Source of the DNA: an uncultured Gellertiella sp.
GTDB taxonomy: Bacteria; Pseudomonadota; Alphaproteobacteria; Rhizobiales; Rhizobiaceae
Reading direction: 5' to 3'
Assembly: GCF_963457605.1 (NCBI RefSeq)
Contig: NZ_OY735139.1
Location: 2,634,001 to 2,698,000 of the forward strand
Length of the DNA: 64,000 nt
Shown one piece after another: positions 1 to 64,000 of this stretch. The notes beneath the pieces are model-generated. The model was not told the DNA's origin and ran no database searches. It was given only the letters and a program-made list of their open reading frames with translations. Within the stretch, counting starts at the first letter, position 1; every line of letters begins with the position of its first letter. The position numbers were made by a program, and so were the translations under genes.

Positions 1-1140
1 CTTGCCCATCGAGATGGTCTCTGCCGGCTGGCCATGGATCGGCTCGCCAATGGCGCGGATCGCCTGGGCAAAGCTTGCGATATCGTGATGGGAGGGTACG
101 TAACCGGCTTCGAAATGCACCTCCGCCACCCGGCGGTAATCGCGGGTAATGAAGCCATAGAGGATTTCGGCAAGGAATCGGCGTTCCTTCTTGCCGAGCC
201 GCCCGACGATGCCCATGTCGACGGCGACAATCATGCCTGCGGGATCGACGAACAGGTTGCCGGGATGCATGTCGGCATGGAAGAAGCCGTCACGCAGGGT
301 ATGGCGCAGGAAGGATTGCACCAGCGTATCTGCAAGAAGATCGAGGTCATGGCCGGCGGCAGCGAGCGCGGCAACGTCCGACATCTTGGTGCCATCGATC
401 CATTCCATCGTGATGACATCGCGCCCGGTGCGCTCCCAGTCAACCTTTGGCACCCGGAAGCCGGGATCGCTCGCGGTGTTCTCGGCAATTTCGGAAAGCG
501 CTGCCGCCTCCAGCCGCAGGTCCATCTCGATCCGCGTCGTCTGTTCCAGCGTCCGCGTCACCTCGGTCGGACGCAGCCGCCGGTGGGCGGGAATGAAGGT
601 TTCCTGCAGCCGGGCGACCAGATACATCGCCTCGAGATCACGGGCAAAGCGCTGGCGCACGCCGGGGCGCACCACCTTGACGGCGACCTTGCGGCGGCCC
701 TCTGCCGTCTCCACTTCCGCCGGGTGCACCTGGGCAATGGAGGCCGCCGCAATCGGCGCATCAAAGCGGGTGTAGAGCGAGGTCATCGGTCGCCCGAGCG
801 ATCCCTCGATGGCGGCCCTGGCCTGGGCCTCGGGGAAAAACGCCATCCGGTCCTGAAGCTTGGCGAGGTCATCGGCAAGCTCGGTGCCGACGACATCGGG
901 CCGGGTCGCCAGGAACTGGCCGATCTTCACATAGGACGGCCCGAGCCGTTCCACCGCGCGGGCCACCCGGTCGCTGCGTTCGACCCGCCTTGAGCGCCCG
1001 CGTGCGAAGGGGGCGGCGAGCCGCCTGGCGAGGCGAAGGGCAGGCGGGATATCCTGATCCGGCAGGCTGGCAATCACGCCTTCGCGCACCAGCACGAAGC
1101 CGACCCGCAGGATGCGGAGATAGGCGGCGGGTGTGCTCAT
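1..1140 (-). CDS. ubiB: UbiB-family ABC1 atypical kinase, partial (C-terminus outside window)
   Basis: The first 380 codons of a UbiB/ABC1 (ADCK-like) protein are present and the rest lies beyond position 1. UbiB is needed for aerobic ubiquinone synthesis as a membrane-linked ATPase/kinase-like factor. Visible features are the family KxGQ motif (KIGQ, about residues 72-75), a catalytic-loop-like HADMHPGN near residue 287 and a metal-binding DMG near residue 307. The start is the ATG at 1140, four bases after the ubiE stop codon, so the two genes look co-transcribed. Full-length family members have roughly 520 residues, so about a quarter is missing. Confidence 0.93.
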
Positions 1141-1144
1141 CGGG

Positions 1145-1921
1145 TCAGATCTTCCAGCCGGAATGCAATGCGGCAATGCCGCCGGTATAATTGGTGTATG
1201 TGACACGCTGGAAGCCCGCCTCGCGGATCATGGTGGCGAAATCCTGCTGGTTCGGGAACTTGCGGATCGATTCCACCAGATACTGGTAGGGCTCGGCATC
1301 GCCGGTGATCATCTTGCCGAAACGCGGGATCGCCTTGAACGACCACTGGTCATAGATCGTGTCGAGAAGCGGCATCTCCACTTCGGAAAATTCCAGCACC
1401 AGCAGCCGTCCGCCACGCTTCAGCACCCGGTGGGCTTCTTTCAGCGCCACCTCGATGCGCGGCACATTGCGAATGCCGAAGGCAATCGTGTAGGCGTCGA
1501 AGGAGCCCGCCTCGAAGGGCAGGTCCTCGGCATTGGCCTCGACGAAGGTGAGGTTCGGGGCAAGCCCCTTCTTTTCGGCCCGTTCGGCCCCGACGGCGAG
1601 CATCGAGCCGTTGATGTCAAGCACGGTTGCCTGCGCCAGCCGGCTGGAGGCCTCGACGATGCGAAAGGCAATGTCGCCGGTGCCGCCCGCCACATCCAGC
1701 ACCCTGTAGTCTTCCGACTTGCGCGGGTTGAGGGCGGCCACCATGGCATTCTTCCACACCCGGTGCAGACCCGCCGACATCACGTCATTCATGATGTCGT
1801 ATCGCTTGGCGACCTTATGGAAGACGTCATTGACCAGCGGCTGCTTTTCGCCTTCCGCCACGTCGCGAAAGCCGTAGGACGTGGCCATTCCACCCTTGGC
1901 GGAGGTGCGCTGTTCAGCCAT
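1145..1921 (-). CDS. ubiE: Demethylmenaquinone/2-methoxy-6-polyprenyl-1,4-benzoquinol methylase
   Basis: This is a 258-aa class I SAM-dependent methyltransferase of the UbiE/COQ5 family, which performs the C-methylation step of ubiquinone synthesis. The SAM-binding motif I ([12 protein letters not shown]) is at about residues 75-86. The family [14 protein letters not shown] segment is near residues 41-54. It is first in a minus-strand ubiE-ubiB pair and is divergent from mutM, with about 160 bp between the two starts. Length is normal for the family. Confidence 0.95.
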
Positions 1922-2080
1922 GCGAGATACTCCATCACCCTGTCACGTGCAGTCTTTCAGACCGGACCATATCGAAATTGCTGCAATCGCGCTATCAAGG
2001 GCTTGGTGTCGCGCTGCGGCATGCTGGCGCTGGTCTATAGACCGGATCGCCGTTGGTTGAAACAGGAAGATGGATCGCGC

Positions 2081-2971
2081 ATGCCGGAATTGCCAGAGGT
2101 GGAAACGGTAAGACGCGGGCTTGCGCCCGTGATGGAAGGGGCTGTCATCGCCCGGCTGAGGCTGAACAGGCCGGACCTGCGCTTTCCGCTGCCGGAAGCA
2201 TTCGCCGCCCGGGTGGAGGGACAGGAGATCATCGGCCTTGCACGAAGGGCGAAATATCTGCTGATCGACCTTGCCGATGGCATGACCATCCTCTCCCATC
2301 TCGGCATGTCCGGCTCCTTCCGCATCGAGCAGGGCGAAAATGACACTCAGCCCGGCACCTTCCACATCCCGCGCGGCAAGGATGAAAAGCACGATCATGT
2401 GGTGTTCCATCTCGACGGTCCGAACGGGCAAAGCCGGGTCATCTACAATGACCCCCGCCGCTTCGGCTTCATGGATCTCTTCCGCCGCGCAGACATGGAG
2501 GCGCATGCCTCCTTCCGCGGGCTCGGGCCGGAGCCGGTCGGCAATGCGCTTGATGCCGGCTATCTGGCGCGGCGCTTCGAAGGCAAGGCGCTGCCGCTGA
2601 AATCGGCGCTGCTCGACCAGAAGGTGATTGCCGGGCTCGGCAATATCTATGTCTGCGAGGCGCTGTGGCGGTCGCATCTGTCGCCATTGCGGGCCGCCGG
2701 AACGCTGGTCACAAAAGCAGGCAAGCCGAAACCGGCCCTGACGGCGCTGGTCGAGGCGATCAGGGCGGTGATTGCCGAAGCAATCGTTGCGGGAGGCTCC
2801 TCGCTGAAGGACCATATCCAGACGGATGGATCGCTCGGCTATTTCCAGCACCGGTTTGCCGTCTATGACCGGGAAGGGCAGGCCTGCCGCACGCCGGGTT
2901 GTCAAGGCACCGTCGAGCGCATTGTCCAGTCCGGCCGCTCGACCTTTCATTGCGTGGCCTGTCAGCACTGA
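2081..2971 (+). CDS. mutM: Formamidopyrimidine-DNA glycosylase (Fpg/MutM)
   Basis: This 296-aa bifunctional DNA glycosylase/AP lyase removes 8-oxoguanine and other oxidised purines. The start at 2081 is fixed by the invariant N-terminus MPELPEVE, in which the proline exposed after Met removal is the catalytic nucleophile. Other marks are the H2TH region ([11 protein letters not shown]) and a C-terminal zinc finger with cysteine pairs (CRTPGC and CVAC). An open frame continues upstream of 2081 but is antisense to ubiE and is not part of the gene. Confidence 0.96.
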
Positions 2972-3210
2972 GGCTCATCCCTGAGGCAAGGGCGAAAAGC
3001 CGGGGAATGGTACAGGATGAATCGGGTCGGCAAGGGGGCAAGGGCGAAAAACCGCGTTGACGCGGCCGTTCTTTCCCGCTATATGCCCGCCCACAGCTTG
3101 GAAAGCCGCTCCCGGTTTTCCGCTATTGCTCCCGAAAAGCTGACATGATCGGTCGTCTGCGACCCACACGGCTTCGGTGGAGTTTGGTTTGAATTCGAAG
3201 AGAGGCATCC

Positions 3211-3477
3211 ATGGCCAATACAACTTCGGCGAAAAAGGCGACCCGCAAGATCGCTCGCCGCACTGCCGTCAACAAGGCACGCCGTTCGCGTATCCGTTCG
3301 TTCATCCGCAAGGTTGAAGAAGCGATCGCATCGGGTGATGCAGCCGTCGCAAAGGCCGCCCTGCAGGCTGCCCAGCCGGAACTGGCCCGTGCCGCTTCCA
3401 AGGGCGTCATGCATGCCAATACCGCATCGCGCAAGGTGTCGCGTCTGGCCAACCGCGTGAACTCGCTTTCGGCCTGA
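3211..3477 (+). CDS. rpsT: 30S ribosomal protein S20
   Basis: An 88-aa, very basic protein beginning [13 protein letters not shown], typical of bS20, which binds 16S rRNA early in 30S assembly. An AGAGAGGC-type ribosome-binding site lies just before the ATG. A clear rho-independent terminator follows about 30 bp downstream. Its position upstream of dnaA is usual in rhizobia. About 240 bp without a recognisable gene separate it from mutM. Confidence 0.97.
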
Positions 3478-3506
3478 TACGACCCAAAATTCGCTTATAG
3501 GCTTTG

Positions 3507-3529
3507 GCCCGGTCCTCGACCGGGCTTTT
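3507..3529 (+). terminator. Rho-independent terminator of rpsT
   Basis: A perfect 8-bp stem (GCCCGGTC/GACCGGGC) with a 3-base loop is followed by TTTT. Confidence 0.85.
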
Positions 3530-3617
3530 GCGATTCTATCCGTTCGCAGGCATCCAGCCGCCGCAATGCCTGCGCTGATCATGTCAGCCGCGTGACATAA
3601 AAAATCGTTCTATTTCA

Positions 3618-3713
3618 GACTCTTACGCGGGGTCCAGGGTTGCGCCCACTGCCTGTCTCTACGGCAGGTCGGCCCCGGCGTGAGTCAAGTTATTTTTTTG
3701 TTTTTTTGTTTTT
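3618..3713 (+). ncRNA. Candidate structured RNA 3' end or strong terminator upstream of dnaA
   Basis: The outer arms GACTC...GAGTC (3618-3622 and 3682-3686) continue inward as ACGC/GCGT and GGGGTC/GGCCCC with small bulges, about 15 pairs in all. They enclose an inner CTGCC/GGCAG hairpin. Directly after comes a T-rich run (3690-3713) broken only by single G residues. This is the form of an intrinsic terminator at the end of a small RNA. It could equally be a second terminator for rpsT. No small-RNA family was recognised. Confidence 0.4.
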
Positions 3714-4220
3714 ACCCCCTGCTTATCTGAGCCAAAAATGAATCTCCTTGATTCAACTGGGATTCTTTTTTTCCCGATAGGCGGCATTTTAAATGTGGCG
3801 AGAGAGTCAATGGCCCCCCGCGAAATTGTGGCAAAAAACGCCATTGATCTTGGTTTTTGATCCTGCGTAAATGCTCCTCAGCAAGAGGGCGCGGGGACAG
3901 AAACGAGCATCCGGAACACGAGGCTTCCGGGCTTTCAATCTGCCATACGTTCCTTGCTGCGGGGCTTTCAGTTCCGTCTTTTCATAAAGCTGTAGGTCGT
4001 TGAGCTGGAGTCCGTCAGGATTTCAGTGCGGGGATCTTTTGTGACATGGAGAAGCAGATCCGTCGGAGATGGACGGGAAAGACCGTGACGGGAGTAACGG
4101 AACGGGACGGAAGACGAGGAAAGACCAAGGGAAGGTTCGGGCCGCAACGAGGAAGGCGTCCCGGGCGAGAGGCCGACGAAAGCCGACAAACAACAAGACC
4201 GGAACAATCCGGCATGGGAC

Positions 4221-4238
4221 GGGATCGGTTGCGATCCC
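4221..4238 (+). promoter_or_regulatory. Hairpin in dnaA leader
   Basis: A perfect 7-bp inverted repeat (GGGATCG/CGATCCC) with a 4-base loop and no T tract. It probably forms an RNA structure in the dnaA leader. Confidence 0.4.
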
Positions 4239-4354
4239 GGGAAGCGTTGCGGACCCTGTTCGGAAGGACTTGCATCAGGATCGAAACCTGCCGCTCGCGC
4301 GGCGGGAACGGGATCCGGCAAGCTCGGGGGCTGAACAGAGGACCGGTCAGGACA

Positions 4355-4380
4355 GGACAAAACCCGTGCGGGTTTTGTCC
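4355..4380 (+). promoter_or_regulatory. Perfect 11-bp hairpin in dnaA leader
   Basis: The arms GGACAAAACCC and GGGTTTTGTCC are perfectly complementary around a GTGC loop. It lies 120 bp before the chosen dnaA start. No T tract follows, so it is more likely a leader structure or attenuator element than a simple terminator. Confidence 0.5.
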
Positions 4381-4500
4381 GCCAGGACGCGCTTGCATTG
4401 CCGCGCATGTCTGCTTCCTACGAGGGTTGCAGGCCTGCCCGGGGACAGGGCCGGTGGAGTTTCACCGGTGCAGACAATTTGGAATTTGGAAGGCGGCAAA

Positions 4501-6042
4501 ATGCAAGTGAATTTGGTGACACCAGACGCAGCGGAATTCGGGGACCCTGCGACTGATGGACGTGGTGCAGGACGCACCGATGCTGCACCGGGCGGGACAG
4601 AGATGAAGCACGGTGTTCTTTTCGACCGCGTGAGCGCCCGTCTGAAGGCCCAGGTCGGGCCGGATGTCTATGCCAGCTGGTTCGCCCGGCTGAAGCTCCA
4701 TTCGGTCTCCAAAAGCGTCGTGCGGCTGACGGTGCCGACAACATTTCTCAAATCCTGGATCAACAACCGCTATCTGGATCTGATCACAAGCCTGTTTCAG
4801 GCAGAAGACAGCGAGATCCTGAAGGTCGAGATTCTGGTGCGCACGGCAACCCGCAGCACGCGGCTGCCGGCCGTGGAAGAGACGGTGGTGCCTGCCGCGG
4901 CACCTGCCGCGCCACGCCGCAGCCAGCCGCAGCATGCGGGCCAGCTCGCCGTTGGGGCCGTGCAGTCGCAGCGCCCGGCGACTACCGCCGGCATGCCGTT
5001 TTTCGGCTCGCCGCTGGATCTGCGCTACACGTTCGACAGTTTCGTCGAGGGGGCATCGAACCGGGTGGCGCTGGCGGCGGCCCGCACCATTGCCGAAGCC
5101 GGTGCCAGCGCCGTGCGCTTCAATCCGCTGTTCATCCATTCGACCGTCGGGCTGGGCAAGACCCATCTGTTGCAGGCGATTGCCAATGCGGCGGTCCACA
5201 GCCCGCGTGCGCCGCGCGTCGTCTATCTGACGGCGGAATATTTCATGTGGCGCTTTGCCACCGCCATCCGCGACAATGACGCGCTGACGCTGAAGGATTC
5301 GCTGCGCCATATCGATCTTTTGATCATCGATGACATGCAGTTCCTGCAGGGCAAGATGATCCAGCATGAATTCTGCCATCTGCTGAACATGCTGCTCGAC
5401 AGCGCCAAGCAGGTGGTTGTCGCCGCCGACCGCGCCCCCTGGGAGCTGGAATCGCTCGATCCCCGCGTCCGTTCGCGCCTGCAGGGCGGCGTTGCCATCG
5501 AGATGGAAGCGCCCGATTACGACATGCGCCTCGACATGCTGAATTCGCGCCTGCAGGTCGCCCGGCAGGATGACCCCGCGCTCGACATTCCCGCTGAAAT
5601 CCTTTCCCATGTCGCCCGCAATGTGACCGCCAGCGGCCGCGAGCTGGAAGGGGCCTTCAACCAGCTGGTCTTCCGCCGCTCCTTCGAGCCGAACCTGTCC
5701 ATCGAGCGGGTCGACGAACTGCTGGCCCATCTCGTCGGCTCCGGCGAGCCGAAGCGGGTTCGCATCGAGGATATCCAGCGCATTGTCGCCCGTCATTACA
5801 ATGTGTCGCGACAGGAGCTGGTCTCCAACCGCCGCACGCGGGTGATCGTCAAGCCGCGCCAGATCGCCATGTATCTGTCGAAGACGCTGACGCCGCGCTC
5901 CTTCCCCGAGATCGGCCGCCGGTTTGGCGGGCGCGATCACACCACGGTGCTGCATGCGGTGCGCAAGATCGAGGAACTGATCGGCGAGGATAACAAGCTT
6001 TCGCATGAGATTGAGCTTCTCAAACGGCTCATAAACGAGTAA
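4501..6042 (+). CDS. dnaA: Chromosomal replication initiator protein DnaA
   Basis: DnaA binds origin DnaA boxes and melts the origin in its ATP form. Called from 4501 it has 513 aa: domain I (from [19 protein letters not shown]), a proline/alanine-rich linker, an AAA+ domain with Walker A (GLGKTH) and Walker B (LLIIDDMQF), and domain IV with the DnaA signature [10 protein letters not shown]. The ATG at 4501 follows an AAGGCGG-like ribosome-binding site. An internal ATG at 4603 begins the conserved part and is a possible alternative. The Walker A lysine is embedded in a family-typical but non-canonical GLGKT. A strong terminator follows the gene. Confidence 0.95.
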
Positions 6043-6062
6043 ACCGACATAAATGAGTTCAA

Positions 6063-6107
6063 AACCGGCGCTGATTTCACAAATCAGCGCCGGTTCTCGT
6101 TTTGTTT
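6063..6107 (+). terminator. Rho-independent terminator of dnaA
   Basis: A perfect 15-bp stem (arms 6063-6077 and 6081-6095) with a CAC loop is followed by CTCGTTTTGTTT. It ends about 30 bp before the next start codon. Confidence 0.9.
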
Positions 6108-6137
6108 GGTCGAAAATCTCTGCAAAGGACAAGAACA

Positions 6138-7196
6138 ATGAGCTTTTCCAAAATCGCCGTCCTTGGGCTCGGCAAGGTCGGGCGGCTGGCGGCAACGCTG
6201 CTGCATGAAAGCGGATTCCAGGTCACCGGCGTCGATGCTAACCTGCCGAAAGCCGTGCCGTTTGCCTGCCAGAGCGTGGATCTCTCCGCGCTGGATGCGG
6301 TGGAAACCCTGCTCAAAGGCCATGAGGCGGTGCTTTCCTGCCTGCCCTATCATTTGAATGCGCCGATTGCCAAAATCGCCCATGCGCTGGGCCTGCATTA
6401 TTTCGACCTCACCGAAGACGTGCCGACCACCAATGCCATCCTCGAACTGGCCAAGACCGCAACCAGCCTGATGGCGCCGCAATGCGGCCTTGCGCCGGGT
6501 TTTGTCGGCATTGTCGGGTCGAGCCTTGCCGACCGGTTTGAAAAATGCCGTTCGATCCGCATGCGCGTCGGCGCGCTGCCGCAGAACCCGACAGGCCTGC
6601 TCGGCTATGCCTTCAACTGGTCGCCGGAAGGGGTGGTGAACGAATATCTGAACGATTGCGAAGTGATCGAGGATGGCGTGCGCAAGCTCGTCTCGCCGAT
6701 GGAATGGCACGAGCAGATCTATGTCAATGGCGTCAAGCTCGAAGCCTTCACCACCTCGGGCGGCCTCGGCACCATGTGCGACACCATGCTCGGCAAGGTC
6801 GACAACATGGATTACAAGACCATGCGCTATCCCGGCCACATGGAGCTGATGAATTTCTTCTTCCATGAACTGCTGATGCGCGACCGCCGCAAGCTGGCAG
6901 GCGAAATCCTCACCCATGCCAAGCCGCCGGTCGATGATGACGTGGTCTATGTCCATGTCGCCGCCGAAGGCACGGATGGCGGAGCGCTCCGCCGCAAGGA
7001 ATTCGTGCGCGCCTATTACCCCATCGAAGTGGCGGGCGAACGCCGCACGGCAATCGCCTGGACCACATCCGCCTCTGTCGTCGCCGTCATCGAAATGGTC
7101 CGCGCCGGCACCCTGCCCAACAAGGGCTTCCTCCACCAGGAACACATCGCCCTCGACCAGTTCCTGGCGACCCGGACGGGGAAGCTGTTTGCGTGA
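6138..7196 (+). CDS. Saccharopine dehydrogenase-like NAD(P)-dependent oxidoreductase
   Basis: A 352-aa protein with an N-terminal Rossmann fold (VLGLGKVGRLAA, about residues 7-18) and the saccharopine dehydrogenase/reductase C-terminal domain. The family includes saccharopine reductase, carboxynorspermidine synthase and L-lysine 6-dehydrogenase. The exact substrate, probably a lysine or polyamine derivative, cannot be read from the sequence. The ATG at 6138 is chosen because AAAGGAC precedes it; an upstream ATG at 6102 sits inside the dnaA terminator. This is the last core-type gene before the low-GC island. Confidence 0.82.
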   Translation: MSFSKIAVLGLGKVGRLAATLLHESGFQVTGVDANLPKAVPFACQSVDLSALDAVETLLKGHEAVLSCLPYHLNAPIAKIAHALGLHYFDLTEDVPTTNAILELAKTATSLMAPQCGLAPGFVGIVGSSLADRFEKCRSIRMRVGALPQNPTGLLGYAFNWSPEGVVNEYLNDCEVIEDGVRKLVSPMEWHEQIYVNGVKLEAFTTSGGLGTMCDTMLGKVDNMDYKTMRYPGHMELMNFFFHELLMRDRRKLAGEILTHAKPPVDDDVVYVHVAAEGTDGGALRRKEFVRAYYPIEVAGERRTAIAWTTSASVVAVIEMVRAGTLPNKGFLHQEHIALDQFLATRTGKLFA

Positions 7197-7580
7197 TGGG
7201 GGCGTGAGGGATGGCCCCGGGGGTGGAAGCCTCCGGGGGGAATTAGGCATCGCAATTGCGGTGCCGAAGGTCGATATTGTACCAACCCAGAATCGGGCTT
7301 GGATCTCCACAGGGGTGATGTCTCGTTTGCGCCAGAAGGCGACGTTGCGCGAGTATCTGCACCTTTGCGCGAACGCGTGCGGGCGATTTTCAGTCCGTTG
7401 CTGCCTGGCACTCTTGCCAAGACAACGTCTTCCTTCAGAGATTAAGGTCCACGTCAAGTCTCCGGTTTGAAGAGCTTGGGCTGATTGGAAGCGGAGCGCC
7501 TGGCAACTGCCGTAGTGGCGGCTAGCGTAACCGTAGCTGGCACACCATATTATTGTTGTTCAACTATGGAGGAAAAACAC
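7197..7580. other. Left edge of accessory island, no intact gene
   Basis: About 380 bp where composition changes from GC-rich core to island. No intact gene is visible. The minus strand of about 7315-7350 encodes a short peptide ending NVAFWRKRDI. This resembles the NVRFWRKADI-type spurious peptides produced by a common rhizobial intergenic repeat, so the segment may be a repeat fragment. Confidence 0.4.
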
Positions 7581-7820
7581 ATGCCGCAACCGCTTACCCC
7601 TGAGCAACAGGGCCGACTTATTCTCGATGCTATGAAATCCTACAATGTTCGTTCGGGTGAAGTTCTGATGCAGCAGCACGTTATGCAGCACGGCATCAAA
7701 CACGGGCTCTCAAATGATGATCTCACTGCGGGCGTAAACTACGCCCTTGAGCAGGGGTGGATTACCATCAACAGCAACAAGCATTATATCCTGACTGATA
7801 AAGGCTACGTGGAGGTCTGA
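7581..7820 (+). CDS. Small hypothetical protein in defence island
   Basis: A 79-aa protein starting MPQPLTPEQQ. The ATG is preceded by a very strong ribosome-binding site (GGAGG about 8 bases upstream), which decides the start and supports real translation. It is predicted soluble and mostly helical, with a C-terminal stretch that could be a small winged helix. No family was recognised. Codon use is less GC-biased than the core genes, like the CBASS genes downstream. It could belong to the island's mobile ancestor or be an accessory to the defence operon; nothing in the sequence decides. Confidence 0.65.
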   Translation: MPQPLTPEQQGRLILDAMKSYNVRSGEVLMQQHVMQHGIKHGLSNDDLTAGVNYALEQGWITINSNKHYILTDKGYVEV

Positions 7821-8138
7821 TCCAACGAAGCAAGTGTGGCATCCAGCAATTCCCGCTGGGTGCCATATTTTGCTTCCCACGGCCGTTTGCCCATCAAATG
7901 AATCGTATTGCGTGAATGCTGATGGTGCGCTTCGCAGAGGAATGGCCCCCTCATCCTTGGCCTTCTGGCTCATACCGCACCACTCAAATCCGATGGGGTG
8001 GTGGCAGGCTGTTCGGCCGGCGCACTCACGGCTCCAGTTGCCCGCAACCGCACATTCCAGTTTGGCAACGCGCGATAGGTGAGCAGAATTTTCGTTTTCA
8101 AAGTTCGTCTTTCGTTCTCCTGTGGATAATGCCACCAA
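7805..8138 (-). pseudogene. Frameshifted phage-type HNH nuclease remnant
   Basis: Two overlapping minus-strand frames read as one protein if a base is restored near 7945. The upstream frame gives HLSRVAKLEC, then ACHHPIGFEW and GMSQKAKDEGAIPL. The downstream frame continues CEAHHQHS, TIHLMGKRPWEAKYGTQREL and stops at 7805. The order (RVAxLxC, CHHP, GMxQKxxDExxIPLC, HH, IHxMGxxxWExxYGT) matches my knowledge of small HNH/Ref/DUF968-like phage nucleases. The second Cys of the usual CxxC is Ala in the open frame, so there may be further damage. I read it as a decayed prophage gene. The downstream half alone could be translated as a 49-aa ORF from an ATG at 7954 preceded by AGAAGG. Confidence 0.55.
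7837..7871 (+). terminator. Possible terminator after the 79-aa gene
   Basis: Near-perfect 11-bp arms (TGGCATCCAGC and GCTGGGTGCCA, one G-U pair) are followed by TATTTTG. The same bases also encode part of the opposite-strand nuclease remnant, so the hairpin may be coincidental. Confidence 0.35.
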
Positions 8139-8195
8139 CCTTAGGACGTATCACCGCCATTCGTGTAACTGTGTTGTCGAAGCAAGGTGAGCGCC

Positions 8196-9137
8196 ATGAC
8201 CGAAGCCATCGAAGCAGTAAAGCCGTACCGCATTCTCAGCCTTGACGGCGGAGGTGCGAAGGGATTCTACACTTTAGGCGTCTTGGAGGAGATAGAAGGG
8301 CTTATCGGGTGCCCTCTTCATGAAAAGTTTGACCTGGTCTTTGGAACAAGTACCGGCGCTATTATTGCGGCAATGATTGCCCTTGGTATGCCGGTGAAAG
8401 AAATACACGCCCACTACCTCAAATATGTGCCAGAGGTCATGCGGCTAAAAACGCCTTCTCAGAAATCCGCAAAGCTTGCTGAGCTTGCCAAGGAAATCTT
8501 CAAGGAAGCCAAATTTGATTCCGTGAAAACCGGCGTCGGCATTGTGACCACCAGATGGGTGATCGAGCGGCCGATGATCTTCAAAGGAAGTGTCGAGCAA
8601 GCTCATGGCAGGAAGGGTACGTTTCTTCCCGGCTTCGGGGTGACCATTGGGGACGCCGTCCAAGCCTCCTGTTCTGCCGTGCCCTTTTTCCCTCCGAAGA
8701 CCGTCACCACAGGCAAGGGTGACGAGGTTGAGCTTATCGATGGTGGATACTGCGCCAACAATCCGACCCTTTACGCTATCGCCGATGCCACCCGTGCGCT
8801 GAACCTTGCCCACAAGGACTTGCGTGTCGTCAGCGTCGGTGTCGGAGTCTATCCTAGCCCCAAGCCGCGTTTTTTCAGCGCCATGTACTGGGCGAAATAT
8901 TTCCAGAGTCTCCAACTTTTGCAGAAGACGCTGGAAATCAACACCCAATCGATGGACCAGCTTCGCGTGATCCTTTTCAAGGACGTGCCAACCGTCCGCA
9001 TCAGCGACACGTTCGAGCAGCCTGAAATGACCACGGACCTCTTCGAGCATGACCTGAAAAAGCTGAATATCCTTCGGCAGCGCGGGCGTGAGTCCTTCGC
9101 CAAGAATGAGCCACTCCTCAAGGAATACCTCCTATAA
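8196..9137 (+). CDS. capV: Patatin-like phospholipase, CBASS effector (CapV-like)
   Basis: A 313-aa patatin-family lipase. The oxyanion-hole loop DGGGAKG is at residues 17-23, the nucleophile elbow GTSTG at 50-54 (Ser52) and the catalytic DGG at 182-184 (Asp182). It is followed after 12 bp by a CD-NTase gene. In CBASS systems a cyclic nucleotide made by the CD-NTase switches on CapV, which degrades membrane phospholipids and stops phage by killing the cell. The ATG at 8196 has AAGG eight bases upstream; a GTG at 8187 is the alternative. The gene is lower in GC than its core neighbours, consistent with transfer. The activity is known for the family; the pairing is seen directly here. Confidence 0.88.
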   Translation: MTEAIEAVKPYRILSLDGGGAKGFYTLGVLEEIEGLIGCPLHEKFDLVFGTSTGAIIAAMIALGMPVKEIHAHYLKYVPEVMRLKTPSQKSAKLAELAKEIFKEAKFDSVKTGVGIVTTRWVIERPMIFKGSVEQAHGRKGTFLPGFGVTIGDAVQASCSAVPFFPPKTVTTGKGDEVELIDGGYCANNPTLYAIADATRALNLAHKDLRVVSVGVGVYPSPKPRFFSAMYWAKYFQSLQLLQKTLEINTQSMDQLRVILFKDVPTVRISDTFEQPEMTTDLFEHDLKKLNILRQRGRESFAKNEPLLKEYLL

Positions 9138-9149
9138 CGGGATTTGCGA

Positions 9150-10034
9150 ATGCCTATCAACGAGAACCAGCTCGATACGTGGTCAGCACTAGGCAGCGTC
9201 CAGCAATCGGCGGCGACCTACAAGACTATCAGTGACGTCTTGAACGACGCCGAATCCCCGTATTACCTGAAACTTTTCGATACTTTCCTGCAAGGATCGT
9301 ACGGCAACGATACCAACATCTATGCCGACAGCGATGTGGATACGGTTATTCGACTTACTTCGGTTTTCTACTCCGATACAAGCTCTCTCGGAGCAGGTGA
9401 CAAAGCAAACTACGACCAGAAACGTTCGCCTGCCGAATACTCCCTGGCCAAATTCAAGGAAGAGGTTTCGGGCTGGCTTACCAAAAACTTCGGCAACGGC
9501 GTGAAGGCTGGCACCAAGGCCATCTACATTCCAGGCGGCGGCGTGCGGCGCGATGCGGACGTGCTTCCTTGCGCCGAGCATCGTCACTATTGGACCTATC
9601 CCACATACGGAGAGCCAACTTTTCGGGAGGGCATCGTCTTCTGGAAGAGCGACGGCACCAAGATTGTCAATTACCCGAAGCAGCATTCAGCAAACTGCAC
9701 GACGAAGCACCAGAATACCGGAAGCTATTTCAAGCCAACCGTGCGCATCTTCAAAAACATGCGGAACCGGATGATCGCAGCAGGTACACTTGAGGCGGGT
9801 GTTGCACCGTCATATTATCTCGAAGGCCTGATTTTCAACGTCCCTAATGCGTCTTTCGGCAAGTCGTATCAACAGACCATCACCAACTGCATCAATTACA
9901 TTTCGATTGCAGACACGAAGGAGTTTACCTGCGCAAACGGCATTCACTACCTACTTCGGGAAGGCCACGACGTCTGCTGGTCGCCGGCTAAGTTTGCGTC
10001 GTTCATGTACGCCCTCAAAAAATTCTGGGGCTGA
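9150..10034 (+). CDS. CD-NTase (cGAS/DncV-like nucleotidyltransferase), CBASS sensor
   Basis: A 294-aa nucleotidyltransferase of the cGAS/DncV-like group. The hallmark GS motif is at residues 49-50 (LQGSYGNDT), followed by DVD (Asp62, Asp64) and a third carboxylate in RRDADVLP (133-140). Such enzymes make cyclic oligonucleotides in response to phage and activate a linked effector. It follows the patatin gene by 12 bp in the same direction, so the two form a minimal operon. No E1/E2 (Cap2), JAB (Cap3), HORMA or TRIP13 gene is adjacent, which corresponds to a type I CBASS layout. The clade and the nucleotide product cannot be assigned by eye. Confidence 0.88.
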   Translation: MPINENQLDTWSALGSVQQSAATYKTISDVLNDAESPYYLKLFDTFLQGSYGNDTNIYADSDVDTVIRLTSVFYSDTSSLGAGDKANYDQKRSPAEYSLAKFKEEVSGWLTKNFGNGVKAGTKAIYIPGGGVRRDADVLPCAEHRHYWTYPTYGEPTFREGIVFWKSDGTKIVNYPKQHSANCTTKHQNTGSYFKPTVRIFKNMRNRMIAAGTLEAGVAPSYYLEGLIFNVPNASFGKSYQQTITNCINYISIADTKEFTCANGIHYLLREGHDVCWSPAKFASFMYALKKFWG

Positions 10035-10354
10035 GACGCCTCTACCGAATACTTCACCCACTTTTCCAGCATGACCTTGCGGGTGTAAACGTTCGCGCTG
10101 GTCGCCAGCCGGACATTGGCAATGAACGCTGCCAGCGACGGCATCCTGCTTTCTCCCTTACCGCCCAGCGATAGGCCTTGCGCACAGCGTACAGCGGGAA
10201 TTCGGCCAGTTGCACAGGTCAGATTAGAATGTCTATCGCCGTGAAACGAGGAACATCCAAGCGAAGACTAGGCAAAGCATACTCTCTATGACCGCTTTGG
10301 GCCATAAGCGGACATCAGCCAATCACACCGCTCCCGCCAACCCGCGCACCCCCC
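10035..10354. other. Right edge of island: minus-strand coding debris and repeat fragment
   Basis: This 320-bp region has no intact gene. On the minus strand, two frames give protein-like sequence: LAEFPLYAVRKAYRWAVREK (about 10150-10218) and MPSLAAFIANVRLATS running into the CD-NTase 3' end (start at 10144). They may be remains of two overlapping genes, perhaps phage-derived; no family was assigned. Near 10288-10320 the plus strand encodes MTALGHKRTSA, a peptide typical of a common rhizobial intergenic repeat. Beyond that, core sequence resumes at hemW. Confidence 0.45.
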
Positions 10355-11536
10355 TCAACACGCCAGATCCGCCACCACCGAATCCAGGATCAGCATCCCC
10401 GAAGGCGTGCAGCGGAGTCGTGAATTGCCGAGGCGTTCGAGGAAGCCGTGGGAGATCAGGAATTGTTCGCGGTCGGGGTCGGGTTCGCGGCCGGAGAGTT
10501 GTTGCCAGCGGACGAGGTCGATGCCTTCCTTCAGTCTCAGGCCCATCAGCAGCAGCTCGTCGGCCTGTTCCTCATGGCCGAGCCGCTCTTCGTCGAGAAT
10601 GCCGTGGCCCTGTTCCTCCACCCGCGCCAGCCAGTTTTCGGGGTGCTTTTCGGTGGCGGTGGCGAGCTTGTCGCGGCCGATGGTCAGGCGGCCATGGGCG
10701 CCGGGGCCGATGCCGGCATAGTCCCCATAGCGCCAGTATGTGAGGTTGTGGCGGCTTTCCGCCCCCGGCCGGGCGTGGTTGGAAACCTCATAGGCGGGCA
10801 GGCCATGCGCGGCTGTGATCTCCTGCGTCGCCTCATAGAGCAGCGCCGATTCCTCGCCGTCGGGCAGGGTGAATTTCTTCGCCTTGTGCAGGCCGAAGAA
10901 GGGCGTGCCCTCCTCGATGGTCAGCTGATAGAGAGAGAGGTGATCGACCGCACAGGAAATCGCCTGTTTCAGCTCGCTCTCCCAGGCCTCGATTGTCTGG
11001 CCGGGCCTGGCATAGATGAGGTCGAAGGACATGCGCGGAAAGATCTCCCGCGCCAGCCGGATCGCGGTCAGTGCCTGCCCGACATCATGCAGCCGGCCCA
11101 GGAATTTCAGGTCCGGATCATTCAGCGCCTGCACGCCGAGCGACAGCCGGTTGACACCCGCCGCCCGGTAGCCATGGAAGCGCTCCGCCTCGACGCTGGA
11201 AGGATTGGCCTCCATGGTGATCTCGATGCCCTCGGGCACGTGCCAGAAGCGGGCGATGCCGTTCAGGATCGCATCGACGGTTTCCGGCAGCATCAGCGAT
11301 GGCGTGCCGCCGCCCATGAAGATGCTGGTGACGGTGCGCGGGCCGGAAAGCCCCCGCATCGTTTCCATCTCCTTCAGGAAGGCCGCGACAAAGCGCGGCT
11401 GATCCACCTGCTGGTGGCGGACATGGCTGTTGAAATCGCAATAGGGGCACTTGGCTGCGCAGAAGGGCCAGTGGACATAAAGACCAAAGCCCGGTTCCCC
11501 GGTATCCGGCAGAAGAAGCGGCGTGATCGTGCCCAT
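10355..11536 (-). CDS. hemW: HemW-like radical SAM protein (coproporphyrinogen III oxidase-like)
   Basis: A 393-aa radical SAM protein with the cluster motif CAAKCPYC near residues 26-33 and the family HemN/HemW C-terminal domain. HemW is regarded as a haem chaperone rather than a true oxygen-independent coproporphyrinogen oxidase, and older annotations use the latter name. The start codon overlaps the stop of rdgB by one base (TGATG), which implies translational coupling. It marks the right boundary of the accessory island. Confidence 0.93.
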   Translation of the reverse strand: MGTITPLLLPDTGEPGFGLYVHWPFCAAKCPYCDFNSHVRHQQVDQPRFVAAFLKEMETMRGLSGPRTVTSIFMGGGTPSLMLPETVDAILNGIARFWHVPEGIEITMEANPSSVEAERFHGYRAAGVNRLSLGVQALNDPDLKFLGRLHDVGQALTAIRLAREIFPRMSFDLIYARPGQTIEAWESELKQAISCAVDHLSLYQLTIEEGTPFFGLHKAKKFTLPDGEESALLYEATQEITAAHGLPAYEVSNHARPGAESRHNLTYWRYGDYAGIGPGAHGRLTIGRDKLATATEKHPENWLARVEEQGHGILDEERLGHEEQADELLLMGLRLKEGIDLVRWQQLSGREPDPDREQFLISHGFLERLGNSRLRCTPSGMLILDSVVADLAC

Positions 11537-12189
11537 CAGCGTGCCGATGCCTCCAGGCAGGTCTCGACGAAGCGCTTGAAGGCGCGGGCGCGGTGGGAGA
11601 GCGCCTCAGGCGCGCCCGGCACCCAGCCATGTTTTTCCTCCGCCGTCATCTCGCCAAAGGTCCGTTCATGGCCTTCCGGCTGGAAGATCGGGTCATAGCC
11701 GAAACCGGACGTGCCGCGCGGCGGCCAGACGACAGTGCCCTCGATCTCGCCGCGAAACAGTTCCAGATGGCCATCCGGCCAGGCAAGGCAGAGCACGCTG
11801 ACGAAGCGGCCCGATCGCTCGCCGGGGAGGCGCGCGCCCTTCTTTTGCAGGGCATCCTCGACCTTTTGCATCGCCATGCCGAAATCCCGGCTGCCGTCCA
11901 GCCTTTCCGCCCAGTTGGCGGTATAGACACCCGGCGCGCCGTCCAGCGCATCGATGACAAGGCCGCTGTCATCCGACAGTGCAGGCAGGCCCGAGGCCTT
12001 TGCCGACGCCAGCGCCTTGATCGCGGCATTTTCCTCGAAGCTGGTGCCGGTCTCGTCGGGCTCGACGAAGTTCAGCTCGGCGGCAGATTTCGCCGAAAAG
12101 CCGAGCGGGCCGATCAGATCGGCGATTTCACGGATCTTGCCCTGGTTATGGCTGGCGACAACGATGGTCCTGGTCTCGAGCTTGCGCAT
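11536..12189 (-). CDS. rdgB: dITP/XTP pyrophosphatase (RdgB/HAM1)
   Basis: A 217-aa HAM1-family enzyme that hydrolyses dITP, ITP and XTP to keep deaminated purines out of DNA and RNA. Characteristic segments are [10 protein letters not shown] at the N-terminus and the metal-binding SDDSGL. The ATG at 12189 is preceded by GAGGAT. A longer open frame upstream exists but would overlap the next gene and lacks family sequence. It is coupled to hemW. Confidence 0.95.
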
Positions 12190-12271
12190 CCAAAAATCCT
12201 CATTCCTGTTCGTTTGTCCAAGGGCGCAAGCAGGCTTGCGCGGGAAAGCGGTTCCCCTTGTCCCTGACAAA

Positions 12272-12694
12272 CTACAGACCCCACAGGGCCGGTTCGGCGC
12301 ATTCCAGACTGTTGCCAGCCGGATCGCGGAAGTAAATCGAGCGCGGGCCACCCGGCCAGCGAAAATCGGCCTCAATGTCGACGCCGCGCGCCTGAAGCCG
12401 CCCGACCATGCCGTCGAGCCGGTCTGCGGCAACCCGGAAACAGGCATGTCCCGGACCGCGTGCCCCGTGGGCGGGGATCGGCAGGGTGCCCGGAGTAGGC
12501 GGCTTTTCCGTCTCGGCAGCATTGAAGATCAGCAGGATCGAGCCCCCGAGCGAGAAGAAGATGTGGCGGTTGCCCGCCCGGCCGATTTTTTCAAGCCCGA
12601 GGATCACGCCATAGAAATGCTCGGCCCGGTCGAGATCATCGACATAGAGTGCGGTTTCGAGAATGCCGTCTATGGCCTGATCGGGCGCTGCCAT
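12272..12694 (-). CDS. VOC (glyoxalase/bleomycin resistance) family protein
   Basis: A 140-aa protein with one vicinal-oxygen-chelate fold made of two beta-alpha-beta-beta-beta modules. The N-terminal [16 protein letters not shown] and the C-terminal [12 protein letters not shown] are typical and contain likely metal ligands. The substrate is unknown; relatives include dioxygenases, glyoxalase-like enzymes and antibiotic-binding proteins. It sits between rph and rdgB on the same strand, about 26 bp after the rph stop. Confidence 0.85.
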
Positions 12695-12720
12695 CTGTCA
12701 ATCTCCGGCGGGCTTGTCCA

Positions 12721-13443
12721 TCAGGCGCCGGAAATTGCCTGCTTCTGCAACGCGACGAGATCGCTGATGCCGTTGCGGGCAAGGCCGAGCAGGGTCAGGA
12801 ACTCGGTTTCCGAAAAGGGCGTGCCTTCCGCCGTGCCCTGGATTTCGACGATGCCGCCGGAGCCGGTCATGACGAAATTGGCATCGGTTTCCGCTGCGCT
12901 GTCTTCGAGATAGTCGAGGTCGATCACCGGCTGGGTGGCAAAGATGCCGCAGGAAATCGCCGCCACATGGTCCTTCAGCACCCGGTCAGGCTTCACTATG
13001 CTGCGGGCTTCCATCCATTTCAGGCAATCATGCAGCGCAATCCACGCCCCGGTGATCGAGGCCGTGCGGGTGCCGCCATCGGCCTGGATCACATCGCAGT
13101 CAATCGAGATCTGCCTTTCGCCGAGCGCTTCGAGATCGACGACGGCGCGCAGCGAGCGGCCGATCAGCCGCTGGATTTCCTGGGTGCGGCCGGATTGCTT
13201 GCCGCTGGCCGCCTCGCGGCGCATCCGCTCGCCTGTCGCGCGCGGCAGCATGCCATATTCCGCCGTTACCCAGCCCTTGCCGCTGTTGCGCAGCCATGGC
13301 GGCGTCTTTTCCTCAAGGCTTGCGGTGCACAGCACATGCGTATCGCCGAATTTCACCAGGCAGGACCCTTCGGCATGTTTGGAAAAATTGCGCTGAAACG
13401 AAACAGTGCGCATCTGGTCGGTTTTTCTGCCGGAAGGCCGCAT
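12721..13443 (-). CDS. rph: Ribonuclease PH
   Basis: A 240-aa phosphorolytic 3'-5' exoribonuclease that trims tRNA 3' ends. Family marks are the N-terminus RPSGR, the [14 protein letters not shown] segment and the phosphate-binding [16 protein letters not shown] region. The start at 13443 gives the standard family length; an upstream in-frame ATG at 13695 would add sequence antisense to hrcA and is rejected. It is divergent from hrcA, an arrangement common in this group. Confidence 0.95.
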
Positions 13444-13560
13444 GGAGAACTCCTGAAATTCTGGTTCACGCGTCTTAAGGCCCGGGCCCGGTTTTTGCAA
13501 AGGAAAAGCGGGTGGCCGGGATTGCCACAGACCTGTCGCGGCACTTTTTCCTTTTGCCAT

Positions 13561-13575
13561 ATGCGCCCGGCGCAT
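13561..13575. promoter_or_regulatory. Inverted repeat between rph and hrcA
   Basis: ATGCGCC/GGCGCAT, 7-bp arms around one base, lies in the divergent promoter region and is followed by an AT-rich TATAT. It could be an operator. It is not a CIRCE element. Confidence 0.25.
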
Positions 13576-13618
13576 TATATCTGTCTGATGGGATGGATAC
13601 GGAAACTGGCACCGCGCG

Positions 13619-14707
13619 ATGGGTCTGGCGACGATGAAGGGCATTGAAGCTGCCGCGCAGCTGGATGAGCGGTCGCGGGAGATATTCCGGCGCATCGTCG
13701 AAGGCTATCTGGATACCGGTGAGCCGCTGGGCTCGCGCAGCCTGTCGCGGCTCCTGCCGATGTCGCTGTCGCCCGCCTCGGTGCGCAATGTGATGAGCGA
13801 TCTGGAAGAACTCGGCCTCATCTATTCCCCGCATATCAGCGCCGGTCGCCTGCCGACCCAGTCGGGTCTGCGGTTCTTCGTCGATGCCTTCATGCAGGTG
13901 AGCGATCTCTCCGGCGAGGAGCGGGCCAGTATCGACCGGCAGATCCGTCCGCGCGACCGCGACCAGCCGGTCGAAAGCATGATGACCGAGGCCTCCCGCA
14001 TTCTCTCCGGCATTTCCGGCGGCGCCGGTCTGGTGATCACCGCCAAGAATGACAGCGTGCTGAAACACGTCGAATTCATCCGGCTGGAGCCGACCAAGGC
14101 GCTGGCGGTTCTGGTCGGCGAGCATGACCAGGTGGAAAACCGCATCATCGAGCTTCCCGCCGGCACCACCTCGTCGCAGTTGGTGGAGGCCGCCAATTTC
14201 ATCAATGCCCACATGACCGGCCAGACCCTGCCGGACCTGCGGCTGCAGCTTCTCAATCTGCGCAGTGCCGTCAGGAACGAACTCGACACCCTCTCGCAAA
14301 GCCTGGTGGAGCGTGGCCTTGCCGTCTGGTCGGGTGGTTTCGACGATGACAAGCCGACGCAGCTCATCGTGCGCGGCCGGGCCAATCTGCTCGAAGGGGT
14401 CGGCGGGGCGGAGGATATCGACCGCTTGCGGATGCTGTTTGACGATCTGGAAAAGAAGGACAGCCTCATCCAGATCCTCAGCCTTGCCGAGACCGGATCG
14501 GGGGTGCGGATCTTCATCGGCTCGGAAAACAAGCTGTTTTCGCTCTCCGGCTCCTCGCTGATCGTCGCGCCCTATCGCGACAGTGAAGACCGCATCATCG
14601 GCGCCGTCGGCGTCATCGGTCCGACCCGCCTCAACTATTCCCGCATCGTGCCGATGGTCGATTATACCGCCCAGGTGCTGGCAAACCTGTCGCGCAAGGC
14701 GCTTTAA
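13619..14707 (+). CDS. hrcA: Heat-inducible transcription repressor HrcA
   Basis: A 362-aa repressor of class I heat-shock genes (groESL, dnaK type) that binds CIRCE operators. It has an N-terminal winged helix ([17 protein letters not shown], then [18 protein letters not shown]) and the HrcA dimerisation/GAF-like domain. Rhizobial homologues often start a little before the conserved part, so 13619 is kept; an ATG at 13634 is also possible. It is followed by grpE, as is usual. No CIRCE repeat is visible in the window. Confidence 0.94.
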
Positions 14708-14886
14708 CGGCCCGGGCGCCGAAAATGCCGCCATTCAATCTTGATTTTTGGCCCGAGAACATCGATATCCGCGCTACAACAGTTCGCTGAAGTGCGGACT
14801 GTGTTTCCATTCCGGGGATCGGCTGCGGGTTTTTCCGACAGGACCTGCGGTCGCACCCCGCATGAAGTTGAATACCGGAGAACGGC

Positions 14887-15501
14887 ATGAGCGAAGAAAC
14901 AGGCACACACGGCGCTGATGAAGCGGAGATCAGCATGGCGGAAGATACGGCATCTGGCGAGATGCCGGGCACCGAAAGCAGAAGCGAGCTGGATCCGCTG
15001 GATGCCCTTCGCGCTGAAAACCATGACCTGAAGGATCGCTTCCTGCGGCTCGCCGCCGACATGGACAATCTGCGCCGCCGCACCGAACGGGAAATCAAGG
15101 ATGCCAAGTCCTATTCCATGGCAGGCTTTGCCCGGGACATGCTGGCCGTCTCCGACAACCTGCGCCGCGCGCTCGACGCCATCCCGGCGGAAGCCCGCGC
15201 CAGTGCCGATGCCGGTCTTTCGGCCCTGATCGAAGGGGTGGAAATGACCGAGCGGGCCATGCTCTCGGCGCTGGATCGCCACGGCGTGCGCAAGATCGAG
15301 GCGGAAGGCCAGAAATTCGATCCGAATTTCCATCAGGCGATGTTCGAAATCCCGAACGCCGACGTGCCGAACAACACCGTCGTGCAGGTCGTGCAGGCTG
15401 GTTTTACCATCGGCGAACGGGTCCTGCGCCCGGCCATGGTCGGCGTCGCCAAGGGTGGCCCGAAGGAGCCGGCCGGCCAGGACAACAGCCAGACGGCCTG
15501 A
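14887..15501 (+). CDS. grpE: Nucleotide exchange factor GrpE
   Basis: A 204-aa co-chaperone that releases ADP from DnaK. An acidic N-terminal tail is followed by a long coiled coil (about residues 35-85, including [20 protein letters not shown]) and the C-terminal beta domain ending near [19 protein letters not shown]. It lies 180 bp after hrcA, so it may have its own promoter. A bidirectional terminator separates it from ptsN. Confidence 0.95.
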
Positions 15502-15521
15502 GCTTTGCCTGTCTTCAATGC

Positions 15522-15550
15522 AAAAACCCGGCCTCGCGCCGGGTTTTTTT
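15522..15550. terminator. Bidirectional terminator between grpE and ptsN
   Basis: An 11-bp stem (AAAAACCCGGC/GCCGGGTTTTT, loop CTCGC) with T and A runs on either side serves the two converging genes. Confidence 0.88.
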
Positions 15551-15577
15551 ATCGGTCTTTGTCGGTTGCCTCGTCGG

Positions 15578-16042
15578 TCAGGCCGGATTGGCGATCTGTT
15601 CCTGCGTCAGGCAGGCATAGAGGGCGGAGGCCGATTCGGTCGAGCGGAGCTTGGTGACCAGATCCTGGTCACGAAAGAGGCGTGCAATGCGCGACAGCGC
15701 CTTCAGATGATCGGCGCCTGCCCCTTCCGGGGCGAGCAGCATGAAGACCAGATCGACCGGCTGGTCATCGAGCGCCTCGAAATCCACCGGCGTTTCCAGC
15801 CGGGCAAAGACCCCGGCAATGGATTTGATCTGCGGCAGCTTGCCATGCGGGATAGCAATGCCATTGCCGACCCCGGTCGAGCCCAGCCGTTCGCGCTGCA
15901 GGATCACGTCGAATATTTCCCTTTCGGGCAGGCCGGTGACACGCGCCGCGCGGGCGGCCAGTTCCTGAAGCACCTGTTTCTTGGAATTTACCCGGAGTGC
16001 CGGGATAATCGCATCGTCTTGCAGCAAGTCTGCCAACGCCAT
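15578..16042 (-). CDS. ptsN: PTS IIA-like nitrogen-regulatory protein PtsN (EIIA-Ntr)
   Basis: A 154-aa EIIA-Ntr protein of the nitrogen phosphotransferase system. The phosphorylated histidine is His66 in GIAIPHGK. It works with PtsP and NPr to link nitrogen and carbon status to potassium transport and sensor kinases. It lies downstream of hpf and rpoN on the minus strand, the classical order rpoN-hpf-ptsN. Confidence 0.95.
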   Translation of the reverse strand: MALADLLQDDAIIPALRVNSKKQVLQELAARAARVTGLPEREIFDVILQRERLGSTGVGNGIAIPHGKLPQIKSIAGVFARLETPVDFEALDDQPVDLVFMLLAPEGAGADHLKALSRIARLFRDQDLVTKLRSTESASALYACLTQEQIANPA

Positions 16043-16121
16043 TCTTCTGGTCCTTCATGCCGCCAGCGCAGCGCTGCGGCGGAGGGGCAAGGTCCTGCCC
16101 GCCCATCCGCCAAAGTCGTTC

Positions 16122-16694
16122 TCAGCCGGTGATGCTTGCGGCATCGATCCAGCCGATATTTCCGTCCTGGCGACGGTATACGATGTTGAGATGCGCATTG
16201 CCCGGGCTGCGGAACATCAGCACCGGCTCGTCCGTCATGTCGAGCGCCATCACGGCGGCCGCGACAGACATGGTCTTCAGTTTCTTCGTGCTTTCGGCCA
16301 CGATGGCGGGCGCGAAGTTTTCCGGCACTTCCTCGCTCTCGTCGTGGCTGGCATCCATCACCGTGTAGGAAATTTCGCCATGGTTGTTCGACGGACCGAG
16401 GTGGTGGTCCTTGAGCTTGCGCTTGTAACGCCTGAGCCGCTTTTCGATCCGCTCGAACGAGATGTCAAACGCTACTTGCGGATCGGTCGCTTCACCGGCT
16501 GCATGCAGGTTGGCACCTGAATCGAGATGCACGCGGCAATCGGCGGAGAAGCGCGAACCCGACTTCTCCACGATCACCTGACCCGAAAAGCCGCCATCAA
16601 AATACTTCCTGATGGCATCGCCGATCTGGCTTTCAATCCTAAGGCGGAAAGTATCGCCAATCTCCATATGTTTACCGGCTATACGCACGCTCAT
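16122..16694 (-). CDS. hpf: Ribosome hibernation promoting factor, long form (HPF/RaiA)
   Basis: A 190-aa protein with an N-terminal ribosome-binding S30AE domain (about residues 1-100) and a C-terminal dimerisation domain that includes DEPVLMFRSPGNAHLNIVYRRQDGNIG. This is the long type that forms 100S ribosome dimers in stationary phase. It lies between rpoN and ptsN. The 250-bp gap to rpoN suggests a separate promoter. Confidence 0.94.
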   Translation of the reverse strand: MSVRIAGKHMEIGDTFRLRIESQIGDAIRKYFDGGFSGQVIVEKSGSRFSADCRVHLDSGANLHAAGEATDPQVAFDISFERIEKRLRRYKRKLKDHHLGPSNNHGEISYTVMDASHDESEEVPENFAPAIVAESTKKLKTMSVAAAVMALDMTDEPVLMFRSPGNAHLNIVYRRQDGNIGWIDAASITG

Positions 16695-16944
16695 GAGACA
16701 CCCCTTCTACCTGGTGATTTGCACGGGTCAGTCTACGCCAAGCCCGAACGCTCTCCAAGTATTTCGCGTGACGAAGTGAAATTTGCCTGATTTTCCCGCC
16801 CGCGAGGCGCAAGCTGGTTCACTTTGAACGTCGATGCCGGTTGCGGCGGGCTTCTACGCCTGGCCGGGGCCGGATGTCAATGCTTTGTTAAGATTACCAC
16901 GCCATCGAATGGGTTCCCGTCAGTGATCCTTGGCATGAGAGGGA

Positions 16945-18458
16945 TCAAAAGGCCGAAAGCCGGGCCTGGGCCTGCTTTTCCCGGCGTCGTTGCACGGAAG
17001 AGGCGATATTCATGGCCTCCCGGTATTTCGCCACGGTGCGCCGGGCGAGCTTTATGCCGGATTTCCCGAGCGTCAGCACGATGTCGTCATCGGAAAGGAC
17101 ATCCGCCGGGCTTTCCTCGGCAATCATCGCCCGGATGCGGGCGCGCACCGCCTCTGCGGAATGGCTGTCGCCGCCATCCGCACTGGCAATCGACACGGTG
17201 AAGAAATATTTGAGTTCGAACACGCCGCGCGGCGTTTCCATGTATTTGTTCGAGGTCACCCGGCTGACGGTCGATTCATGCACGCCGATCGTATCGGCAA
17301 CCGCCTTCAGCGTCAGCGGCCGGAGCTGGTCGACGCCATGCAACAGGAAGGCATCCTGCTGCCGGACGATTTCTTCCGACACTTTGAGGATGGTGCGGGC
17401 CCGCTGATCGAGGCTTCTGACCAGCCAGTTGGCCGTCTGCAGGCAATTGGCAAGGAAGCTCTGGTCCTCTCCCGCCTTCATCGGCCTGGCCGAGACGGCG
17501 CGGTGATAGGACTGGTTGACCAGCACCCTCGGCAATGTCGCCGGATTGAGGTCGACCAGCCAGCTTCCGTCAGACCCGGCGCGCACGATGACATCGGCGG
17601 TCACGGTTTCCGCCATGCCGCCGCCAAAACTGGCTCCGGGCTTGGGGTTGAGCCGCCTGATATCCGCGAGCATCGCCACCAGGTCCTCCTCGCTTGCCCG
17701 GCAAATCCGTCTGAGCTGAACGAAGTCGCGCTTGCCAAGCAGGTCGAGATGCCGGAGCAGCGCCTGCATCATCGGGTCGAGCCGATCAAGCAGCCGGAGC
17801 TGAATGGAAAGGCATTCGGCCAGCGAACGGGCGAAAATGCCGGAAGGGTCCAGCGTTTGCAGCTTTTCGAGGATCGGCTCCGCTTGCCCCGGTTGCAAAC
17901 CGAGCCGGCTTCGAGGGGGGCAATCTGTGCTGCGTCGATATAGCCGCTGTCTTCCAGAAGCTCGCACAGCGCATCGGCGATCAGCCGGTCGCGTGGATCG
18001 GCAAGCAGGAACGGCAGCTGGGTGGCAATATGGGCCTGCAATGACAGCGGCCCGGCACTGAAGTCATCCGGCTCATAGGCTTCGTTTTGTCCGGAGGCGG
18101 GCATCGAGACCCAGCTCTCCTGCAATTCGGCACTGGCTGCCCGTGCTGGCATCTCTTCGACCGCATAGGCCTCGTCAAAATTCTGGTCCATGCCCGGACG
18201 GATCTCGGGCGGCTCGCCACTCCTGTCGCCGTCAGGTCCGTCCTCGAAAGGAGATTGCGGTGGCGGAGAAGGGGCGTCACCCTCCTCGTCCTCCGCGCCG
18301 CTGGACAGGTCCAGAAGCGGGTTGCGCTCGACTTCTCCGGCGATGAATTGCAGCAGTTCGGCATGCGACATCTGCAACAGCTGGATCGACTGCATCAACT
18401 GGGGCGTCATGACCAGAGACTGGCTCTGGCGCTGATACAGACCGACGGAAAGTGCCAT
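16945..18458 (-). pseudogene. rpoN: RNA polymerase sigma-54 factor RpoN, frame broken by one-base frameshift
   Basis: RpoN directs transcription of nitrogen and other genes from -24/-12 promoters. The N-terminal part (from 18458) has the Q-rich activator region LVMTPQLMQSIQLLQMS and an acidic linker. It is in frame until about 17925 (IDAAQIAPLEA). The core-binding and DNA-binding parts, including the RpoN box ARRTVAKYREA, continue in another frame from about 17902 (LGLQPGQAEPILEKLQ) to 16945. Restoring one base between these points gives 504 residues, normal for the family. A run of six G (17915-17920; C on the coding strand) lies at the break. This could be a real mutation, a slippage hotspot or a sequencing error. 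Every other part is intact. Confidence 0.85.
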
Positions 18459-18591
18459 GGCAGCCCATCATGCTTGCTGGAACGGTGGTGCGGACAGGAT
18501 GTCTGCTGCTCACACCTGAAACTGGCCCAAAAATTGCGTGTTTTTCGGCGGCGGTCAATGCGCAGCCGAAAACAAGGTAAAACGGCAGAGA

Positions 18592-19386
18592 TCAGAGGCT
18601 GAAATTGTCGCCGAGATAGAGGCGGCGGACTTCCGGATTGTTGATGATCTCGTCGGCGCGACCGTGGGTCAGCACTTCACCTGCGTGGATGATATAGGCG
18701 CGGTCGATCAGGCCCAGCGTTTCACGCACATTATGATCGGTGATCAGCACGCCGATGCCGCGCGCCGTGAGATGGCGGACGAGGTTCTGGATATCTGCGA
18801 CCGAGATGGGATCAACGCCGGCAAAGGGCTCGTCGAGCAGCATGAAGGCGGGGTCGCTGGCCAGGGCCCGGGCGATTTCCAGCCGCCGCCTTTCCCCGCC
18901 CGACAGGGCGACGGACGGCGACTTGCGCAGTGCCTGGATATGGAATTCCTCCAGCAACTCGTCGAGTCTGCGGGCACGCTCCTTGCGCGAGGCGACATGG
19001 ACTTCCAGCACCGCATTGATGTTCTGCTCCACCGTCAGCCCGCGAAAGATCGAGGCCTCCTGGGGGAGATAGCCGACGCCGAGCCGGGCGCGGCGGTACA
19101 TCGGCATGGAGGTGACGTCATGGCCATTGAGATGGATGGTGCCCTGATCGACCGGTACAAGACCGGTGATCATGTAGAAACAGGTCGTCTTGCCCGCGCC
19201 ATTCGGACCGAGCAGGCCAACAGCCTCGCCCCGGCGCACGACCAGCGACGCGCCATTCACCACTCGGCGATTTCGGTAACTCTTCGTCAATCCACGCGCG
19301 ATCAGGGTTCCCTGATAGCGGGCAAGGTCGGCGGGCGGCGTCTCGGGATCTGGTTTTCCGGACTTGCCGAACGGTAAAAAGGCCAC
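18592..19386 (-). CDS. lptB: LPS export ABC transporter ATP-binding protein LptB
   Basis: A 264-aa ABC ATPase powering lipopolysaccharide transport from inner to outer membrane with LptF/LptG. Walker A GPNGAGKTT is at about residues 60-68, the signature LSGGERRR at 161-168, Walker B FMLLDEP at 181-187 and the switch His in LITDHNVRET. It follows lptA by about 15 bp in the lptC-lptA-lptB order, ahead of rpoN, as in many proteobacteria. Confidence 0.96.
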   Translation of the reverse strand: MAFLPFGKSGKPDPETPPADLARYQGTLIARGLTKSYRNRRVVNGASLVVRRGEAVGLLGPNGAGKTTCFYMITGLVPVDQGTIHLNGHDVTSMPMYRRARLGVGYLPQEASIFRGLTVEQNINAVLEVHVASRKERARRLDELLEEFHIQALRKSPSVALSGGERRRLEIARALASDPAFMLLDEPFAGVDPISVADIQNLVRHLTARGIGVLITDHNVRETLGLIDRAYIIHAGEVLTHGRADEIINNPEVRRLYLGDNFSL

Positions 19387-19401
19387 GGGCTGCTCTGGTC
19401 C

Positions 19402-19959
19402 TTATTTCTTTTTCTGGCTGTTGGGATCGAGCTGGATGCGCACGCGACCGCCACAGGCTTCCAGATGGGCTTCCCCGGTATTGGCATGCACCGTCAGCTT
19501 GCAGCCGACAAAGACATTCTGCTGGTCGGAAAGCACCACCTGCTTGCCTTCCAGTACGAAGATCTGCGAGGCCATGACGAAGGACCCGGTGTCGCCGGTC
19601 GCCTGCTGGGTGCCGGAATTCAGCAGCACGCCCCCGGAAAGGTCGATCTTCTCGATATCCGTATTGCCGGCGGTCATCGATCTGCCGCCGCTCTTGTAAT
19701 GGACGATCATGTGACCGGATTTCAGTGTCGTCGTACCCTGGAGAACGCTGACATTGCCGGAAAACACGGCGGACTTTTCCTGCTCCTTGATTTCCAGCTG
19801 GTCGCTTTCGATCTGGATCGGCTGGTCATTGGACAGTTTGAGGCCGTTGATCTGGCTGGACGCGCCCTGGGACTGGGCCTCGGCGGCAAGCGGCAGCAAC
19901 AGGGTGGCCGCGACGAAAGCAGCGGAAATCGAAATGGCATTCGGCAGTGACAGGACCAT
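19402..19959 (-). CDS. lptA: LPS transport periplasmic protein LptA
   Basis: A 185-aa OstA-like protein with an N-terminal signal peptide (hydrophobic core about residues 8-26, probable cleavage after AEA). The beta-jellyroll follows, with the sequence pattern typical of LptA (QIESDQLEIKEQEKSAVFSGNV). It forms the periplasmic bridge that carries lipopolysaccharide. It is followed closely by lptB and preceded by lptC. Confidence 0.92.
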   Translation of the reverse strand: MVLSLPNAISISAAFVAATLLLPLAAEAQSQGASSQINGLKLSNDQPIQIESDQLEIKEQEKSAVFSGNVSVLQGTTTLKSGHMIVHYKSGGRSMTAGNTDIEKIDLSGGVLLNSGTQQATGDTGSFVMASQIFVLEGKQVVLSDQQNVFVGCKLTVHANTGEAHLEACGGRVRIQLDPNSQKKK

Positions 19960-19971
19960 GGAAGGCGACCT

Positions 19972-20634
19972 TCATTTTTGCAGCTTGTGCACGGCACCAG
20001 CTTCGATGGAAACCTTGACGCCGCCCCGAAACAGGATTGTTCGCCCCTTATCCGTCATCTTCATGCTTTGGGCAACAATCGAAGCGGACTTTGTGGTTAT
20101 GGCGACAGGTGCGGTGGTTTCCATCCGGCCCGCCTTCACGTCAAGGCTGGCCGACTGGAACATGGCATTGATACCGGAATTGAGATTGATGGAAAAGGGT
20201 GCTGTCATCTCGAGATTGTCGACGGCGCGGTTATAAAGCGCTTCCACGGCGGCAATTGTTGCAAGCACATCCTTGCTGACGGGAACCGAGGCCTTGATCG
20301 TCTGCAGGGTGATCAGATCGGGATTGCCGATATCCTGAAGGGCCCGTTCCGCCACCATCGTGTAGCTGATGCCCTCATCGTTGCGCCCGGACACGGCGGG
20401 CTTTTCCATGACGATCTTGCCATTCTCGATCTTGACGCCACCGATGGACAGGTTCTCGGGCAAATAGGTCCGAAACACCGATACCGCGATGAAAGCCAGC
20501 GAAATCACCAGTGCCGCGACCGGCAGCAGGATCTTCAGCCGCTTCACCCGTCGCGCATGGGCCAGCGCCGCCGCATAGTTCCCGGCGAAGTGCGTTGGCG
20601 GCTCAGCCGGGGAAGTTGACGTCATCAGGTTCAC
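19972..20634 (-). CDS. lptC: LPS export protein LptC
   Basis: A 220-aa bitopic inner-membrane protein with one N-terminal transmembrane helix (about residues 36-53) and a periplasmic jellyroll, equivalent to LptC/YrbK. It hands lipopolysaccharide to LptA. It ends 12 bp before lptA. Two possible starts (20634 and the ATG four codons later) give almost the same protein. Confidence 0.88.
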   Translation of the reverse strand: MNLMTSTSPAEPPTHFAGNYAAALAHARRVKRLKILLPVAALVISLAFIAVSVFRTYLPENLSIGGVKIENGKIVMEKPAVSGRNDEGISYTMVAERALQDIGNPDLITLQTIKASVPVSKDVLATIAAVEALYNRAVDNLEMTAPFSINLNSGINAMFQSASLDVKAGRMETTAPVAITTKSASIVAQSMKMTDKGRTILFRGGVKVSIEAGAVHKLQK

Positions 20635-20920
20635 AAAACAGTCCTAAAGGTTACTGGCTACAGATCGGCATGCCGACCGACGAACACAAAGCAGGGTCAC
20701 TATCCCGGCGGCGCTTCTCCTGATCCTATAATATGGAGAAAATAGAGCAGGAAACGGCATCGGGGACATGCTAACAGAAATGATGGTATTAAAAAACGGC
20801 AAACAGTCTATTGCTGGGCAAATCGGCGCGGACTAATCCTGCTGTCTCGGGGCAGAAGGGGAAGCACCCTGGCCCGGCACGGTTGCGGATGTCGCTGACG
20901 AAACGACGGGAAGATATTGG

Positions 20921-21868
20921 ATGGATGCTTCATTGATTGCAGATCGCCGCCACTTGCGGCGGAAGGTGACTTTCTGGCGGATCATCGCCTTTCTGCTGGT
21001 GGTCGGCGTGATCGGCGCGGTGGTGCATTTTGCCGGCGGTGATCTCGATCACCGCAAGCCGCATATCGCGCGCATCAGCATTTCCGGTATCATCCAGGAC
21101 GATCAGGAGTTGCTCGACCGGGTGAAGTCCATCGGTGAAAACGAATCCGTCAAGGGCCTGATCGTCTCGATCTCCTCGCCCGGCGGCACCACCTATGGCG
21201 GCGAACGGCTGTTCAAGGCGCTGCGGGCCGTGTCGGCGAAAAAGCCGGTCGTCTCCGACGTCAGGACGCTTGCCGCCTCTGCCGGCTACATGGTCGCCAC
21301 CGCCGGCGACATGATCATTGCGGGGGAATCCTCGATAACCGGTTCGATCGGCGTCATTTTCGAATATCCGCAGGCCAAGCCGCTGCTCGACAAGATCGGC
21401 GTGTCGCTGGAGGAAATCAAATCCTCGCCGCTCAAGGCCGAGCCGTCGCCCTTCCATTCACCACCCGAAGAAGCCAAGACGATGATCCGGGCGATGATTT
21501 CGGACAGCTATGACTGGTTCGTCGATCTGGTCGCCGACCGGCGCAAGATGCCGAGGGCCGACGTGCTGCGGATCGCCGATGGCCGGATCCTGACCGGCAG
21601 GCAGGCGCTGAAGGAAAAGCTGATCGACGAGCTGGGTGGCGATGACGAGATCCGCGCCTATTTCAAGACCCGCGGGGTTGACGACAAGCTCGATATCATC
21701 GACTGGAAACCGGCGGACACGTCCGGCCTGTTTGGCATTGGCGGCATGGCAGGCGCCTTGCTCCGGGCCGTTGGGCTGGAGGCTTTCCAGCCATCGGGCG
21801 ATTTCGGCCAGCTGCTGCGCGGAAAGTTGTTTCTTGACGGTCTTCTTTCCGTTTGGCAGGTTGGATAG
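20921..21868 (+). CDS. sppA: Signal peptide peptidase SppA (S49 family)
   Basis: A 315-aa membrane-anchored serine peptidase that degrades cleaved signal peptides. A transmembrane helix at residues 19-37 is followed by the S49 domain. The likely dyad is Ser120 (TLAASAGYM) and Lys172 (IKSSPLKAE), and their 52-residue spacing equals that known for the Bacillus short form. It is the first gene of a plus-strand group with ihfB and is divergent from lptC across about 290 bp, in which no other gene is seen. Confidence 0.93.
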
Positions 21869-21902
21869 CATTGAAGATAAACAGTTTCCTTGGGGGGAAA
21901 AC

Positions 21903-22211
21903 GTGATCAAATCGGAACTGGTGCAGATTGTTGCAGCCCGTAACCCGCATCTCTATCACCGGGACGTCGAAAACATCGTCAACGCGGTGCTGGATGAGAT
22001 CACGGATGCTCTGGCGGCGGGAAATCGGGTGGAATTGCGCGGCTTTGGCGCATTCTCGGTAAAAAACCGCCCGTCACGCTCGGGCCGCAACCCGCGCACC
22101 GGCGACAGTGTCTTCGTCGAGGAGAAATGGGTGCCGTTCTTCAAGACCGGCAAGGAACTGCGCGAGCGGCTCAATCCCGGTCAGCCTGACGACGACAGTG
22201 ATTCCGACTGA
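21903..22211 (+). CDS. ihfB: Integration host factor subunit beta
   Basis: A 102-aa HU/IHF-family DNA-bending protein. The GTG at 21903 is the start: it follows a strong GGGGGG ribosome-binding run and gives the family N-terminus MIKSELVQ. The beta-arm DNA-intercalating region is [21 protein letters not shown]. It ends in an acidic tail (PDDDSDSD). It lies 34 bp after sppA and is probably co-transcribed. A G/C-rich hairpin without T tail (22223-22238) follows. Confidence 0.95.
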
Positions 22212-22379
22212 GGAGCAATCGGCCCCTCCGGGGAGGGGAGAACGCCGTTCTTTCTGGTCCGGGACGCCGCTCTGACGTTTCACCTGCTTGAGATGGCGGG
22301 CGGGTGACTTATATGAAGAACCGGAGACGGTTCGGTTGAGGGTCGCATCCCTGTATAGACCCCAGGCAGGAGAAAAGCC

Positions 22380-22703
22380 TTGTTTCGCAAAGCGATCAAT
22401 ATCGTCATCCTGTTGCCGCTCGCCATCGTGCTGATCCTGCTGTCGGTGGCCAACCGGCAGGGCGTGACACTGGCATTGAACCCGTTCCGGCCGGACGATT
22501 CGGTGCTGTCGCTGAGTGCGCCCTTCTTCGTTTTCCTGTTCGTGGCGCTGATTATCGGCATTCTCGCAGGCTCCGCCGTCACCTGGCTGGCGCAGGGAAA
22601 ATACCGCAGGCGCGCCCGCATGCTCCGTGATGAAAACCTGAAATGGCAGAAGACCGGCAGCGACACTGCTGCACCGCCGCGCAATCGCCAGATCGAGGCA
22701 TAA
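22380..22703 (+). CDS. lapA: LapA-domain (DUF1049) membrane protein
   Basis: A 107-aa protein with two transmembrane helices (about residues 5-23 and 46-69) and a short cytoplasmic coiled tail, of the LapA/DUF1049 family. The start is TTG at 22380 after CAGGAGAAAAG. In enterobacteria LapA works with LapB on lipopolysaccharide synthesis; that role is not shown for this group. Its position after sppA-ihfB is common in rhizobia. Confidence 0.82.
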   Translation: MFRKAINIVILLPLAIVLILLSVANRQGVTLALNPFRPDDSVLSLSAPFFVFLFVALIIGILAGSAVTWLAQGKYRRRARMLRDENLKWQKTGSDTAAPPRNRQIEA

Positions 22704-22834
22704 AACCGGAAACCTCCGCCCACCGCTTTCATCGCTGACCGCCTTGCGGCGCAAAGTGCGACGGAAAGCGCTTTGCCGCTGCGGTTTTGGATGGTATTTG
22801 CCGGGCAGGATCAGGAAGAGAAAGACCCGTCTCC

Positions 22835-24031
22835 GTGAAAAACAAGGAACGTCGGCCCGGCGCGCGACAGGCCGAAACCGGCCCGAAACGCAGCGCCGGA
22901 GCCTCTGCAAAGCCCGCATCCGCAAAGCCGCCGCATGGCAAGGCAAGCAGCGGCAAGCCAAACGGTCCGTCACGCGCCATCGTCCGTAGCGGCGACACGC
23001 AACGGACTTTGCCGAAAAAATCGCCGGCGATGGCGGAAAGGCCAATTCCAGAGCCGAAAAACGCCGAGCAGACAGGTACCGAGCAGACCCAGCGGGTGCT
23101 GACGCCGCGCATAGGTGAGCGCCCGGCGGAACGCGTTCCCGTGATTCTCGAGACACCCGGTGCCGGTGACTTCCACCTGATCGACAGCGGCAATGGCCAG
23201 AAGCTCGAACAATATGGCAGCTACCGGATCGTCCGGCCCGAGGGGCAGGCACTCTGGACCCCGAGCCTGTCCCCGTCGATCTGGGACAAGGCGGATGCGG
23301 TCTTTACCGGTGATGTCGAGGAAGAGGGCGCGGGTCGCTGGCGCTTTCCCGCGCAGGCGCTTGGCGAAACCTGGCCACTGCAATTGCTCGATGTCGATTT
23401 TCACGGGCGCTTCACGTCCTTTCGCCATGTCGGGGTGTTTCCCGAGCAGATCGTCCACTGGAACTGGATGAGAGAGCAGATCGAAAAGGCCGGCCGCCCG
23501 CTGAAGGTGCTCAACCTCTTCGGCTATACCGGCGTCGCCTCGCTGGTTGCGGCGCGGGCAGGAGCTGAAGTTACCCATGTCGATGCCTCAAAAAAGGCAA
23601 TCGGCTGGGGCCGCGAAAACCAGAGCCTGTCGCGGCTCGACCGCGCCCCGATCCGCTGGATCTGCGAGGACGCGATGAAGTTCATCCAGCGCGAGGAACG
23701 GCGCGGCAACCGCTATGACATCATCCTCACCGACCCGCCGAAATTCGGACGCGGTCCGAATGGCGAGGTCTGGCATTTGTTCGAACACCTGCCCGTCATG
23801 CTCGACATCTGCCGCGCGTTGCTCAGCCGCGACGCGCTCGGCCTGGTGCTCACCGCCTATTCGATCCGCGCCAGCTTCTACGCGATCCATGAACTGATGC
23901 GCGAGATCATGCGGGGCGCTGGCGGCGTCGTGGAATCGGGCGAACTGGTCATCCGCGAAACCGGGCTCAGCCGCAACGAGCCGGGCCGGGCGCTCTCCAC
24001 TTCCCTCTTCAGCCGCTGGGTGCCGAAATGA
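22835..24031 (+). CDS. Class I SAM-dependent rRNA methyltransferase (RlmI-like)
   Basis: A protein of about 398 aa. A low-complexity Lys/Ala/Pro-rich N-terminal tail of about 90 residues precedes the catalytic core. SAM-binding motif LNLFGYTGVASL and the target-base motif DPPKFGRG mark a nucleic-acid methyltransferase near the RlmI/RlmK group. The exact rRNA site is unknown. The start is uncertain: GTG at 22835 is used; TTG at 22787 is also in frame. The stop overlaps the next ATG (ATGA), so the two methyltransferases are coupled. Confidence 0.8.
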   Translation: MKNKERRPGARQAETGPKRSAGASAKPASAKPPHGKASSGKPNGPSRAIVRSGDTQRTLPKKSPAMAERPIPEPKNAEQTGTEQTQRVLTPRIGERPAERVPVILETPGAGDFHLIDSGNGQKLEQYGSYRIVRPEGQALWTPSLSPSIWDKADAVFTGDVEEEGAGRWRFPAQALGETWPLQLLDVDFHGRFTSFRHVGVFPEQIVHWNWMREQIEKAGRPLKVLNLFGYTGVASLVAARAGAEVTHVDASKKAIGWGRENQSLSRLDRAPIRWICEDAMKFIQREERRGNRYDIILTDPPKFGRGPNGEVWHLFEHLPVMLDICRALLSRDALGLVLTAYSIRASFYAIHELMREIMRGAGGVVESGELVIRETGLSRNEPGRALSTSLFSRWVPK

Positions 24032-24894
24032 GTGACGACAGACAGGACTTTGGCAGCCATGGCGCGCGCCGCGTCGGGCAGGTCAAGGAAATCACCAGCC
24101 TTGCCAATCCGATCATCAAGGACATCAAGGCGCTCGCCCAGAAGAAGCATCGCGACGAAAGCCGCACCTTCATGGCGGAAGGGCTGAAACTGGTGCTCGA
24201 CGCGCTGGAACTCGGCTGGACCATCCGCACCCTGATCTATGCCAAGGCCGCAAAGGGCAAGCCGCCGGTGGAACAGGCCGCCGCCCGCACCGTCGCGTCC
24301 GGTGGTCTGGTGCTGGAGGTCAGCGAAAAGGTGATGGCCTCGATCACCCGGCGCGACAATCCGCAGATGGTGACGGGGATCTTCGACCAGCGCTGGACAC
24401 AGCTCACCTCGATCCGCCCGCAGAAGGACCAGACCTTCGTCGCCCTCGACCGGGTGCGCGATCCCGGCAATCTCGGCACCATCATCCGCACGGCGGATGC
24501 GGCGGGTGCCTCCGGCGTCATCCTGGTGGGTGACACGACCGATCCGTTTTCGCTGGAAACCGTGCGCGCCACCATGGGGTCCATCTTTGCACTGCCTCTG
24601 GCCCGCGCCACGATGGAAGACTTCCTGGCCTGGAAAAATTCGGCTGGCGCGCGGGTTGTCGCCACCCATCTGGCGGGGGCCGTCGATTACCGCACCATCG
24701 ACTATGCCTCCCGGCCCGTCGTGCTGCTGATGGGCAACGAGCAGTCGGGCATTCCCGAAGCGCTTGCCAAGGGGGCGGACGCGCTCGCCCGCATCCCGCA
24801 GGCCGGCCGCGCCGACAGTCTCAATCTTGCGGTGGCAACCGGCGTGATGCTGTTTGAGGCCCGCCGCCATCTGCTGTCGCTGGATGCGCGCTGA
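24028..24894 (+). CDS. TrmH/SpoU family RNA 2'-O-methyltransferase
   Basis: A 288-aa SPOUT enzyme with an N-terminal L30e-like substrate-binding domain (about residues 20-120) and a C-terminal trefoil-knot domain. Motif 1 is [20 protein letters not shown], motif 2 [10 protein letters not shown] and motif 3 [19 protein letters not shown]. It methylates ribose in rRNA or tRNA. RlmB-like is the closest reading but the target is not certain. It overlaps the previous gene by 4 bases and lspA by one base. Confidence 0.9.
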
Positions 24895-25385
24895 TGGTCG
24901 CCCGCCAGTCTCCCTTTTCGCGCCCCCTGCCGGTCCTCGTGCTGGTCGTGGTTGCGATCCTGCTGGACCAGTTGGCGAAATACGCGGTAGATCACATGCT
25001 GCCGCTGCAGGAGCGGGTCGCGGTCCTGCCCTTCCTGTTCTTCTTCCGGACCTATAATCTCGGCGTGGCTTTTTCGATGCTGTCCGGCATGAGCGGCTGG
25101 TTCATCGTCGGCATGCGGCTGTTGATCGTCGGCTTCGTGCTCTGGCTCTGGCGGAAGACCTCCGCCGGGCACGTCCTTGCCCATCCGGGCTTCGCGCTGA
25201 TCATCGCCGGGGCAATCGGCAACCTGATCGACCGGTTTCTTTACGGCCATGTGGTGGATTTCATCCTGTTCAGCACCGGCAACTGGTCTTTCGCGGTGTT
25301 CAACCTCGCCGACAGTTTCATCACCATTGGTGCCGGACTGGTCATTCTCGACGAGCTTGTGATGAAAAAAACCGGTCCTGCCTAA
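24894..25385 (+). CDS. lspA: Lipoprotein signal peptidase (signal peptidase II)
   Basis: A 163-aa inner-membrane aspartyl protease with four transmembrane helices that removes prolipoprotein signal peptides. The catalytic aspartates are Asp113 (GNLIDRF) and Asp140 (FNLADSF). It starts on the overlapping TGATG with the upstream methyltransferase gene. It works in the same pathway as Lnt, encoded later in the window. Confidence 0.95.
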
Positions 25386-25439
25386 AGTTTTAGCCATTTC
25401 CGGAAGCCAAACGAAAAACCTCGCGTTTAGCCTGGGCGC

Positions 25440-27761
25440 ATGAACGATCTGGCTCATCTCATGCAGCGCCTGTCCCAGGCCTTCGACCCCGACCCCTCAC
25501 GCGGACCGGGAGCCTCTGGCACGGGTGCCGAATTCGACCGGTTTGATCTCTGCCACGATGCGCCAGAGCCCGAGCGGCAGGTGCGCGGCGAGAGCGGCGA
25601 TACCGGCAAGCCCGACAATACAGCCCTGTGGCTCGGCGGCGGCGGCCTGATGGCCTCGGCGCTGGCACTGTCCGTCGGACGGCAGGAGGCGATCCTGTTT
25701 CTGGCGGGGGCCCTGATGGCCTCGGCCTCGGTGTTTCTGGGCTGGCATGCGGTGGAAAAGGTCAGGGCGCGGCGTCGCGCCCGCAACCAGCGCCACGAGC
25801 GTGAACTTGCCCATGACCGCGAATGGCTGGCGCGCGAGAAGGAAACGGTACTGGCCTCGATCCATGATGGTTTCGGCGATATTGCCGTGTTGCGGGATCA
25901 GGGCGGCAGGATCCGCGCTGCCAATCGGGTGTTCTCGGATCTGGTCGGGGAGGACGATCCCAGGGGCAAGACCTGCGAGGAGCTTGGCTTCGTCTTCCGC
26001 CCGTCCAGTCGCGCCGGACGGCTTTTGGCGGAAATCGCCACATCCGGGGGACCACGCCACTTCGCCTGGGGCGATGTCATGACCCGCGATCCCGCCACCG
26101 GCCAGTTGCTGACGCAAAGTGTCGGGCGCGATATCACCGAGGAAACCCGCAGCACCTCGATTGCCGAAGCGGCGTGCAGCAAGGCGGAACGGGCAAGTGC
26201 TGCCAAATCCCGACTGCTCGCAACCGTTGCCCATGAGGTGCGCACCCCGCTGACCGGCCTGCTGGGCATGGCGGATCTGCTCGACAATTCGCCGCTGGCG
26301 GCCGACCAGCGCAACTATGTCTCCGGCCTTCGCCAGTCCGGGCAGGTGCTGTCGCATCTGGTCGAGGACCTGCTCGATTTTGCCACGATGGAAGCCGGGC
26401 GGTTCGAACTGCGCCCGGTGGCGATGTCGCCGCGCCAGCTGATAGAGGGCGTGGTCGAAATGCTGGCACCCCGCGCCCATTTCAAGGGGCTGGAAATTGC
26501 CTCCTATGTCGGACCCGACGTACCGGAATATCTGGATCTGGACCCGGCCCGGTTGCGTCAGGTGCTGTTCAACGTCGCGGGCAATGCGGTGAAGTTCACC
26601 CGCAGCGGCGGCGTCTGCGTCTCGGCAACCATCGTCGCCTCGGATCTGGTTCTGGTGATTGCCGATACCGGTCCCGGCATGACCGGCGAGGAGAAGGCAC
26701 GGATCTTTGATGAATTCGTCCAGGTCGGTTCCCAGGAGGCGAAAAGCGGGGGCAAGGGACTTGGCCTGTCGATCAGCGCCCGGATCGTCGAGGCATTCCA
26801 CGGCAGCATGTCGGTCGACAGTATCGAGGCGCAGGGCACCACCTTCACCATCCGCATTCCCGTTTCCGCCGGTCTTCTCAATAGCGGCAGGGGCGGGCGC
26901 AGAGGCCAGCTTGCCGGTTCCGGGGTTATCCTGATGGCACCGGAAGGACCTGCGGCAAGGGCGATCCTGCGAACGATCAACGCACTTGGCGGCGCAGGCC
27001 TGCTGTGCGAAACCGATGCTGCTGTCGCCGATGCCCTGCAACGCGGGTCTATCGACGGGCGTGCCCTGACCGATATCGTCGTCGATCACCGCCTCGAGCG
27101 GTATTTCATCGGCGACGTGGCCGTCACCGCGGAAATGATGCGGTTGCGTCGGGTCTTCCTTGTCAATCCCGAGGAACGGCAGGCCCGCATCAGTGGTCCC
27201 TATGATGCCTGGCTGATCCGGCCGCTGCGCGAACAGTCGCTGGTTGACGTGCTGCGCGGCAGGCTGCACGGTCTTGAAAAGCGCGGCGCGACCAATGACA
27301 ACCAGCCGGACGCCGACAAGGCGATCCGCAACACGGCATCGCGCGACATGTCCGGCGGGCTCAACATCGTGCTGGGCGAGGATGACCCGGTCAATGCCCT
27401 GCTGGTCAGAACCACGCTTGCGCGGGCGGGTCACAACGTGCGCCATGCCGGAGATTTCGACAGTCTCCTCAGCCTCCTTGCCGGTTCCGATGGCTGGCGA
27501 CCGGACCTTCTGATCACTGATCTCGGCATGCCGGGTGGTTCCGGTCTCGACATCATTCAGCGCCTGCGGGGCCGGGAAATGGCCGAGGGCAGGCGCGCCA
27601 TGCCGATCATCGTGCTGTCAGGCGATTGCGGCGAGGAAACACGGCTGGCAGCACTTTCCAACGGCGCCGACCGGGTGCTGGCCAAGCCCGCCGCACCTGG
27701 CGATCTCCTTCAGCAGGTGGTGGCCTGCCTGATGGATGCGCCACGTGTCCATCAGGGGTAA
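25440..27761 (+). CDS. Hybrid sensor histidine kinase with C-terminal receiver
   Basis: A 773-aa protein. Two close transmembrane helices (about residues 62-105) have almost no periplasmic loop, followed by a PAS-like domain (about 135-230). HisKA carries the phospho-acceptor His265 (VAHEVRTPLTG). HATPase_c has boxes NAVKFT, DTGPGM and GKGLGLSIS. The C-terminal receiver (about 645-770) has phospho-acceptor Asp694 (ITDLGMPGG). Between kinase and receiver lies a degenerate receiver-like stretch. The signal is unknown; the near absence of an outer loop suggests membrane or cytoplasmic sensing. No partner regulator is adjacent. Confidence 0.9.
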   Translation: MNDLAHLMQRLSQAFDPDPSRGPGASGTGAEFDRFDLCHDAPEPERQVRGESGDTGKPDNTALWLGGGGLMASALALSVGRQEAILFLAGALMASASVFLGWHAVEKVRARRRARNQRHERELAHDREWLAREKETVLASIHDGFGDIAVLRDQGGRIRAANRVFSDLVGEDDPRGKTCEELGFVFRPSSRAGRLLAEIATSGGPRHFAWGDVMTRDPATGQLLTQSVGRDITEETRSTSIAEAACSKAERASAAKSRLLATVAHEVRTPLTGLLGMADLLDNSPLAADQRNYVSGLRQSGQVLSHLVEDLLDFATMEAGRFELRPVAMSPRQLIEGVVEMLAPRAHFKGLEIASYVGPDVPEYLDLDPARLRQVLFNVAGNAVKFTRSGGVCVSATIVASDLVLVIADTGPGMTGEEKARIFDEFVQVGSQEAKSGGKGLGLSISARIVEAFHGSMSVDSIEAQGTTFTIRIPVSAGLLNSGRGGRRGQLAGSGVILMAPEGPAARAILRTINALGGAGLLCETDAAVADALQRGSIDGRALTDIVVDHRLERYFIGDVAVTAEMMRLRRVFLVNPEERQARISGPYDAWLIRPLREQSLVDVLRGRLHGLEKRGATNDNQPDADKAIRNTASRDMSGGLNIVLGEDDPVNALLVRTTLARAGHNVRHAGDFDSLLSLLAGSDGWRPDLLITDLGMPGGSGLDIIQRLRGREMAEGRRAMPIIVLSGDCGEETRLAALSNGADRVLAKPAAPGDLLQQVVACLMDAPRVHQG

Positions 27762-27857
27762 AGCTCTCTCCGGCGCTTATCCTCCAAGACAGAATGCCGA
27801 CCTCGTCACTTTCCTGTCGCAGATTCATGTTTTAAGAGGATCTGAAAGAAGCGGAAT

Positions 27858-28733
27858 GTGGGCGAGATGAGCATGGAACAGGCGCAGACGGAAGCCGACA
27901 TCAAGGATGCAAGCCCGGCCTTTGCGTCAGCGGTGCCGGTACTCGGGCGGATCGGATCGCTCGAAACCCGGCTGGCCCTCAACAGTTTCGAAATCGATGC
28001 GGCGCAGCGGGTGCGGTATCAGGTCTTCGTCGAGGAGATGAAGGCGGTTCTTTCCCCCGATGCGATGCGGCGCAAGCGTGATACCGATGCCTGGGATTCG
28101 GTCTGCGACCACCTGCTGGTGCTGGACCGCTCGCTGGAAGGCGATACGGAAGACCAGATCGTCGGCACCTACCGGATCCTGCGGCAGGACGTGGCGACGA
28201 AGCGCGGCGGCTTCTACTCGGCCTCGGAATTCGAGATCGATGCGCTGGTTGCCCGCCATCCCGACAAGAAATTCATGGAACTCGGACGCTCCTGCGTGCT
28301 GCCTGCCTATCGCACAAGGCGCACGGTGGAATTGCTCTGGCAGGGCAACTGGGCCTATGCGCTGAAATACGGCATCGGCACCATGTTCGGCTGCGCCTCG
28401 TTTCCCGGCACCGTGCCGGAAGAACATGCGCTGGCGCTGACCTTCCTCCATCAGTCGGTGCTGGCGCGCGGCGAATGGGCGGTCAATGCCCGTGCCGAAC
28501 TCCATCGCCCGATGGACATGATGCCCGCGGAGGCGATCAACCCCCGCAAGGCGCTCGCTGCCATGCCGCCGCTGATCAAGGGCTATCTGCGGCTCGGCGC
28601 TATGGTGGGCGAGGGCGCGGTGGTCGATCAGGCCTTCAACACCACCGACGTGCTGATCGTCCTGCCGATCACCTCGATTTCCGACCGCTATATCAGCCAT
28701 TATGGCGCGGATGCGGGCCGGTTCTCCGCCTGA
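27858..28733 (+). CDS. olsB: L-ornithine N-alpha-acyltransferase OlsB
   Basis: A 291-aa GNAT-fold acyltransferase that transfers a 3-hydroxyacyl chain from ACP to ornithine, the first step of ornithine-lipid synthesis. Typical segments are YQVFVEEM near residue 54, QIVGTYRILRQ, and FMELGRSCVLPAYR. It sits next to tme-mutS, the order I recall from Sinorhizobium. Start at GTG 27858 or ATG 27867; both have plausible ribosome-binding sites. OlsA-type acyltransferase PlsC-like protein is encoded at 42.9 kb. Confidence 0.9.
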   Translation: MGEMSMEQAQTEADIKDASPAFASAVPVLGRIGSLETRLALNSFEIDAAQRVRYQVFVEEMKAVLSPDAMRRKRDTDAWDSVCDHLLVLDRSLEGDTEDQIVGTYRILRQDVATKRGGFYSASEFEIDALVARHPDKKFMELGRSCVLPAYRTRRTVELLWQGNWAYALKYGIGTMFGCASFPGTVPEEHALALTFLHQSVLARGEWAVNARAELHRPMDMMPAEAINPRKALAAMPPLIKGYLRLGAMVGEGAVVDQAFNTTDVLIVLPITSISDRYISHYGADAGRFSA

Positions 28734-28766
28734 GGCGTGAAACCCGGCCCCGCACTCCCGGCGCTA

Positions 28767-31046
28767 TCAGGTCCCGGCATTATAGGCGGCGATTGCCGCC
28801 ATATTGACGATGTCGCTGTCTTTTGCGCCCATCTGGGTGATCTGTACGGATTTGTCGAGACCGACCAGCAGCGGACCGATGACGGTGGAGCCGCCGAGTT
28901 CCTGCAGCATCCGCGTCGAAATCGCCGCCGAATGAATGGCGGGCATCACCAGCACATTGGCGGTGCCCGACAGGCGGCAGAACGGATATTGCTCCATCCG
29001 CTCGCCGTTGAGCGCGATATCCGCCCCCATCTCGCCGTCATACTCGAAATCCACGTGGCGGCGGTCGAGGATCTTGACCGCTTCGCGCACCCGTTCGGAC
29101 CGCTCGCCGGTCGGGTGGCCGAAGGTGGAATAGGCGAGCATGGCGACGCGCGGCTCGTAGCCCATCCGCCGCGCGGTGCGGGCCGCTTCCTCGGCAATAT
29201 CGGCCAGTTCCTCGGCAGAGGGCATGTCATGCACCGCGGTATCGGCAACAAAGACGGTGCGCCCGCGCGTCAGTGCCAGCGACACGCCGATCACCCGGTG
29301 GCCGGGCTTGGGATCGATGCAGCGGCGGATATCCTCGAAGGCGGTGGAATAGTTGCGGGTCGTGCCGGTCACCATCCCGTCGGCGTCGCCCAGCGCCACC
29401 ATGCAGGCGGCAAAATGGTTGCGGTCGGTTTTCACCAGCCGCTGGCAGTCGCGGTAGAGATAGCCCTTCCGCTGCAGGCGGGCATAGAGATAATCCGTAT
29501 AGGCCTCGACCCGGTCGGAGATGCGGGCGTTCACCACCTCGATGCCGGGCCGGTTGAGGTCGATGCCGTGCTTGGCGGCGGTGGCATGCACCGGTTCGTC
29601 GCGACCGAGCAGGATGGCTGTCCCGAGCCCCTGGTTGGCATAGGAAATCGCCGCGCGCATCACCTGCTCTTCCTCCGCCTCGGCAAACACCACCCGTTTT
29701 GGAGATTGGCGCACCCGTTCGTAGAGGCGCTGGAGGGTCGAGGCAATCGGATCGCGGCGGGCGGAAAGCTCGCTGGCATAGGCGGCAAGATCGGCAATCG
29801 GCTTGCGGGCCACGCCCGATTCCATCGCCGCCTCCGCCACGGCCACCGGAATTGCGGAAATCAGCCGGGGATCGAAGGGCACCGGGATGATGTAGCGCGG
29901 TCCGAAGCGCGGGCGGTTGCCCTGATAGGCGGCGGCCACGTCGTCGGGCACGTCCTCGCGTGCCAGCGAGGCGAGCGCCCGGACAGCGGCAATCTTCATC
30001 GCGTCATTGATGGTCGAGGCGCGCACGTCGAGCGCCCCACGGAAGATGTAGGGAAAACCCAGCACATTGTTGACCTGGTTCGGATAGTCCGAGCGGCCGG
30101 TTGCCATGATCGCGTCGTCGCGGATCTCCGCCACCAGTTCCGGCGTGATTTCCGGGTCCGGATTGGCCATTGCAAAGATGATCGGACGGTCTGCCATAGA
30201 GCGGATCATCTGATCGGAAAAGGCCCCCTTCTGCGACAGGCCGAACACCACGTCCGCCCCTTTCATCGCCTCGGCCAGCGTCCGGTTTTCGGTCCTGACC
30301 GCATGGGCGGATTTCCACTGGTTCATGCCTTCGGTGCGGCCCTGGTAGATGACGCCCTTGGTGTCGCAGAGCGTGATGTTTTCCGGCGTAAAGCCCATGG
30401 CCTTGATCAGTTCGATGCAGGCAATCGCCGCAGCACCCGCCCCGTTGCAGACGAGTTTCGTCGTCCTGAAGTCGCGGCCTGTCAGCTCCAGTGCATTGAT
30501 CAGCCCGGCTGCCGCAATGATCGCCGTGCCGTGCTGGTCGTCGTGGAAGACGGGAATGTCCATCAGCTCGCGCAGCCGCTGCTCGATGATGAAACAGTCG
30601 GGCGCCTTGATGTCCTCGAGATTGATGCCGCCGAAGGAAGGCCCGAGATAGCGCACGCAATTGATGAATTCGTCGACATTTTCCGTGTCGACCTCGAGAT
30701 CGATGCTGTCGACATCGGCAAATCGCTTGAACAGCACCGCCTTGCCTTCCATCACCGGCTTGGAGGCGAGTGCGCCAAGATTGCCAAGGCCGAGAATGGC
30801 GGTGCCGTTGGAGATCACCGCCACCATGTTGCCGCGCGTCGTGTAATCATAGGCGGTCGCGGGATCGGCGGCGATGGCCTTGACCGGCACGGCAACCCCC
30901 GGCGAATAGGCCAGCGACAGGTCGCGTTGCGTCGCCATCGGCTTGGTCGGATTGATCTCGAGCTTGCCGGGGCGGCCCCTTGAGTGGAAATCGAGCGCCT
31001 CCTGCTCGGTGACGGTGGCTTTGATCGGGCCAGTTTTCTCGGTCAC
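28767..31046 (-). CDS. tme: NADP-dependent malic enzyme with phosphotransacetylase-like domain
   Basis: A 759-aa chimeric malic enzyme (Tme/MaeB type). The N-terminal malic enzyme domain (about residues 1-430) decarboxylates malate to pyruvate with NADP. The C-terminal phosphotransacetylase-like domain (about 435-759) usually lacks acetyltransferase activity and is regulatory. The start is GTG at 31046 after AAAGGAGAG. Motifs include [17 protein letters not shown] and [16 protein letters not shown]. It converges with olsB and is divergent from mutS. Confidence 0.94.
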
Positions 31047-31168
31047 AAGTGCTCTCCTTTTGCGCAAGCTGTGGGCAGACGGGGGCGGAAGGGCCTTTAC
31101 GGTTGTGCGGGAGGCCCCGGCAAGCGCATACTGTTGCATGCATTTCCGCTCATGAAAACAATCAAGCC

Positions 31169-33910
31169 GTGACAATCAACCTTTCGCCCACAACCGATGT
31201 CCTCGATGCGACAGCCCTGGTTTCGGAATTGAGCCGCCAGACGGCCACGCCGATGATGGAACAATATATCGATATCAAGGCCAACAATCCGGATTCGCTG
31301 CTGTTTTACCGGATGGGGGATTTCTACGAGCTGTTCTTCGATGATGCGGTCGAAGCCTCCCGGGCGCTCGGCATCACGCTGACCAAACGCGGCCAGCACA
31401 TGGGTCACGACATCCCGATGTGCGGCGTGCCGGTCCATGCGGCGGATGATTATCTGCAGAAGCTCATTTCGCTCGGCTTCCGTGTCGCCGTTTGCGAACA
31501 GGTGGAAGATCCGGCGGAGGCGAAGAAGCGCGGTTCTAAATCCGTGGTCCGGCGCGATGTGGTGCGGCTTGTGACGCCCGGCACGATCACCGAGGAAAAA
31601 CTGCTGTCGCCGGGCGAGGCCAATTACCTGATGACGCTTGCCCGCATCCGGGGCAGCGGCGAGCCGCAACTGGCGCTCGCCTGGATCGATATTTCGACCG
31701 GGGTCTTCCGGCTGGCCGAAACCGAGCCGGGGCGGCTGCTTGCCGATGTGCTGCGGATCGATCCGCGCGAACTGGTGGTGGCCGATACGCTGTTTCACGA
31801 TCCCGACCTGAAGCCGGTATTCGACGTGCTGGGCCGGATCGTCAGCCCGCAGCCCGCCGTGCTGTTCGACAGCGCCACGGCGGAGCGGCGGATTGCCCGC
31901 TATTACGGCGTCTCGACGCTGGACGGGTTCGGCACCTATTCCCGGGCGGAAATGGCGGCGGCTTCCGCTGCCGTCGCCTATGTCGAAAAGACCCAGATTG
32001 CCGAACGCCCGCCGCTTGGCCGGCCGGAACGCGAAAGCAGCGCCTCGACCCTGTTCATCGACCCCGCCACCCGGGCCAATCTCGAACTGGTGAAGACGCT
32101 GTCGGGTGATCGCAACGGGGCGCTTTTGAAGGCGCTTGACCGCACCGTCACCGGCGGCGGCGCGCGGCTTCTGACCGAGCGGCTGATGTCGCCCCTGACC
32201 GATCCGGACGCCATCAATGCGCGGCTCGATTCGATTTCCGCCCTGCTCGGCGATGCCCTGCTGCGCGGCGCGCTGCGCGAGGGCCTGAAACATATTCCCG
32301 ACATGCCCCGCGCCCTGTCGCGGCTGGCGCTGGACCGGGGCGGCCCGAGGGATCTGGGCGCGATCCGGCAGGGGCTTGCTGCTGCCGCCGGTCTTGCCCG
32401 CCTGCTGGAAAGTTGCTCCCTGCCGCCGGAACTTGCCGAGGCGCTGGCGGGTCTGAACGCGCTGCCGTCCTCGCTGGAACTGCTGCTCGGCCAGTGGCTC
32501 GGTGAGGAACTGCCGCTGCTGAAGCGCGATGGCGGTTTCATTCGCGAAGGCGCGCAGGAAGAGCTCGATGAACTCCGGGCGCTGCGCGACCAGTCGCGCC
32601 GGGTGATCGCCGGGTTGCAGCTGCAATATGCCGAGGAAACCGGCATCAGGTCGCTGAAGATCAAGCACAACAATGTGCTCGGCTATTTCATCGAGGTGAC
32701 GGCGGGCAATGCCGGGACGATGACCGATACGGACGAGGCGCGCGGCCGCTTCATCCATCGCCAGACCATGGCCAGCGCCATGCGCTTCACCACGCCGGAA
32801 CTGGCCGATCTCGAAAGCCGCATCGCCAATGCCGCAGGCCAGGCGCTGACGCTGGAACTTGAGGCTTTCGAGACGATGCGCAGCCAGGTGGTCGATTGCG
32901 CCGAGCAGATCAAGCGCGGGGCGCGGGCCCTTGCGATCATCGATGTGGCGCAGGCGCTGGCGGTGCTGGCCGAAGAGCAGGATTATTGCCGTCCCGAGGT
33001 GGATCTGTCTGCCATCTTCGCCATCGAAGGCGGGCGTCATCCGGTTGTCGAGCAGGCTTTAAGGCGGCAGGGCGGCACTGCCTTCGTCGCCAATGACTGC
33101 AATCTCTCGCCGCCCGCCGGTGGCACGCTCGGGGCGATCTGGTTGCTGACCGGCCCCAACATGGGGGGTAAATCCACCTTTCTCAGGCAGAATGCGCTGG
33201 TGGCGATCATGGCGCAGATGGGCTCCTTCGTGCCCGCCCGCCGTGCCCATATCGGCATTGTCGACCGGCTGTTTTCCCGCGTCGGGGCGTCGGATGATCT
33301 GGCGCGCGGCCGCTCCACCTTCATGGTGGAAATGGTGGAAACCGCCGCCATCCTCAATCAGGCGACCGACCGGTCGCTGGTCATCCTCGATGAGATCGGC
33401 CGGGGCACGGCGACCTTCGACGGGCTGTCGATTGCCTGGGCGGCGGTCGAACACCTGCACGAGGCCAACCGCTGCCGGGGCCTGTTTGCCACCCATTTCC
33501 ACGAACTGACCGTGCTGTCTGAAAAGCTCGACCGGCTTTCCAATGCGACGATGCGGGTCAAGGAATGGGACGGCGACGTGATCTTCCTGCACGAGGTCGG
33601 GCCGGGAGCTGCCGACCGCTCCTATGGCATCCAGGTGGCACGGCTTGCCGGGCTTCCCGCCTCCGTCGTCGCCCGTGCCCGCGATGTGCTCGCCAAGCTT
33701 GAAGACGCCGACCGGAAGAACCCGGCAAGCCAGCTGATCGACGATCTGCCGCTGTTCCAGGTGGCGGTCCGACGCGAAGAGGCGCGACGGGCGGGACCTT
33801 CGAAGGTGGAAGAGCAGCTCTCCGCCCTCAATCCGGACGACATGACGCCGCGCGAGGCGCTCGAGGCGCTTTATGCCTTGAAAAGGCAGCTTGGCCGCAC
33901 GAATGGCTGA
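31169..33910 (+). CDS. mutS: DNA mismatch repair protein MutS
   Basis: A 913-aa mismatch-recognition ATPase. The mismatch-binding motif [11 protein letters not shown] is near residue 48, the connector, clamp and lever regions follow, and Walker [10 protein letters not shown] is at about residues 661-669. The start is placed at GTG 31169, giving the rhizobial N-terminus; the open frame extends back to 31049 but that part runs into the tme promoter region and has no family similarity. The ribosome-binding site is weak. No mutL is present in the window. Confidence 0.93.
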
Positions 33911-34020
33911 CGCCAAAGTCTCTCTGGCGCCGGTCTTCCCGATTGGCTACACAAGGGGCATGATCGTTTCAATCGATTGGACGTGATCCATCTCCGGCGC
34001 GAAGCACGAGCATCCTGACC

Positions 34021-36864
34021 ATGAGCACAGTCGACAGTGACCTTCCCGGCCAGACAGGCAGCGGGCTGATCGATCCCGCGGGCCTACGCTCCGCCATGGC
34101 GCTGATTGCAAGCACCCAGGCCGAAAGTGCGGCGGGCATGCGCAATGCCATTCTGGCGCTGTTGAAGCGGATCAAGGCCGAGGGCATGGGTGAAGCCCGC
34201 CGCCGTCTGGAGCAGGACCGGCGGGGAATTGCCTGCGCCGAGCGGATTTCGCAGATGATGGACGAGATCATCGCGGCGCTCCACGATTTTGCCGTCAGCC
34301 ATGTCTTTGGCGCGGGCCAGGCGATGGCCGAAAGCCGGCTGGCGGTGATGGCGGTCGGCGGCTATGGACGCGGCACGCTGGCACCGGGTTCCGATATCGA
34401 CCTGCTGTTCCTGCTGCCGCAAAAGCCTGCTGCCTGGAATGCGCCGCTGCTCGAATATGTGCTGCTGATGCTCTGGGATCTCGGCTACAAGGTCGGCCAT
34501 GCCACCCGCACCGTCGACCAATGCCTGCAAAGCGCCAAGGGCGACATGACGATCCGCACGGCGCTTCTCGAAGCCCGGCTTGTCTGCGGCTCGCCATCGC
34601 TGTCGGAATCGCTCACCAATCGCTTCGACTGGGAAGTGGTGCTGAATACCGGCCCGGAATTCGTCGCCGCCAAGCTGGAGGAGCGCGACGAGCGGCATCG
34701 CAAGTCCGGCGACACCCGCTATCTGGTCGAGCCGAACATCAAGGAAGGCAAGGGCGGGCTTCGCGATCTCCACACGCTGTTCTGGATTTCCAAATATTAT
34801 TACCGGGTGCGCGAGCCCGGCGAGCTGGTCAAGCTCGGGGTGCTGTCGCGGCAGGAATGGCAGCTGTTTCGCAAGGCCGAGGACTTTCTCTGGGCGGTGC
34901 GCTGCTTCCTGCATTTCATCACCGGCAAGGCCGAAGAGCGGCTGTCCTTCGACATCCAGCGCGATATCGCCCACAGTCTCGGGTACCAGTCACGGCCGGG
35001 CCTCTCGGATGTCGAGCGCTTCATGAAGCACTATTTCCTCGTCGCCAAGGATGTCGGCGATCTCACCCGGATCTTTTGCGCCGCTCTGGAAGACCAGCAG
35101 GCCAAGGCAGCCCCGGGCCTGACCGGCATGATCCGGCGCTTTTCCAACCGGACCCGCAAGATCGCGGGAACGCTGGATTTCGTCGTGGATCGTGGCCGCA
35201 TCACCCTCGCCGGGCCGGAGGTGTTCCGGCAGGACCCGGTCAATATCATCCGCCTGTTCCACATGGCCGATATCAACAAGCTCGAATTCCACCCCGATGC
35301 TTTGAAGCGGGTCACCCGGTCGCTGTCGCTGATCGACCATGACCTGCGCGAAAGCGAGGAAGCCAACCGGCTGTTTCTCTCCATCCTCACCTCCAAGCGC
35401 GATCCAGCGCTGATCCTGCGACGGATGAACGAGGCGGGCGTGCTTGGCCGCTTCATTCCCGAGTTCGGCAAGATCGTCTCGATGATGCAGTTCAACATGT
35501 ATCATCACTATACGGTGGATGAGCATCTGCTGCGCAGCGTCCATGTCCTGTCGGAAATCGATCAGGGGAAATCCGCCGAACAGCATCCGCTGGCCGCCAC
35601 CGTCATGCCGGGAATTGCCGACCGTGATGCGCTGTTCGTCGCGGTGCTGCTGCATGACATCGCCAAGGGGCGGCAGGAAGACCATTCGGTGGCGGGTGCC
35701 AAGGTGGCGCGAAAGCTCTGCCCGCGCTTCGGCCTGTCGCCGCGCCAGGCGGAACTGGTCGCCTGGCTGATCGAGGAACATCTGCTGATGTCGATGGTGG
35801 CGCAGACCCGCGACCTCAACGACCGCAAGACGATCACCGATTTTGCCGAACGGGTGCAGTCGCTCGAAAGGCTGAAGCTGCTGCTGATCCTCACCGTCTG
35901 CGATATCCGTGCCGTAGGGCCGGGGGTCTGGAACGGCTGGAAGGGCCAGTTGCTGCGCACGCTCTATTACGAGACCGAGCTGCTTCTTTCCGGCGGCTTT
36001 TCGGAAGTGTCGCGCAAGGAGCGCGCCGAACAGGCACAACTGGCACTCGCCGATGCCCTGTCCGACTGGCCGCAGAAGGACCGCGACCTCTATTCCCATC
36101 TCCACTACCAGCCCTATCTGCTGTCGGTGCCGCTCGAGGACCAGCTGCGACATGCCCGGTTCATCCGCGATACCGATCAGGCGGGCGAGGTGCTCGCCAC
36201 CACCGTGCGCACCCATTCTTTCCATGCCATCACCGAAATCACCGTTCTGTCGCCCGACCATCCCCGGCTGCTCGCCATCATCACCGGTGCCTGTGCGGCT
36301 GCCGGGGCGAATATCGCCGACGCCGAGATCTTCACCACCACCGACGGGCGGGCACTGGACACGATCCACATCAACCGCGCCTTTGACACGGACGAAGACG
36401 AATTGCGCCGGGCGGCAACGATCGGCAAGCTGATCGAGGACGTGCTGTCAGGCAAGAAGCGGCTGCCTGAAGTGATCGCCAACAAGAGCCGGGGCCGCAA
36501 GAAGAACCGCGCCTTCACGATTGCGCCCGGCGTCACCATGTCCAATACGCTGTCCAACAAATTCACCGTCATCGAGATCGAATGCCTTGACCGGACCGGT
36601 CTTCTGTCGGAAATCACCGGTGCCCTTGCCGATCTGTCGCTCGACATTGCGTCGGCACGCATCACCACCTTTGGCGAAAAGGTCATCGACACCTTCTATG
36701 TCAGTGATCTCGTTGGCCAGAAGATCACCAATGACAACCGGAGTGCCGCCATCATTGCACGGCTGAAGGCGGTGATGAGCGAAGGCGAGGGCGGGACGGA
36801 AATGGACCAACACACACGATTGCGCCCCGACACCGCGCAGAAGAAAGCCAGAAACGACGCATGA
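34021..36864 (+). CDS. glnD: Bifunctional PII uridylyltransferase/uridylyl-removing enzyme GlnD
   Basis: A 947-aa nitrogen sensor that adds or removes UMP on PII proteins according to glutamine level. Domains in order: nucleotidyltransferase (GSDIDLLF, Gly123-Ser124, Asp125, Asp127), helical linker, HD hydrolase (His545-Asp546 in LLHDIAKG), then two ACT domains (about 738-800 and 848-920) that bind glutamine. The stop overlaps the murJ start (ATGA). The C-terminal ACT segments are complete. Confidence 0.96.
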
Positions 36865-38444
36865 GTCTGGTCAAGAAATTCATGACCGTGGGAGGTGCCA
36901 CACTCGGCAGCCGGGTAATGGGATTTGCCCGGGAAAGCCTGATGGCAGCAGCACTTGGCACCGGGCCGATGGCCGAGGCCTTCTATGCGGCCTTCAAGTT
37001 CCCGAACCTTTTCCGCAGGCTCTTCGCGGAAGGCGCTTTCAACGCCGCTTTCGTGCCGCTGTTTGCCAAGGAGATCGAGGCGGGTGGCATGGAGGGGGCG
37101 AAACGCTTTTCCGAGGAAGTGTTCGGCGTTCTCTTCACGGTGCTGGTGGCGCTGACCGTGCTGATGGAACTCGCCATGCCGCTATTGATGCGCACGATCA
37201 TCGCGCCGGGCTTCGACGGTGACAAATATGCCGTCACCGTGCGCCTGGCGGTGATCATGTTCCCCTATCTCGCCTGCATGTCGCTGACGGCCATGCTGTC
37301 AGGCATGCTGAATTCGCTGCACCATTACCTGGCGGCCTCCATCGCGCCGATCTTCTTCAATTTCGCGATGATCCTGGCACTCGGCTACGGGCTGTGGATC
37401 GGTGCCGATGCGGTATCGATTGCCTATTATCTGTCCTATGCGGTTCTGGTGGCGGGCCTGCTGCAAATGCTGGTGCTCTATGTCGGCGTGCGGTTTGCGG
37501 GCATGAATATCCGTTTCCGCCGTCCGCACATGACGCCGAAGGTCAAGCGCTTGCTGATGCTTGCCTTTCCGGCGGCGGTCACCGGCGGCGTCACCCAGAT
37601 CAATCTGATCATCGGGCAGGCGATCGCCTCGCTCAAGGAAGGCGCCATCGCCTCCCTGCAATATGCGGACCGCATCTACCAGTTGCCGCTCGGCGTGGTC
37701 GGGGTGGCAGTCGGTGTCGTGCTGCTGCCGGAGCTTGCCCGTGCCCTGAAGGGCGGCCATCTTGTCGAGGCCGACACGATCCAGAACCGCTCCATCGAAT
37801 TCGTGCTGTTCCTGACTTTGCCTGCGACCGCAGGGATTTTCGCCCTGTCGCCGGAAATCATCCGTCTGGTCTATGAGCGAGGGGCCTTTCACCCGGAAGC
37901 GACCACGACCGTCGCCGCCGTACTGGCGCTTTTCGGATTCGGCCTTCCCGGCTTCGTTCTCAACAAGGCGCTGACGCCGGGGTTTTTCGCCCGCGAAGAC
38001 ACGAAGACGCCGATGCGGTTCACCATGCTGGCGGTGGTGGTCAATACCGTCCTGTCGATTGCGCTGTTTCCGGTATTCGCTGAGCGGGGCATTGCCGCAG
38101 CCGAATCGATTGCGGGCTGGATCTCGACGACCCTGCTGTTCATCACCCTGCTGCGGCGCGGTCATCTGACCATCGAACGGGCGCTGGTGACGCGCGCGGT
38201 CCGGGTCCTGATTGCCTCGGCGATCATGGCGGTCGCGGCGCGCTTCATGGCCAATTACTTTCACGCCTGGCTGGAGCCCGGTGTCTCCGCCCTGAAACAG
38301 GCCGCTGCCCTTGGCCCCATCCTGTTTGCGTCGCTGGCCCTCTACCTCGTCATCGCCTATGTCATTGGCGCAGCAGACTTCGGCATGCTGAAACGCACCA
38401 TGCGGCGCGGGCGCAAATCGCCGACGGCAAATCCGAATGGCTGA
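36861..38444 (+). CDS. murJ: Lipid II flippase MurJ (MviN)
   Basis: A 527-aa polytopic inner-membrane protein of the MOP exporter superfamily with about 14 transmembrane helices. It flips lipid II for peptidoglycan synthesis. The N-terminus [20 protein letters not shown] and the [20 protein letters not shown] loop are diagnostic. It overlaps glnD by 4 bases and the next gene by 8, giving a tight glnD-murJ-VOC cluster. Confidence 0.95.
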
Positions 38445-38853
38445 GGTACCGGTCGCCCGGCTGTCGCTTGTCACGATCGTGGTCGACGATTACGACCGGG
38501 CGCTCGATTTCTACTGCCGCAGGCTCGGCTTTCAACTGGCGGAAGACACGGATCTCGGCCACGGCAAGCGATGGGTGGTGGTGCGGCCCGATCCGGCCTC
38601 GCCGCTCGGCCTGCTGCTTGCCCGGGCCATCGGTCCGCGCCAGGAAGCGGCCATCGGCAACCAGACCGGTGGCCGGGTCGGCTTCTTCCTGGAGGTGGAG
38701 GATTTCGATGCGGCCCATGCCCGGCTCGGCGCCGCCGGGATCGAATTCGAGGAAAAGCCGCGCCGCGAAGCCTATGGCGAGGTCGCGGTGTTCCGGGATC
38801 TCTACGGAAATCGCTGGGATCTGCTCGGCCCCTCCGGTCTACGCTTGGTATAA
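38437..38853 (+). CDS. VOC (glyoxalase-like) family protein
   Basis: A 138-aa vicinal-oxygen-chelate protein with repeated modules: LVTIVVDDYDRALDFYCRRL at the N-terminus and FRDLYGNRWDLLGP at the C-terminus. Substrate unknown. It overlaps the end of murJ by 8 bases, so it is translated from the same message. It is not closely similar to the VOC protein at 12.3 kb. Confidence 0.85.
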   Translation: MAEVPVARLSLVTIVVDDYDRALDFYCRRLGFQLAEDTDLGHGKRWVVVRPDPASPLGLLLARAIGPRQEAAIGNQTGGRVGFFLEVEDFDAAHARLGAAGIEFEEKPRREAYGEVAVFRDLYGNRWDLLGPSGLRLV

Positions 38854-38967
38854 GCCCCACGGAAGGAATGGCTTGATCGAAAGGGCGGCTGTCTGTAATC
38901 GGCATGCAGCCGACCGATTTGACCGTTCAGCAATAGACCTTTCAACCGTCTGTTCCAGGGGATGACG

Positions 38968-40032
38968 ATGAACACCTTCCAGCCGCTCGTGTTTTCCGGA
39001 GTGCAGCCCACCGGCAATCTCCACCTTGGCAACTATCTCGGCGCGATCCGCAAATTCGTGGCCCTGCAGGAGAACAATGACTGCATCTATTGCGTCGTCG
39101 ACCTGCATGCGATTACCGCCCAGCTGGTACATGAGGACCTGCGCGGCCAGATCCGCTCGATTGCTGCGGCCTTCATTGCCTCGGGCATCGATCCGGTCAG
39201 GCATATCGTCTTCAACCAGTCCGCCGTGCCGCAGCATGCCGAACTGGCCTGGGTCTTCAACTGTGTCGCCCGCATCGGCTGGATGAACCGGATGACCCAG
39301 TTCAAGGACAAGGCCGGCAAGGACCGCGAGAATGCCTCGCTGGGCCTGCTTGCCTATCCGAGCCTGATGGCCGCCGACATTCTCGTCTACCGCGCCACCC
39401 ATGTGCCGGTCGGCGATGACCAGAAACAGCATCTGGAACTTGCCCGCGATATCGCCCAGAAATTCAACATCGATTTTCAGGACAATATCCGCAACCAGGG
39501 CGAGGGCGTCGACATGATCGTCGGCGAAGAGCCGATCCATGGCTATTTCCCGCTGGTGGAGCCGCTGATCGACGGCCCCGCCCCCCGGGTGATGAGCCTT
39601 CGCGACGGAACAAAGAAAATGTCGAAGTCGGATGCCTCCGATCTCTCGCGCATCAACCTGATGGATGACGAGGACACCATCCTGAAGAAGATCCGCAAGG
39701 CCAAGACCGATCCGGACGCGCTGCCGAGCGAGATCGAGGGGCTTGCCGGTCGTCCTGAAGCCGACAATCTGGTCGGCATCTTTGCAGCACTCTCGGATTG
39801 CAGCAAGGCCGACGTGCTCAAGGACTATGGCGGCCAGCCGTTTTCGGCCTTCAAGCCGGCACTGGCCGACCTGTCGATAGCCGTTCTGGCCCCGATCACC
39901 GGCGAAATGCGCCGCCTGATGGCCGACACCAGCCATATCGATGCGATCCTCAGGGATGGCGGCGAGCGGGCGGGTGCACGGGCCGAAAAAGTGATGAACG
40001 ACGTGCGCGACATTATCGGCTTCCTGCGCTAA
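38968..40032 (+). CDS. trpS: Tryptophanyl-tRNA synthetase
   Basis: A 354-aa class I aminoacyl-tRNA synthetase. The HIGH-type motif is [11 protein letters not shown] near residues 13-23 and the KMSKS loop is [13 protein letters not shown] at 38968 is preferred, with AGGGGAT upstream; the ATG at 38962 would add two residues. About 110 bp separate it from the VOC gene. Confidence 0.96.
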
Positions 40033-40105
40033 ACAGGAGTTCCGCAACCCGTCTGGGAGGTTGCGGAAAAGGCGCTCCGGCAACTGCACAGGTGAGATAC
40101 GCGGC

Positions 40106-40597
40106 ATGGTTTCAAAACGTCTTTCACGGCTCGAAGGTCACCGGCGAAAATTCATGGCGGTCATCGACGGGACACCGGAATGCCAGCGCGCCGTCTATTA
40201 TGCCGGACGCCGGGCGAAGAATTCCAATGGCGGCCTGGTGCTGCTCTATGTCATTCCCGACGGGGATTTTGCCCAGTGGATCGGCGTCGAGGCGATCATG
40301 CGTGCCGAAGCCTGGGAAGAGGCGGAAGCCATTCTCGCCAAGACCGCCCAGAGCGTGCGTGAACTGATCGGCCTCGAGCCGGAAATCGTCATCCGCGAGG
40401 GCGGTGTTGCCGACCAGATCCATCAGGCCATCGAGGAAGACAGGGATATTGCCATCCTGGTTCTGGCCGCAGGTTCCGCCAAGGATGGCCCGGGACCGCT
40501 GATTGCCTCGATAGCCGGTCGCAGCGCCGCCTTCCCGATCCCGGTCACCGTGCTGCCCGACAATCTCGGCAATGAGGATATCGACGCGCTTTGCTGA
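40106..40597 (+). CDS. Universal stress protein (UspA family)
   Basis: A 163-aa single-domain Usp protein with a Rossmann-like alpha/beta fold (VIDGTPECQRAVYYAGRRA, VLLYVIPDG, ILVLAAGS). It probably binds ATP or acts in stress resistance; the precise role is unknown. ATG at 40106 is chosen for its AGGTGAG site; the open frame extends back to 40061. It sits between trpS and the nfuA-like gene. Confidence 0.85.
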   Translation: MVSKRLSRLEGHRRKFMAVIDGTPECQRAVYYAGRRAKNSNGGLVLLYVIPDGDFAQWIGVEAIMRAEAWEEAEAILAKTAQSVRELIGLEPEIVIREGGVADQIHQAIEEDRDIAILVLAAGSAKDGPGPLIASIAGRSAAFPIPVTVLPDNLGNEDIDALC

Positions 40598-40724
40598 GGC
40601 GGTGCCGGTATTGGAACGGTCCGGGCCTGGGCAAGCTTTACTACTTGTAAGGTCCGGGCAAAGATCCTATCTGTTTTGAAGAATTCTAAACTCCAAGACG
40701 CCCCGGTTTCCGGAGGAGGTTGCC

Positions 40725-41291
40725 ATGTTCATTCAGACCGAAGCCACGCCGAACCCTGCCACGCTGAAATTCCTGCCGGGCAAGGTGGTGATCGAGCAGG
40801 GAACCGCCGATTTCCGGTCGCCGGATGATGCAGACCGCTCGCCGCTGGCGCTGGCGCTGTTTTCCATTCCGGGCGTGACCGGTGTTTTCTTCGGCTATGA
40901 TTTCGTCACCGTGACCAAGGGCGATCAGGACTGGCAGCATCTGAAGCCTGCCATTCTCGGCACGATCATGGAGCATTTCATGTCCGGTGCGCCGGTCATG
41001 GCACCGGCAGGTGCCGGTGCTGCCAATGCCCAGTCGGACGGCGAATTCTACGAACCCGGCGACGAATCGATTGTTGCGACCATCAAGGAATTGCTGGAAA
41101 CCCGGGTTCGCCCTGCGGTGGCCCAGGATGGCGGCGATATTACCTTCAAGGGTTTCCGCTCCGGCAAGGTGTTTTTGACCATGAAGGGGGCCTGTGCCGG
41201 TTGCCCGTCCTCGACCGCAACCCTGAAACACGGCGTCCAGAACCTGCTGCGCCATTTCATTCCCGAAGTGCAGGAAGTCGAAGCGGTCTGA
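40725..41291 (+). CDS. NfuA-like Fe-S cluster carrier (NifU C-terminal domain)
   Basis: A 188-aa protein with an N-terminal Nfu_N domain (MFIQTEATPNPATLKFLPG) and a C-terminal NifU domain with the cluster-binding CAGCPSS. It carries Fe-S clusters to target enzymes. GGAGGAGG lies just before the start. Rhizobial homologues are of this length and keep the short Nfu_N region. Confidence 0.93.
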   Translation: MFIQTEATPNPATLKFLPGKVVIEQGTADFRSPDDADRSPLALALFSIPGVTGVFFGYDFVTVTKGDQDWQHLKPAILGTIMEHFMSGAPVMAPAGAGAANAQSDGEFYEPGDESIVATIKELLETRVRPAVAQDGGDITFKGFRSGKVFLTMKGACAGCPSSTATLKHGVQNLLRHFIPEVQEVEAV

Positions 41292-41323
41292 GCCGCTTCC
41301 CGACCGTTTCCAGAGGCTGGCAG

Positions 41324-41980
41324 ATGATCGTATTGGCGCTGGATACGGCGGGCGTTGACTGTTCGGTTGCCGTCTATGACGGCGCATCGAACCATGTGCT
41401 GGCCTCGGTTACCGAGCGGATCGGCAAGGGCCATTCAGAGCGGCTGATGGCCATGCTCGACGAGACGCTCGCGCAGGCCGGTATCGCGCTGTCGCAGGTC
41501 GAGCGTATCGGTGTCACCGTCGGGCCGGGTTCCTTCACTGGCATCCGCACCGGTGTTGCAACGGCCCGCGGCCTGTCTCTCGCCCTCGGTGTTCCGGCAG
41601 CAGGCATTTCCGCCCTTGCGGTTCTGGCCGCCGGTTTTCGCGAGGACAATCCGGGCAAGCCAGTGGTCACCGCCATCGATGCGAAACGCGGCGAGATCTA
41701 CGCCCAGGCTTTTGACGGCGCGGGTGTGGCGCTCGGCGCTCCGCAAGCGCTTGATGTCGCCGGTGTCCGGGAACTCGCCGAGCGCTGCGGTGCCGTGGTC
41801 ACCGGATCTGCGGCCCCTCTTGTGGCTGGCCTGGAGCTTGCGGGCGAGGCCGACCATTTCAGTGCGGGGCTTGCGGCGCGCCTCGTTCACGCGCTAGATA
41901 TATTGGAAAAGCCTAAACCACTCTATCTCCGCGCGCCCGATGCCAAGCCACAATCAGGGTTCGCCATTTCCCGGATCTGA
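41324..41980 (+). CDS. tsaB: tRNA threonylcarbamoyladenosine biosynthesis protein TsaB
   Basis: A 218-aa ASKHA-fold protein (MIVLALDTAGVDCSVAVYD at the N-terminus and VGPGSFTGIRTGVATARGL in the middle). It pairs with TsaD and TsaE to make the t6A base of tRNAs. ATG at 41324 is the family start. It is followed after 3 bp by rimI, a common tsaB-rimI pair. Confidence 0.93.
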   Translation: MIVLALDTAGVDCSVAVYDGASNHVLASVTERIGKGHSERLMAMLDETLAQAGIALSQVERIGVTVGPGSFTGIRTGVATARGLSLALGVPAAGISALAVLAAGFREDNPGKPVVTAIDAKRGEIYAQAFDGAGVALGAPQALDVAGVRELAERCGAVVTGSAAPLVAGLELAGEADHFSAGLAARLVHALDILEKPKPLYLRAPDAKPQSGFAISRI

Positions 41981-41983
41981 CCC

Positions 41984-42478
41984 GTGCTCGAAGCCTACCT
42001 GAACCGCAAGCATGAATATGAAATCCTGCCGATGACCGCAGCCGATTGTGCTGCTGTTTCGTCGCTGCATGGCGAGCGGTTTGCGAAAGGCTGGGGGGAC
42101 GGCGAGTTTCACAGCTTGCTCAGCCAGAAGAATGTCTTCGGCTTCGTCGCCCGCCAGAGCACCGGCCTGTTCAGGCTGCCGCTGGCCGGTTTCGTGCTGT
42201 CGCGGGAAGCGGCGGGCGAGGCGGAAATCCTCACCATTGCAGTCCATCCCAAACTCGGCCGTGCAGGTCTTGGCTGGCGTCTGATGCAGGCGGTGATGCG
42301 CGAAGCCGGCACACGCGGCGGTGATACGCTGTTTCTGGAGGTCGACGATGGCAACAGCGCAGCGCTTGGCCTTTATCGCAAGCTCGGCTTTGAAAAGGTC
42401 GGCGAAAGACCTGCCTATTACGCTGCTGCCGATGGCCGGCGCTCCACGGCGCTTGTCATGCGTCGTGTTCTTCGGTAG
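41984..42478 (+). CDS. rimI: GNAT acetyltransferase RimI (ribosomal protein S18-alanine N-acetyltransferase)
   Basis: A 164-aa GNAT protein. The acetyl-CoA-binding region is ILTIAVHPKLGRAGLGWRLM, and GFEKVGERPAYY is typical of RimI. The start is GTG at 41984, three bases after tsaB. RimI acetylates the N-terminus of ribosomal protein S18 in enterobacteria; a wider role is possible here. Confidence 0.9.
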   Translation: MLEAYLNRKHEYEILPMTAADCAAVSSLHGERFAKGWGDGEFHSLLSQKNVFGFVARQSTGLFRLPLAGFVLSREAAGEAEILTIAVHPKLGRAGLGWRLMQAVMREAGTRGGDTLFLEVDDGNSAALGLYRKLGFEKVGERPAYYAAADGRRSTALVMRRVLR

Positions 42479-42514
42479 TCCAAGACCAGACATCAAGGAC
42501 TGACGGCAACCGAC

Positions 42515-42943
42515 ATGCGTGACCTTTCCAAGACCCTGGAGGAGCTTTGCGCCGCCCGCGGCATGCGGATGACCGGCCAGAGGCGGGTCATTGCCCGGAT
42601 CCTGAACGAGTCCGGCGATCATCCGGATGTCGACGAGTTGTACCGGCGTGCCGTGATCGTTGACCCCCGCATTTCGATCTCCACCGTCTACCGGACCGTC
42701 AAGCTGCTGGAAGATACCGGCATCATCGCCCGCCACGCCTTTCGCGATGGCCGCTCGCGCTACGAGACGGTTCCCGCCGAGCATCACGACCACCTGATCG
42801 ACCTGAAAAGCGGTGCGGTCATCGAGTTCCGCTCGCCGGAAATCGAGGCGCTGCAGGAGCGGATTGCCCGCGAGCACGGCTTCAAGCTGGTCGATCACCG
42901 GCTGGAACTCTATGGCGTGCCCTTGAAGAAGGACGAACGCTGA
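42515..42943 (+). CDS. mur: Fur-family metal-responsive regulator (Mur/Fur)
   Basis: A 142-aa Fur-family repressor. It has an N-terminal winged helix (RMTGQRRVIARIL, then SISTVYRTVKLLEDTGII) and metal-binding HHDHLIDLKSG. In rhizobia the Fur orthologue at this type of locus acts mainly as the manganese regulator Mur. The C-terminal CxxC zinc pairs seen in E. coli Fur are absent, as is usual for rhizobial Mur. It is one base upstream of plsC. Confidence 0.85.
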   Translation: MRDLSKTLEELCAARGMRMTGQRRVIARILNESGDHPDVDELYRRAVIVDPRISISTVYRTVKLLEDTGIIARHAFRDGRSRYETVPAEHHDHLIDLKSGAVIEFRSPEIEALQERIAREHGFKLVDHRLELYGVPLKKDER

Positions 42944-42944
42944 C

Positions 42945-43769
42945 GTGCCGGGCGCAAGCCGTAAACCGGGCATTGTCAGCCGTCTGAGGATTGCGCTTGC
43001 CCTTGTCGCCGCTTTTGTCGTCACCCTGGTCCTGCTGCCCATCCACCTCTTCTGCCTCACCTTCAACATAAAACTCTGGCGGCGGATGCCGCGACTCTGG
43101 CACCGCTGCATCTGTCACCTGCTTGGCATTCGCATCCGCATCCATGGCATGATCGAAGCGCGGCGACCGCTGATGATTGCCGCAAATCACATCTCCTGGA
43201 AGGATATCCTCGTCCTGGGGGCGGTGCTGGACGTGGTCTATATCGCCAAGGCGGAGGTGAAGGACTGGCCGGTGTTCGGCACGCTTGCCCGCCTGCAACG
43301 CTCGATTTTCGTCAAGCGCGAGGAACGGCGCAACACCGGCAATCAGGTCAGCGAGATCGCCGAACGGCTGGCGGGTGGCGAGGTGGTGGTGCTGTTTCCC
43401 GAAGGCACGACATCGGATGGCAACCGGCTGATGGAGTTCAAATCGTCGCTGTTCGGGGCTGCGGCCTCCGCCGTGCCGCACAGTCCGCAGGGCAAGGTCT
43501 ATGTGCAGCCGGTGGCGATTGCCTATACCGGCGTGCATGGCATGCCGATGGGCCGGTTTCACCGGCCTCTTGCTGCCTGGCCTGGCGATATCGAACTGGT
43601 GCCGCACCTCAGCGGCATCCTGAAGGCAGGGGCCATCGAGGTGGATGTCAGTTTCGGCGATGCAGTTGTGTTTGACGCGACAAGCAACCGCAAGCGCCAG
43701 AGTGCGCTGATCGAGGATCGCATCCGCGGGATGCTTGAGGAAAGCCTGCGCGGACGGCCCACGGGCTGA
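42945..43769 (+). CDS. plsC: 1-acyl-sn-glycerol-3-phosphate acyltransferase (PlsC family)
   Basis: A 274-aa membrane-bound acyltransferase with an N-terminal transmembrane helix (about residues 9-40), the catalytic HX4D box NHISWKD and the substrate box FPEGTTSDG. It makes phosphatidic acid; OlsA-like acylation of lyso-ornithine lipid is an alternative for this family. Start GTG at 42945, one base after the mur stop. Confidence 0.9.
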
Positions 43770-43833
43770 GCCTCGGCCTGCTCTCGCCGATTTTTCGATT
43801 TTCAAGCCAACGAAAAGCCATTACATAGCGGCC

Positions 43834-45228
<1,395 letters not shown>

Positions 45229-45376
45229 AGTCGGCCAGGAGGGCACGGTGGGGCATGTGCGCCAAAACCGGCGCGGCCTTGCCCGAACCTGTGCAGGGCG
45301 ATTTCTTTCCCTTCACAAATCACCCCGATGGGACTACCTTGAAAACAAGACGAACCAAGCACAGGAGCCCGATCGC

Positions 45377-46432
45377 TTGAACGGACACGAACTGGTTTCA
45401 TCCTCACCGCGCCTGTCCCGCACCTCCGAGACTGACGCCAATCACTTCGTCCTCACGTTCGAGAATAACCGGCTGGCGAGTGCGCTATTCGGTCAGTTCG
45501 ATCAAAACCTGAAATTGCTGGAGCAGTTGCTGCATATCGATGCAACGGCGCGCGGCAATTCCGTATCGATAACCGGCGAGCTGAACGCCACCAATCAGGC
45601 CCGTCGCGCGCTGGACTTTCTCTATGCGCGGCTTCAATCCGGTGCCGCCGTCGAGCTTTCTGATGTCGAGGGCGCGGTGCGCATGGCGGTTGCTGCCGAT
45701 GACCAGCTGAGCCTGCCGACCATGGAGCGCAAGGCAAAGCTGTCGATGGCGCAGATCTCCACCCGCAAGAAGACCATCGCGGCCCGTACGCCGACCCAGG
45801 ACGTCTACATGCGGGCGCTGGAGCGCAGCGAACTGGTGTTCGGCGTCGGGCCTGCGGGAACCGGCAAGACCTATCTGGCGGTCGCCCATGCGGCGCAATT
45901 GCTGGAGCGTGGTGCCGTCGACCGGATCATCCTGTCGCGTCCCGCCGTGGAAGCGGGAGAGCGTCTCGGCTTTCTGCCCGGTGACATGAAGGAAAAGGTC
46001 GATCCCTATCTCCGCCCGCTCTATGACGCGCTTTATGACATGATGCCAGGTGACAAGGTGGAGCGGGCAATCACTGCCGGCGTCATCGAGATCGCGCCGC
46101 TCGCCTTCATGCGCGGGCGCACGCTAGCCAATGCCGCCGTCATTCTGGATGAGGCGCAGAACACGACATCGATGCAGATGAAGATGTTCCTCACCCGTCT
46201 CGGCGAAAATGCCCGGATGATCGTGACCGGTGACCCCAGCCAGGTGGACCTGCCGCGCGGCACGAAATCCGGTCTGGTCGAGGCCTTGCAGATCCTGCGC
46301 GGCATCGAGGGTGTGACGGTGGTGCGCTTCAAGGATACCGATGTGGTGCGCCACCCGCTTGTCGCGCGCATCGTTCGCGCCTATGACGCCGAAACCGCCG
46401 TGGCGGACGAGAGCGAACAGCTGGACCGGTGA
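45377..46432 (+). CDS. phoH: PhoH family protein (PhoH-like ATPase)
   Basis: A 351-aa protein: KH-like N-terminal part and a PhoH P-loop ATPase domain with Walker A GPAGTGKT and the signatures [19 protein letters not shown] and ILDEAQNTT. It is linked to RNA metabolism and often stands before ybeY. The start is TTG at 45377, supported by CAGGAG eight bases upstream; a longer frame exists but has no ribosome-binding site. It is the first gene of a phoH-ybeY-corC-lnt series. Confidence 0.92.
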
Positions 46433-46442
46433 ACGAAGACCC

Positions 46443-46955
46443 ATGACGGCCACGAGACTGGAGATACAGGCAAGCGTCGAGGCGGGCGACTGGCCTGCGG
46501 AAGAGGCGCTTGAGCCGCTGGCGTCAAACCTGCTTGAGAAGGCGGCGGCACATCTCGTGCGCGATGAGGCGCAGCCTTTCCCGGCCATGCCTGTGGAGGT
46601 TTCGCTTGTCTTTACCGACGATGCATCGATCCGGGAGATCAACCGGGAGTGGCGCGGTTTCGACAAGCCGACCAATGTGCTTTCTTTTCCGGCCTTCCCG
46701 CTGGAGCCCGGTGGCATGCCCGGCCCGATGCTGGGCGACATCGTCATTGCCCGCGAAACGGTGGCGCGTGAGGCCGGGGAGCTTGGCAAACCGTTCGAGG
46801 AGCATCTGACCCACCTGATGGTGCATGGCTTCCTGCATCTTTTCGGCTATGATCATCTGGAAACGGACGAGGCGGAAGAAATGGAAGGGCTCGAGACTCG
46901 CATTCTGGCAGAACTTGGGATATCTGATCCCTATGCCGGGCAGGACCCGGCCTGA
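46443..46955 (+). CDS. ybeY: Endoribonuclease YbeY
   Basis: A 170-aa metalloprotein with the zinc-binding HX3HX5H motif ([15 protein letters not shown]). YbeY matures 16S rRNA 3' ends and controls ribosome quality. It starts 10 bp after phoH, as in most bacteria, and ends 13 bp before corC. Confidence 0.94.
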
Positions 46956-46968
46956 TAATTTTGGTACA

Positions 46969-48114
46969 ATGAACGATCTGACACCCCATTCGGCCCCGGC
47001 GGCCAAAGAGACGGCGAACTCGGAAGACCCTTCCAGTACGCAGAAGCCTGATGTCCAGGCCAGGACGCAAAAGTCGTTCTGGTCACGGGCAGCCCGCATC
47101 TGGCGCCCCATTCCCGGCTCCAAGCTCCGGCAGGATCTTGCCGACGCGCTGCTCACCGATGAATCGATCAACAGTGCCTTTTCGCCGGAAGAGCGGGCGA
47201 TGCTGCACAATATCCTCCGCTTCCGCGAAGTGCGGGTCGAGGATGTTATGGTGCCACGCGCCAATATCGAAGCGGTCGATCTCTCCACCACCATCGGCGA
47301 CCTGATGGTGATTTTCGAGGAGAGCGGGCGTTCGCGGATGCCGGTCTATCACGAGACGCTCGATGATCCCCGCGGCATGGTGCATATCCGCGATCTCCTG
47401 TCCTATGTGATGAAGCAGGCCCGCAACAAGCGGCGCAATGGCGCGGCGAAGCCGGTCCAGACGGCCTCAGGCGACAAGCCGGAACCGAAGGTCGCCAGAC
47501 CACAGATGGATCTGAGCCGGGTCAATCTCGCCAAAACCATCGGCGAGGCAGGCATCATCCGCAAGATCCTGTTCGTGCCGCCGTCGATGCTGGCGTCTGA
47601 ACTCCTGCAAAGGATGCAGGCCAATCGCACCCAGATGGCGCTGGTCATCGACGAATATGGTGGCACCGACGGCCTCGCCTCGCATGAGGATATCGTCGAG
47701 ATGGTGGTCGGCGACATCGAGGACGAGCACGACGACGAAGAGGCGATGTTTACCCAGACCTCGGAAGACGTGTTTGTGGCGGATGCCCGTGTGGAACTTG
47801 AGGACCTCGCCGAAGCCATCGGTCCGGATTTCGACATTGCCGACCGGCTCGATGACATCGATACGCTCGGGGGCCTGATATTCGCGGCGCTCGGACGCAT
47901 TCCGGCGCGCGCCGAAGTGGTGCAGGCCCTGCCGGGCTTCGAATTCCACATCATGGATGCCGATCCCCGCCGCATCAAGCGCGTCCGCATCACCCGCCGT
48001 CGCGGTGCCGTGCGGCGTCGTGCAACCAAGGGCGAGGGCGAGGGCAGTTTTGCAGATGGGGCGATTCCTTCGTCCCATCATGCCGATACCGGGCCTTTCG
48101 AGACGGAAAAATAG
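46969..48114 (+). CDS. corC: CorC-like hemolysin-family protein with CBS domains
   Basis: A 381-aa cytoplasmic protein with two CBS domains (about residues 85-230, the first beginning near VMVPRANIEAVD) and a C-terminal CorC/HlyC transporter-associated domain. It is linked to magnesium/cobalt homeostasis. It ends in a basic and His-containing tail. It belongs to the phoH-ybeY-corC-lnt series. Confidence 0.9.
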   Translation: MNDLTPHSAPAAKETANSEDPSSTQKPDVQARTQKSFWSRAARIWRPIPGSKLRQDLADALLTDESINSAFSPEERAMLHNILRFREVRVEDVMVPRANIEAVDLSTTIGDLMVIFEESGRSRMPVYHETLDDPRGMVHIRDLLSYVMKQARNKRRNGAAKPVQTASGDKPEPKVARPQMDLSRVNLAKTIGEAGIIRKILFVPPSMLASELLQRMQANRTQMALVIDEYGGTDGLASHEDIVEMVVGDIEDEHDDEEAMFTQTSEDVFVADARVELEDLAEAIGPDFDIADRLDDIDTLGGLIFAALGRIPARAEVVQALPGFEFHIMDADPRRIKRVRITRRRGAVRRRATKGEGEGSFADGAIPSSHHADTGPFETEK

Positions 48115-48207
48115 GCTTGTTTGCCCTCCCGTGCGTGGTGCTGACGACAAAGCTTGCGGATTTTGAAAGACTGCGTCTCGGTGATTCGTCATGGTCCGGG
48201 GGTGTGT

Positions 48208-49800
48208 GTGGAAAGACTTGCAAGTTGGGTGATTTTGCAGTGGGGCTGGAAGCGTGCCCTGCTTGCGATTGCAGCCGGTGCGATCGGAACCATCGCGCTG
48301 CCTCCCCTGGGCTTTTTCGCCGCGATGTTCGTCTCCTTCACCTTGCTTGTCTGGTTGCTTGACGGAGCGGCGAGCCGACCGGAATCCGGCTTGACCGGCA
48401 AATTGCGCGCCGCCTTCATGACTGGCTGGCTGTTCGGGCTCGGCTATTTCGTCGGCGGTCTCTGGTGGATCGGCAATGCGCTTCTGGTGGAGGCCGACCA
48501 GTTTGCCTGGGCGCTGCCACTCGCCGTGCTCGGACTGCCTGCGGTCCTTGCGATCTATTTCGGGCTGGCGGCGATGTTTGCCCGGCTCCTCTGGTCGGAG
48601 GGCGTGGGCCGGATTGCAGCGCTTGCCGCAGGATTTGCCATTGCCGAATGGCTGCGCAGCTGGCTGCTGACCGGTTTTCCATGGAATACGATTGGCTATG
48701 GTGCCATGCCGATGCCGCTGATGATGCAATCGGCACACTATGTCGGCATCCTCGGCGTTACGGTTGCCGCCGTCTTCGTGTTTTCGGCCCCGGCCCTGAT
48801 CGGCACCCGCCGTGGCATGGTGCCCGGGCTGCTGCTCGCCGCCGCCCTGTTTGCCGCCCATCTCGGCTATGGCGCTTACAGGCTGTCTGAAAAGGACGGA
48901 CCGGTGGAAGGCAAGGCAGCGGTCATCCGGCTGGTGCAGCCGGTGATCGATCAGGCCAAGAAGATGGATGACGGGCAAAAATCCGCGGTCTTTGAAGAAC
49001 ATCTGGCTTTGACGACCGAAAAATTGCCGGGCTCGCCTGAAAAACCCGATATTATCATCTGGCCGGAAACCTCGGTGCCCTTCATCCTCACCGATAACAG
49101 GGATGCGTTGAAGCGGATTGCCGATATCCTCGACGACAACCAGTTTCTTGTCGCAGGCGCGGTACGCGAAGAGGATGCCGGGGCCGGCCTGCCGCCACGC
49201 TACTATAATTCGATCCAGATCATCGATGGCAGCGGCAATATCATCGGCGCATCCGACAAGGTGCATCTGGTTCCCTTCGGCGAGTATGTTCCGTTTGAAA
49301 GCACGCTTCTGGGCTGGGGCATCAAGGCGGTCAATGAAATGCCGGGCGGCTTCTCGGCGGCGGTCACCCACCGGCTGCTGGAACTGCCGGGCGGTCGCAG
49401 GCTCTATCCGCTGATTTGCTATGAAGCGATCTTTCCCGACGAAATCAGTCCGGAGGCAAGCGGGGCCAGTGCCTTGCTCAATGTCACCAATGACGCCTGG
49501 TTCGGCAATTCACCCGGTCCCTACCAGCACTTTCAGCAGGCGCGCATCCGGGCTGTGGAGACCGGGATCCCGCTGATTCGCAGTGGAAATAACGGAATTT
49601 CAGCTCTGGTTAACAGTCGGGGTGAAATTATTTCTGGTCTTGGGCTAAACGTAAAAGGTGCGGTGCAGGCGACCTTGGGTAGTTCTGCTGGAAAAAATTG
49701 GACGACTGCCGACCGAAGCATTCACTTTTGGTTGATTGTACTTGCAATGATTTTAGTCGCTTCTTTCTCTCGCGTTGGTTTTAATTCCAGGATGAATTGA
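48208..49800 (+). CDS. lnt: Apolipoprotein N-acyltransferase Lnt
   Basis: A 530-aa membrane enzyme that adds the third acyl chain to lipoproteins. Several N-terminal transmembrane helices precede the nitrilase-fold domain with catalytic Glu (IWPETSVP), Lys (SDKVHLVPFGEYVP) and Cys (LICYEAIFP). Start at GTG 48208 gives the rhizobial N-terminus VERLA; ATG at 48154 is upstream and in frame. The last 70 codons are visibly poorer in GC than the rest, and the C-terminal transmembrane helix is present. Confidence 0.93.
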   Translation: MERLASWVILQWGWKRALLAIAAGAIGTIALPPLGFFAAMFVSFTLLVWLLDGAASRPESGLTGKLRAAFMTGWLFGLGYFVGGLWWIGNALLVEADQFAWALPLAVLGLPAVLAIYFGLAAMFARLLWSEGVGRIAALAAGFAIAEWLRSWLLTGFPWNTIGYGAMPMPLMMQSAHYVGILGVTVAAVFVFSAPALIGTRRGMVPGLLLAAALFAAHLGYGAYRLSEKDGPVEGKAAVIRLVQPVIDQAKKMDDGQKSAVFEEHLALTTEKLPGSPEKPDIIIWPETSVPFILTDNRDALKRIADILDDNQFLVAGAVREEDAGAGLPPRYYNSIQIIDGSGNIIGASDKVHLVPFGEYVPFESTLLGWGIKAVNEMPGGFSAAVTHRLLELPGGRRLYPLICYEAIFPDEISPEASGASALLNVTNDAWFGNSPGPYQHFQQARIRAVETGIPLIRSGNNGISALVNSRGEIISGLGLNVKGAVQATLGSSAGKNWTTADRSIHFWLIVLAMILVASFSRVGFNSRMN

Positions 49801-49950
49801 CCCAAAACCCCTTAAATTGCATAGTGTCAGGAGTGGGGAGAATGACCATAAGCTGGGGCGGCGAACCGTCACGTTGTTGAAGCGTGGCGACAAGGGTCTT
49901 GACGGTAACCGGTTTAAGGAAATTGTTGAAACGAGAGTTAGGACCGCGAT

Positions 49951-50370
49951 ATGATTGAAAATAAAAAGAAACCCAATCCGATTGATATTCATGTGGGAAG
50001 CCGTATCCGGCTGCGCCGCACCATGCTGGGCATGAGCCAGGAAAAACTGGGTGAGAGCCTGGGAATCACGTTCCAGCAAATCCAGAAATATGAAAAGGGC
50101 ACCAACCGTGTCGGTGCCAGCCGTCTGCAAAACATTTCCAATATCCTGAATGTGCCCGTATCGTTCTTTTTTGAAGATGCGCCGGGCGAGGGGGGGCTGC
50201 CTGCGACAGGCATGGGCGAAACCTCAAGCTCCAACTATGTTGTTGATTTCCTGTCTTCCTCTGAAGGTCTGCAGCTCAACCGCGCCTTTGTGAAGATCAC
50301 CGATCCGAAGGTCCGCCGACGGCTGGTCGATCTGGTCAAGGCTCTTGCAGCCGAGGTTGACGCCGAATAG
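49951..50370 (+). CDS. XRE-family transcriptional regulator (PraR/PhrR-like)
   Basis: A 139-aa protein: Cro/C1-type helix-turn-helix (about residues 14-68, RLRRTMLGMSQEKLGESLGI, QQIQKYEKGTNRV) and a C-terminal tail with conserved FVKITDPKVRRRLVDLVKAL. It resembles the rhizobial PraR/PhrR regulators linked to adhesion, biofilm and quorum sensing. Location between lnt and metK is as I recall in Sinorhizobium and Rhizobium. It lies 150 bp after lnt and probably has its own promoter. Confidence 0.82.
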   Translation: MIENKKKPNPIDIHVGSRIRLRRTMLGMSQEKLGESLGITFQQIQKYEKGTNRVGASRLQNISNILNVPVSFFFEDAPGEGGLPATGMGETSSSNYVVDFLSSSEGLQLNRAFVKITDPKVRRRLVDLVKALAAEVDAE

Positions 50371-50380
50371 GCGCACCTCT

Positions 50381-50495
50381 TGAAGCATGTCGCGCAGCCG
50401 TGTTGGAGCGGGCATTGCGGTAACGGCATGCACAGGGCAGGGAGCAAAGGTGCCGCACGCGAATCGAAAAGATCGTGGCACGCTATAGGTGCACA
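50381..50495. repeat. Rhizobial intergenic repeat element (fragment) between praR-like gene and metK
   Basis: The run from AAGCATGTCGCGCA through GCGGTAACGGCATGC and GCGAATCGAAAAGATCGTGG matches, from memory, the pattern of a very common rhizobial intergenic repeat. Short inverted segments (GCATGTCG/CGGCATGC) are visible. I cannot name the exact element family from sequence alone. Confidence 0.5.
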
Positions 50496-50501
50496 AAACC
50501 C

Positions 50502-50528
50502 AAAAAGGCGGCTTCGGCCGCCTTTTTT
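50502..50528 (+). terminator. Rho-independent terminator with UUCG loop, upstream of metK
   Basis: An 11-bp stem (AAAAAGGCGGC/GCCGCCTTTTT) with a TTCG tetraloop and T run. It probably ends transcripts from the XRE regulator gene. Confidence 0.85.
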
Positions 50529-50567
50529 GTCGGTGATCGCTGCTTGTTCATGGTCGGGCAAGGTTCC

Positions 50568-50587
50568 ATATAAAGACATATGTATAT
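50568..50587. promoter_or_regulatory. Imperfect palindrome upstream of metK
   Basis: ATATAAAGACATATGTATAT centres on CATATG about 80 bp before the metK start and has AT-rich, partly symmetric ends. It could be an operator for a SAM-cycle regulator (SahR-type), but this is inference. No known SAM riboswitch pattern was recognised in the leader. Confidence 0.3.
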
Positions 50588-50660
50588 CCTTGTCTGCTTG
50601 TCATTTCGCGCCGATCTGGCTAACACATGCAGTGTCATTTTTCTTTGAGGGGAATCCCGC

Positions 50661-51899
50661 ATGCGCTCCAACTATCTCTTCACCAGTGAATCCGTCGCCG
50701 AAGGCCATCCCGACAAGGTCTGTGACCGTATTTCCGACGAGATCGTCGATCTCGTGTACCGGGAGGCGGCAAAGACGGGTGTTGATCCCTGGAGCGTGCG
50801 CATCGCCTGCGAAACGCTTGCCACCACCAACCGGGTGGTGATCGCCGGCGAGGTCCGGCTGCCGCCGAGCCTGCTGAAGAAGGACAAGAACGGCCATGAC
50901 GTGATCAACCCGGCGAAGTTCAAGGCCGCCGCACGCAAGGCGATCCGTGACATCGGTTATGAGCAGGCAGGTTTCCACTGGAAGACCGCCAAGATCGACG
51001 TGCTCCTGCATTCCCAGTCCGCCGATATCGCCCAGGGCGTCGACAATGCCGCCGACAAGCAGGGTGATGAAGGCGCCGGCGACCAGGGCATCATGTTCGG
51101 CTATGCCTGCCGCGAAACCCCGGATCTGATGCCCGCCCCGATCTATTATTCGCACCGCATCCTGCAATTGCTCGCCACTGCCCGCAAGAAGGGCGAGGGC
51201 GACGCGGGCAGGCTCGGGCCGGACGCCAAGAGCCAGGTCACCGTGCGCTATGTCGACGGCAAGGCTGCCGATGTCGCCTCGATCGTGCTCTCCACCCAGC
51301 ATCTCGACGAAAGCTGGGATTCCGCCAAGGTGCGCGAAGTGGTCGAACCCTATATCCGCGAGGCCCTTGGCGACCTGAAGATAGCCGATGACTGCATGTG
51401 GTACATCAACCCGACCGGCAAGTTCGTCATCGGCGGACCGGATGGCGATGCCGGCCTGACGGGCCGCAAGATCATCGTCGACACCTATGGTGGCGCAGCC
51501 CCGCATGGCGGCGGTGCCTTTTCGGGCAAGGACACGACCAAGGTCGACCGTTCCGCCGCCTATGCCGCGCGCTATCTCGCCAAGAATGTGGTTGCCGCAG
51601 GCCTTGCCGACCGCTGCACCATCCAGCTTTCCTATGCCATCGGCGTAGCCCAGCCGCTGTCGGTCTATGTCGACCTGCATGGCACCGGCTCGGTGACCGA
51701 GGATCAGGTGGAAGCGGCCATCCGCAAGACCATGGATCTCTCGCCCTCGGGCATTCGCCGCCATCTCGACCTCAACAAGCCGATCTATGCCAAGACATCC
51801 GCCTATGGCCATTTCGGCCGCAAGGCCGGTCGCGACGGCTCCTTCTCCTGGGAGAAGCTCGATCTGGTCAAGGCGCTGAAGGATGCCGTCAAGGCGTGA
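50661..51899 (+). CDS. metK: S-adenosylmethionine synthetase
   Basis: A 412-aa enzyme making SAM from methionine and ATP. The N-terminus has [20 protein letters not shown], the ATP-binding [12 protein letters not shown] is central, and [19 protein letters not shown] is the P-loop-like segment. Length and insert pattern fit the rhizobial form (longer than E. coli). It is upstream of trmB. Confidence 0.97.
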
Positions 51900-51910
51900 A
51901 GGACAAGGAC

Positions 51911-52612
51911 ATGACGGCTCAGCAACGCCCGACCCGGGCCACCGAGGCCTTCTTCGGGCGTCGCAAGGGCAAGGCTCTCCGGGACGGACAGGTGGAGGCG
52001 CTGGATACGGCGCTTCCCGCCCTGAAGGTCGACCTCACGTCAGAGCCGCCGGGCGATCTGAAATCGCTTTTCCCCGGGCCGGTCACGCGGCTCCGGCTGG
52101 AGATCGGCTTTGGCGGGGGGGAACATCTCGCCCATCGGGCGGGCGAGGAGCCGGAGACCGGCTTCATCGGCGTCGAGCCCTTTGTCAATTCGATGGCAAA
52201 GCTGCTGGCCAAGGTGGCCGCAGGCGGGCTCGGCAATATCCGGCTGCATGATGACGATGCGACGCAATTACTGGACTGGCTGCCGGAGGGGAGCATCGAC
52301 CAGATCGATCTGCTCTATCCCGATCCGTGGCCGAAAAAGCGGCACTGGAAGCGGCGGTTTGTCTCGAAGGTCAATCTCGACCGGTTCCATCGCGTGCTGA
52401 AGCCGGGCGGCAGCTTCTGCTTCGCCTCGGATATAGATACCTATGTCAACTGGACCCTGCAGCATTGCCGGGATCATGGCGGATTTTCCTGGACGGCCCG
52501 CAATGCGGCGGACTGGCTGACGCCCTTTGCCACCTGGCCGGGGACCCGTTACGAGGCCAAGGCCCGCCGCGAGGGCCGTTCCTCCGCCTATCTCACCTTC
52601 ACGCGAAGCTGA
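51911..52612 (+). CDS. trmB: tRNA (guanine-N7-)-methyltransferase
   Basis: A 233-aa SAM-dependent enzyme that makes m7G46 in tRNAs. SAM-binding motif [11 protein letters not shown] and the substrate motif [17 protein letters not shown] are diagnostic. ATG at 51911 follows AAGGACAAGGAC. It lies 11 bp after metK. Confidence 0.95.
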
Positions 52613-52628
52613 AGGCAGGCGTCGCCAG

Positions 52629-52886
52629 TCAGTGCAGGCTGACGGTCTTCAGGTCGTCTTCGGCAGCCTTGAAAAAGGTGCTGGAGCGGTTGTCGGTCAA
52701 CAGGATCGGCGTGCCATCGGCACCGAACAGCGCCCAGAGGTCAAGCGTCGGATCGATTTCCGGCGCTTCCGGGAAGCAGCGCGATACTTCCTCCGACCGG
52801 ATCTTGCGGATATAGCCGACTTCGCCTGCGCCGAGATGGGCAAGTTCAGACTGGGTCAGATGCGAGTTGACTTCTTTCAGGAGCAT
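52629..52886 (-). CDS. DUF1150-family small protein
   Basis: An 85-aa protein with the DUF1150 pattern (YIRKIRSEEV, LWALFGADGTPILLTDNR). Function unknown; it usually travels with Hsp20. Start at 52886 after GGAGG. It is 44 bp downstream of hsp20 on the minus strand, so the two form an operon, and it converges with trmB. Confidence 0.85.
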   Translation of the reverse strand: MLLKEVNSHLTQSELAHLGAGEVGYIRKIRSEEVSRCFPEAPEIDPTLDLWALFGADGTPILLTDNRSSTFFKAAEDDLKTVSLH

Positions 52887-52930
52887 GTCGGTCCCTCCGG
52901 GAAAGGGGTTGGGCAATTCTTGCCGTTGTT

Positions 52931-53362
52931 CTAGTTTGAGACCGAAATGTTAATTTTCCGCACCATGCGCTCCGGTTCAGGCCTGATGAGATCGACCGAA
53001 AGCAGGCCATTCTGCAAGGATGCGCCAAGCACCTGCATGCCCTCGGCCAGCACGAACATCCGCTGGAACTGGCGGGCGGCGATGCCGCGATAGAGATATT
53101 CCCGCTCGCCCTGTTCCTGCTGGCGACCGCGGATGACAAGCTGGTTCTGATCGGTGGTGACATCAAGTTCGTCTTCAATGAACCCGGCCACCGCCAGCGT
53201 GATGCGCAGCCGCTCCGGCAGGTCGGCCTGCGGGTCGCGGCAAAGCCGCTCGATATTATAGGGAGGATAGCCGTCGCTGGCCTTGGCGATGCGCTCAAGC
53301 GTCTTTTCCATCGCGTCAAAACCCAGCAGCAGAGGGCTGGCAAAGGGCGTCATCCGGCTCAT
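52931..53362 (-). CDS. Small heat-shock protein Hsp20 (IbpA-like)
   Basis: A 143-aa alpha-crystallin-domain chaperone. The N-terminal SPLLLGFDAMEKTLERIAK matches class A rhizobial small heat-shock proteins. The alpha-crystallin domain runs about residues 38-125. It prevents aggregation of unfolded proteins under heat stress. Next to the start is a possible RNA-thermometer motif (see separate entry). Confidence 0.9.
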   Translation of the reverse strand: MSRMTPFASPLLLGFDAMEKTLERIAKASDGYPPYNIERLCRDPQADLPERLRITLAVAGFIEDELDVTTDQNQLVIRGRQQEQGEREYLYRGIAARQFQRMFVLAEGMQVLGASLQNGLLSVDLIRPEPERMVRKINISVSN

Positions 53363-53400
53363 GTCTCGAAGTCCTTGTGCTCAAGCGACCATTCCGGACC
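53363..53400 (-). promoter_or_regulatory. Possible ROSE-like RNA thermometer before hsp20
   Basis: On the minus strand, TCGCT (53384-53388) lies 7 bases upstream of AAGGA (53372-53376), which is the likely ribosome-binding site about 10 bases before the ATG. ROSE elements of rhizobial small heat-shock genes have a UYGCU block that pairs with the ribosome-binding site. The rest of the leader was not folded. Confidence 0.35.
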
Positions 53401-53476
53401 TCGAACAGCAGCATCCGGTGATAGCAATATGGTGAGAGGCGGGCGCGGATGCAAGTTCCGCAGCCACGGAGAAATA

Positions 53477-53492
53477 CCGGGAATGTTCCCGG
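53477..53492. promoter_or_regulatory. Inverted repeat in hsp20/nucleoside hydrolase intergenic region
   Basis: CCGGGAA/TTCCCGG, 7-bp arms with a 2-base centre. It lies about 115 bp upstream of hsp20 and 145 bp before the nucleoside hydrolase gene. It may be an operator. Confidence 0.25.
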
Positions 53493-53635
53493 GAAGCGCC
53501 AAAAATTGACTGTTTGGTAAATGCCCGGACTTGACAAGATCAGGTGCGCACAGTCACCTGTCCAGCGGCAATCAAGCCCGGGCTAAAACACGGGCACCGT
53601 CGCAAAGGGCGGTTGACAATTCGAGGATGGGCGCG

Positions 53636-54580
53636 ATGCGCGAGACACGAAAAATCATTATCGACACGGATCCCGGCCAGGACGATGCGGCGGCGATATT
53701 CCTGGCATTCGGCAGTTCGGACGAACTCGACCTGCTCGGGATAACCACGGTCGCTGGCAATGTGCCGCTCAGCTATACCTCACGCAATGCACTGATTCTC
53801 TGCGAGCTCTGCAAGCGAACCGACACAAAGGTGTTTGCCGGTGCCGACCGGCCGCTGGTCCGCAAGCTGGTCACCGCCGAACATGTGCATGGCAAGACCG
53901 GTCTTGATGGTCCGACGCTTGCCGAGCCGACCATGGCGCTGCAACCCGGCCATGCGGTGGATTTCATCATCGAGACGCTGCGCCGCGAACCCTCGGGAAC
54001 CGTGACGCTCTGCACGCTTGGTCCGATGACCAATGTGGCGATGGCACTGGAGAAAGCACCCGACATCGCGCCGCGCATCCGCGAACTGGTGCTGATGGGT
54101 GGCGGCTTTTCGGAAGGCGGCAACATCACGCCGGCTGCGGAATTCAACATCTATGTCGATCCGGAAGCCGCAAAGATCGTGTTCGGCGCGGGCATTCCGC
54201 TGGTGATGATGCCGCTTGACGTCACCCATCAGCTGCTGACCCGCAAGGACCGGGTGAAGCGGATGCGCGATATCGGCACCCCTCCGGCGATTGCCATGGT
54301 GGAGATGCTGGAATTCTTCGAGCGCTTCGACATCGAGAAATACGGTTCCGACGGCGGCCCGCTGCATGATCCGACCGTGGTCGCGTGGCTCGTGAAGCCG
54401 GAACTGTTTGACGGGCGGGTCTGCAATGTCGAGATCGAGACCCAATCCGACCTGACGGCAGGCATGACCGTTATCGACTGGTGGCATGTCACCGATCGCA
54501 AGCGCAATGCGAAGGTGATCCGGTCGGTCGATGCCGATGGCTTCTTCGACCTTCTGATCGAGCGTTTCGCACGGATCTGA
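53636..54580 (+). CDS. Inosine-uridine-preferring nucleoside hydrolase family protein
   Basis: A 314-aa IUNH-family enzyme that splits nucleosides to base and ribose. The calcium-binding DTDPGQDDAAAI is at the N-terminus, and the segments TLGPMTNVA, GGGFSEGGNITPAAEFN and LHDPTVVAWL are typical. ATG at 53636 gives the family length; an ATG at 53627 is also in frame. Ribokinase is encoded 2.8 kb away, so ribose salvage is a plausible role. Confidence 0.9.
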   Translation: MRETRKIIIDTDPGQDDAAAIFLAFGSSDELDLLGITTVAGNVPLSYTSRNALILCELCKRTDTKVFAGADRPLVRKLVTAEHVHGKTGLDGPTLAEPTMALQPGHAVDFIIETLRREPSGTVTLCTLGPMTNVAMALEKAPDIAPRIRELVLMGGGFSEGGNITPAAEFNIYVDPEAAKIVFGAGIPLVMMPLDVTHQLLTRKDRVKRMRDIGTPPAIAMVEMLEFFERFDIEKYGSDGGPLHDPTVVAWLVKPELFDGRVCNVEIETQSDLTAGMTVIDWWHVTDRKRNAKVIRSVDADGFFDLLIERFARI

Positions 54581-54608
54581 CAGACGTCGCGGTGCAGGCG
54601 TGTTTACG

Positions 54609-54647
54609 AAAATGGCCCGCCGGTGTGGAACCGGCTGGCCATTTTTT
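54609..54647. terminator. Bidirectional terminator between nucleoside hydrolase gene and chemoreceptor gene
   Basis: AAAATGGCC and a GCCGGT extension pair with ACCGGC and GGCCATTTTTT across a short loop. The run of A on one side and T on the other fits termination of both converging genes. Confidence 0.8.
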
Positions 54648-54668
54648 CATCTGTAGTCTTATGAGTTA

Positions 54669-57044
54669 TCAGAATTCTTCCCAGTCCGCGGAACTGGCCA
54701 ATGCGGCTGAACCCTGGCTTCGCGGCATGGGGGCGGACTGGCGTTGCGGTGCCCTGCCTGCCGGTTGCGGCATCGGGGCAGGAGAAGTGGCCGGCCTGCG
54801 GGGCTCGACGGACATGGACGGGGCAGGCTTGCGGGTTGCGACCGATGCCTGGGCCGGGCGACCGGTGATCTGGAAGCGGCTCACCACATCCCTCAGCACA
54901 TTGGCTTCTTCGGCCAGAACCATCGAGGCGGCGGTGGTCTCTTCCACCATCGCGGCATTCTGCTGGGTCACCTGATCCATCTGGTTGACGGCGGAATTGA
55001 TTTCCTTCAGTCCCACTGCCTGTTCGCTGGCCGAGGACGAGATCTGCCGGATCAGGCTGTTGATCTGCATGACCTGATCGGCAATGCGGCCGAGTGCGGT
55101 TCCAGCCTGGCCGACCAGTTCGACGCCATCCTTGACCTGCACGCCGGAGGCATTGATCAGCCCCTTGATTTCCTTGGCGGCGGCAGCCGAACGCTGGGCA
55201 AGCTCGCGCACTTCCTGGGCAACGACCGCAAAGCCCTTGCCCGCTTCGCCTGCCCGCGCCGCCTCGACGCCGGCATTGAGAGCGAGAAGGTTGGTCTGGA
55301 AGGCGATTTCGTCGATGACGCCGATGATGCGGGAAACCTGGGTCGAGGATTCCTCGATGCCGCGCATCGAACTGATCGCCTTCTGGACGATCTCGCCGGA
55401 ACGTTCCGCATCGGTGCAGGCTGTATTGACCGTATTGGCGGCGATGCGGGCATTGTCGGCGCTCGAATTCACCTGTTCGGTGATTTCGTTGAGCGCTGCT
55501 GCGGTTTCCTCAAGGCTTGCGGCCTGCTGTTCGGTGCGGTGCGAGAGATCGTTGGCGCTGCGGCTGATCTCGCTGGTGCCGCTGGAGATATTGTGGACCG
55601 TACCGTTGAGGGTGGATATACTGTCCTCGAGACTGTCGAGTGCGGCGTTGAAATCCTGCTTCAGCGCCGCGTAATTGCCGGGGAAATCCTCCCTGATCCG
55701 GTAGGCGAGATTGCCATGCGAGAGTTCGGCAAGCCCCTTGCCGAGGGCATTGACCACATGCACCTGCAAATTGCCCGCCTGTGCGCGCTCCTCGTCATTG
55801 CGATTGCGTTCGGATTCTGCGGCCAGCCGTTCCCGGCTGCTGTCTTCCTCGAGCTGCCGCGCGCTGGTCAGCGTGCCGCGCAGGCTTTCGAGTGCGGTGG
55901 CGACCAGGCCGATTTCGTCTGCGCGGCTGCTGCCGGTGACCGGCACGTCGTAATTTCCGGCTGAAAGCCGGTTGACATCGGCAATCATCGCATCCAGCGG
56001 CCGCTTGACGAAGACCCGGACGGCCAGGAGCAGGCTTGCCATCACGGCCAGCAGCAGAACCGCGCCCCCACCGATCATCAGCCAGGTCTGGGCGTTGACC
56101 GCTGCCGTAATGGTGGAGGTGGGGATGTCGACGACCACCAGCCAGCGGGCGTTGAGATCGGGGATATCGAATGGGTACATGACGCGTTCGACACTGGTGC
56201 CTGCCGCGTCGGTAAAGGCGCGCAGGACTGTCGGCGTTCCATTGCCCAGCGCGGCGGTGACTTCAGCCTTGCCATTGCCCTGGTAGGGTTTGACAAGTTG
56301 CTTGGCGGTCGGCGGCACCAGCCACTTGGCACTCTGCGACAGCAGCAGCACATTGCCGTTTTGCAGCGGGTGGAGGTCCTTGAGCCGCGCCGAAATCGAG
56401 GCAAGCGAAATGTCGACCCCGGCAACGCCGAGAAGCTTGCCGCTGTCGACCACGGGATAGGCGAGCGAAGTGATCACCTCGCTGTTCGGGTCGTGATCAT
56501 CGGCAGCATAGGGATTGGTGATGAACCCCTTCATCGTCTTGGCGGGGATGGCGTAATAGGGATCCGTATAGCTTTCGGCATAGGTCGACAGATTGATGCC
56601 GCCCTGCTTGTCCTTGGTCCAGTAGGGGGTAAAGACGCCGTTGGCGTTGCCACCCATTTGCAGATTGTTCTTGACGCTGTCTTTCTCACCATCGAAGGCC
56701 AGCGGCGCTTCCTGCATCCAGCTGCCAAAAGCGAAGGCGTTCTGCTCGACATTGGCCTTGAGGATGTCGATCACGCCCTTGCGGTCGAGAAGCTTGCCCT
56801 GATGCGCCCGACCGATGACACCCGACATCGAACGCGCGGCACCACCGAGCTGGGCGACGTCGGAGGCGATGCCATTGGCGATGGCTTTTGCCTCCGCCTG
56901 GGCCTGATCCATCGTCAGGGTTTGCACCCGGTCCCGGGTCTGGGCGATGACCACCAGATTGGTCACCAGCAACAGCGAGGTGATGGCGACGCCGCTGACG
57001 GCGATCAGTTTGACGGCGAGGGTCTTGGAACGGGACGTGAGCAT
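54669..57044 (-). CDS. Methyl-accepting chemotaxis protein with Cache sensor
   Basis: A 791-aa chemoreceptor. Domains: transmembrane helix 1 (about residues 10-32), periplasmic Cache-type sensor to about residue 300, transmembrane helix 2, HAMP, and the MCP signalling domain with hairpin tip [21 protein letters not shown]. The last five residues, DWEEF, match the CheR-tethering pentapeptide (NWETF type), so it can recruit the adaptation enzymes. The ligand is unknown. Start at 57044 after AGAGG; an ATG ten codons earlier is the alternative. Confidence 0.93.
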
Positions 57045-57225
57045 GGGGCCTCTGCAGCATTGCGGTCCGGTCATGGACCGGTCGCAAGTCTTGGGTCTGC
57101 TCTTTCATGGAGCCTGCGGTGCCCCGGCCTGTCGCGAAATCCGTTTGCATGGCACCGTCCTCAGGTGAGGATGCACCATGATTGCCATTCCCGGGATTAA
57201 ATTTTAGTTATGATATTTGTCCCCT

Positions 57226-57248
57226 ATTTAGATTTTTGGAATCTAAAT
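57226..57248. promoter_or_regulatory. AT-rich hairpin between ribokinase and chemoreceptor genes
   Basis: ATTTAGATT/AATCTAAAT, perfect 9-bp arms with a 5-base loop, no T tail. It lies in a 290-bp AT-rich gap upstream of the chemoreceptor. An operator or weak terminator are both possible. Confidence 0.35.
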
Positions 57249-57332
57249 AAATGTAATTGCGGGTAAATTCGGCACGAATTTATTTTGCCACAGCGCACTG
57301 CGCCAGCTTTGACAAACCGCGTTCCGCAGCGC

Positions 57333-58232
57333 TCACATTGCCCGGTCGACCTCTTCCCCCATCGGGATCGACGGCTGTGCCCCGGCCTTGAGGCAGGCGA
57401 GCGAGCCCGCGACGGCGGCGCGCCGGAGCGCCTTGTCAAATGGCATGCCACTGCCCAGCGAGGCGGCGAAATAGCCGCAAAACGTATCGCCCGCACCGAC
57501 CGTGTCCACCGGCTCGATTTTCAGGCCTGCGGCCCGGTGGATCGCGCCGTCGCGGATGGCAATCACGCCTGCACCGCCAAGCGTGACGATGATGGTCTGA
57601 CCGGTCTCGCCCTGCAGGCGCTTCAGCGCCGTCTCGCGTTCGCTGTCGCCAAGTCCATGCTGTCCGGCGAGTCGCTCGAATTCGGTTTCATTGGCAATGA
57701 CGATATCGGCCTTGCGGCCAAGCTCCTGGGCGCGGTCGGTGAGGGGCGCGATGTTGATCACCGAGGTCACGCCCCTTGTCCGGGCGGCGATCAGGGCGGC
57801 TTCGACCGCTTCCGGCGGAATTTCCAGCTGCAGCAGCAGGTAATCACCGGCATTCATGGCGGCAACTGCATGTTCCGCATCGCTGACTGACACGGCGCCA
57901 TTGGCTCCGGGAACCACGGCGATCATGTTCTCGCCATCGCCGCCGACCAGGATCAGGGCTGTGCCGGTGGGGCTGGGCAGGATCCTGACAGCACCCATGT
58001 CCACACCGGCATCATGCATCATGGCCGTCGCCTGGGCCGCAAAAGGGTCGTCGCCGACGGCGCCGACCATGCGCACCATCGCTCCCGCCCGTCGGGCCGC
58101 GAGCGCCTGATTGGCACCCTTGCCACCGGCAGCGGTTGAAAAGGCGGTGCCCGAGACGGTTTCACCGGGCTTCGGCAGCCGGTTCGTCGTGGCGACAAGA
58201 TCCATGTTGATAGAACCGATGACAGTAATCAT
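57333..58232 (-). CDS. rbsK: Ribokinase (PfkB family)
   Basis: A 299-aa PfkB-family sugar kinase. The N-terminal GSINMDLV, the substrate loop AAGGKGANQALA and the catalytic DTVGAGDTFCGYF fit ribokinase. It phosphorylates ribose to ribose-5-phosphate. It lies in the same orientation as the chemoreceptor and rmuC, 51 bp after rmuC would end on this strand, and may support nucleoside salvage with the nucleoside hydrolase. Confidence 0.9.
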   Translation of the reverse strand: MITVIGSINMDLVATTNRLPKPGETVSGTAFSTAAGGKGANQALAARRAGAMVRMVGAVGDDPFAAQATAMMHDAGVDMGAVRILPSPTGTALILVGGDGENMIAVVPGANGAVSVSDAEHAVAAMNAGDYLLLQLEIPPEAVEAALIAARTRGVTSVINIAPLTDRAQELGRKADIVIANETEFERLAGQHGLGDSERETALKRLQGETGQTIIVTLGGAGVIAIRDGAIHRAAGLKIEPVDTVGAGDTFCGYFAASLGSGMPFDKALRRAAVAGSLACLKAGAQPSIPMGEEVDRAM

Positions 58233-58283
58233 TTAAATCAATCCGGCCATGATGTTGCAATGGCAGGAGAGTGCATGAGGGGC

Positions 58284-59465
58284 TCACTCCTCGTCAACCA
58301 CCCTCAGCTTCAAAAGACCGGTCCGGCTCTCGGCGAAACGCCGGGTTTCCGGCTTTTCCCCGGAAATTGCGTCGGCATGTGCAGGTGAAAGATCCAGATC
58401 GGAAATCCGGTCGCCACGCCGGGCAATCTTGGTCGAGGAGGTGACGATCCCGTCGACATCCTTTTGTGCCTGGGTGAAGTGCGACTGGAGCTTGCCCACC
58501 CGGTCATCCAGCCGCCCGAGATCCTGCATCAGGGCGGCGACCTCCGCCTGGATGAGATGCGCCTGTTCCCGCATCCGGTGATCGCGGAGGATCGCCTGCA
58601 TCAGCTGCACGGACAGCATCAGCAGGGAGGGCGAGACGATCATGACGCGGGCACGCTGCGCCTTTTGCACCAGCATGTCGAAACTCTCGTGAATATCGGA
58701 AAAAATCGATTCCGACGGCACGAACAGAAAGGCGGTGTCCTGGGTTTCTCCGGCCAGCAGATATTTTTCGGCGATGGTGCGGATATGCAGCTCCATGTCG
58801 CGCCGGAACTGCTGGGCGGCGAGCTGTCGGCCTGCGGGATCGGGGGCCTCCCGATAGGACGTCCAGCCCTCCAGCGGAAATTTGGCATCGATGACCAGAT
58901 CCGGAGCCCCGTTCGGCATGCGAATCACGCAGTCCGGTCGCGTGCCATTCGACAGCGTGGGCTGGAAGTCATAGGCCCCCAACGGCAGGCCGTCCGACAC
59001 GATACTCTCCATGCGTCCCTGGCCGAAGGCACCGCGCGTCTGTTTGTTGGCCAGAATGGCCTGCAATCCCGCCATGTCCCTGGCAAGCGTCTGGATATTG
59101 TTCTGCGCGGTATCGATGACCGCCAGCCGTTCATGCAGCTGTTGCAGGTTCTGATGGGTGGCATTGGCCTGGGCCTGAAGGGTGGAGCCGATTCGCCCCG
59201 ACATGCCGTCTAGCCGTTCACCCAGCACCCGGTTGAGCTCCTGCTGGCGCTGGCCGAACAGGTCGGTCATCGAGGTCAAGCGCCCCTGAAGCTCGGCATG
59301 GGACCGCAGGATGTCATTCACTGCCAGGGATTGCAGCTGCATCCGGCGGCTGATGGCGCGGATTACGGCGAGAAAAATCAGGAATATCGTGGCGAACAAG
59401 GCCGCGAGCAGCACGATCTCAAGCGGGCTCCACGTCCCTGGCGTGGACAGGATGACATTGCTCAT
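58284..59465 (-). CDS. rmuC: DNA recombination protein RmuC
   Basis: A 393-aa protein with an N-terminal transmembrane helix (about residues 16-38), a coiled-coil region (about 40-135) and the RmuC nuclease-like domain (DLVIDAKFPLEGWTSY, DTAFLFVPSESIF). RmuC limits inversions at short inverted repeats in E. coli. It is divergent from the globin-coupled chemoreceptor, and the intervening region is AT-rich. Confidence 0.92.
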   Translation of the reverse strand: MSNVILSTPGTWSPLEIVLLAALFATIFLIFLAVIRAISRRMQLQSLAVNDILRSHAELQGRLTSMTDLFGQRQQELNRVLGERLDGMSGRIGSTLQAQANATHQNLQQLHERLAVIDTAQNNIQTLARDMAGLQAILANKQTRGAFGQGRMESIVSDGLPLGAYDFQPTLSNGTRPDCVIRMPNGAPDLVIDAKFPLEGWTSYREAPDPAGRQLAAQQFRRDMELHIRTIAEKYLLAGETQDTAFLFVPSESIFSDIHESFDMLVQKAQRARVMIVSPSLLMLSVQLMQAILRDHRMREQAHLIQAEVAALMQDLGRLDDRVGKLQSHFTQAQKDVDGIVTSSTKIARRGDRISDLDLSPAHADAISGEKPETRRFAESRTGLLKLRVVDEE

Positions 59466-59708
59466 GGTGAATATTCGGGCCCTTCATTCCGGAGTATGGA
59501 GATCAAACCATGAACAGAGTGGCAAAACAAGGGGTATTTTGAGGGCGGCCCACGCGAACAGGTGGTATCCGGATATGGATTATATATTAAAAGTATTTAA
59601 ATGGCCGCTAAAATTCACAGCGACTCCTTAAGGCAATTTTTACCAGAAGAGTCTTTTTTAATACATGAATATATTATCAATTCAGGGTGGCAACCCGAGG
59701 AGTTTCTA

Positions 59709-61235
59709 ATGGCCGAATTGGATGCGAAACGGGAACTTGAAGCACGGTTGAGCTTCATTGGCCTTGATGACGCTGCAAGGGATACATTGCGCAGTCTGGG
59801 GCCGGTCATTGATGCCTCGATGGACGCTGCTCTCGACGTTTTCTACACGAAGGTGCGCGCCACGCCGCAGACAGCTGCGTTTTTCCGCAACGAGACCATG
59901 ATCGCCGGAGCCAAGAAGCGGCAGATGCAGCATTGGAGCGTGATGACGGGCGCAAGCTTCGACATCCGCTATGTCGAGGCGGTGAGCACGATCGGAGCGA
60001 CCCATGCCCGGATCGGACTGGAACCGCGCTGGTATATCGGCGGCTATGGCCTGCTGATGGAACAGCTGATCCATGCGGTCATCGAGAAACGCTGGCCATC
60101 GCGCTTCGGCAGAAGCAAGTCGAGACAATTGGCCAATGAAGTCTCGGTGATGGTCAAGGCCGCCATTCTGGACATGGATTATTCCATCTCCGTCTATTTG
60201 CAGATTCTCGAACAGCAGCGCCAGGAGGCGGAAGCCGCCCGTGCCGGCATCGAGGCCCAGCAGAACGAAGCCCTTTCGGCGTTGACCGGAGCGCTTGGAG
60301 CGCTGTCGCAGGGCGATCTGGAATCGCGGATGCCGGAAGGACTTGCGGAAAACTTCCACACCATGGTCGATGACTACAACGGCGCGGCGGAAAACCTGCG
60401 CTCGACGCTTGGCACCGTGCGCCATGCGGCAGAGCAAATTCTGACCGCCACCTCGTCGATTGCCGAAGCCACCGATGATCTCGCCCGCCGCACCGAACAG
60501 CAGGCCGCCGGTCTCGAGGAAAGCACCGCCGCGCTTCAGGAACTCACCAACACCGTTGGCTCCACCGCCGAGGGCGCGAAGAAGGCGTCGACCGTCGTCG
60601 GCCAGGCCCTGAGCGAGGCAAAGGTCTCCGGGGAAGTCGTGACCAAGGCAGTCTCCGCCATGGGTGCCATCGAAAAATCCTCCGACGAAATTTCCAAGAT
60701 CATTGGCGTCATCGATGAAATCGCCTTCCAGACCAATCTTCTGGCGCTCAACGCCGGTGTCGAGGCGGCGCGCGCCGGCGAGGCGGGTCGCGGTTTTGCG
60801 GTGGTGGCCCAGGAAGTGCGCGAGCTTGCCCAGCGCTGCGCCAGTGCGGCGCGGGAAATCAAGGGCTTGATCTCGCAGAGCTCCGGCCATGTGCAGAGCG
60901 GCGTCAGCCTCGTCAACGAGGCGGGCAGTGCGCTCGACAAAATCATTGGGCGGATCGTCGATATCAACGGCATCGTCACCGAGATTGCCTCGGCGGCGGC
61001 CAGCCAGTCCGGCGGGCTTCGCGAGGTCAGCTCGGCAATCGTCAACATGGACCAGATCACCCAGCAGAATGCCGCCATGGTGGAACACAGCTCGACCCAG
61101 ACCTTCGGGCTGAGGTCAGAAGTCGAGAAACTGGTGACGGCGCTCCGCGGCTTCCGCACCCGCGGCGCCGACCGGGTGGAACTTCCGCACTTCCGGCAGG
61201 AAGATCTGGTGCGCATGCGCCAGCGCTCCGCCTGA
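59709..61235 (+). CDS. Globin-coupled methyl-accepting chemotaxis protein (HemAT-like)
   Basis: A 508-aa soluble oxygen-sensing chemoreceptor. The N-terminal protoglobin domain (about residues 1-160) has the proximal haem His99 in the segment GATHARIGLEPRWYIGGY. There is no transmembrane helix. The C-terminal MCP domain has the tip [24 protein letters not shown] at 59709 follows AGGAG; the frame is open back to 59601, giving an extra 36 residues that could be real. It lacks a CheR-binding pentapeptide at the end. Confidence 0.92.
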   Translation: MAELDAKRELEARLSFIGLDDAARDTLRSLGPVIDASMDAALDVFYTKVRATPQTAAFFRNETMIAGAKKRQMQHWSVMTGASFDIRYVEAVSTIGATHARIGLEPRWYIGGYGLLMEQLIHAVIEKRWPSRFGRSKSRQLANEVSVMVKAAILDMDYSISVYLQILEQQRQEAEAARAGIEAQQNEALSALTGALGALSQGDLESRMPEGLAENFHTMVDDYNGAAENLRSTLGTVRHAAEQILTATSSIAEATDDLARRTEQQAAGLEESTAALQELTNTVGSTAEGAKKASTVVGQALSEAKVSGEVVTKAVSAMGAIEKSSDEISKIIGVIDEIAFQTNLLALNAGVEAARAGEAGRGFAVVAQEVRELAQRCASAAREIKGLISQSSGHVQSGVSLVNEAGSALDKIIGRIVDINGIVTEIASAAASQSGGLREVSSAIVNMDQITQQNAAMVEHSSTQTFGLRSEVEKLVTALRGFRTRGADRVELPHFRQEDLVRMRQRSA

Positions 61236-61348
61236 GGTCGGGTCAGGGCTGCCGGTCCCCCATCCTCCTCAACCCGGCAGCCAAAAAAACGCATCGCGGC
61301 GCATCTCGATAATTCCCTCCGCCGAAAAGATCGGTTATGGGGGATGCC

Positions 61349-61861
61349 ATGACCATAAAGCCGCTCATCATCCTTCCCGATCCGCTGCTCCGCCAGGTAT
61401 CCGAACCGGTGGAGCGCATCGATTCCGACAGTCTGCGTCTCGTCACGGACATGCTGGACACGATGTATGATGCGCCGGGCATCGGCCTTGCCGCCATCCA
61501 GGTGGGCGTGCCGCGCCGATTGCTGGTGATCGATGTCTCCAAGGAGGGCGAGGACAGGCAGCCGCTGGTGTTCTTCAATCCGGAGATCGTGGCGTCCGGG
61601 GAGGCCCGCTCGGTCTATGAGGAAGGCTGCCTTTCGATTCCGGATTATTATGCCGAAGTCGAGCGGCCCGCCGCCGTGACGGTCAAATATCTCGACCGGG
61701 ATGGCAAGGACCAGCTGATCGAGGCGGATGGCCTGCTCGCCACCTGCCTGCAGCACGAAATCGACCACCTGAACGGCACCCTGTTCATCGACCACATCTC
61801 GCGCCTGAAGCGGGAAATGGTCATTCGCAAATTCACCAAGGCGGCGAAGGCCAGGCTTTAG
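61349..61861 (+). CDS. def: Peptide deformylase
   Basis: A 170-aa metalloprotease that removes N-terminal formyl groups from new proteins. All three motifs are present: [18 protein letters not shown] and QHEIDH. ATG at 61349 is preferred over 61337. It heads a def-fmt-truA group. Confidence 0.96.
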
Positions 61862-61928
61862 CCGGGGGCGGCGGTTTCGCCGCAACCTGCGCTATGCCGG
61901 GCCGCCTTGCCTGATCGGATTGCCGGAC

Positions 61929-62864
61929 ATGTCCCTGCGCATCATCTTCATGGGTACGCCCGATTTCGCCGTGCCGACGCTGGAAGCCCTGGCGAAAGCC
62001 GGGCACCAGATCGTTGCGGCCTATTCGCAACCGCCGCGCGCGGCGGGCAGGCGGGGACTGGAATTGCAGGCATCTCCGGTCCACCAGGCGGCGGATGCGC
62101 TCGGCATTCCCGTCTTCACCCCGCTGAATTTCAAGGAAGCGGCGGACCGCGACCTGTTTGCCAGCCACCGGGCGGATGTCGCCGTCGTGGTCGCCTACGG
62201 CCTGCTGCTGCCGGAGATGGTGCTGAACGCCCCACGGCTTGGCTGCTACAATGGCCATGCGTCGCTGCTGCCGCGCTGGCGCGGGGCCGCCCCGCTGCAA
62301 CGGGCCCTGATGGCCGGCGACACCGAAACCGGCACCATGGTGATGAAGATGGACAAGGGGCTCGACACCGGTCCGGTGGCCATGACCGCCCGGGTTGCCA
62401 TCGATCCTGCCATGACGCTCGGGCAATTGCACGATCGCCTGATGCAGGTGGGGGCATCCCTGATGGTGGAGGCGATGGCGGCGCTGGAAGCCGGCACCCT
62501 GACGCTCATGCCCCAGTCCGGGGACGGCGTGCTCTATGCCCGGAAAATCGAAAAGGCCGAATGCCGGATCGATTTTTCGAAACCCGCAGAGGCCGTGCAC
62601 AATCACATCAGGGGGCTGTCTCCCTTTCCGGGCGCCTGGTTCGAGCTTGACCTTCATGGCAAGGCCGAGCGGGTCAAGGTGCTGGAAAGTGAGGAGGCCG
62701 AAGGTGCCGGTCCGGCAGGCCTGTGCCTTGACGCGGGTGGCAGGGTGGCCTGCGGGTCGGGAGCCATCCGGTTGCTGCGCCTGCAGAAGGCCGGCGGCAA
62801 GGCGCTTGGCTTCGACGAATTCCTGCGTGGCACGCCGCTGCCTGTTGGCACGAGGATTGGCTGA
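61929..62864 (+). CDS. fmt: Methionyl-tRNA formyltransferase
   Basis: A 311-aa enzyme that formylates initiator Met-tRNA. Formyl-transferase domain: [18 protein letters not shown] near residue 105, with Gly where most homologues have a larger residue between Asn and His; the catalytic Asn and His are kept. ATG at 61929 is used; TTG at 61920 is in frame. The stop overlaps truA by one base (TGATG). Confidence 0.95.
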
Positions 62865-63619
62865 TGCCGCGCTACCGCCTGCTCGTCGAATATGACGGAA
62901 CGCCCTATGTCGGCTGGCAGAGGCAGGACAATGGCGCTTCGGCGCAGGGTGCGCTGGAAAAGGCGGTTCTGTCCCTGACCGGCGAAGCCGTCTCCATCCG
63001 TGGCGCAGGCCGCACCGATTCCGGCGTGCATGCGCTGGGGCAGGTCGCCCATGTCGATCTGCAACGCCACTGGGTGGCCGACAAGCTGCGCAATGCGCTC
63101 AACGCCCATCTCGGGCAGGCGGGCGAACGGGTCTCGGTGATTTCCGCCGCAGAGGTGCCGGACGATTTCGACGCCCGGTTTTCCGCACTCCGCCGCCATT
63201 ATCTCTATCGCATCATCTCGCGGCCCGCACCGCTGGCCATCGAGAGGAACCGCGCCTGGTGGGTGACGAAGCCGCTGGATTCGCGTGCCATGCATGAAGC
63301 AGCCCAGCGACTGGTCGGGCACCACGACTTCACCACCTTCCGCTCGATCCATTGCCAGTCGGCAAGCCCGGTGAAAACGCTCGACCGGCTGGATGTCAGC
63401 CGCAGCGGCGACCTGATCGAGATCCGCGCCACCGCCCAGAGCTTCCTGCACAACCAGATCCGCTCCTTTGCCGGTACGCTCAAGATGGTGGGCGAGGGCA
63501 AGTGGACGCCGGATGATGTCCAGTCAGCGCTTGAGGCCCGTGACCGCAAGGAATGCGGCCCGGTCGCGCCGCCGGAAGGCCTCTATTTCATGCAGGTCGA
63601 TTACCCGGACTTTGACTAG
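62864..63619 (+). CDS. truA: tRNA pseudouridine synthase A
   Basis: A 251-aa enzyme modifying U38-40 of tRNAs. The catalytic Asp52 is in [11 protein letters not shown]. It is coupled to fmt by a one-base overlap. Its TAG stop codon lies inside the CTAG end of the repeat that follows. Confidence 0.96.
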
Positions 63620-63821
63620 AGTTTGTCAGGGAAAAGTGGAATCCTGTTTTCCCGAATAGACAAACGACAACAAGGGGAGCCAGAGTCTGTCTGGTTCAAT
63701 ATGAGCCTGACAGACTCTAGAGTTTGTCAGGGAAAAGTGGAATCCGGTTTTCCCGAAAAGACAAACGAAAACAAAGGGCCCTAGAGTCTGTCTGGTTCAA
63801 TATGAACCTGACAGACTCTAG
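63616..63821. repeat. Tandem pair of palindromic intergenic repeats, about 101 bp each (RIME-like)
   Basis: Two nearly identical copies, 63616-63720 and 63717-63821, share the central CTAG. Each has a first hairpin (GTTTGTC...GACAAAC enclosing GGGAAAA/TTTTCCC) and a second (AGAGTCTGTC, GGTTCA and TGAACC or TGAGCC, GACAGACTCT). They look like rhizobial mosaic palindromic elements. They fill the space between the converging genes truA and the next gene. Confidence 0.85.
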
Positions 63822-64000
63822 GGCGGGGTTATTCCCAAAAAGCCGTCGACCCAGTCGGACAGGAACAGCACCGGCACCATCTGGACCAGCACAAGGGCGG
63901 CAATCAGCAGCTGATGCGGGCCGCACAGCATCCGGAACAGCCGGTGCATGGCATAGAGCAGGGCGGTGAGCAGGATCAGCCAGGCAAAGGCAACCAGTCC
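63818..64000 (-). CDS. Membrane protein, partial (C-terminal end only)
   Basis: The last 60 codons of a minus-strand gene that continues beyond the window. Two hydrophobic helices are visible (VAFAWLILLTALLYAM and LLIAALVLVQMVPVLFL) and the product ends GFLGITPP. No family is assigned. Its TAG stop lies in the CTAG end of the repeat. Confidence 0.7.
   Translation of the reverse strand, partial: GLVAFAWLILLTALLYAMHRLFRMLCGPHQLLIAALVLVQMVPVLFLSDWVDGFLGITPP

Follow-up and report, generated by a model that had tools for sequence, protein, structure and literature searches.

A probable type I CBASS operon pairing a clade E cyclase with a patatin-like phospholipase in a recently transferred block of a Gellertiella genome

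Two adjoining genes in a stretch of 64,000 nucleotides from an uncultured Gellertiella sp., which we refer to from this point on as the window, are best explained as a type I CBASS operon. Judging from the sequence and by analogy, we consider it highly probable that the signal of a CdnE cyclase, most likely 3',3'-cUMP-AMP, would trigger a membrane attack by a patatin-like phospholipase. Both genes are intact and carry complete active-site motifs, their products belong to established families of anti-phage proteins, the two genes are conserved as a pair, and the block of DNA that carries them (Table 1) was acquired by recent horizontal transfer. The profiles and the structure model support a known kind of system, already described, which would consist of a CdnE and a patatin of the cUMP-AMP type rather than a DncV and a CapV. 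The window would extend the known cUMP-AMP-type CBASS by one example that is chromosomal, recently transferred and found in a rhizobial genome.

In the proposed mechanism, phage infection would activate the CdnE (9150-10034), which would use UTP and ATP to build a cyclic dinucleotide, 3',3'-cUMP-AMP being the likeliest. This dinucleotide would bind the adjoining patatin (8196-9137), and the bound patatin would cut the phospholipids of the membrane, so that the cell would be killed or stalled before the release of phage progeny. Relatives of the two proteins are the source for the signal, for the step at which the patatin binds it, for the membrane damage and for the protection from phage.

Table 1. 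Features at and around the gene pair, in window coordinates
Feature	Position	Strand	Basis or remark
Saccharopine-dehydrogenase family gene	6102-7196	+	neighbour upstream of the block
Horizontally transferred block, 2,984 bases, carrying the pair	7329..10312	.	identity to Rhizobium sp. 18065 (L058), abrupt ends
Small ORF, 79 aa, probably a passenger gene	7581..7820	+	conservation against L058, rarity
HNH-like gene remnant ('HNH' by eye)	7820-8138	-	DUF968 below cut-off, 0.0028 and 0.0015
Patatin-like phospholipase, putative effector of the cUMP-AMP-activated type	8196..9137	+	profiles, PDB match, motifs
Clade E CD-NTase (CdnE), cyclase	9150..10034	+	profiles, PDB match, Foldseek, active-site residues
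Radical-SAM/HemN_C (HemW-like) gene	10355-11536		neighbour downstream of the block

The patatin and the cyclase

The patatin reading frame is complete, from an ATG at 8196 to a stop codon ending at 9137, and encodes 313 amino acids in which the DGGGAKG, GTSTG and DGG motifs are all present, as the initial annotation had reported. It matches the PADLOC model PDLC00755, 'Effector, Phospholipase', with an E-value of 2.6e-161, and scores 503.1 bits against the NCBIfam model NF053870, 'anti-phage phospholipase', which is above the curated cut-off of 400. The closest solved chain is PDB 9iom (E-value 1.6e-134), deposited as a cUMP-AMP-activated phospholipase; after chains of this type, the next PDB matches are patatin and CapV chains at about 1e-10. 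Alignment with the cUMP-AMP-activated phospholipase of entries 9iom, 9ion, 9iop and 9ioq takes in 302 residues of the window patatin, and the catalytic motifs are shared. We take CapE to be the name for phospholipases of this type and, presumably, for the window effector as well. The glycines, alanine and lysine of DGGGAKG, Ser52 of the GxSxG motif and Asp182 of DGG are identical in all 22 aligned intact patatins, an alignment from which three damaged genes (L048, L059 and L073) were omitted, as was L005, which scores exactly like L064 and probably duplicates its sequence.

The nucleotidyltransferase gene follows on the same strand after 12 bases (9138-9149). It too is complete, from an ATG at 9150 to a stop codon ending at 10034, and its 294-residue product has the GS and DVD motifs that had been pointed out in it, in the form of GS at residues 49-50 and the aspartates D62 and D64, together with a third aspartate, D137. 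The protein matches the PADLOC model PDLC00788, 'Cyclase', with an E-value of 6.6e-123, and the same model is matched by all 25 aligned cyclase relatives. Because the E-values of the patatin and the cyclase against their PADLOC models are so small, chance is excluded as the source of the profile matches. NCBIfam NF053871 gives 451.2 bits, above its curated cut-off of 350, and the Pfam family SMODS (PF18144) gives 20.6 bits, under the gathering cut-off of 26.5. The five PDB sequence matches with an E-value of 1 or less are all CdnE chains, headed by 6e0k at 2.1e-44. Residues G49, S50, D62, D64, D137 and N174 are identical across the 25 aligned cyclases.

An AlphaFold2 model of the cyclase, built from 21 sequences, has a mean pLDDT of 86.9, with loops 50-56 and 59-61 poorly modelled. 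When this model was queried with Foldseek, the first rank was 6e0k, the c-UMP-AMP synthase RmCdnE (4.4e-23, TM 0.83), and ranks 1-12 were all CdnE chains. The CdnE of Rhodothermus marinus (6e0k, 6e0l) has its fold in common with the modelled cyclase (TM 0.83-0.84), but the identity between them is 34%; an acceptor-site Asn, the catalytic aspartates, and a Cys and a Trp on the donor side are shared. By its PDB sequence matches and its modelled fold, the nucleotidyltransferase is a CD-NTase of clade E. The initial annotation had allowed that the gene might prove to be a CCA-adding, antibiotic or other non-CD-NTase nucleotidyltransferase. This candidate was rejected, as the PADLOC, NCBIfam, Pfam and PDB matches, and the 50 Foldseek matches listed, are CD-NTase models or chains.

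Taken together, a CD-NTase gene is present and an effector gene is adjacent to it, in the manner of type I CBASS. No genes for Cap2, Cap3, HORMA or TRIP13 proteins occur among the flanking ORFs (saccharopine-dehydrogenase family, 79-aa ORF and HemW-like). The proposal of a type I CBASS without these regulatory genes, made in the initial annotation, is borne out by the profiles, the solved relatives, the cyclase fold and the conservation of the pair. Their absence, which had been presented as special, is not so: according to PMC10419184, the majority of CBASS operons pair a single synthase with a single Cap gene and go by the name type I, and by that definition a locus without ancillary genes has the ordinary type I layout. 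The genes also correspond to the NCBIfam anti-phage pair DS2_1/DS2_2 (NF053870/NF053871), in that both curated cut-offs are exceeded over nearly the full length and the genes are adjacent; no difference from that pair was found. A further parallel is found in Yersinia aleksiciae, whose type I CdnE operon has a clade E cyclase and signals through 3',3'-cUA (PMC11722364), the signal that would be expected here too. Promoter-like and terminator-like sites showed no excess over chance (promoter-like, 2 against 2.1 expected). A literature search, largely confined to journals outside subscription, returned no paper joining CBASS, patatin and cUMP-AMP.

Pairing and distribution

Among 394 genomes of the family, NF053871 scores above its cut-off in six and NF053870 likewise in six, and these are the same six genomes, that of the window included. 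At lower stringency, 14 of the 394 have a match to NF053871 at an E-value of 0.001 or less and 22 a match to NF053870 at 1e-20 or less. A sample of 299 genomes from the phylum contains the cyclase above cut-off in two, both from the window's own family. Relatives of the cyclase with E-values of 1e-20 or less occur in 38 of 72,556 plasmid records, and there is no cyclase match at 1e-5 or less in 50,697 phage records. Since so few genomes have the cyclase, its distribution is sporadic.

The conservation of the pair was followed in 25 loci picked by their cyclase (16 search matches, 5 family genomes and 4 plasmids, with L005 and L064 probably one sequence), a set that leaves out eight weak, below-cut-off cyclase matches from family genomes. 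At every one of the 25, a patatin match lies directly upstream of the cyclase on the same strand, the gene being damaged at three of them; the possibility, raised in the initial annotation, that the two genes are not kept together elsewhere finds no example in this set. The damaged genes are those of L048, L059 and L073, to which one further plasmid locus may be added, and the cyclase frame stays open beside them. In Shinella oryzae (L048, 6398-7618), the patatin is split by an insert of about 1.2 kb containing an ORF that by eye is transposase-like. Only the last third of the gene remains in L059, while in L073, a metagenome assembly, it is split across two frames. On a Sphingobium plasmid (L108, 2621-4836), IS21 genes stand between a short annotated patatin ORF and a stretch made up of the patatin end and the cyclase. 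Since the cyclase, or the two genes together, served to select all of these loci, they are uninformative on which of the two is lost more often.

A recently transferred block

The pair is carried by a block that stands apart from its surroundings. GC content is 0.536 across 7329-10312, against 0.618 for the whole window, and when windows of 2,984 bases are taken at steps of 100 bases, only 1 of 611 is as low as the block or lower. The patatin and nucleotidyltransferase genes themselves have values of 0.537 and 0.524, in agreement with the lower GC first noted for them. The block is 97.4% identical to DNA of Rhizobium sp. 18065 (L058) over 2,985 alignment columns, with sharp boundaries at either end of the match. 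The dnaA gene of the Rhizobium genome has 79% identity to that of the window and its hemW 78%; the two matches there end 135 bases apart, and the block is located about 700 kb away from them. Because the block is so much more similar than dnaA and hemW, and because it occupies another location in the Rhizobium genome, it is the product of a recent horizontal transfer between lineages. Some part of it is matched in 5 of 297 genomes sampled from the order, and the whole length in the window's own genome only.

Beside the block in Rhizobium sp. 18065 is an ORF of 206 amino acids for a phage-type integrase (5.5e-21). Searches for palindromes, tRNAs, Rfam families and repeats revealed no mobility mechanism for the block: the window lacks a tRNA, bases 1-20000 have no Rfam match, and none of the repeats listed for 5950-10500 is a long terminal repeat. 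A 28-base palindrome at 10288-10315, on the downstream edge of the block, is altered in Rhizobium sp. 18065. As an exact pattern it is single-copy in its own genome, in which the reversed control pattern also matched once.

The initial annotation had placed the pair between two conserved genes. Both of the neighbours that it named, the saccharopine-dehydrogenase gene and the HemW-like gene, are present, but the former does not serve as a conserved flank. The dnaA and hemW matches are separated by 753-769 bases in four congeners, while the window has about 4,312 bases between them, and since the saccharopine-dehydrogenase gene is missing from this interval in all four, it is itself accessory at the site. 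In the two congeners inspected, the interval contains an ORF that by eye is an N-acetyltransferase. The cyclase has no match in any of the four congeners, one of them a genome of 77% completeness with a weak patatin match that falls below cut-off.

Two further features lie within the block. The 79-aa ORF differs from its Rhizobium sp. 18065 counterpart at 2 of 237 bases, compared with roughly 5-6% over the block's three non-coding stretches, and is 98.7% identical. Profile searches gave no convincing family match. Matches to it exist in 3 of 394 family genomes, namely its own and two at 26-32% identity, and by tblastn it is found in 1 of the 25 CBASS loci, some of which are short. On these counts it was rejected as a third component of the system, and the rarity of its matches in family genomes and CBASS loci makes it likelier to be a passenger. 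The HNH-like remnant occupies two frames in the window and is largely in one frame in Rhizobium sp. 18065. Outside the block, positions 12209-12273 have 14 further partial matches (75-83%), distributed over both contigs of the genome, and probably represent a dispersed intergenic repeat.

The expected signal and competing explanations

Two features of the nucleotide-binding sites bear on the product of the cyclase. PMC10442399 ascribes the choice of uracil in the acceptor site to Asn166 of RmCdnE and reports that an (R/Q)xW motif closes the donor site to purines. The equivalent of Asn166, counted by hand along the PDB sequence alignment with RmCdnE, is Asn174 in lid 1 at the acceptor site, and it is conserved in all 25 cyclases. 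The (R/Q)xW motif of lid 3 is absent. Trp277 is present in all 25 sequences; two residues before it, at position 275, there is no R or Q in any of them, but V in 16, T in 7, and N and H in one each. The window cyclase has the Val, whereas RmCdnE has a Glu at or next to that place, where the alignment has a gap. Cys261, aligned with Cys252 of RmCdnE, is kept in 23 of the 25. Since Asn174 is kept, R or Q is lacking at 275 and Cys261 is mostly kept, one uridine and one purine would be expected in the product. This points to 3',3'-cUMP-AMP as the most likely one, with ATP as the probable donor, a reading taken from these residues and from relatives. The signal named for 9iom is also cUMP-AMP. In PMC11722364, cUA and also cUU were prepared with one clade E enzyme, that of Y. 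aleksiciae, and the product can therefore be mixed.

It is improbable that the CdnE yields a cyclic di-pyrimidine, cUU or cUC, in place of cUMP-AMP. LpCdnE, ClCdnE and EfCdnE, which make cyclic di-pyrimidines, do rank among the solved chains nearest to the cyclase, and the Trp of the di-pyrimidine motif is retained throughout, but the R or Q reported to exclude purines is missing from every sequence, and the closest solved relative of the effector is named as cUMP-AMP-activated. Less probable still is a unit of the CapV/DncV type, in which 3',3'-cGAMP would activate the patatin, although this was the comparison drawn in the initial annotation. CapV and DncV of Vibrio cholerae, a type II CBASS (PMC10419184), likewise combine a patatin effector with a CD-NTase whose signal drives it. 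The window patatin matches NF041079, a model of cGAMP-activated CBASS lipases (CapV type), at 3.7e-38, and solved CapV chains are among its more distant PDB matches. Nevertheless, it reaches only 131.5 bits on that model, below the cut-off of 200, and is far nearer to 9iom; the cyclase belongs to another clade, E, and has the uracil-selecting Asn; and no Cap2 or Cap3 gene adjoins the pair. The comparison thus fails for both proteins and, because the patatin is under the NF041079 cut-off and the cyclase is of clade E rather than DncV-like, cUMP-AMP would be the expected signal and not cGAMP.

A broken HNH-like remnant within the block, together with damaged patatins at other loci, could suggest instead an inactive, decayed island retained by chance near dnaA. 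We hold this to be very unlikely, as both window genes are intact, every active-site residue is present, and between the patatin and its counterpart in Rhizobium sp. 18065 there are 9 silent codon changes but just 2 that alter an amino acid, the pattern that purifying selection would be expected to leave.

Unequal change of the two proteins

Where the patatin has those 9 silent and 2 amino-acid changes, the cyclase shows 8 codon changes that replace an amino acid and 3 that are silent between the same two blocks (Fisher p 0.030). Its replacements fall into two clusters, at residues 29-44 and 229-235, apart from a single one at 132. The 97%-identical copies in two distant hosts would offer a clean natural pair with which to ask what in the cyclase tracks phage pressure. 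From these small counts we put forward, as a tentative suggestion that we think has perhaps a minor chance of being correct, that the cyclase is the infection sensor and evolves faster than the effector, with the cyclase and not the patatin facing the phage arms race. If so, the two clusters and residue 132 would mark contact with a phage trigger or a phage inhibitor. The gap in identity between patatin and cyclase may also simply come from two proteins that differ in constraint. Over the 231 pairs that can be formed from 22 systems, which share ancestry and are not independent, patatin identity is greater than cyclase identity in 219. In pairs involving the window, it is higher in 19 of 21, the reverse being seen with L061 and L062.
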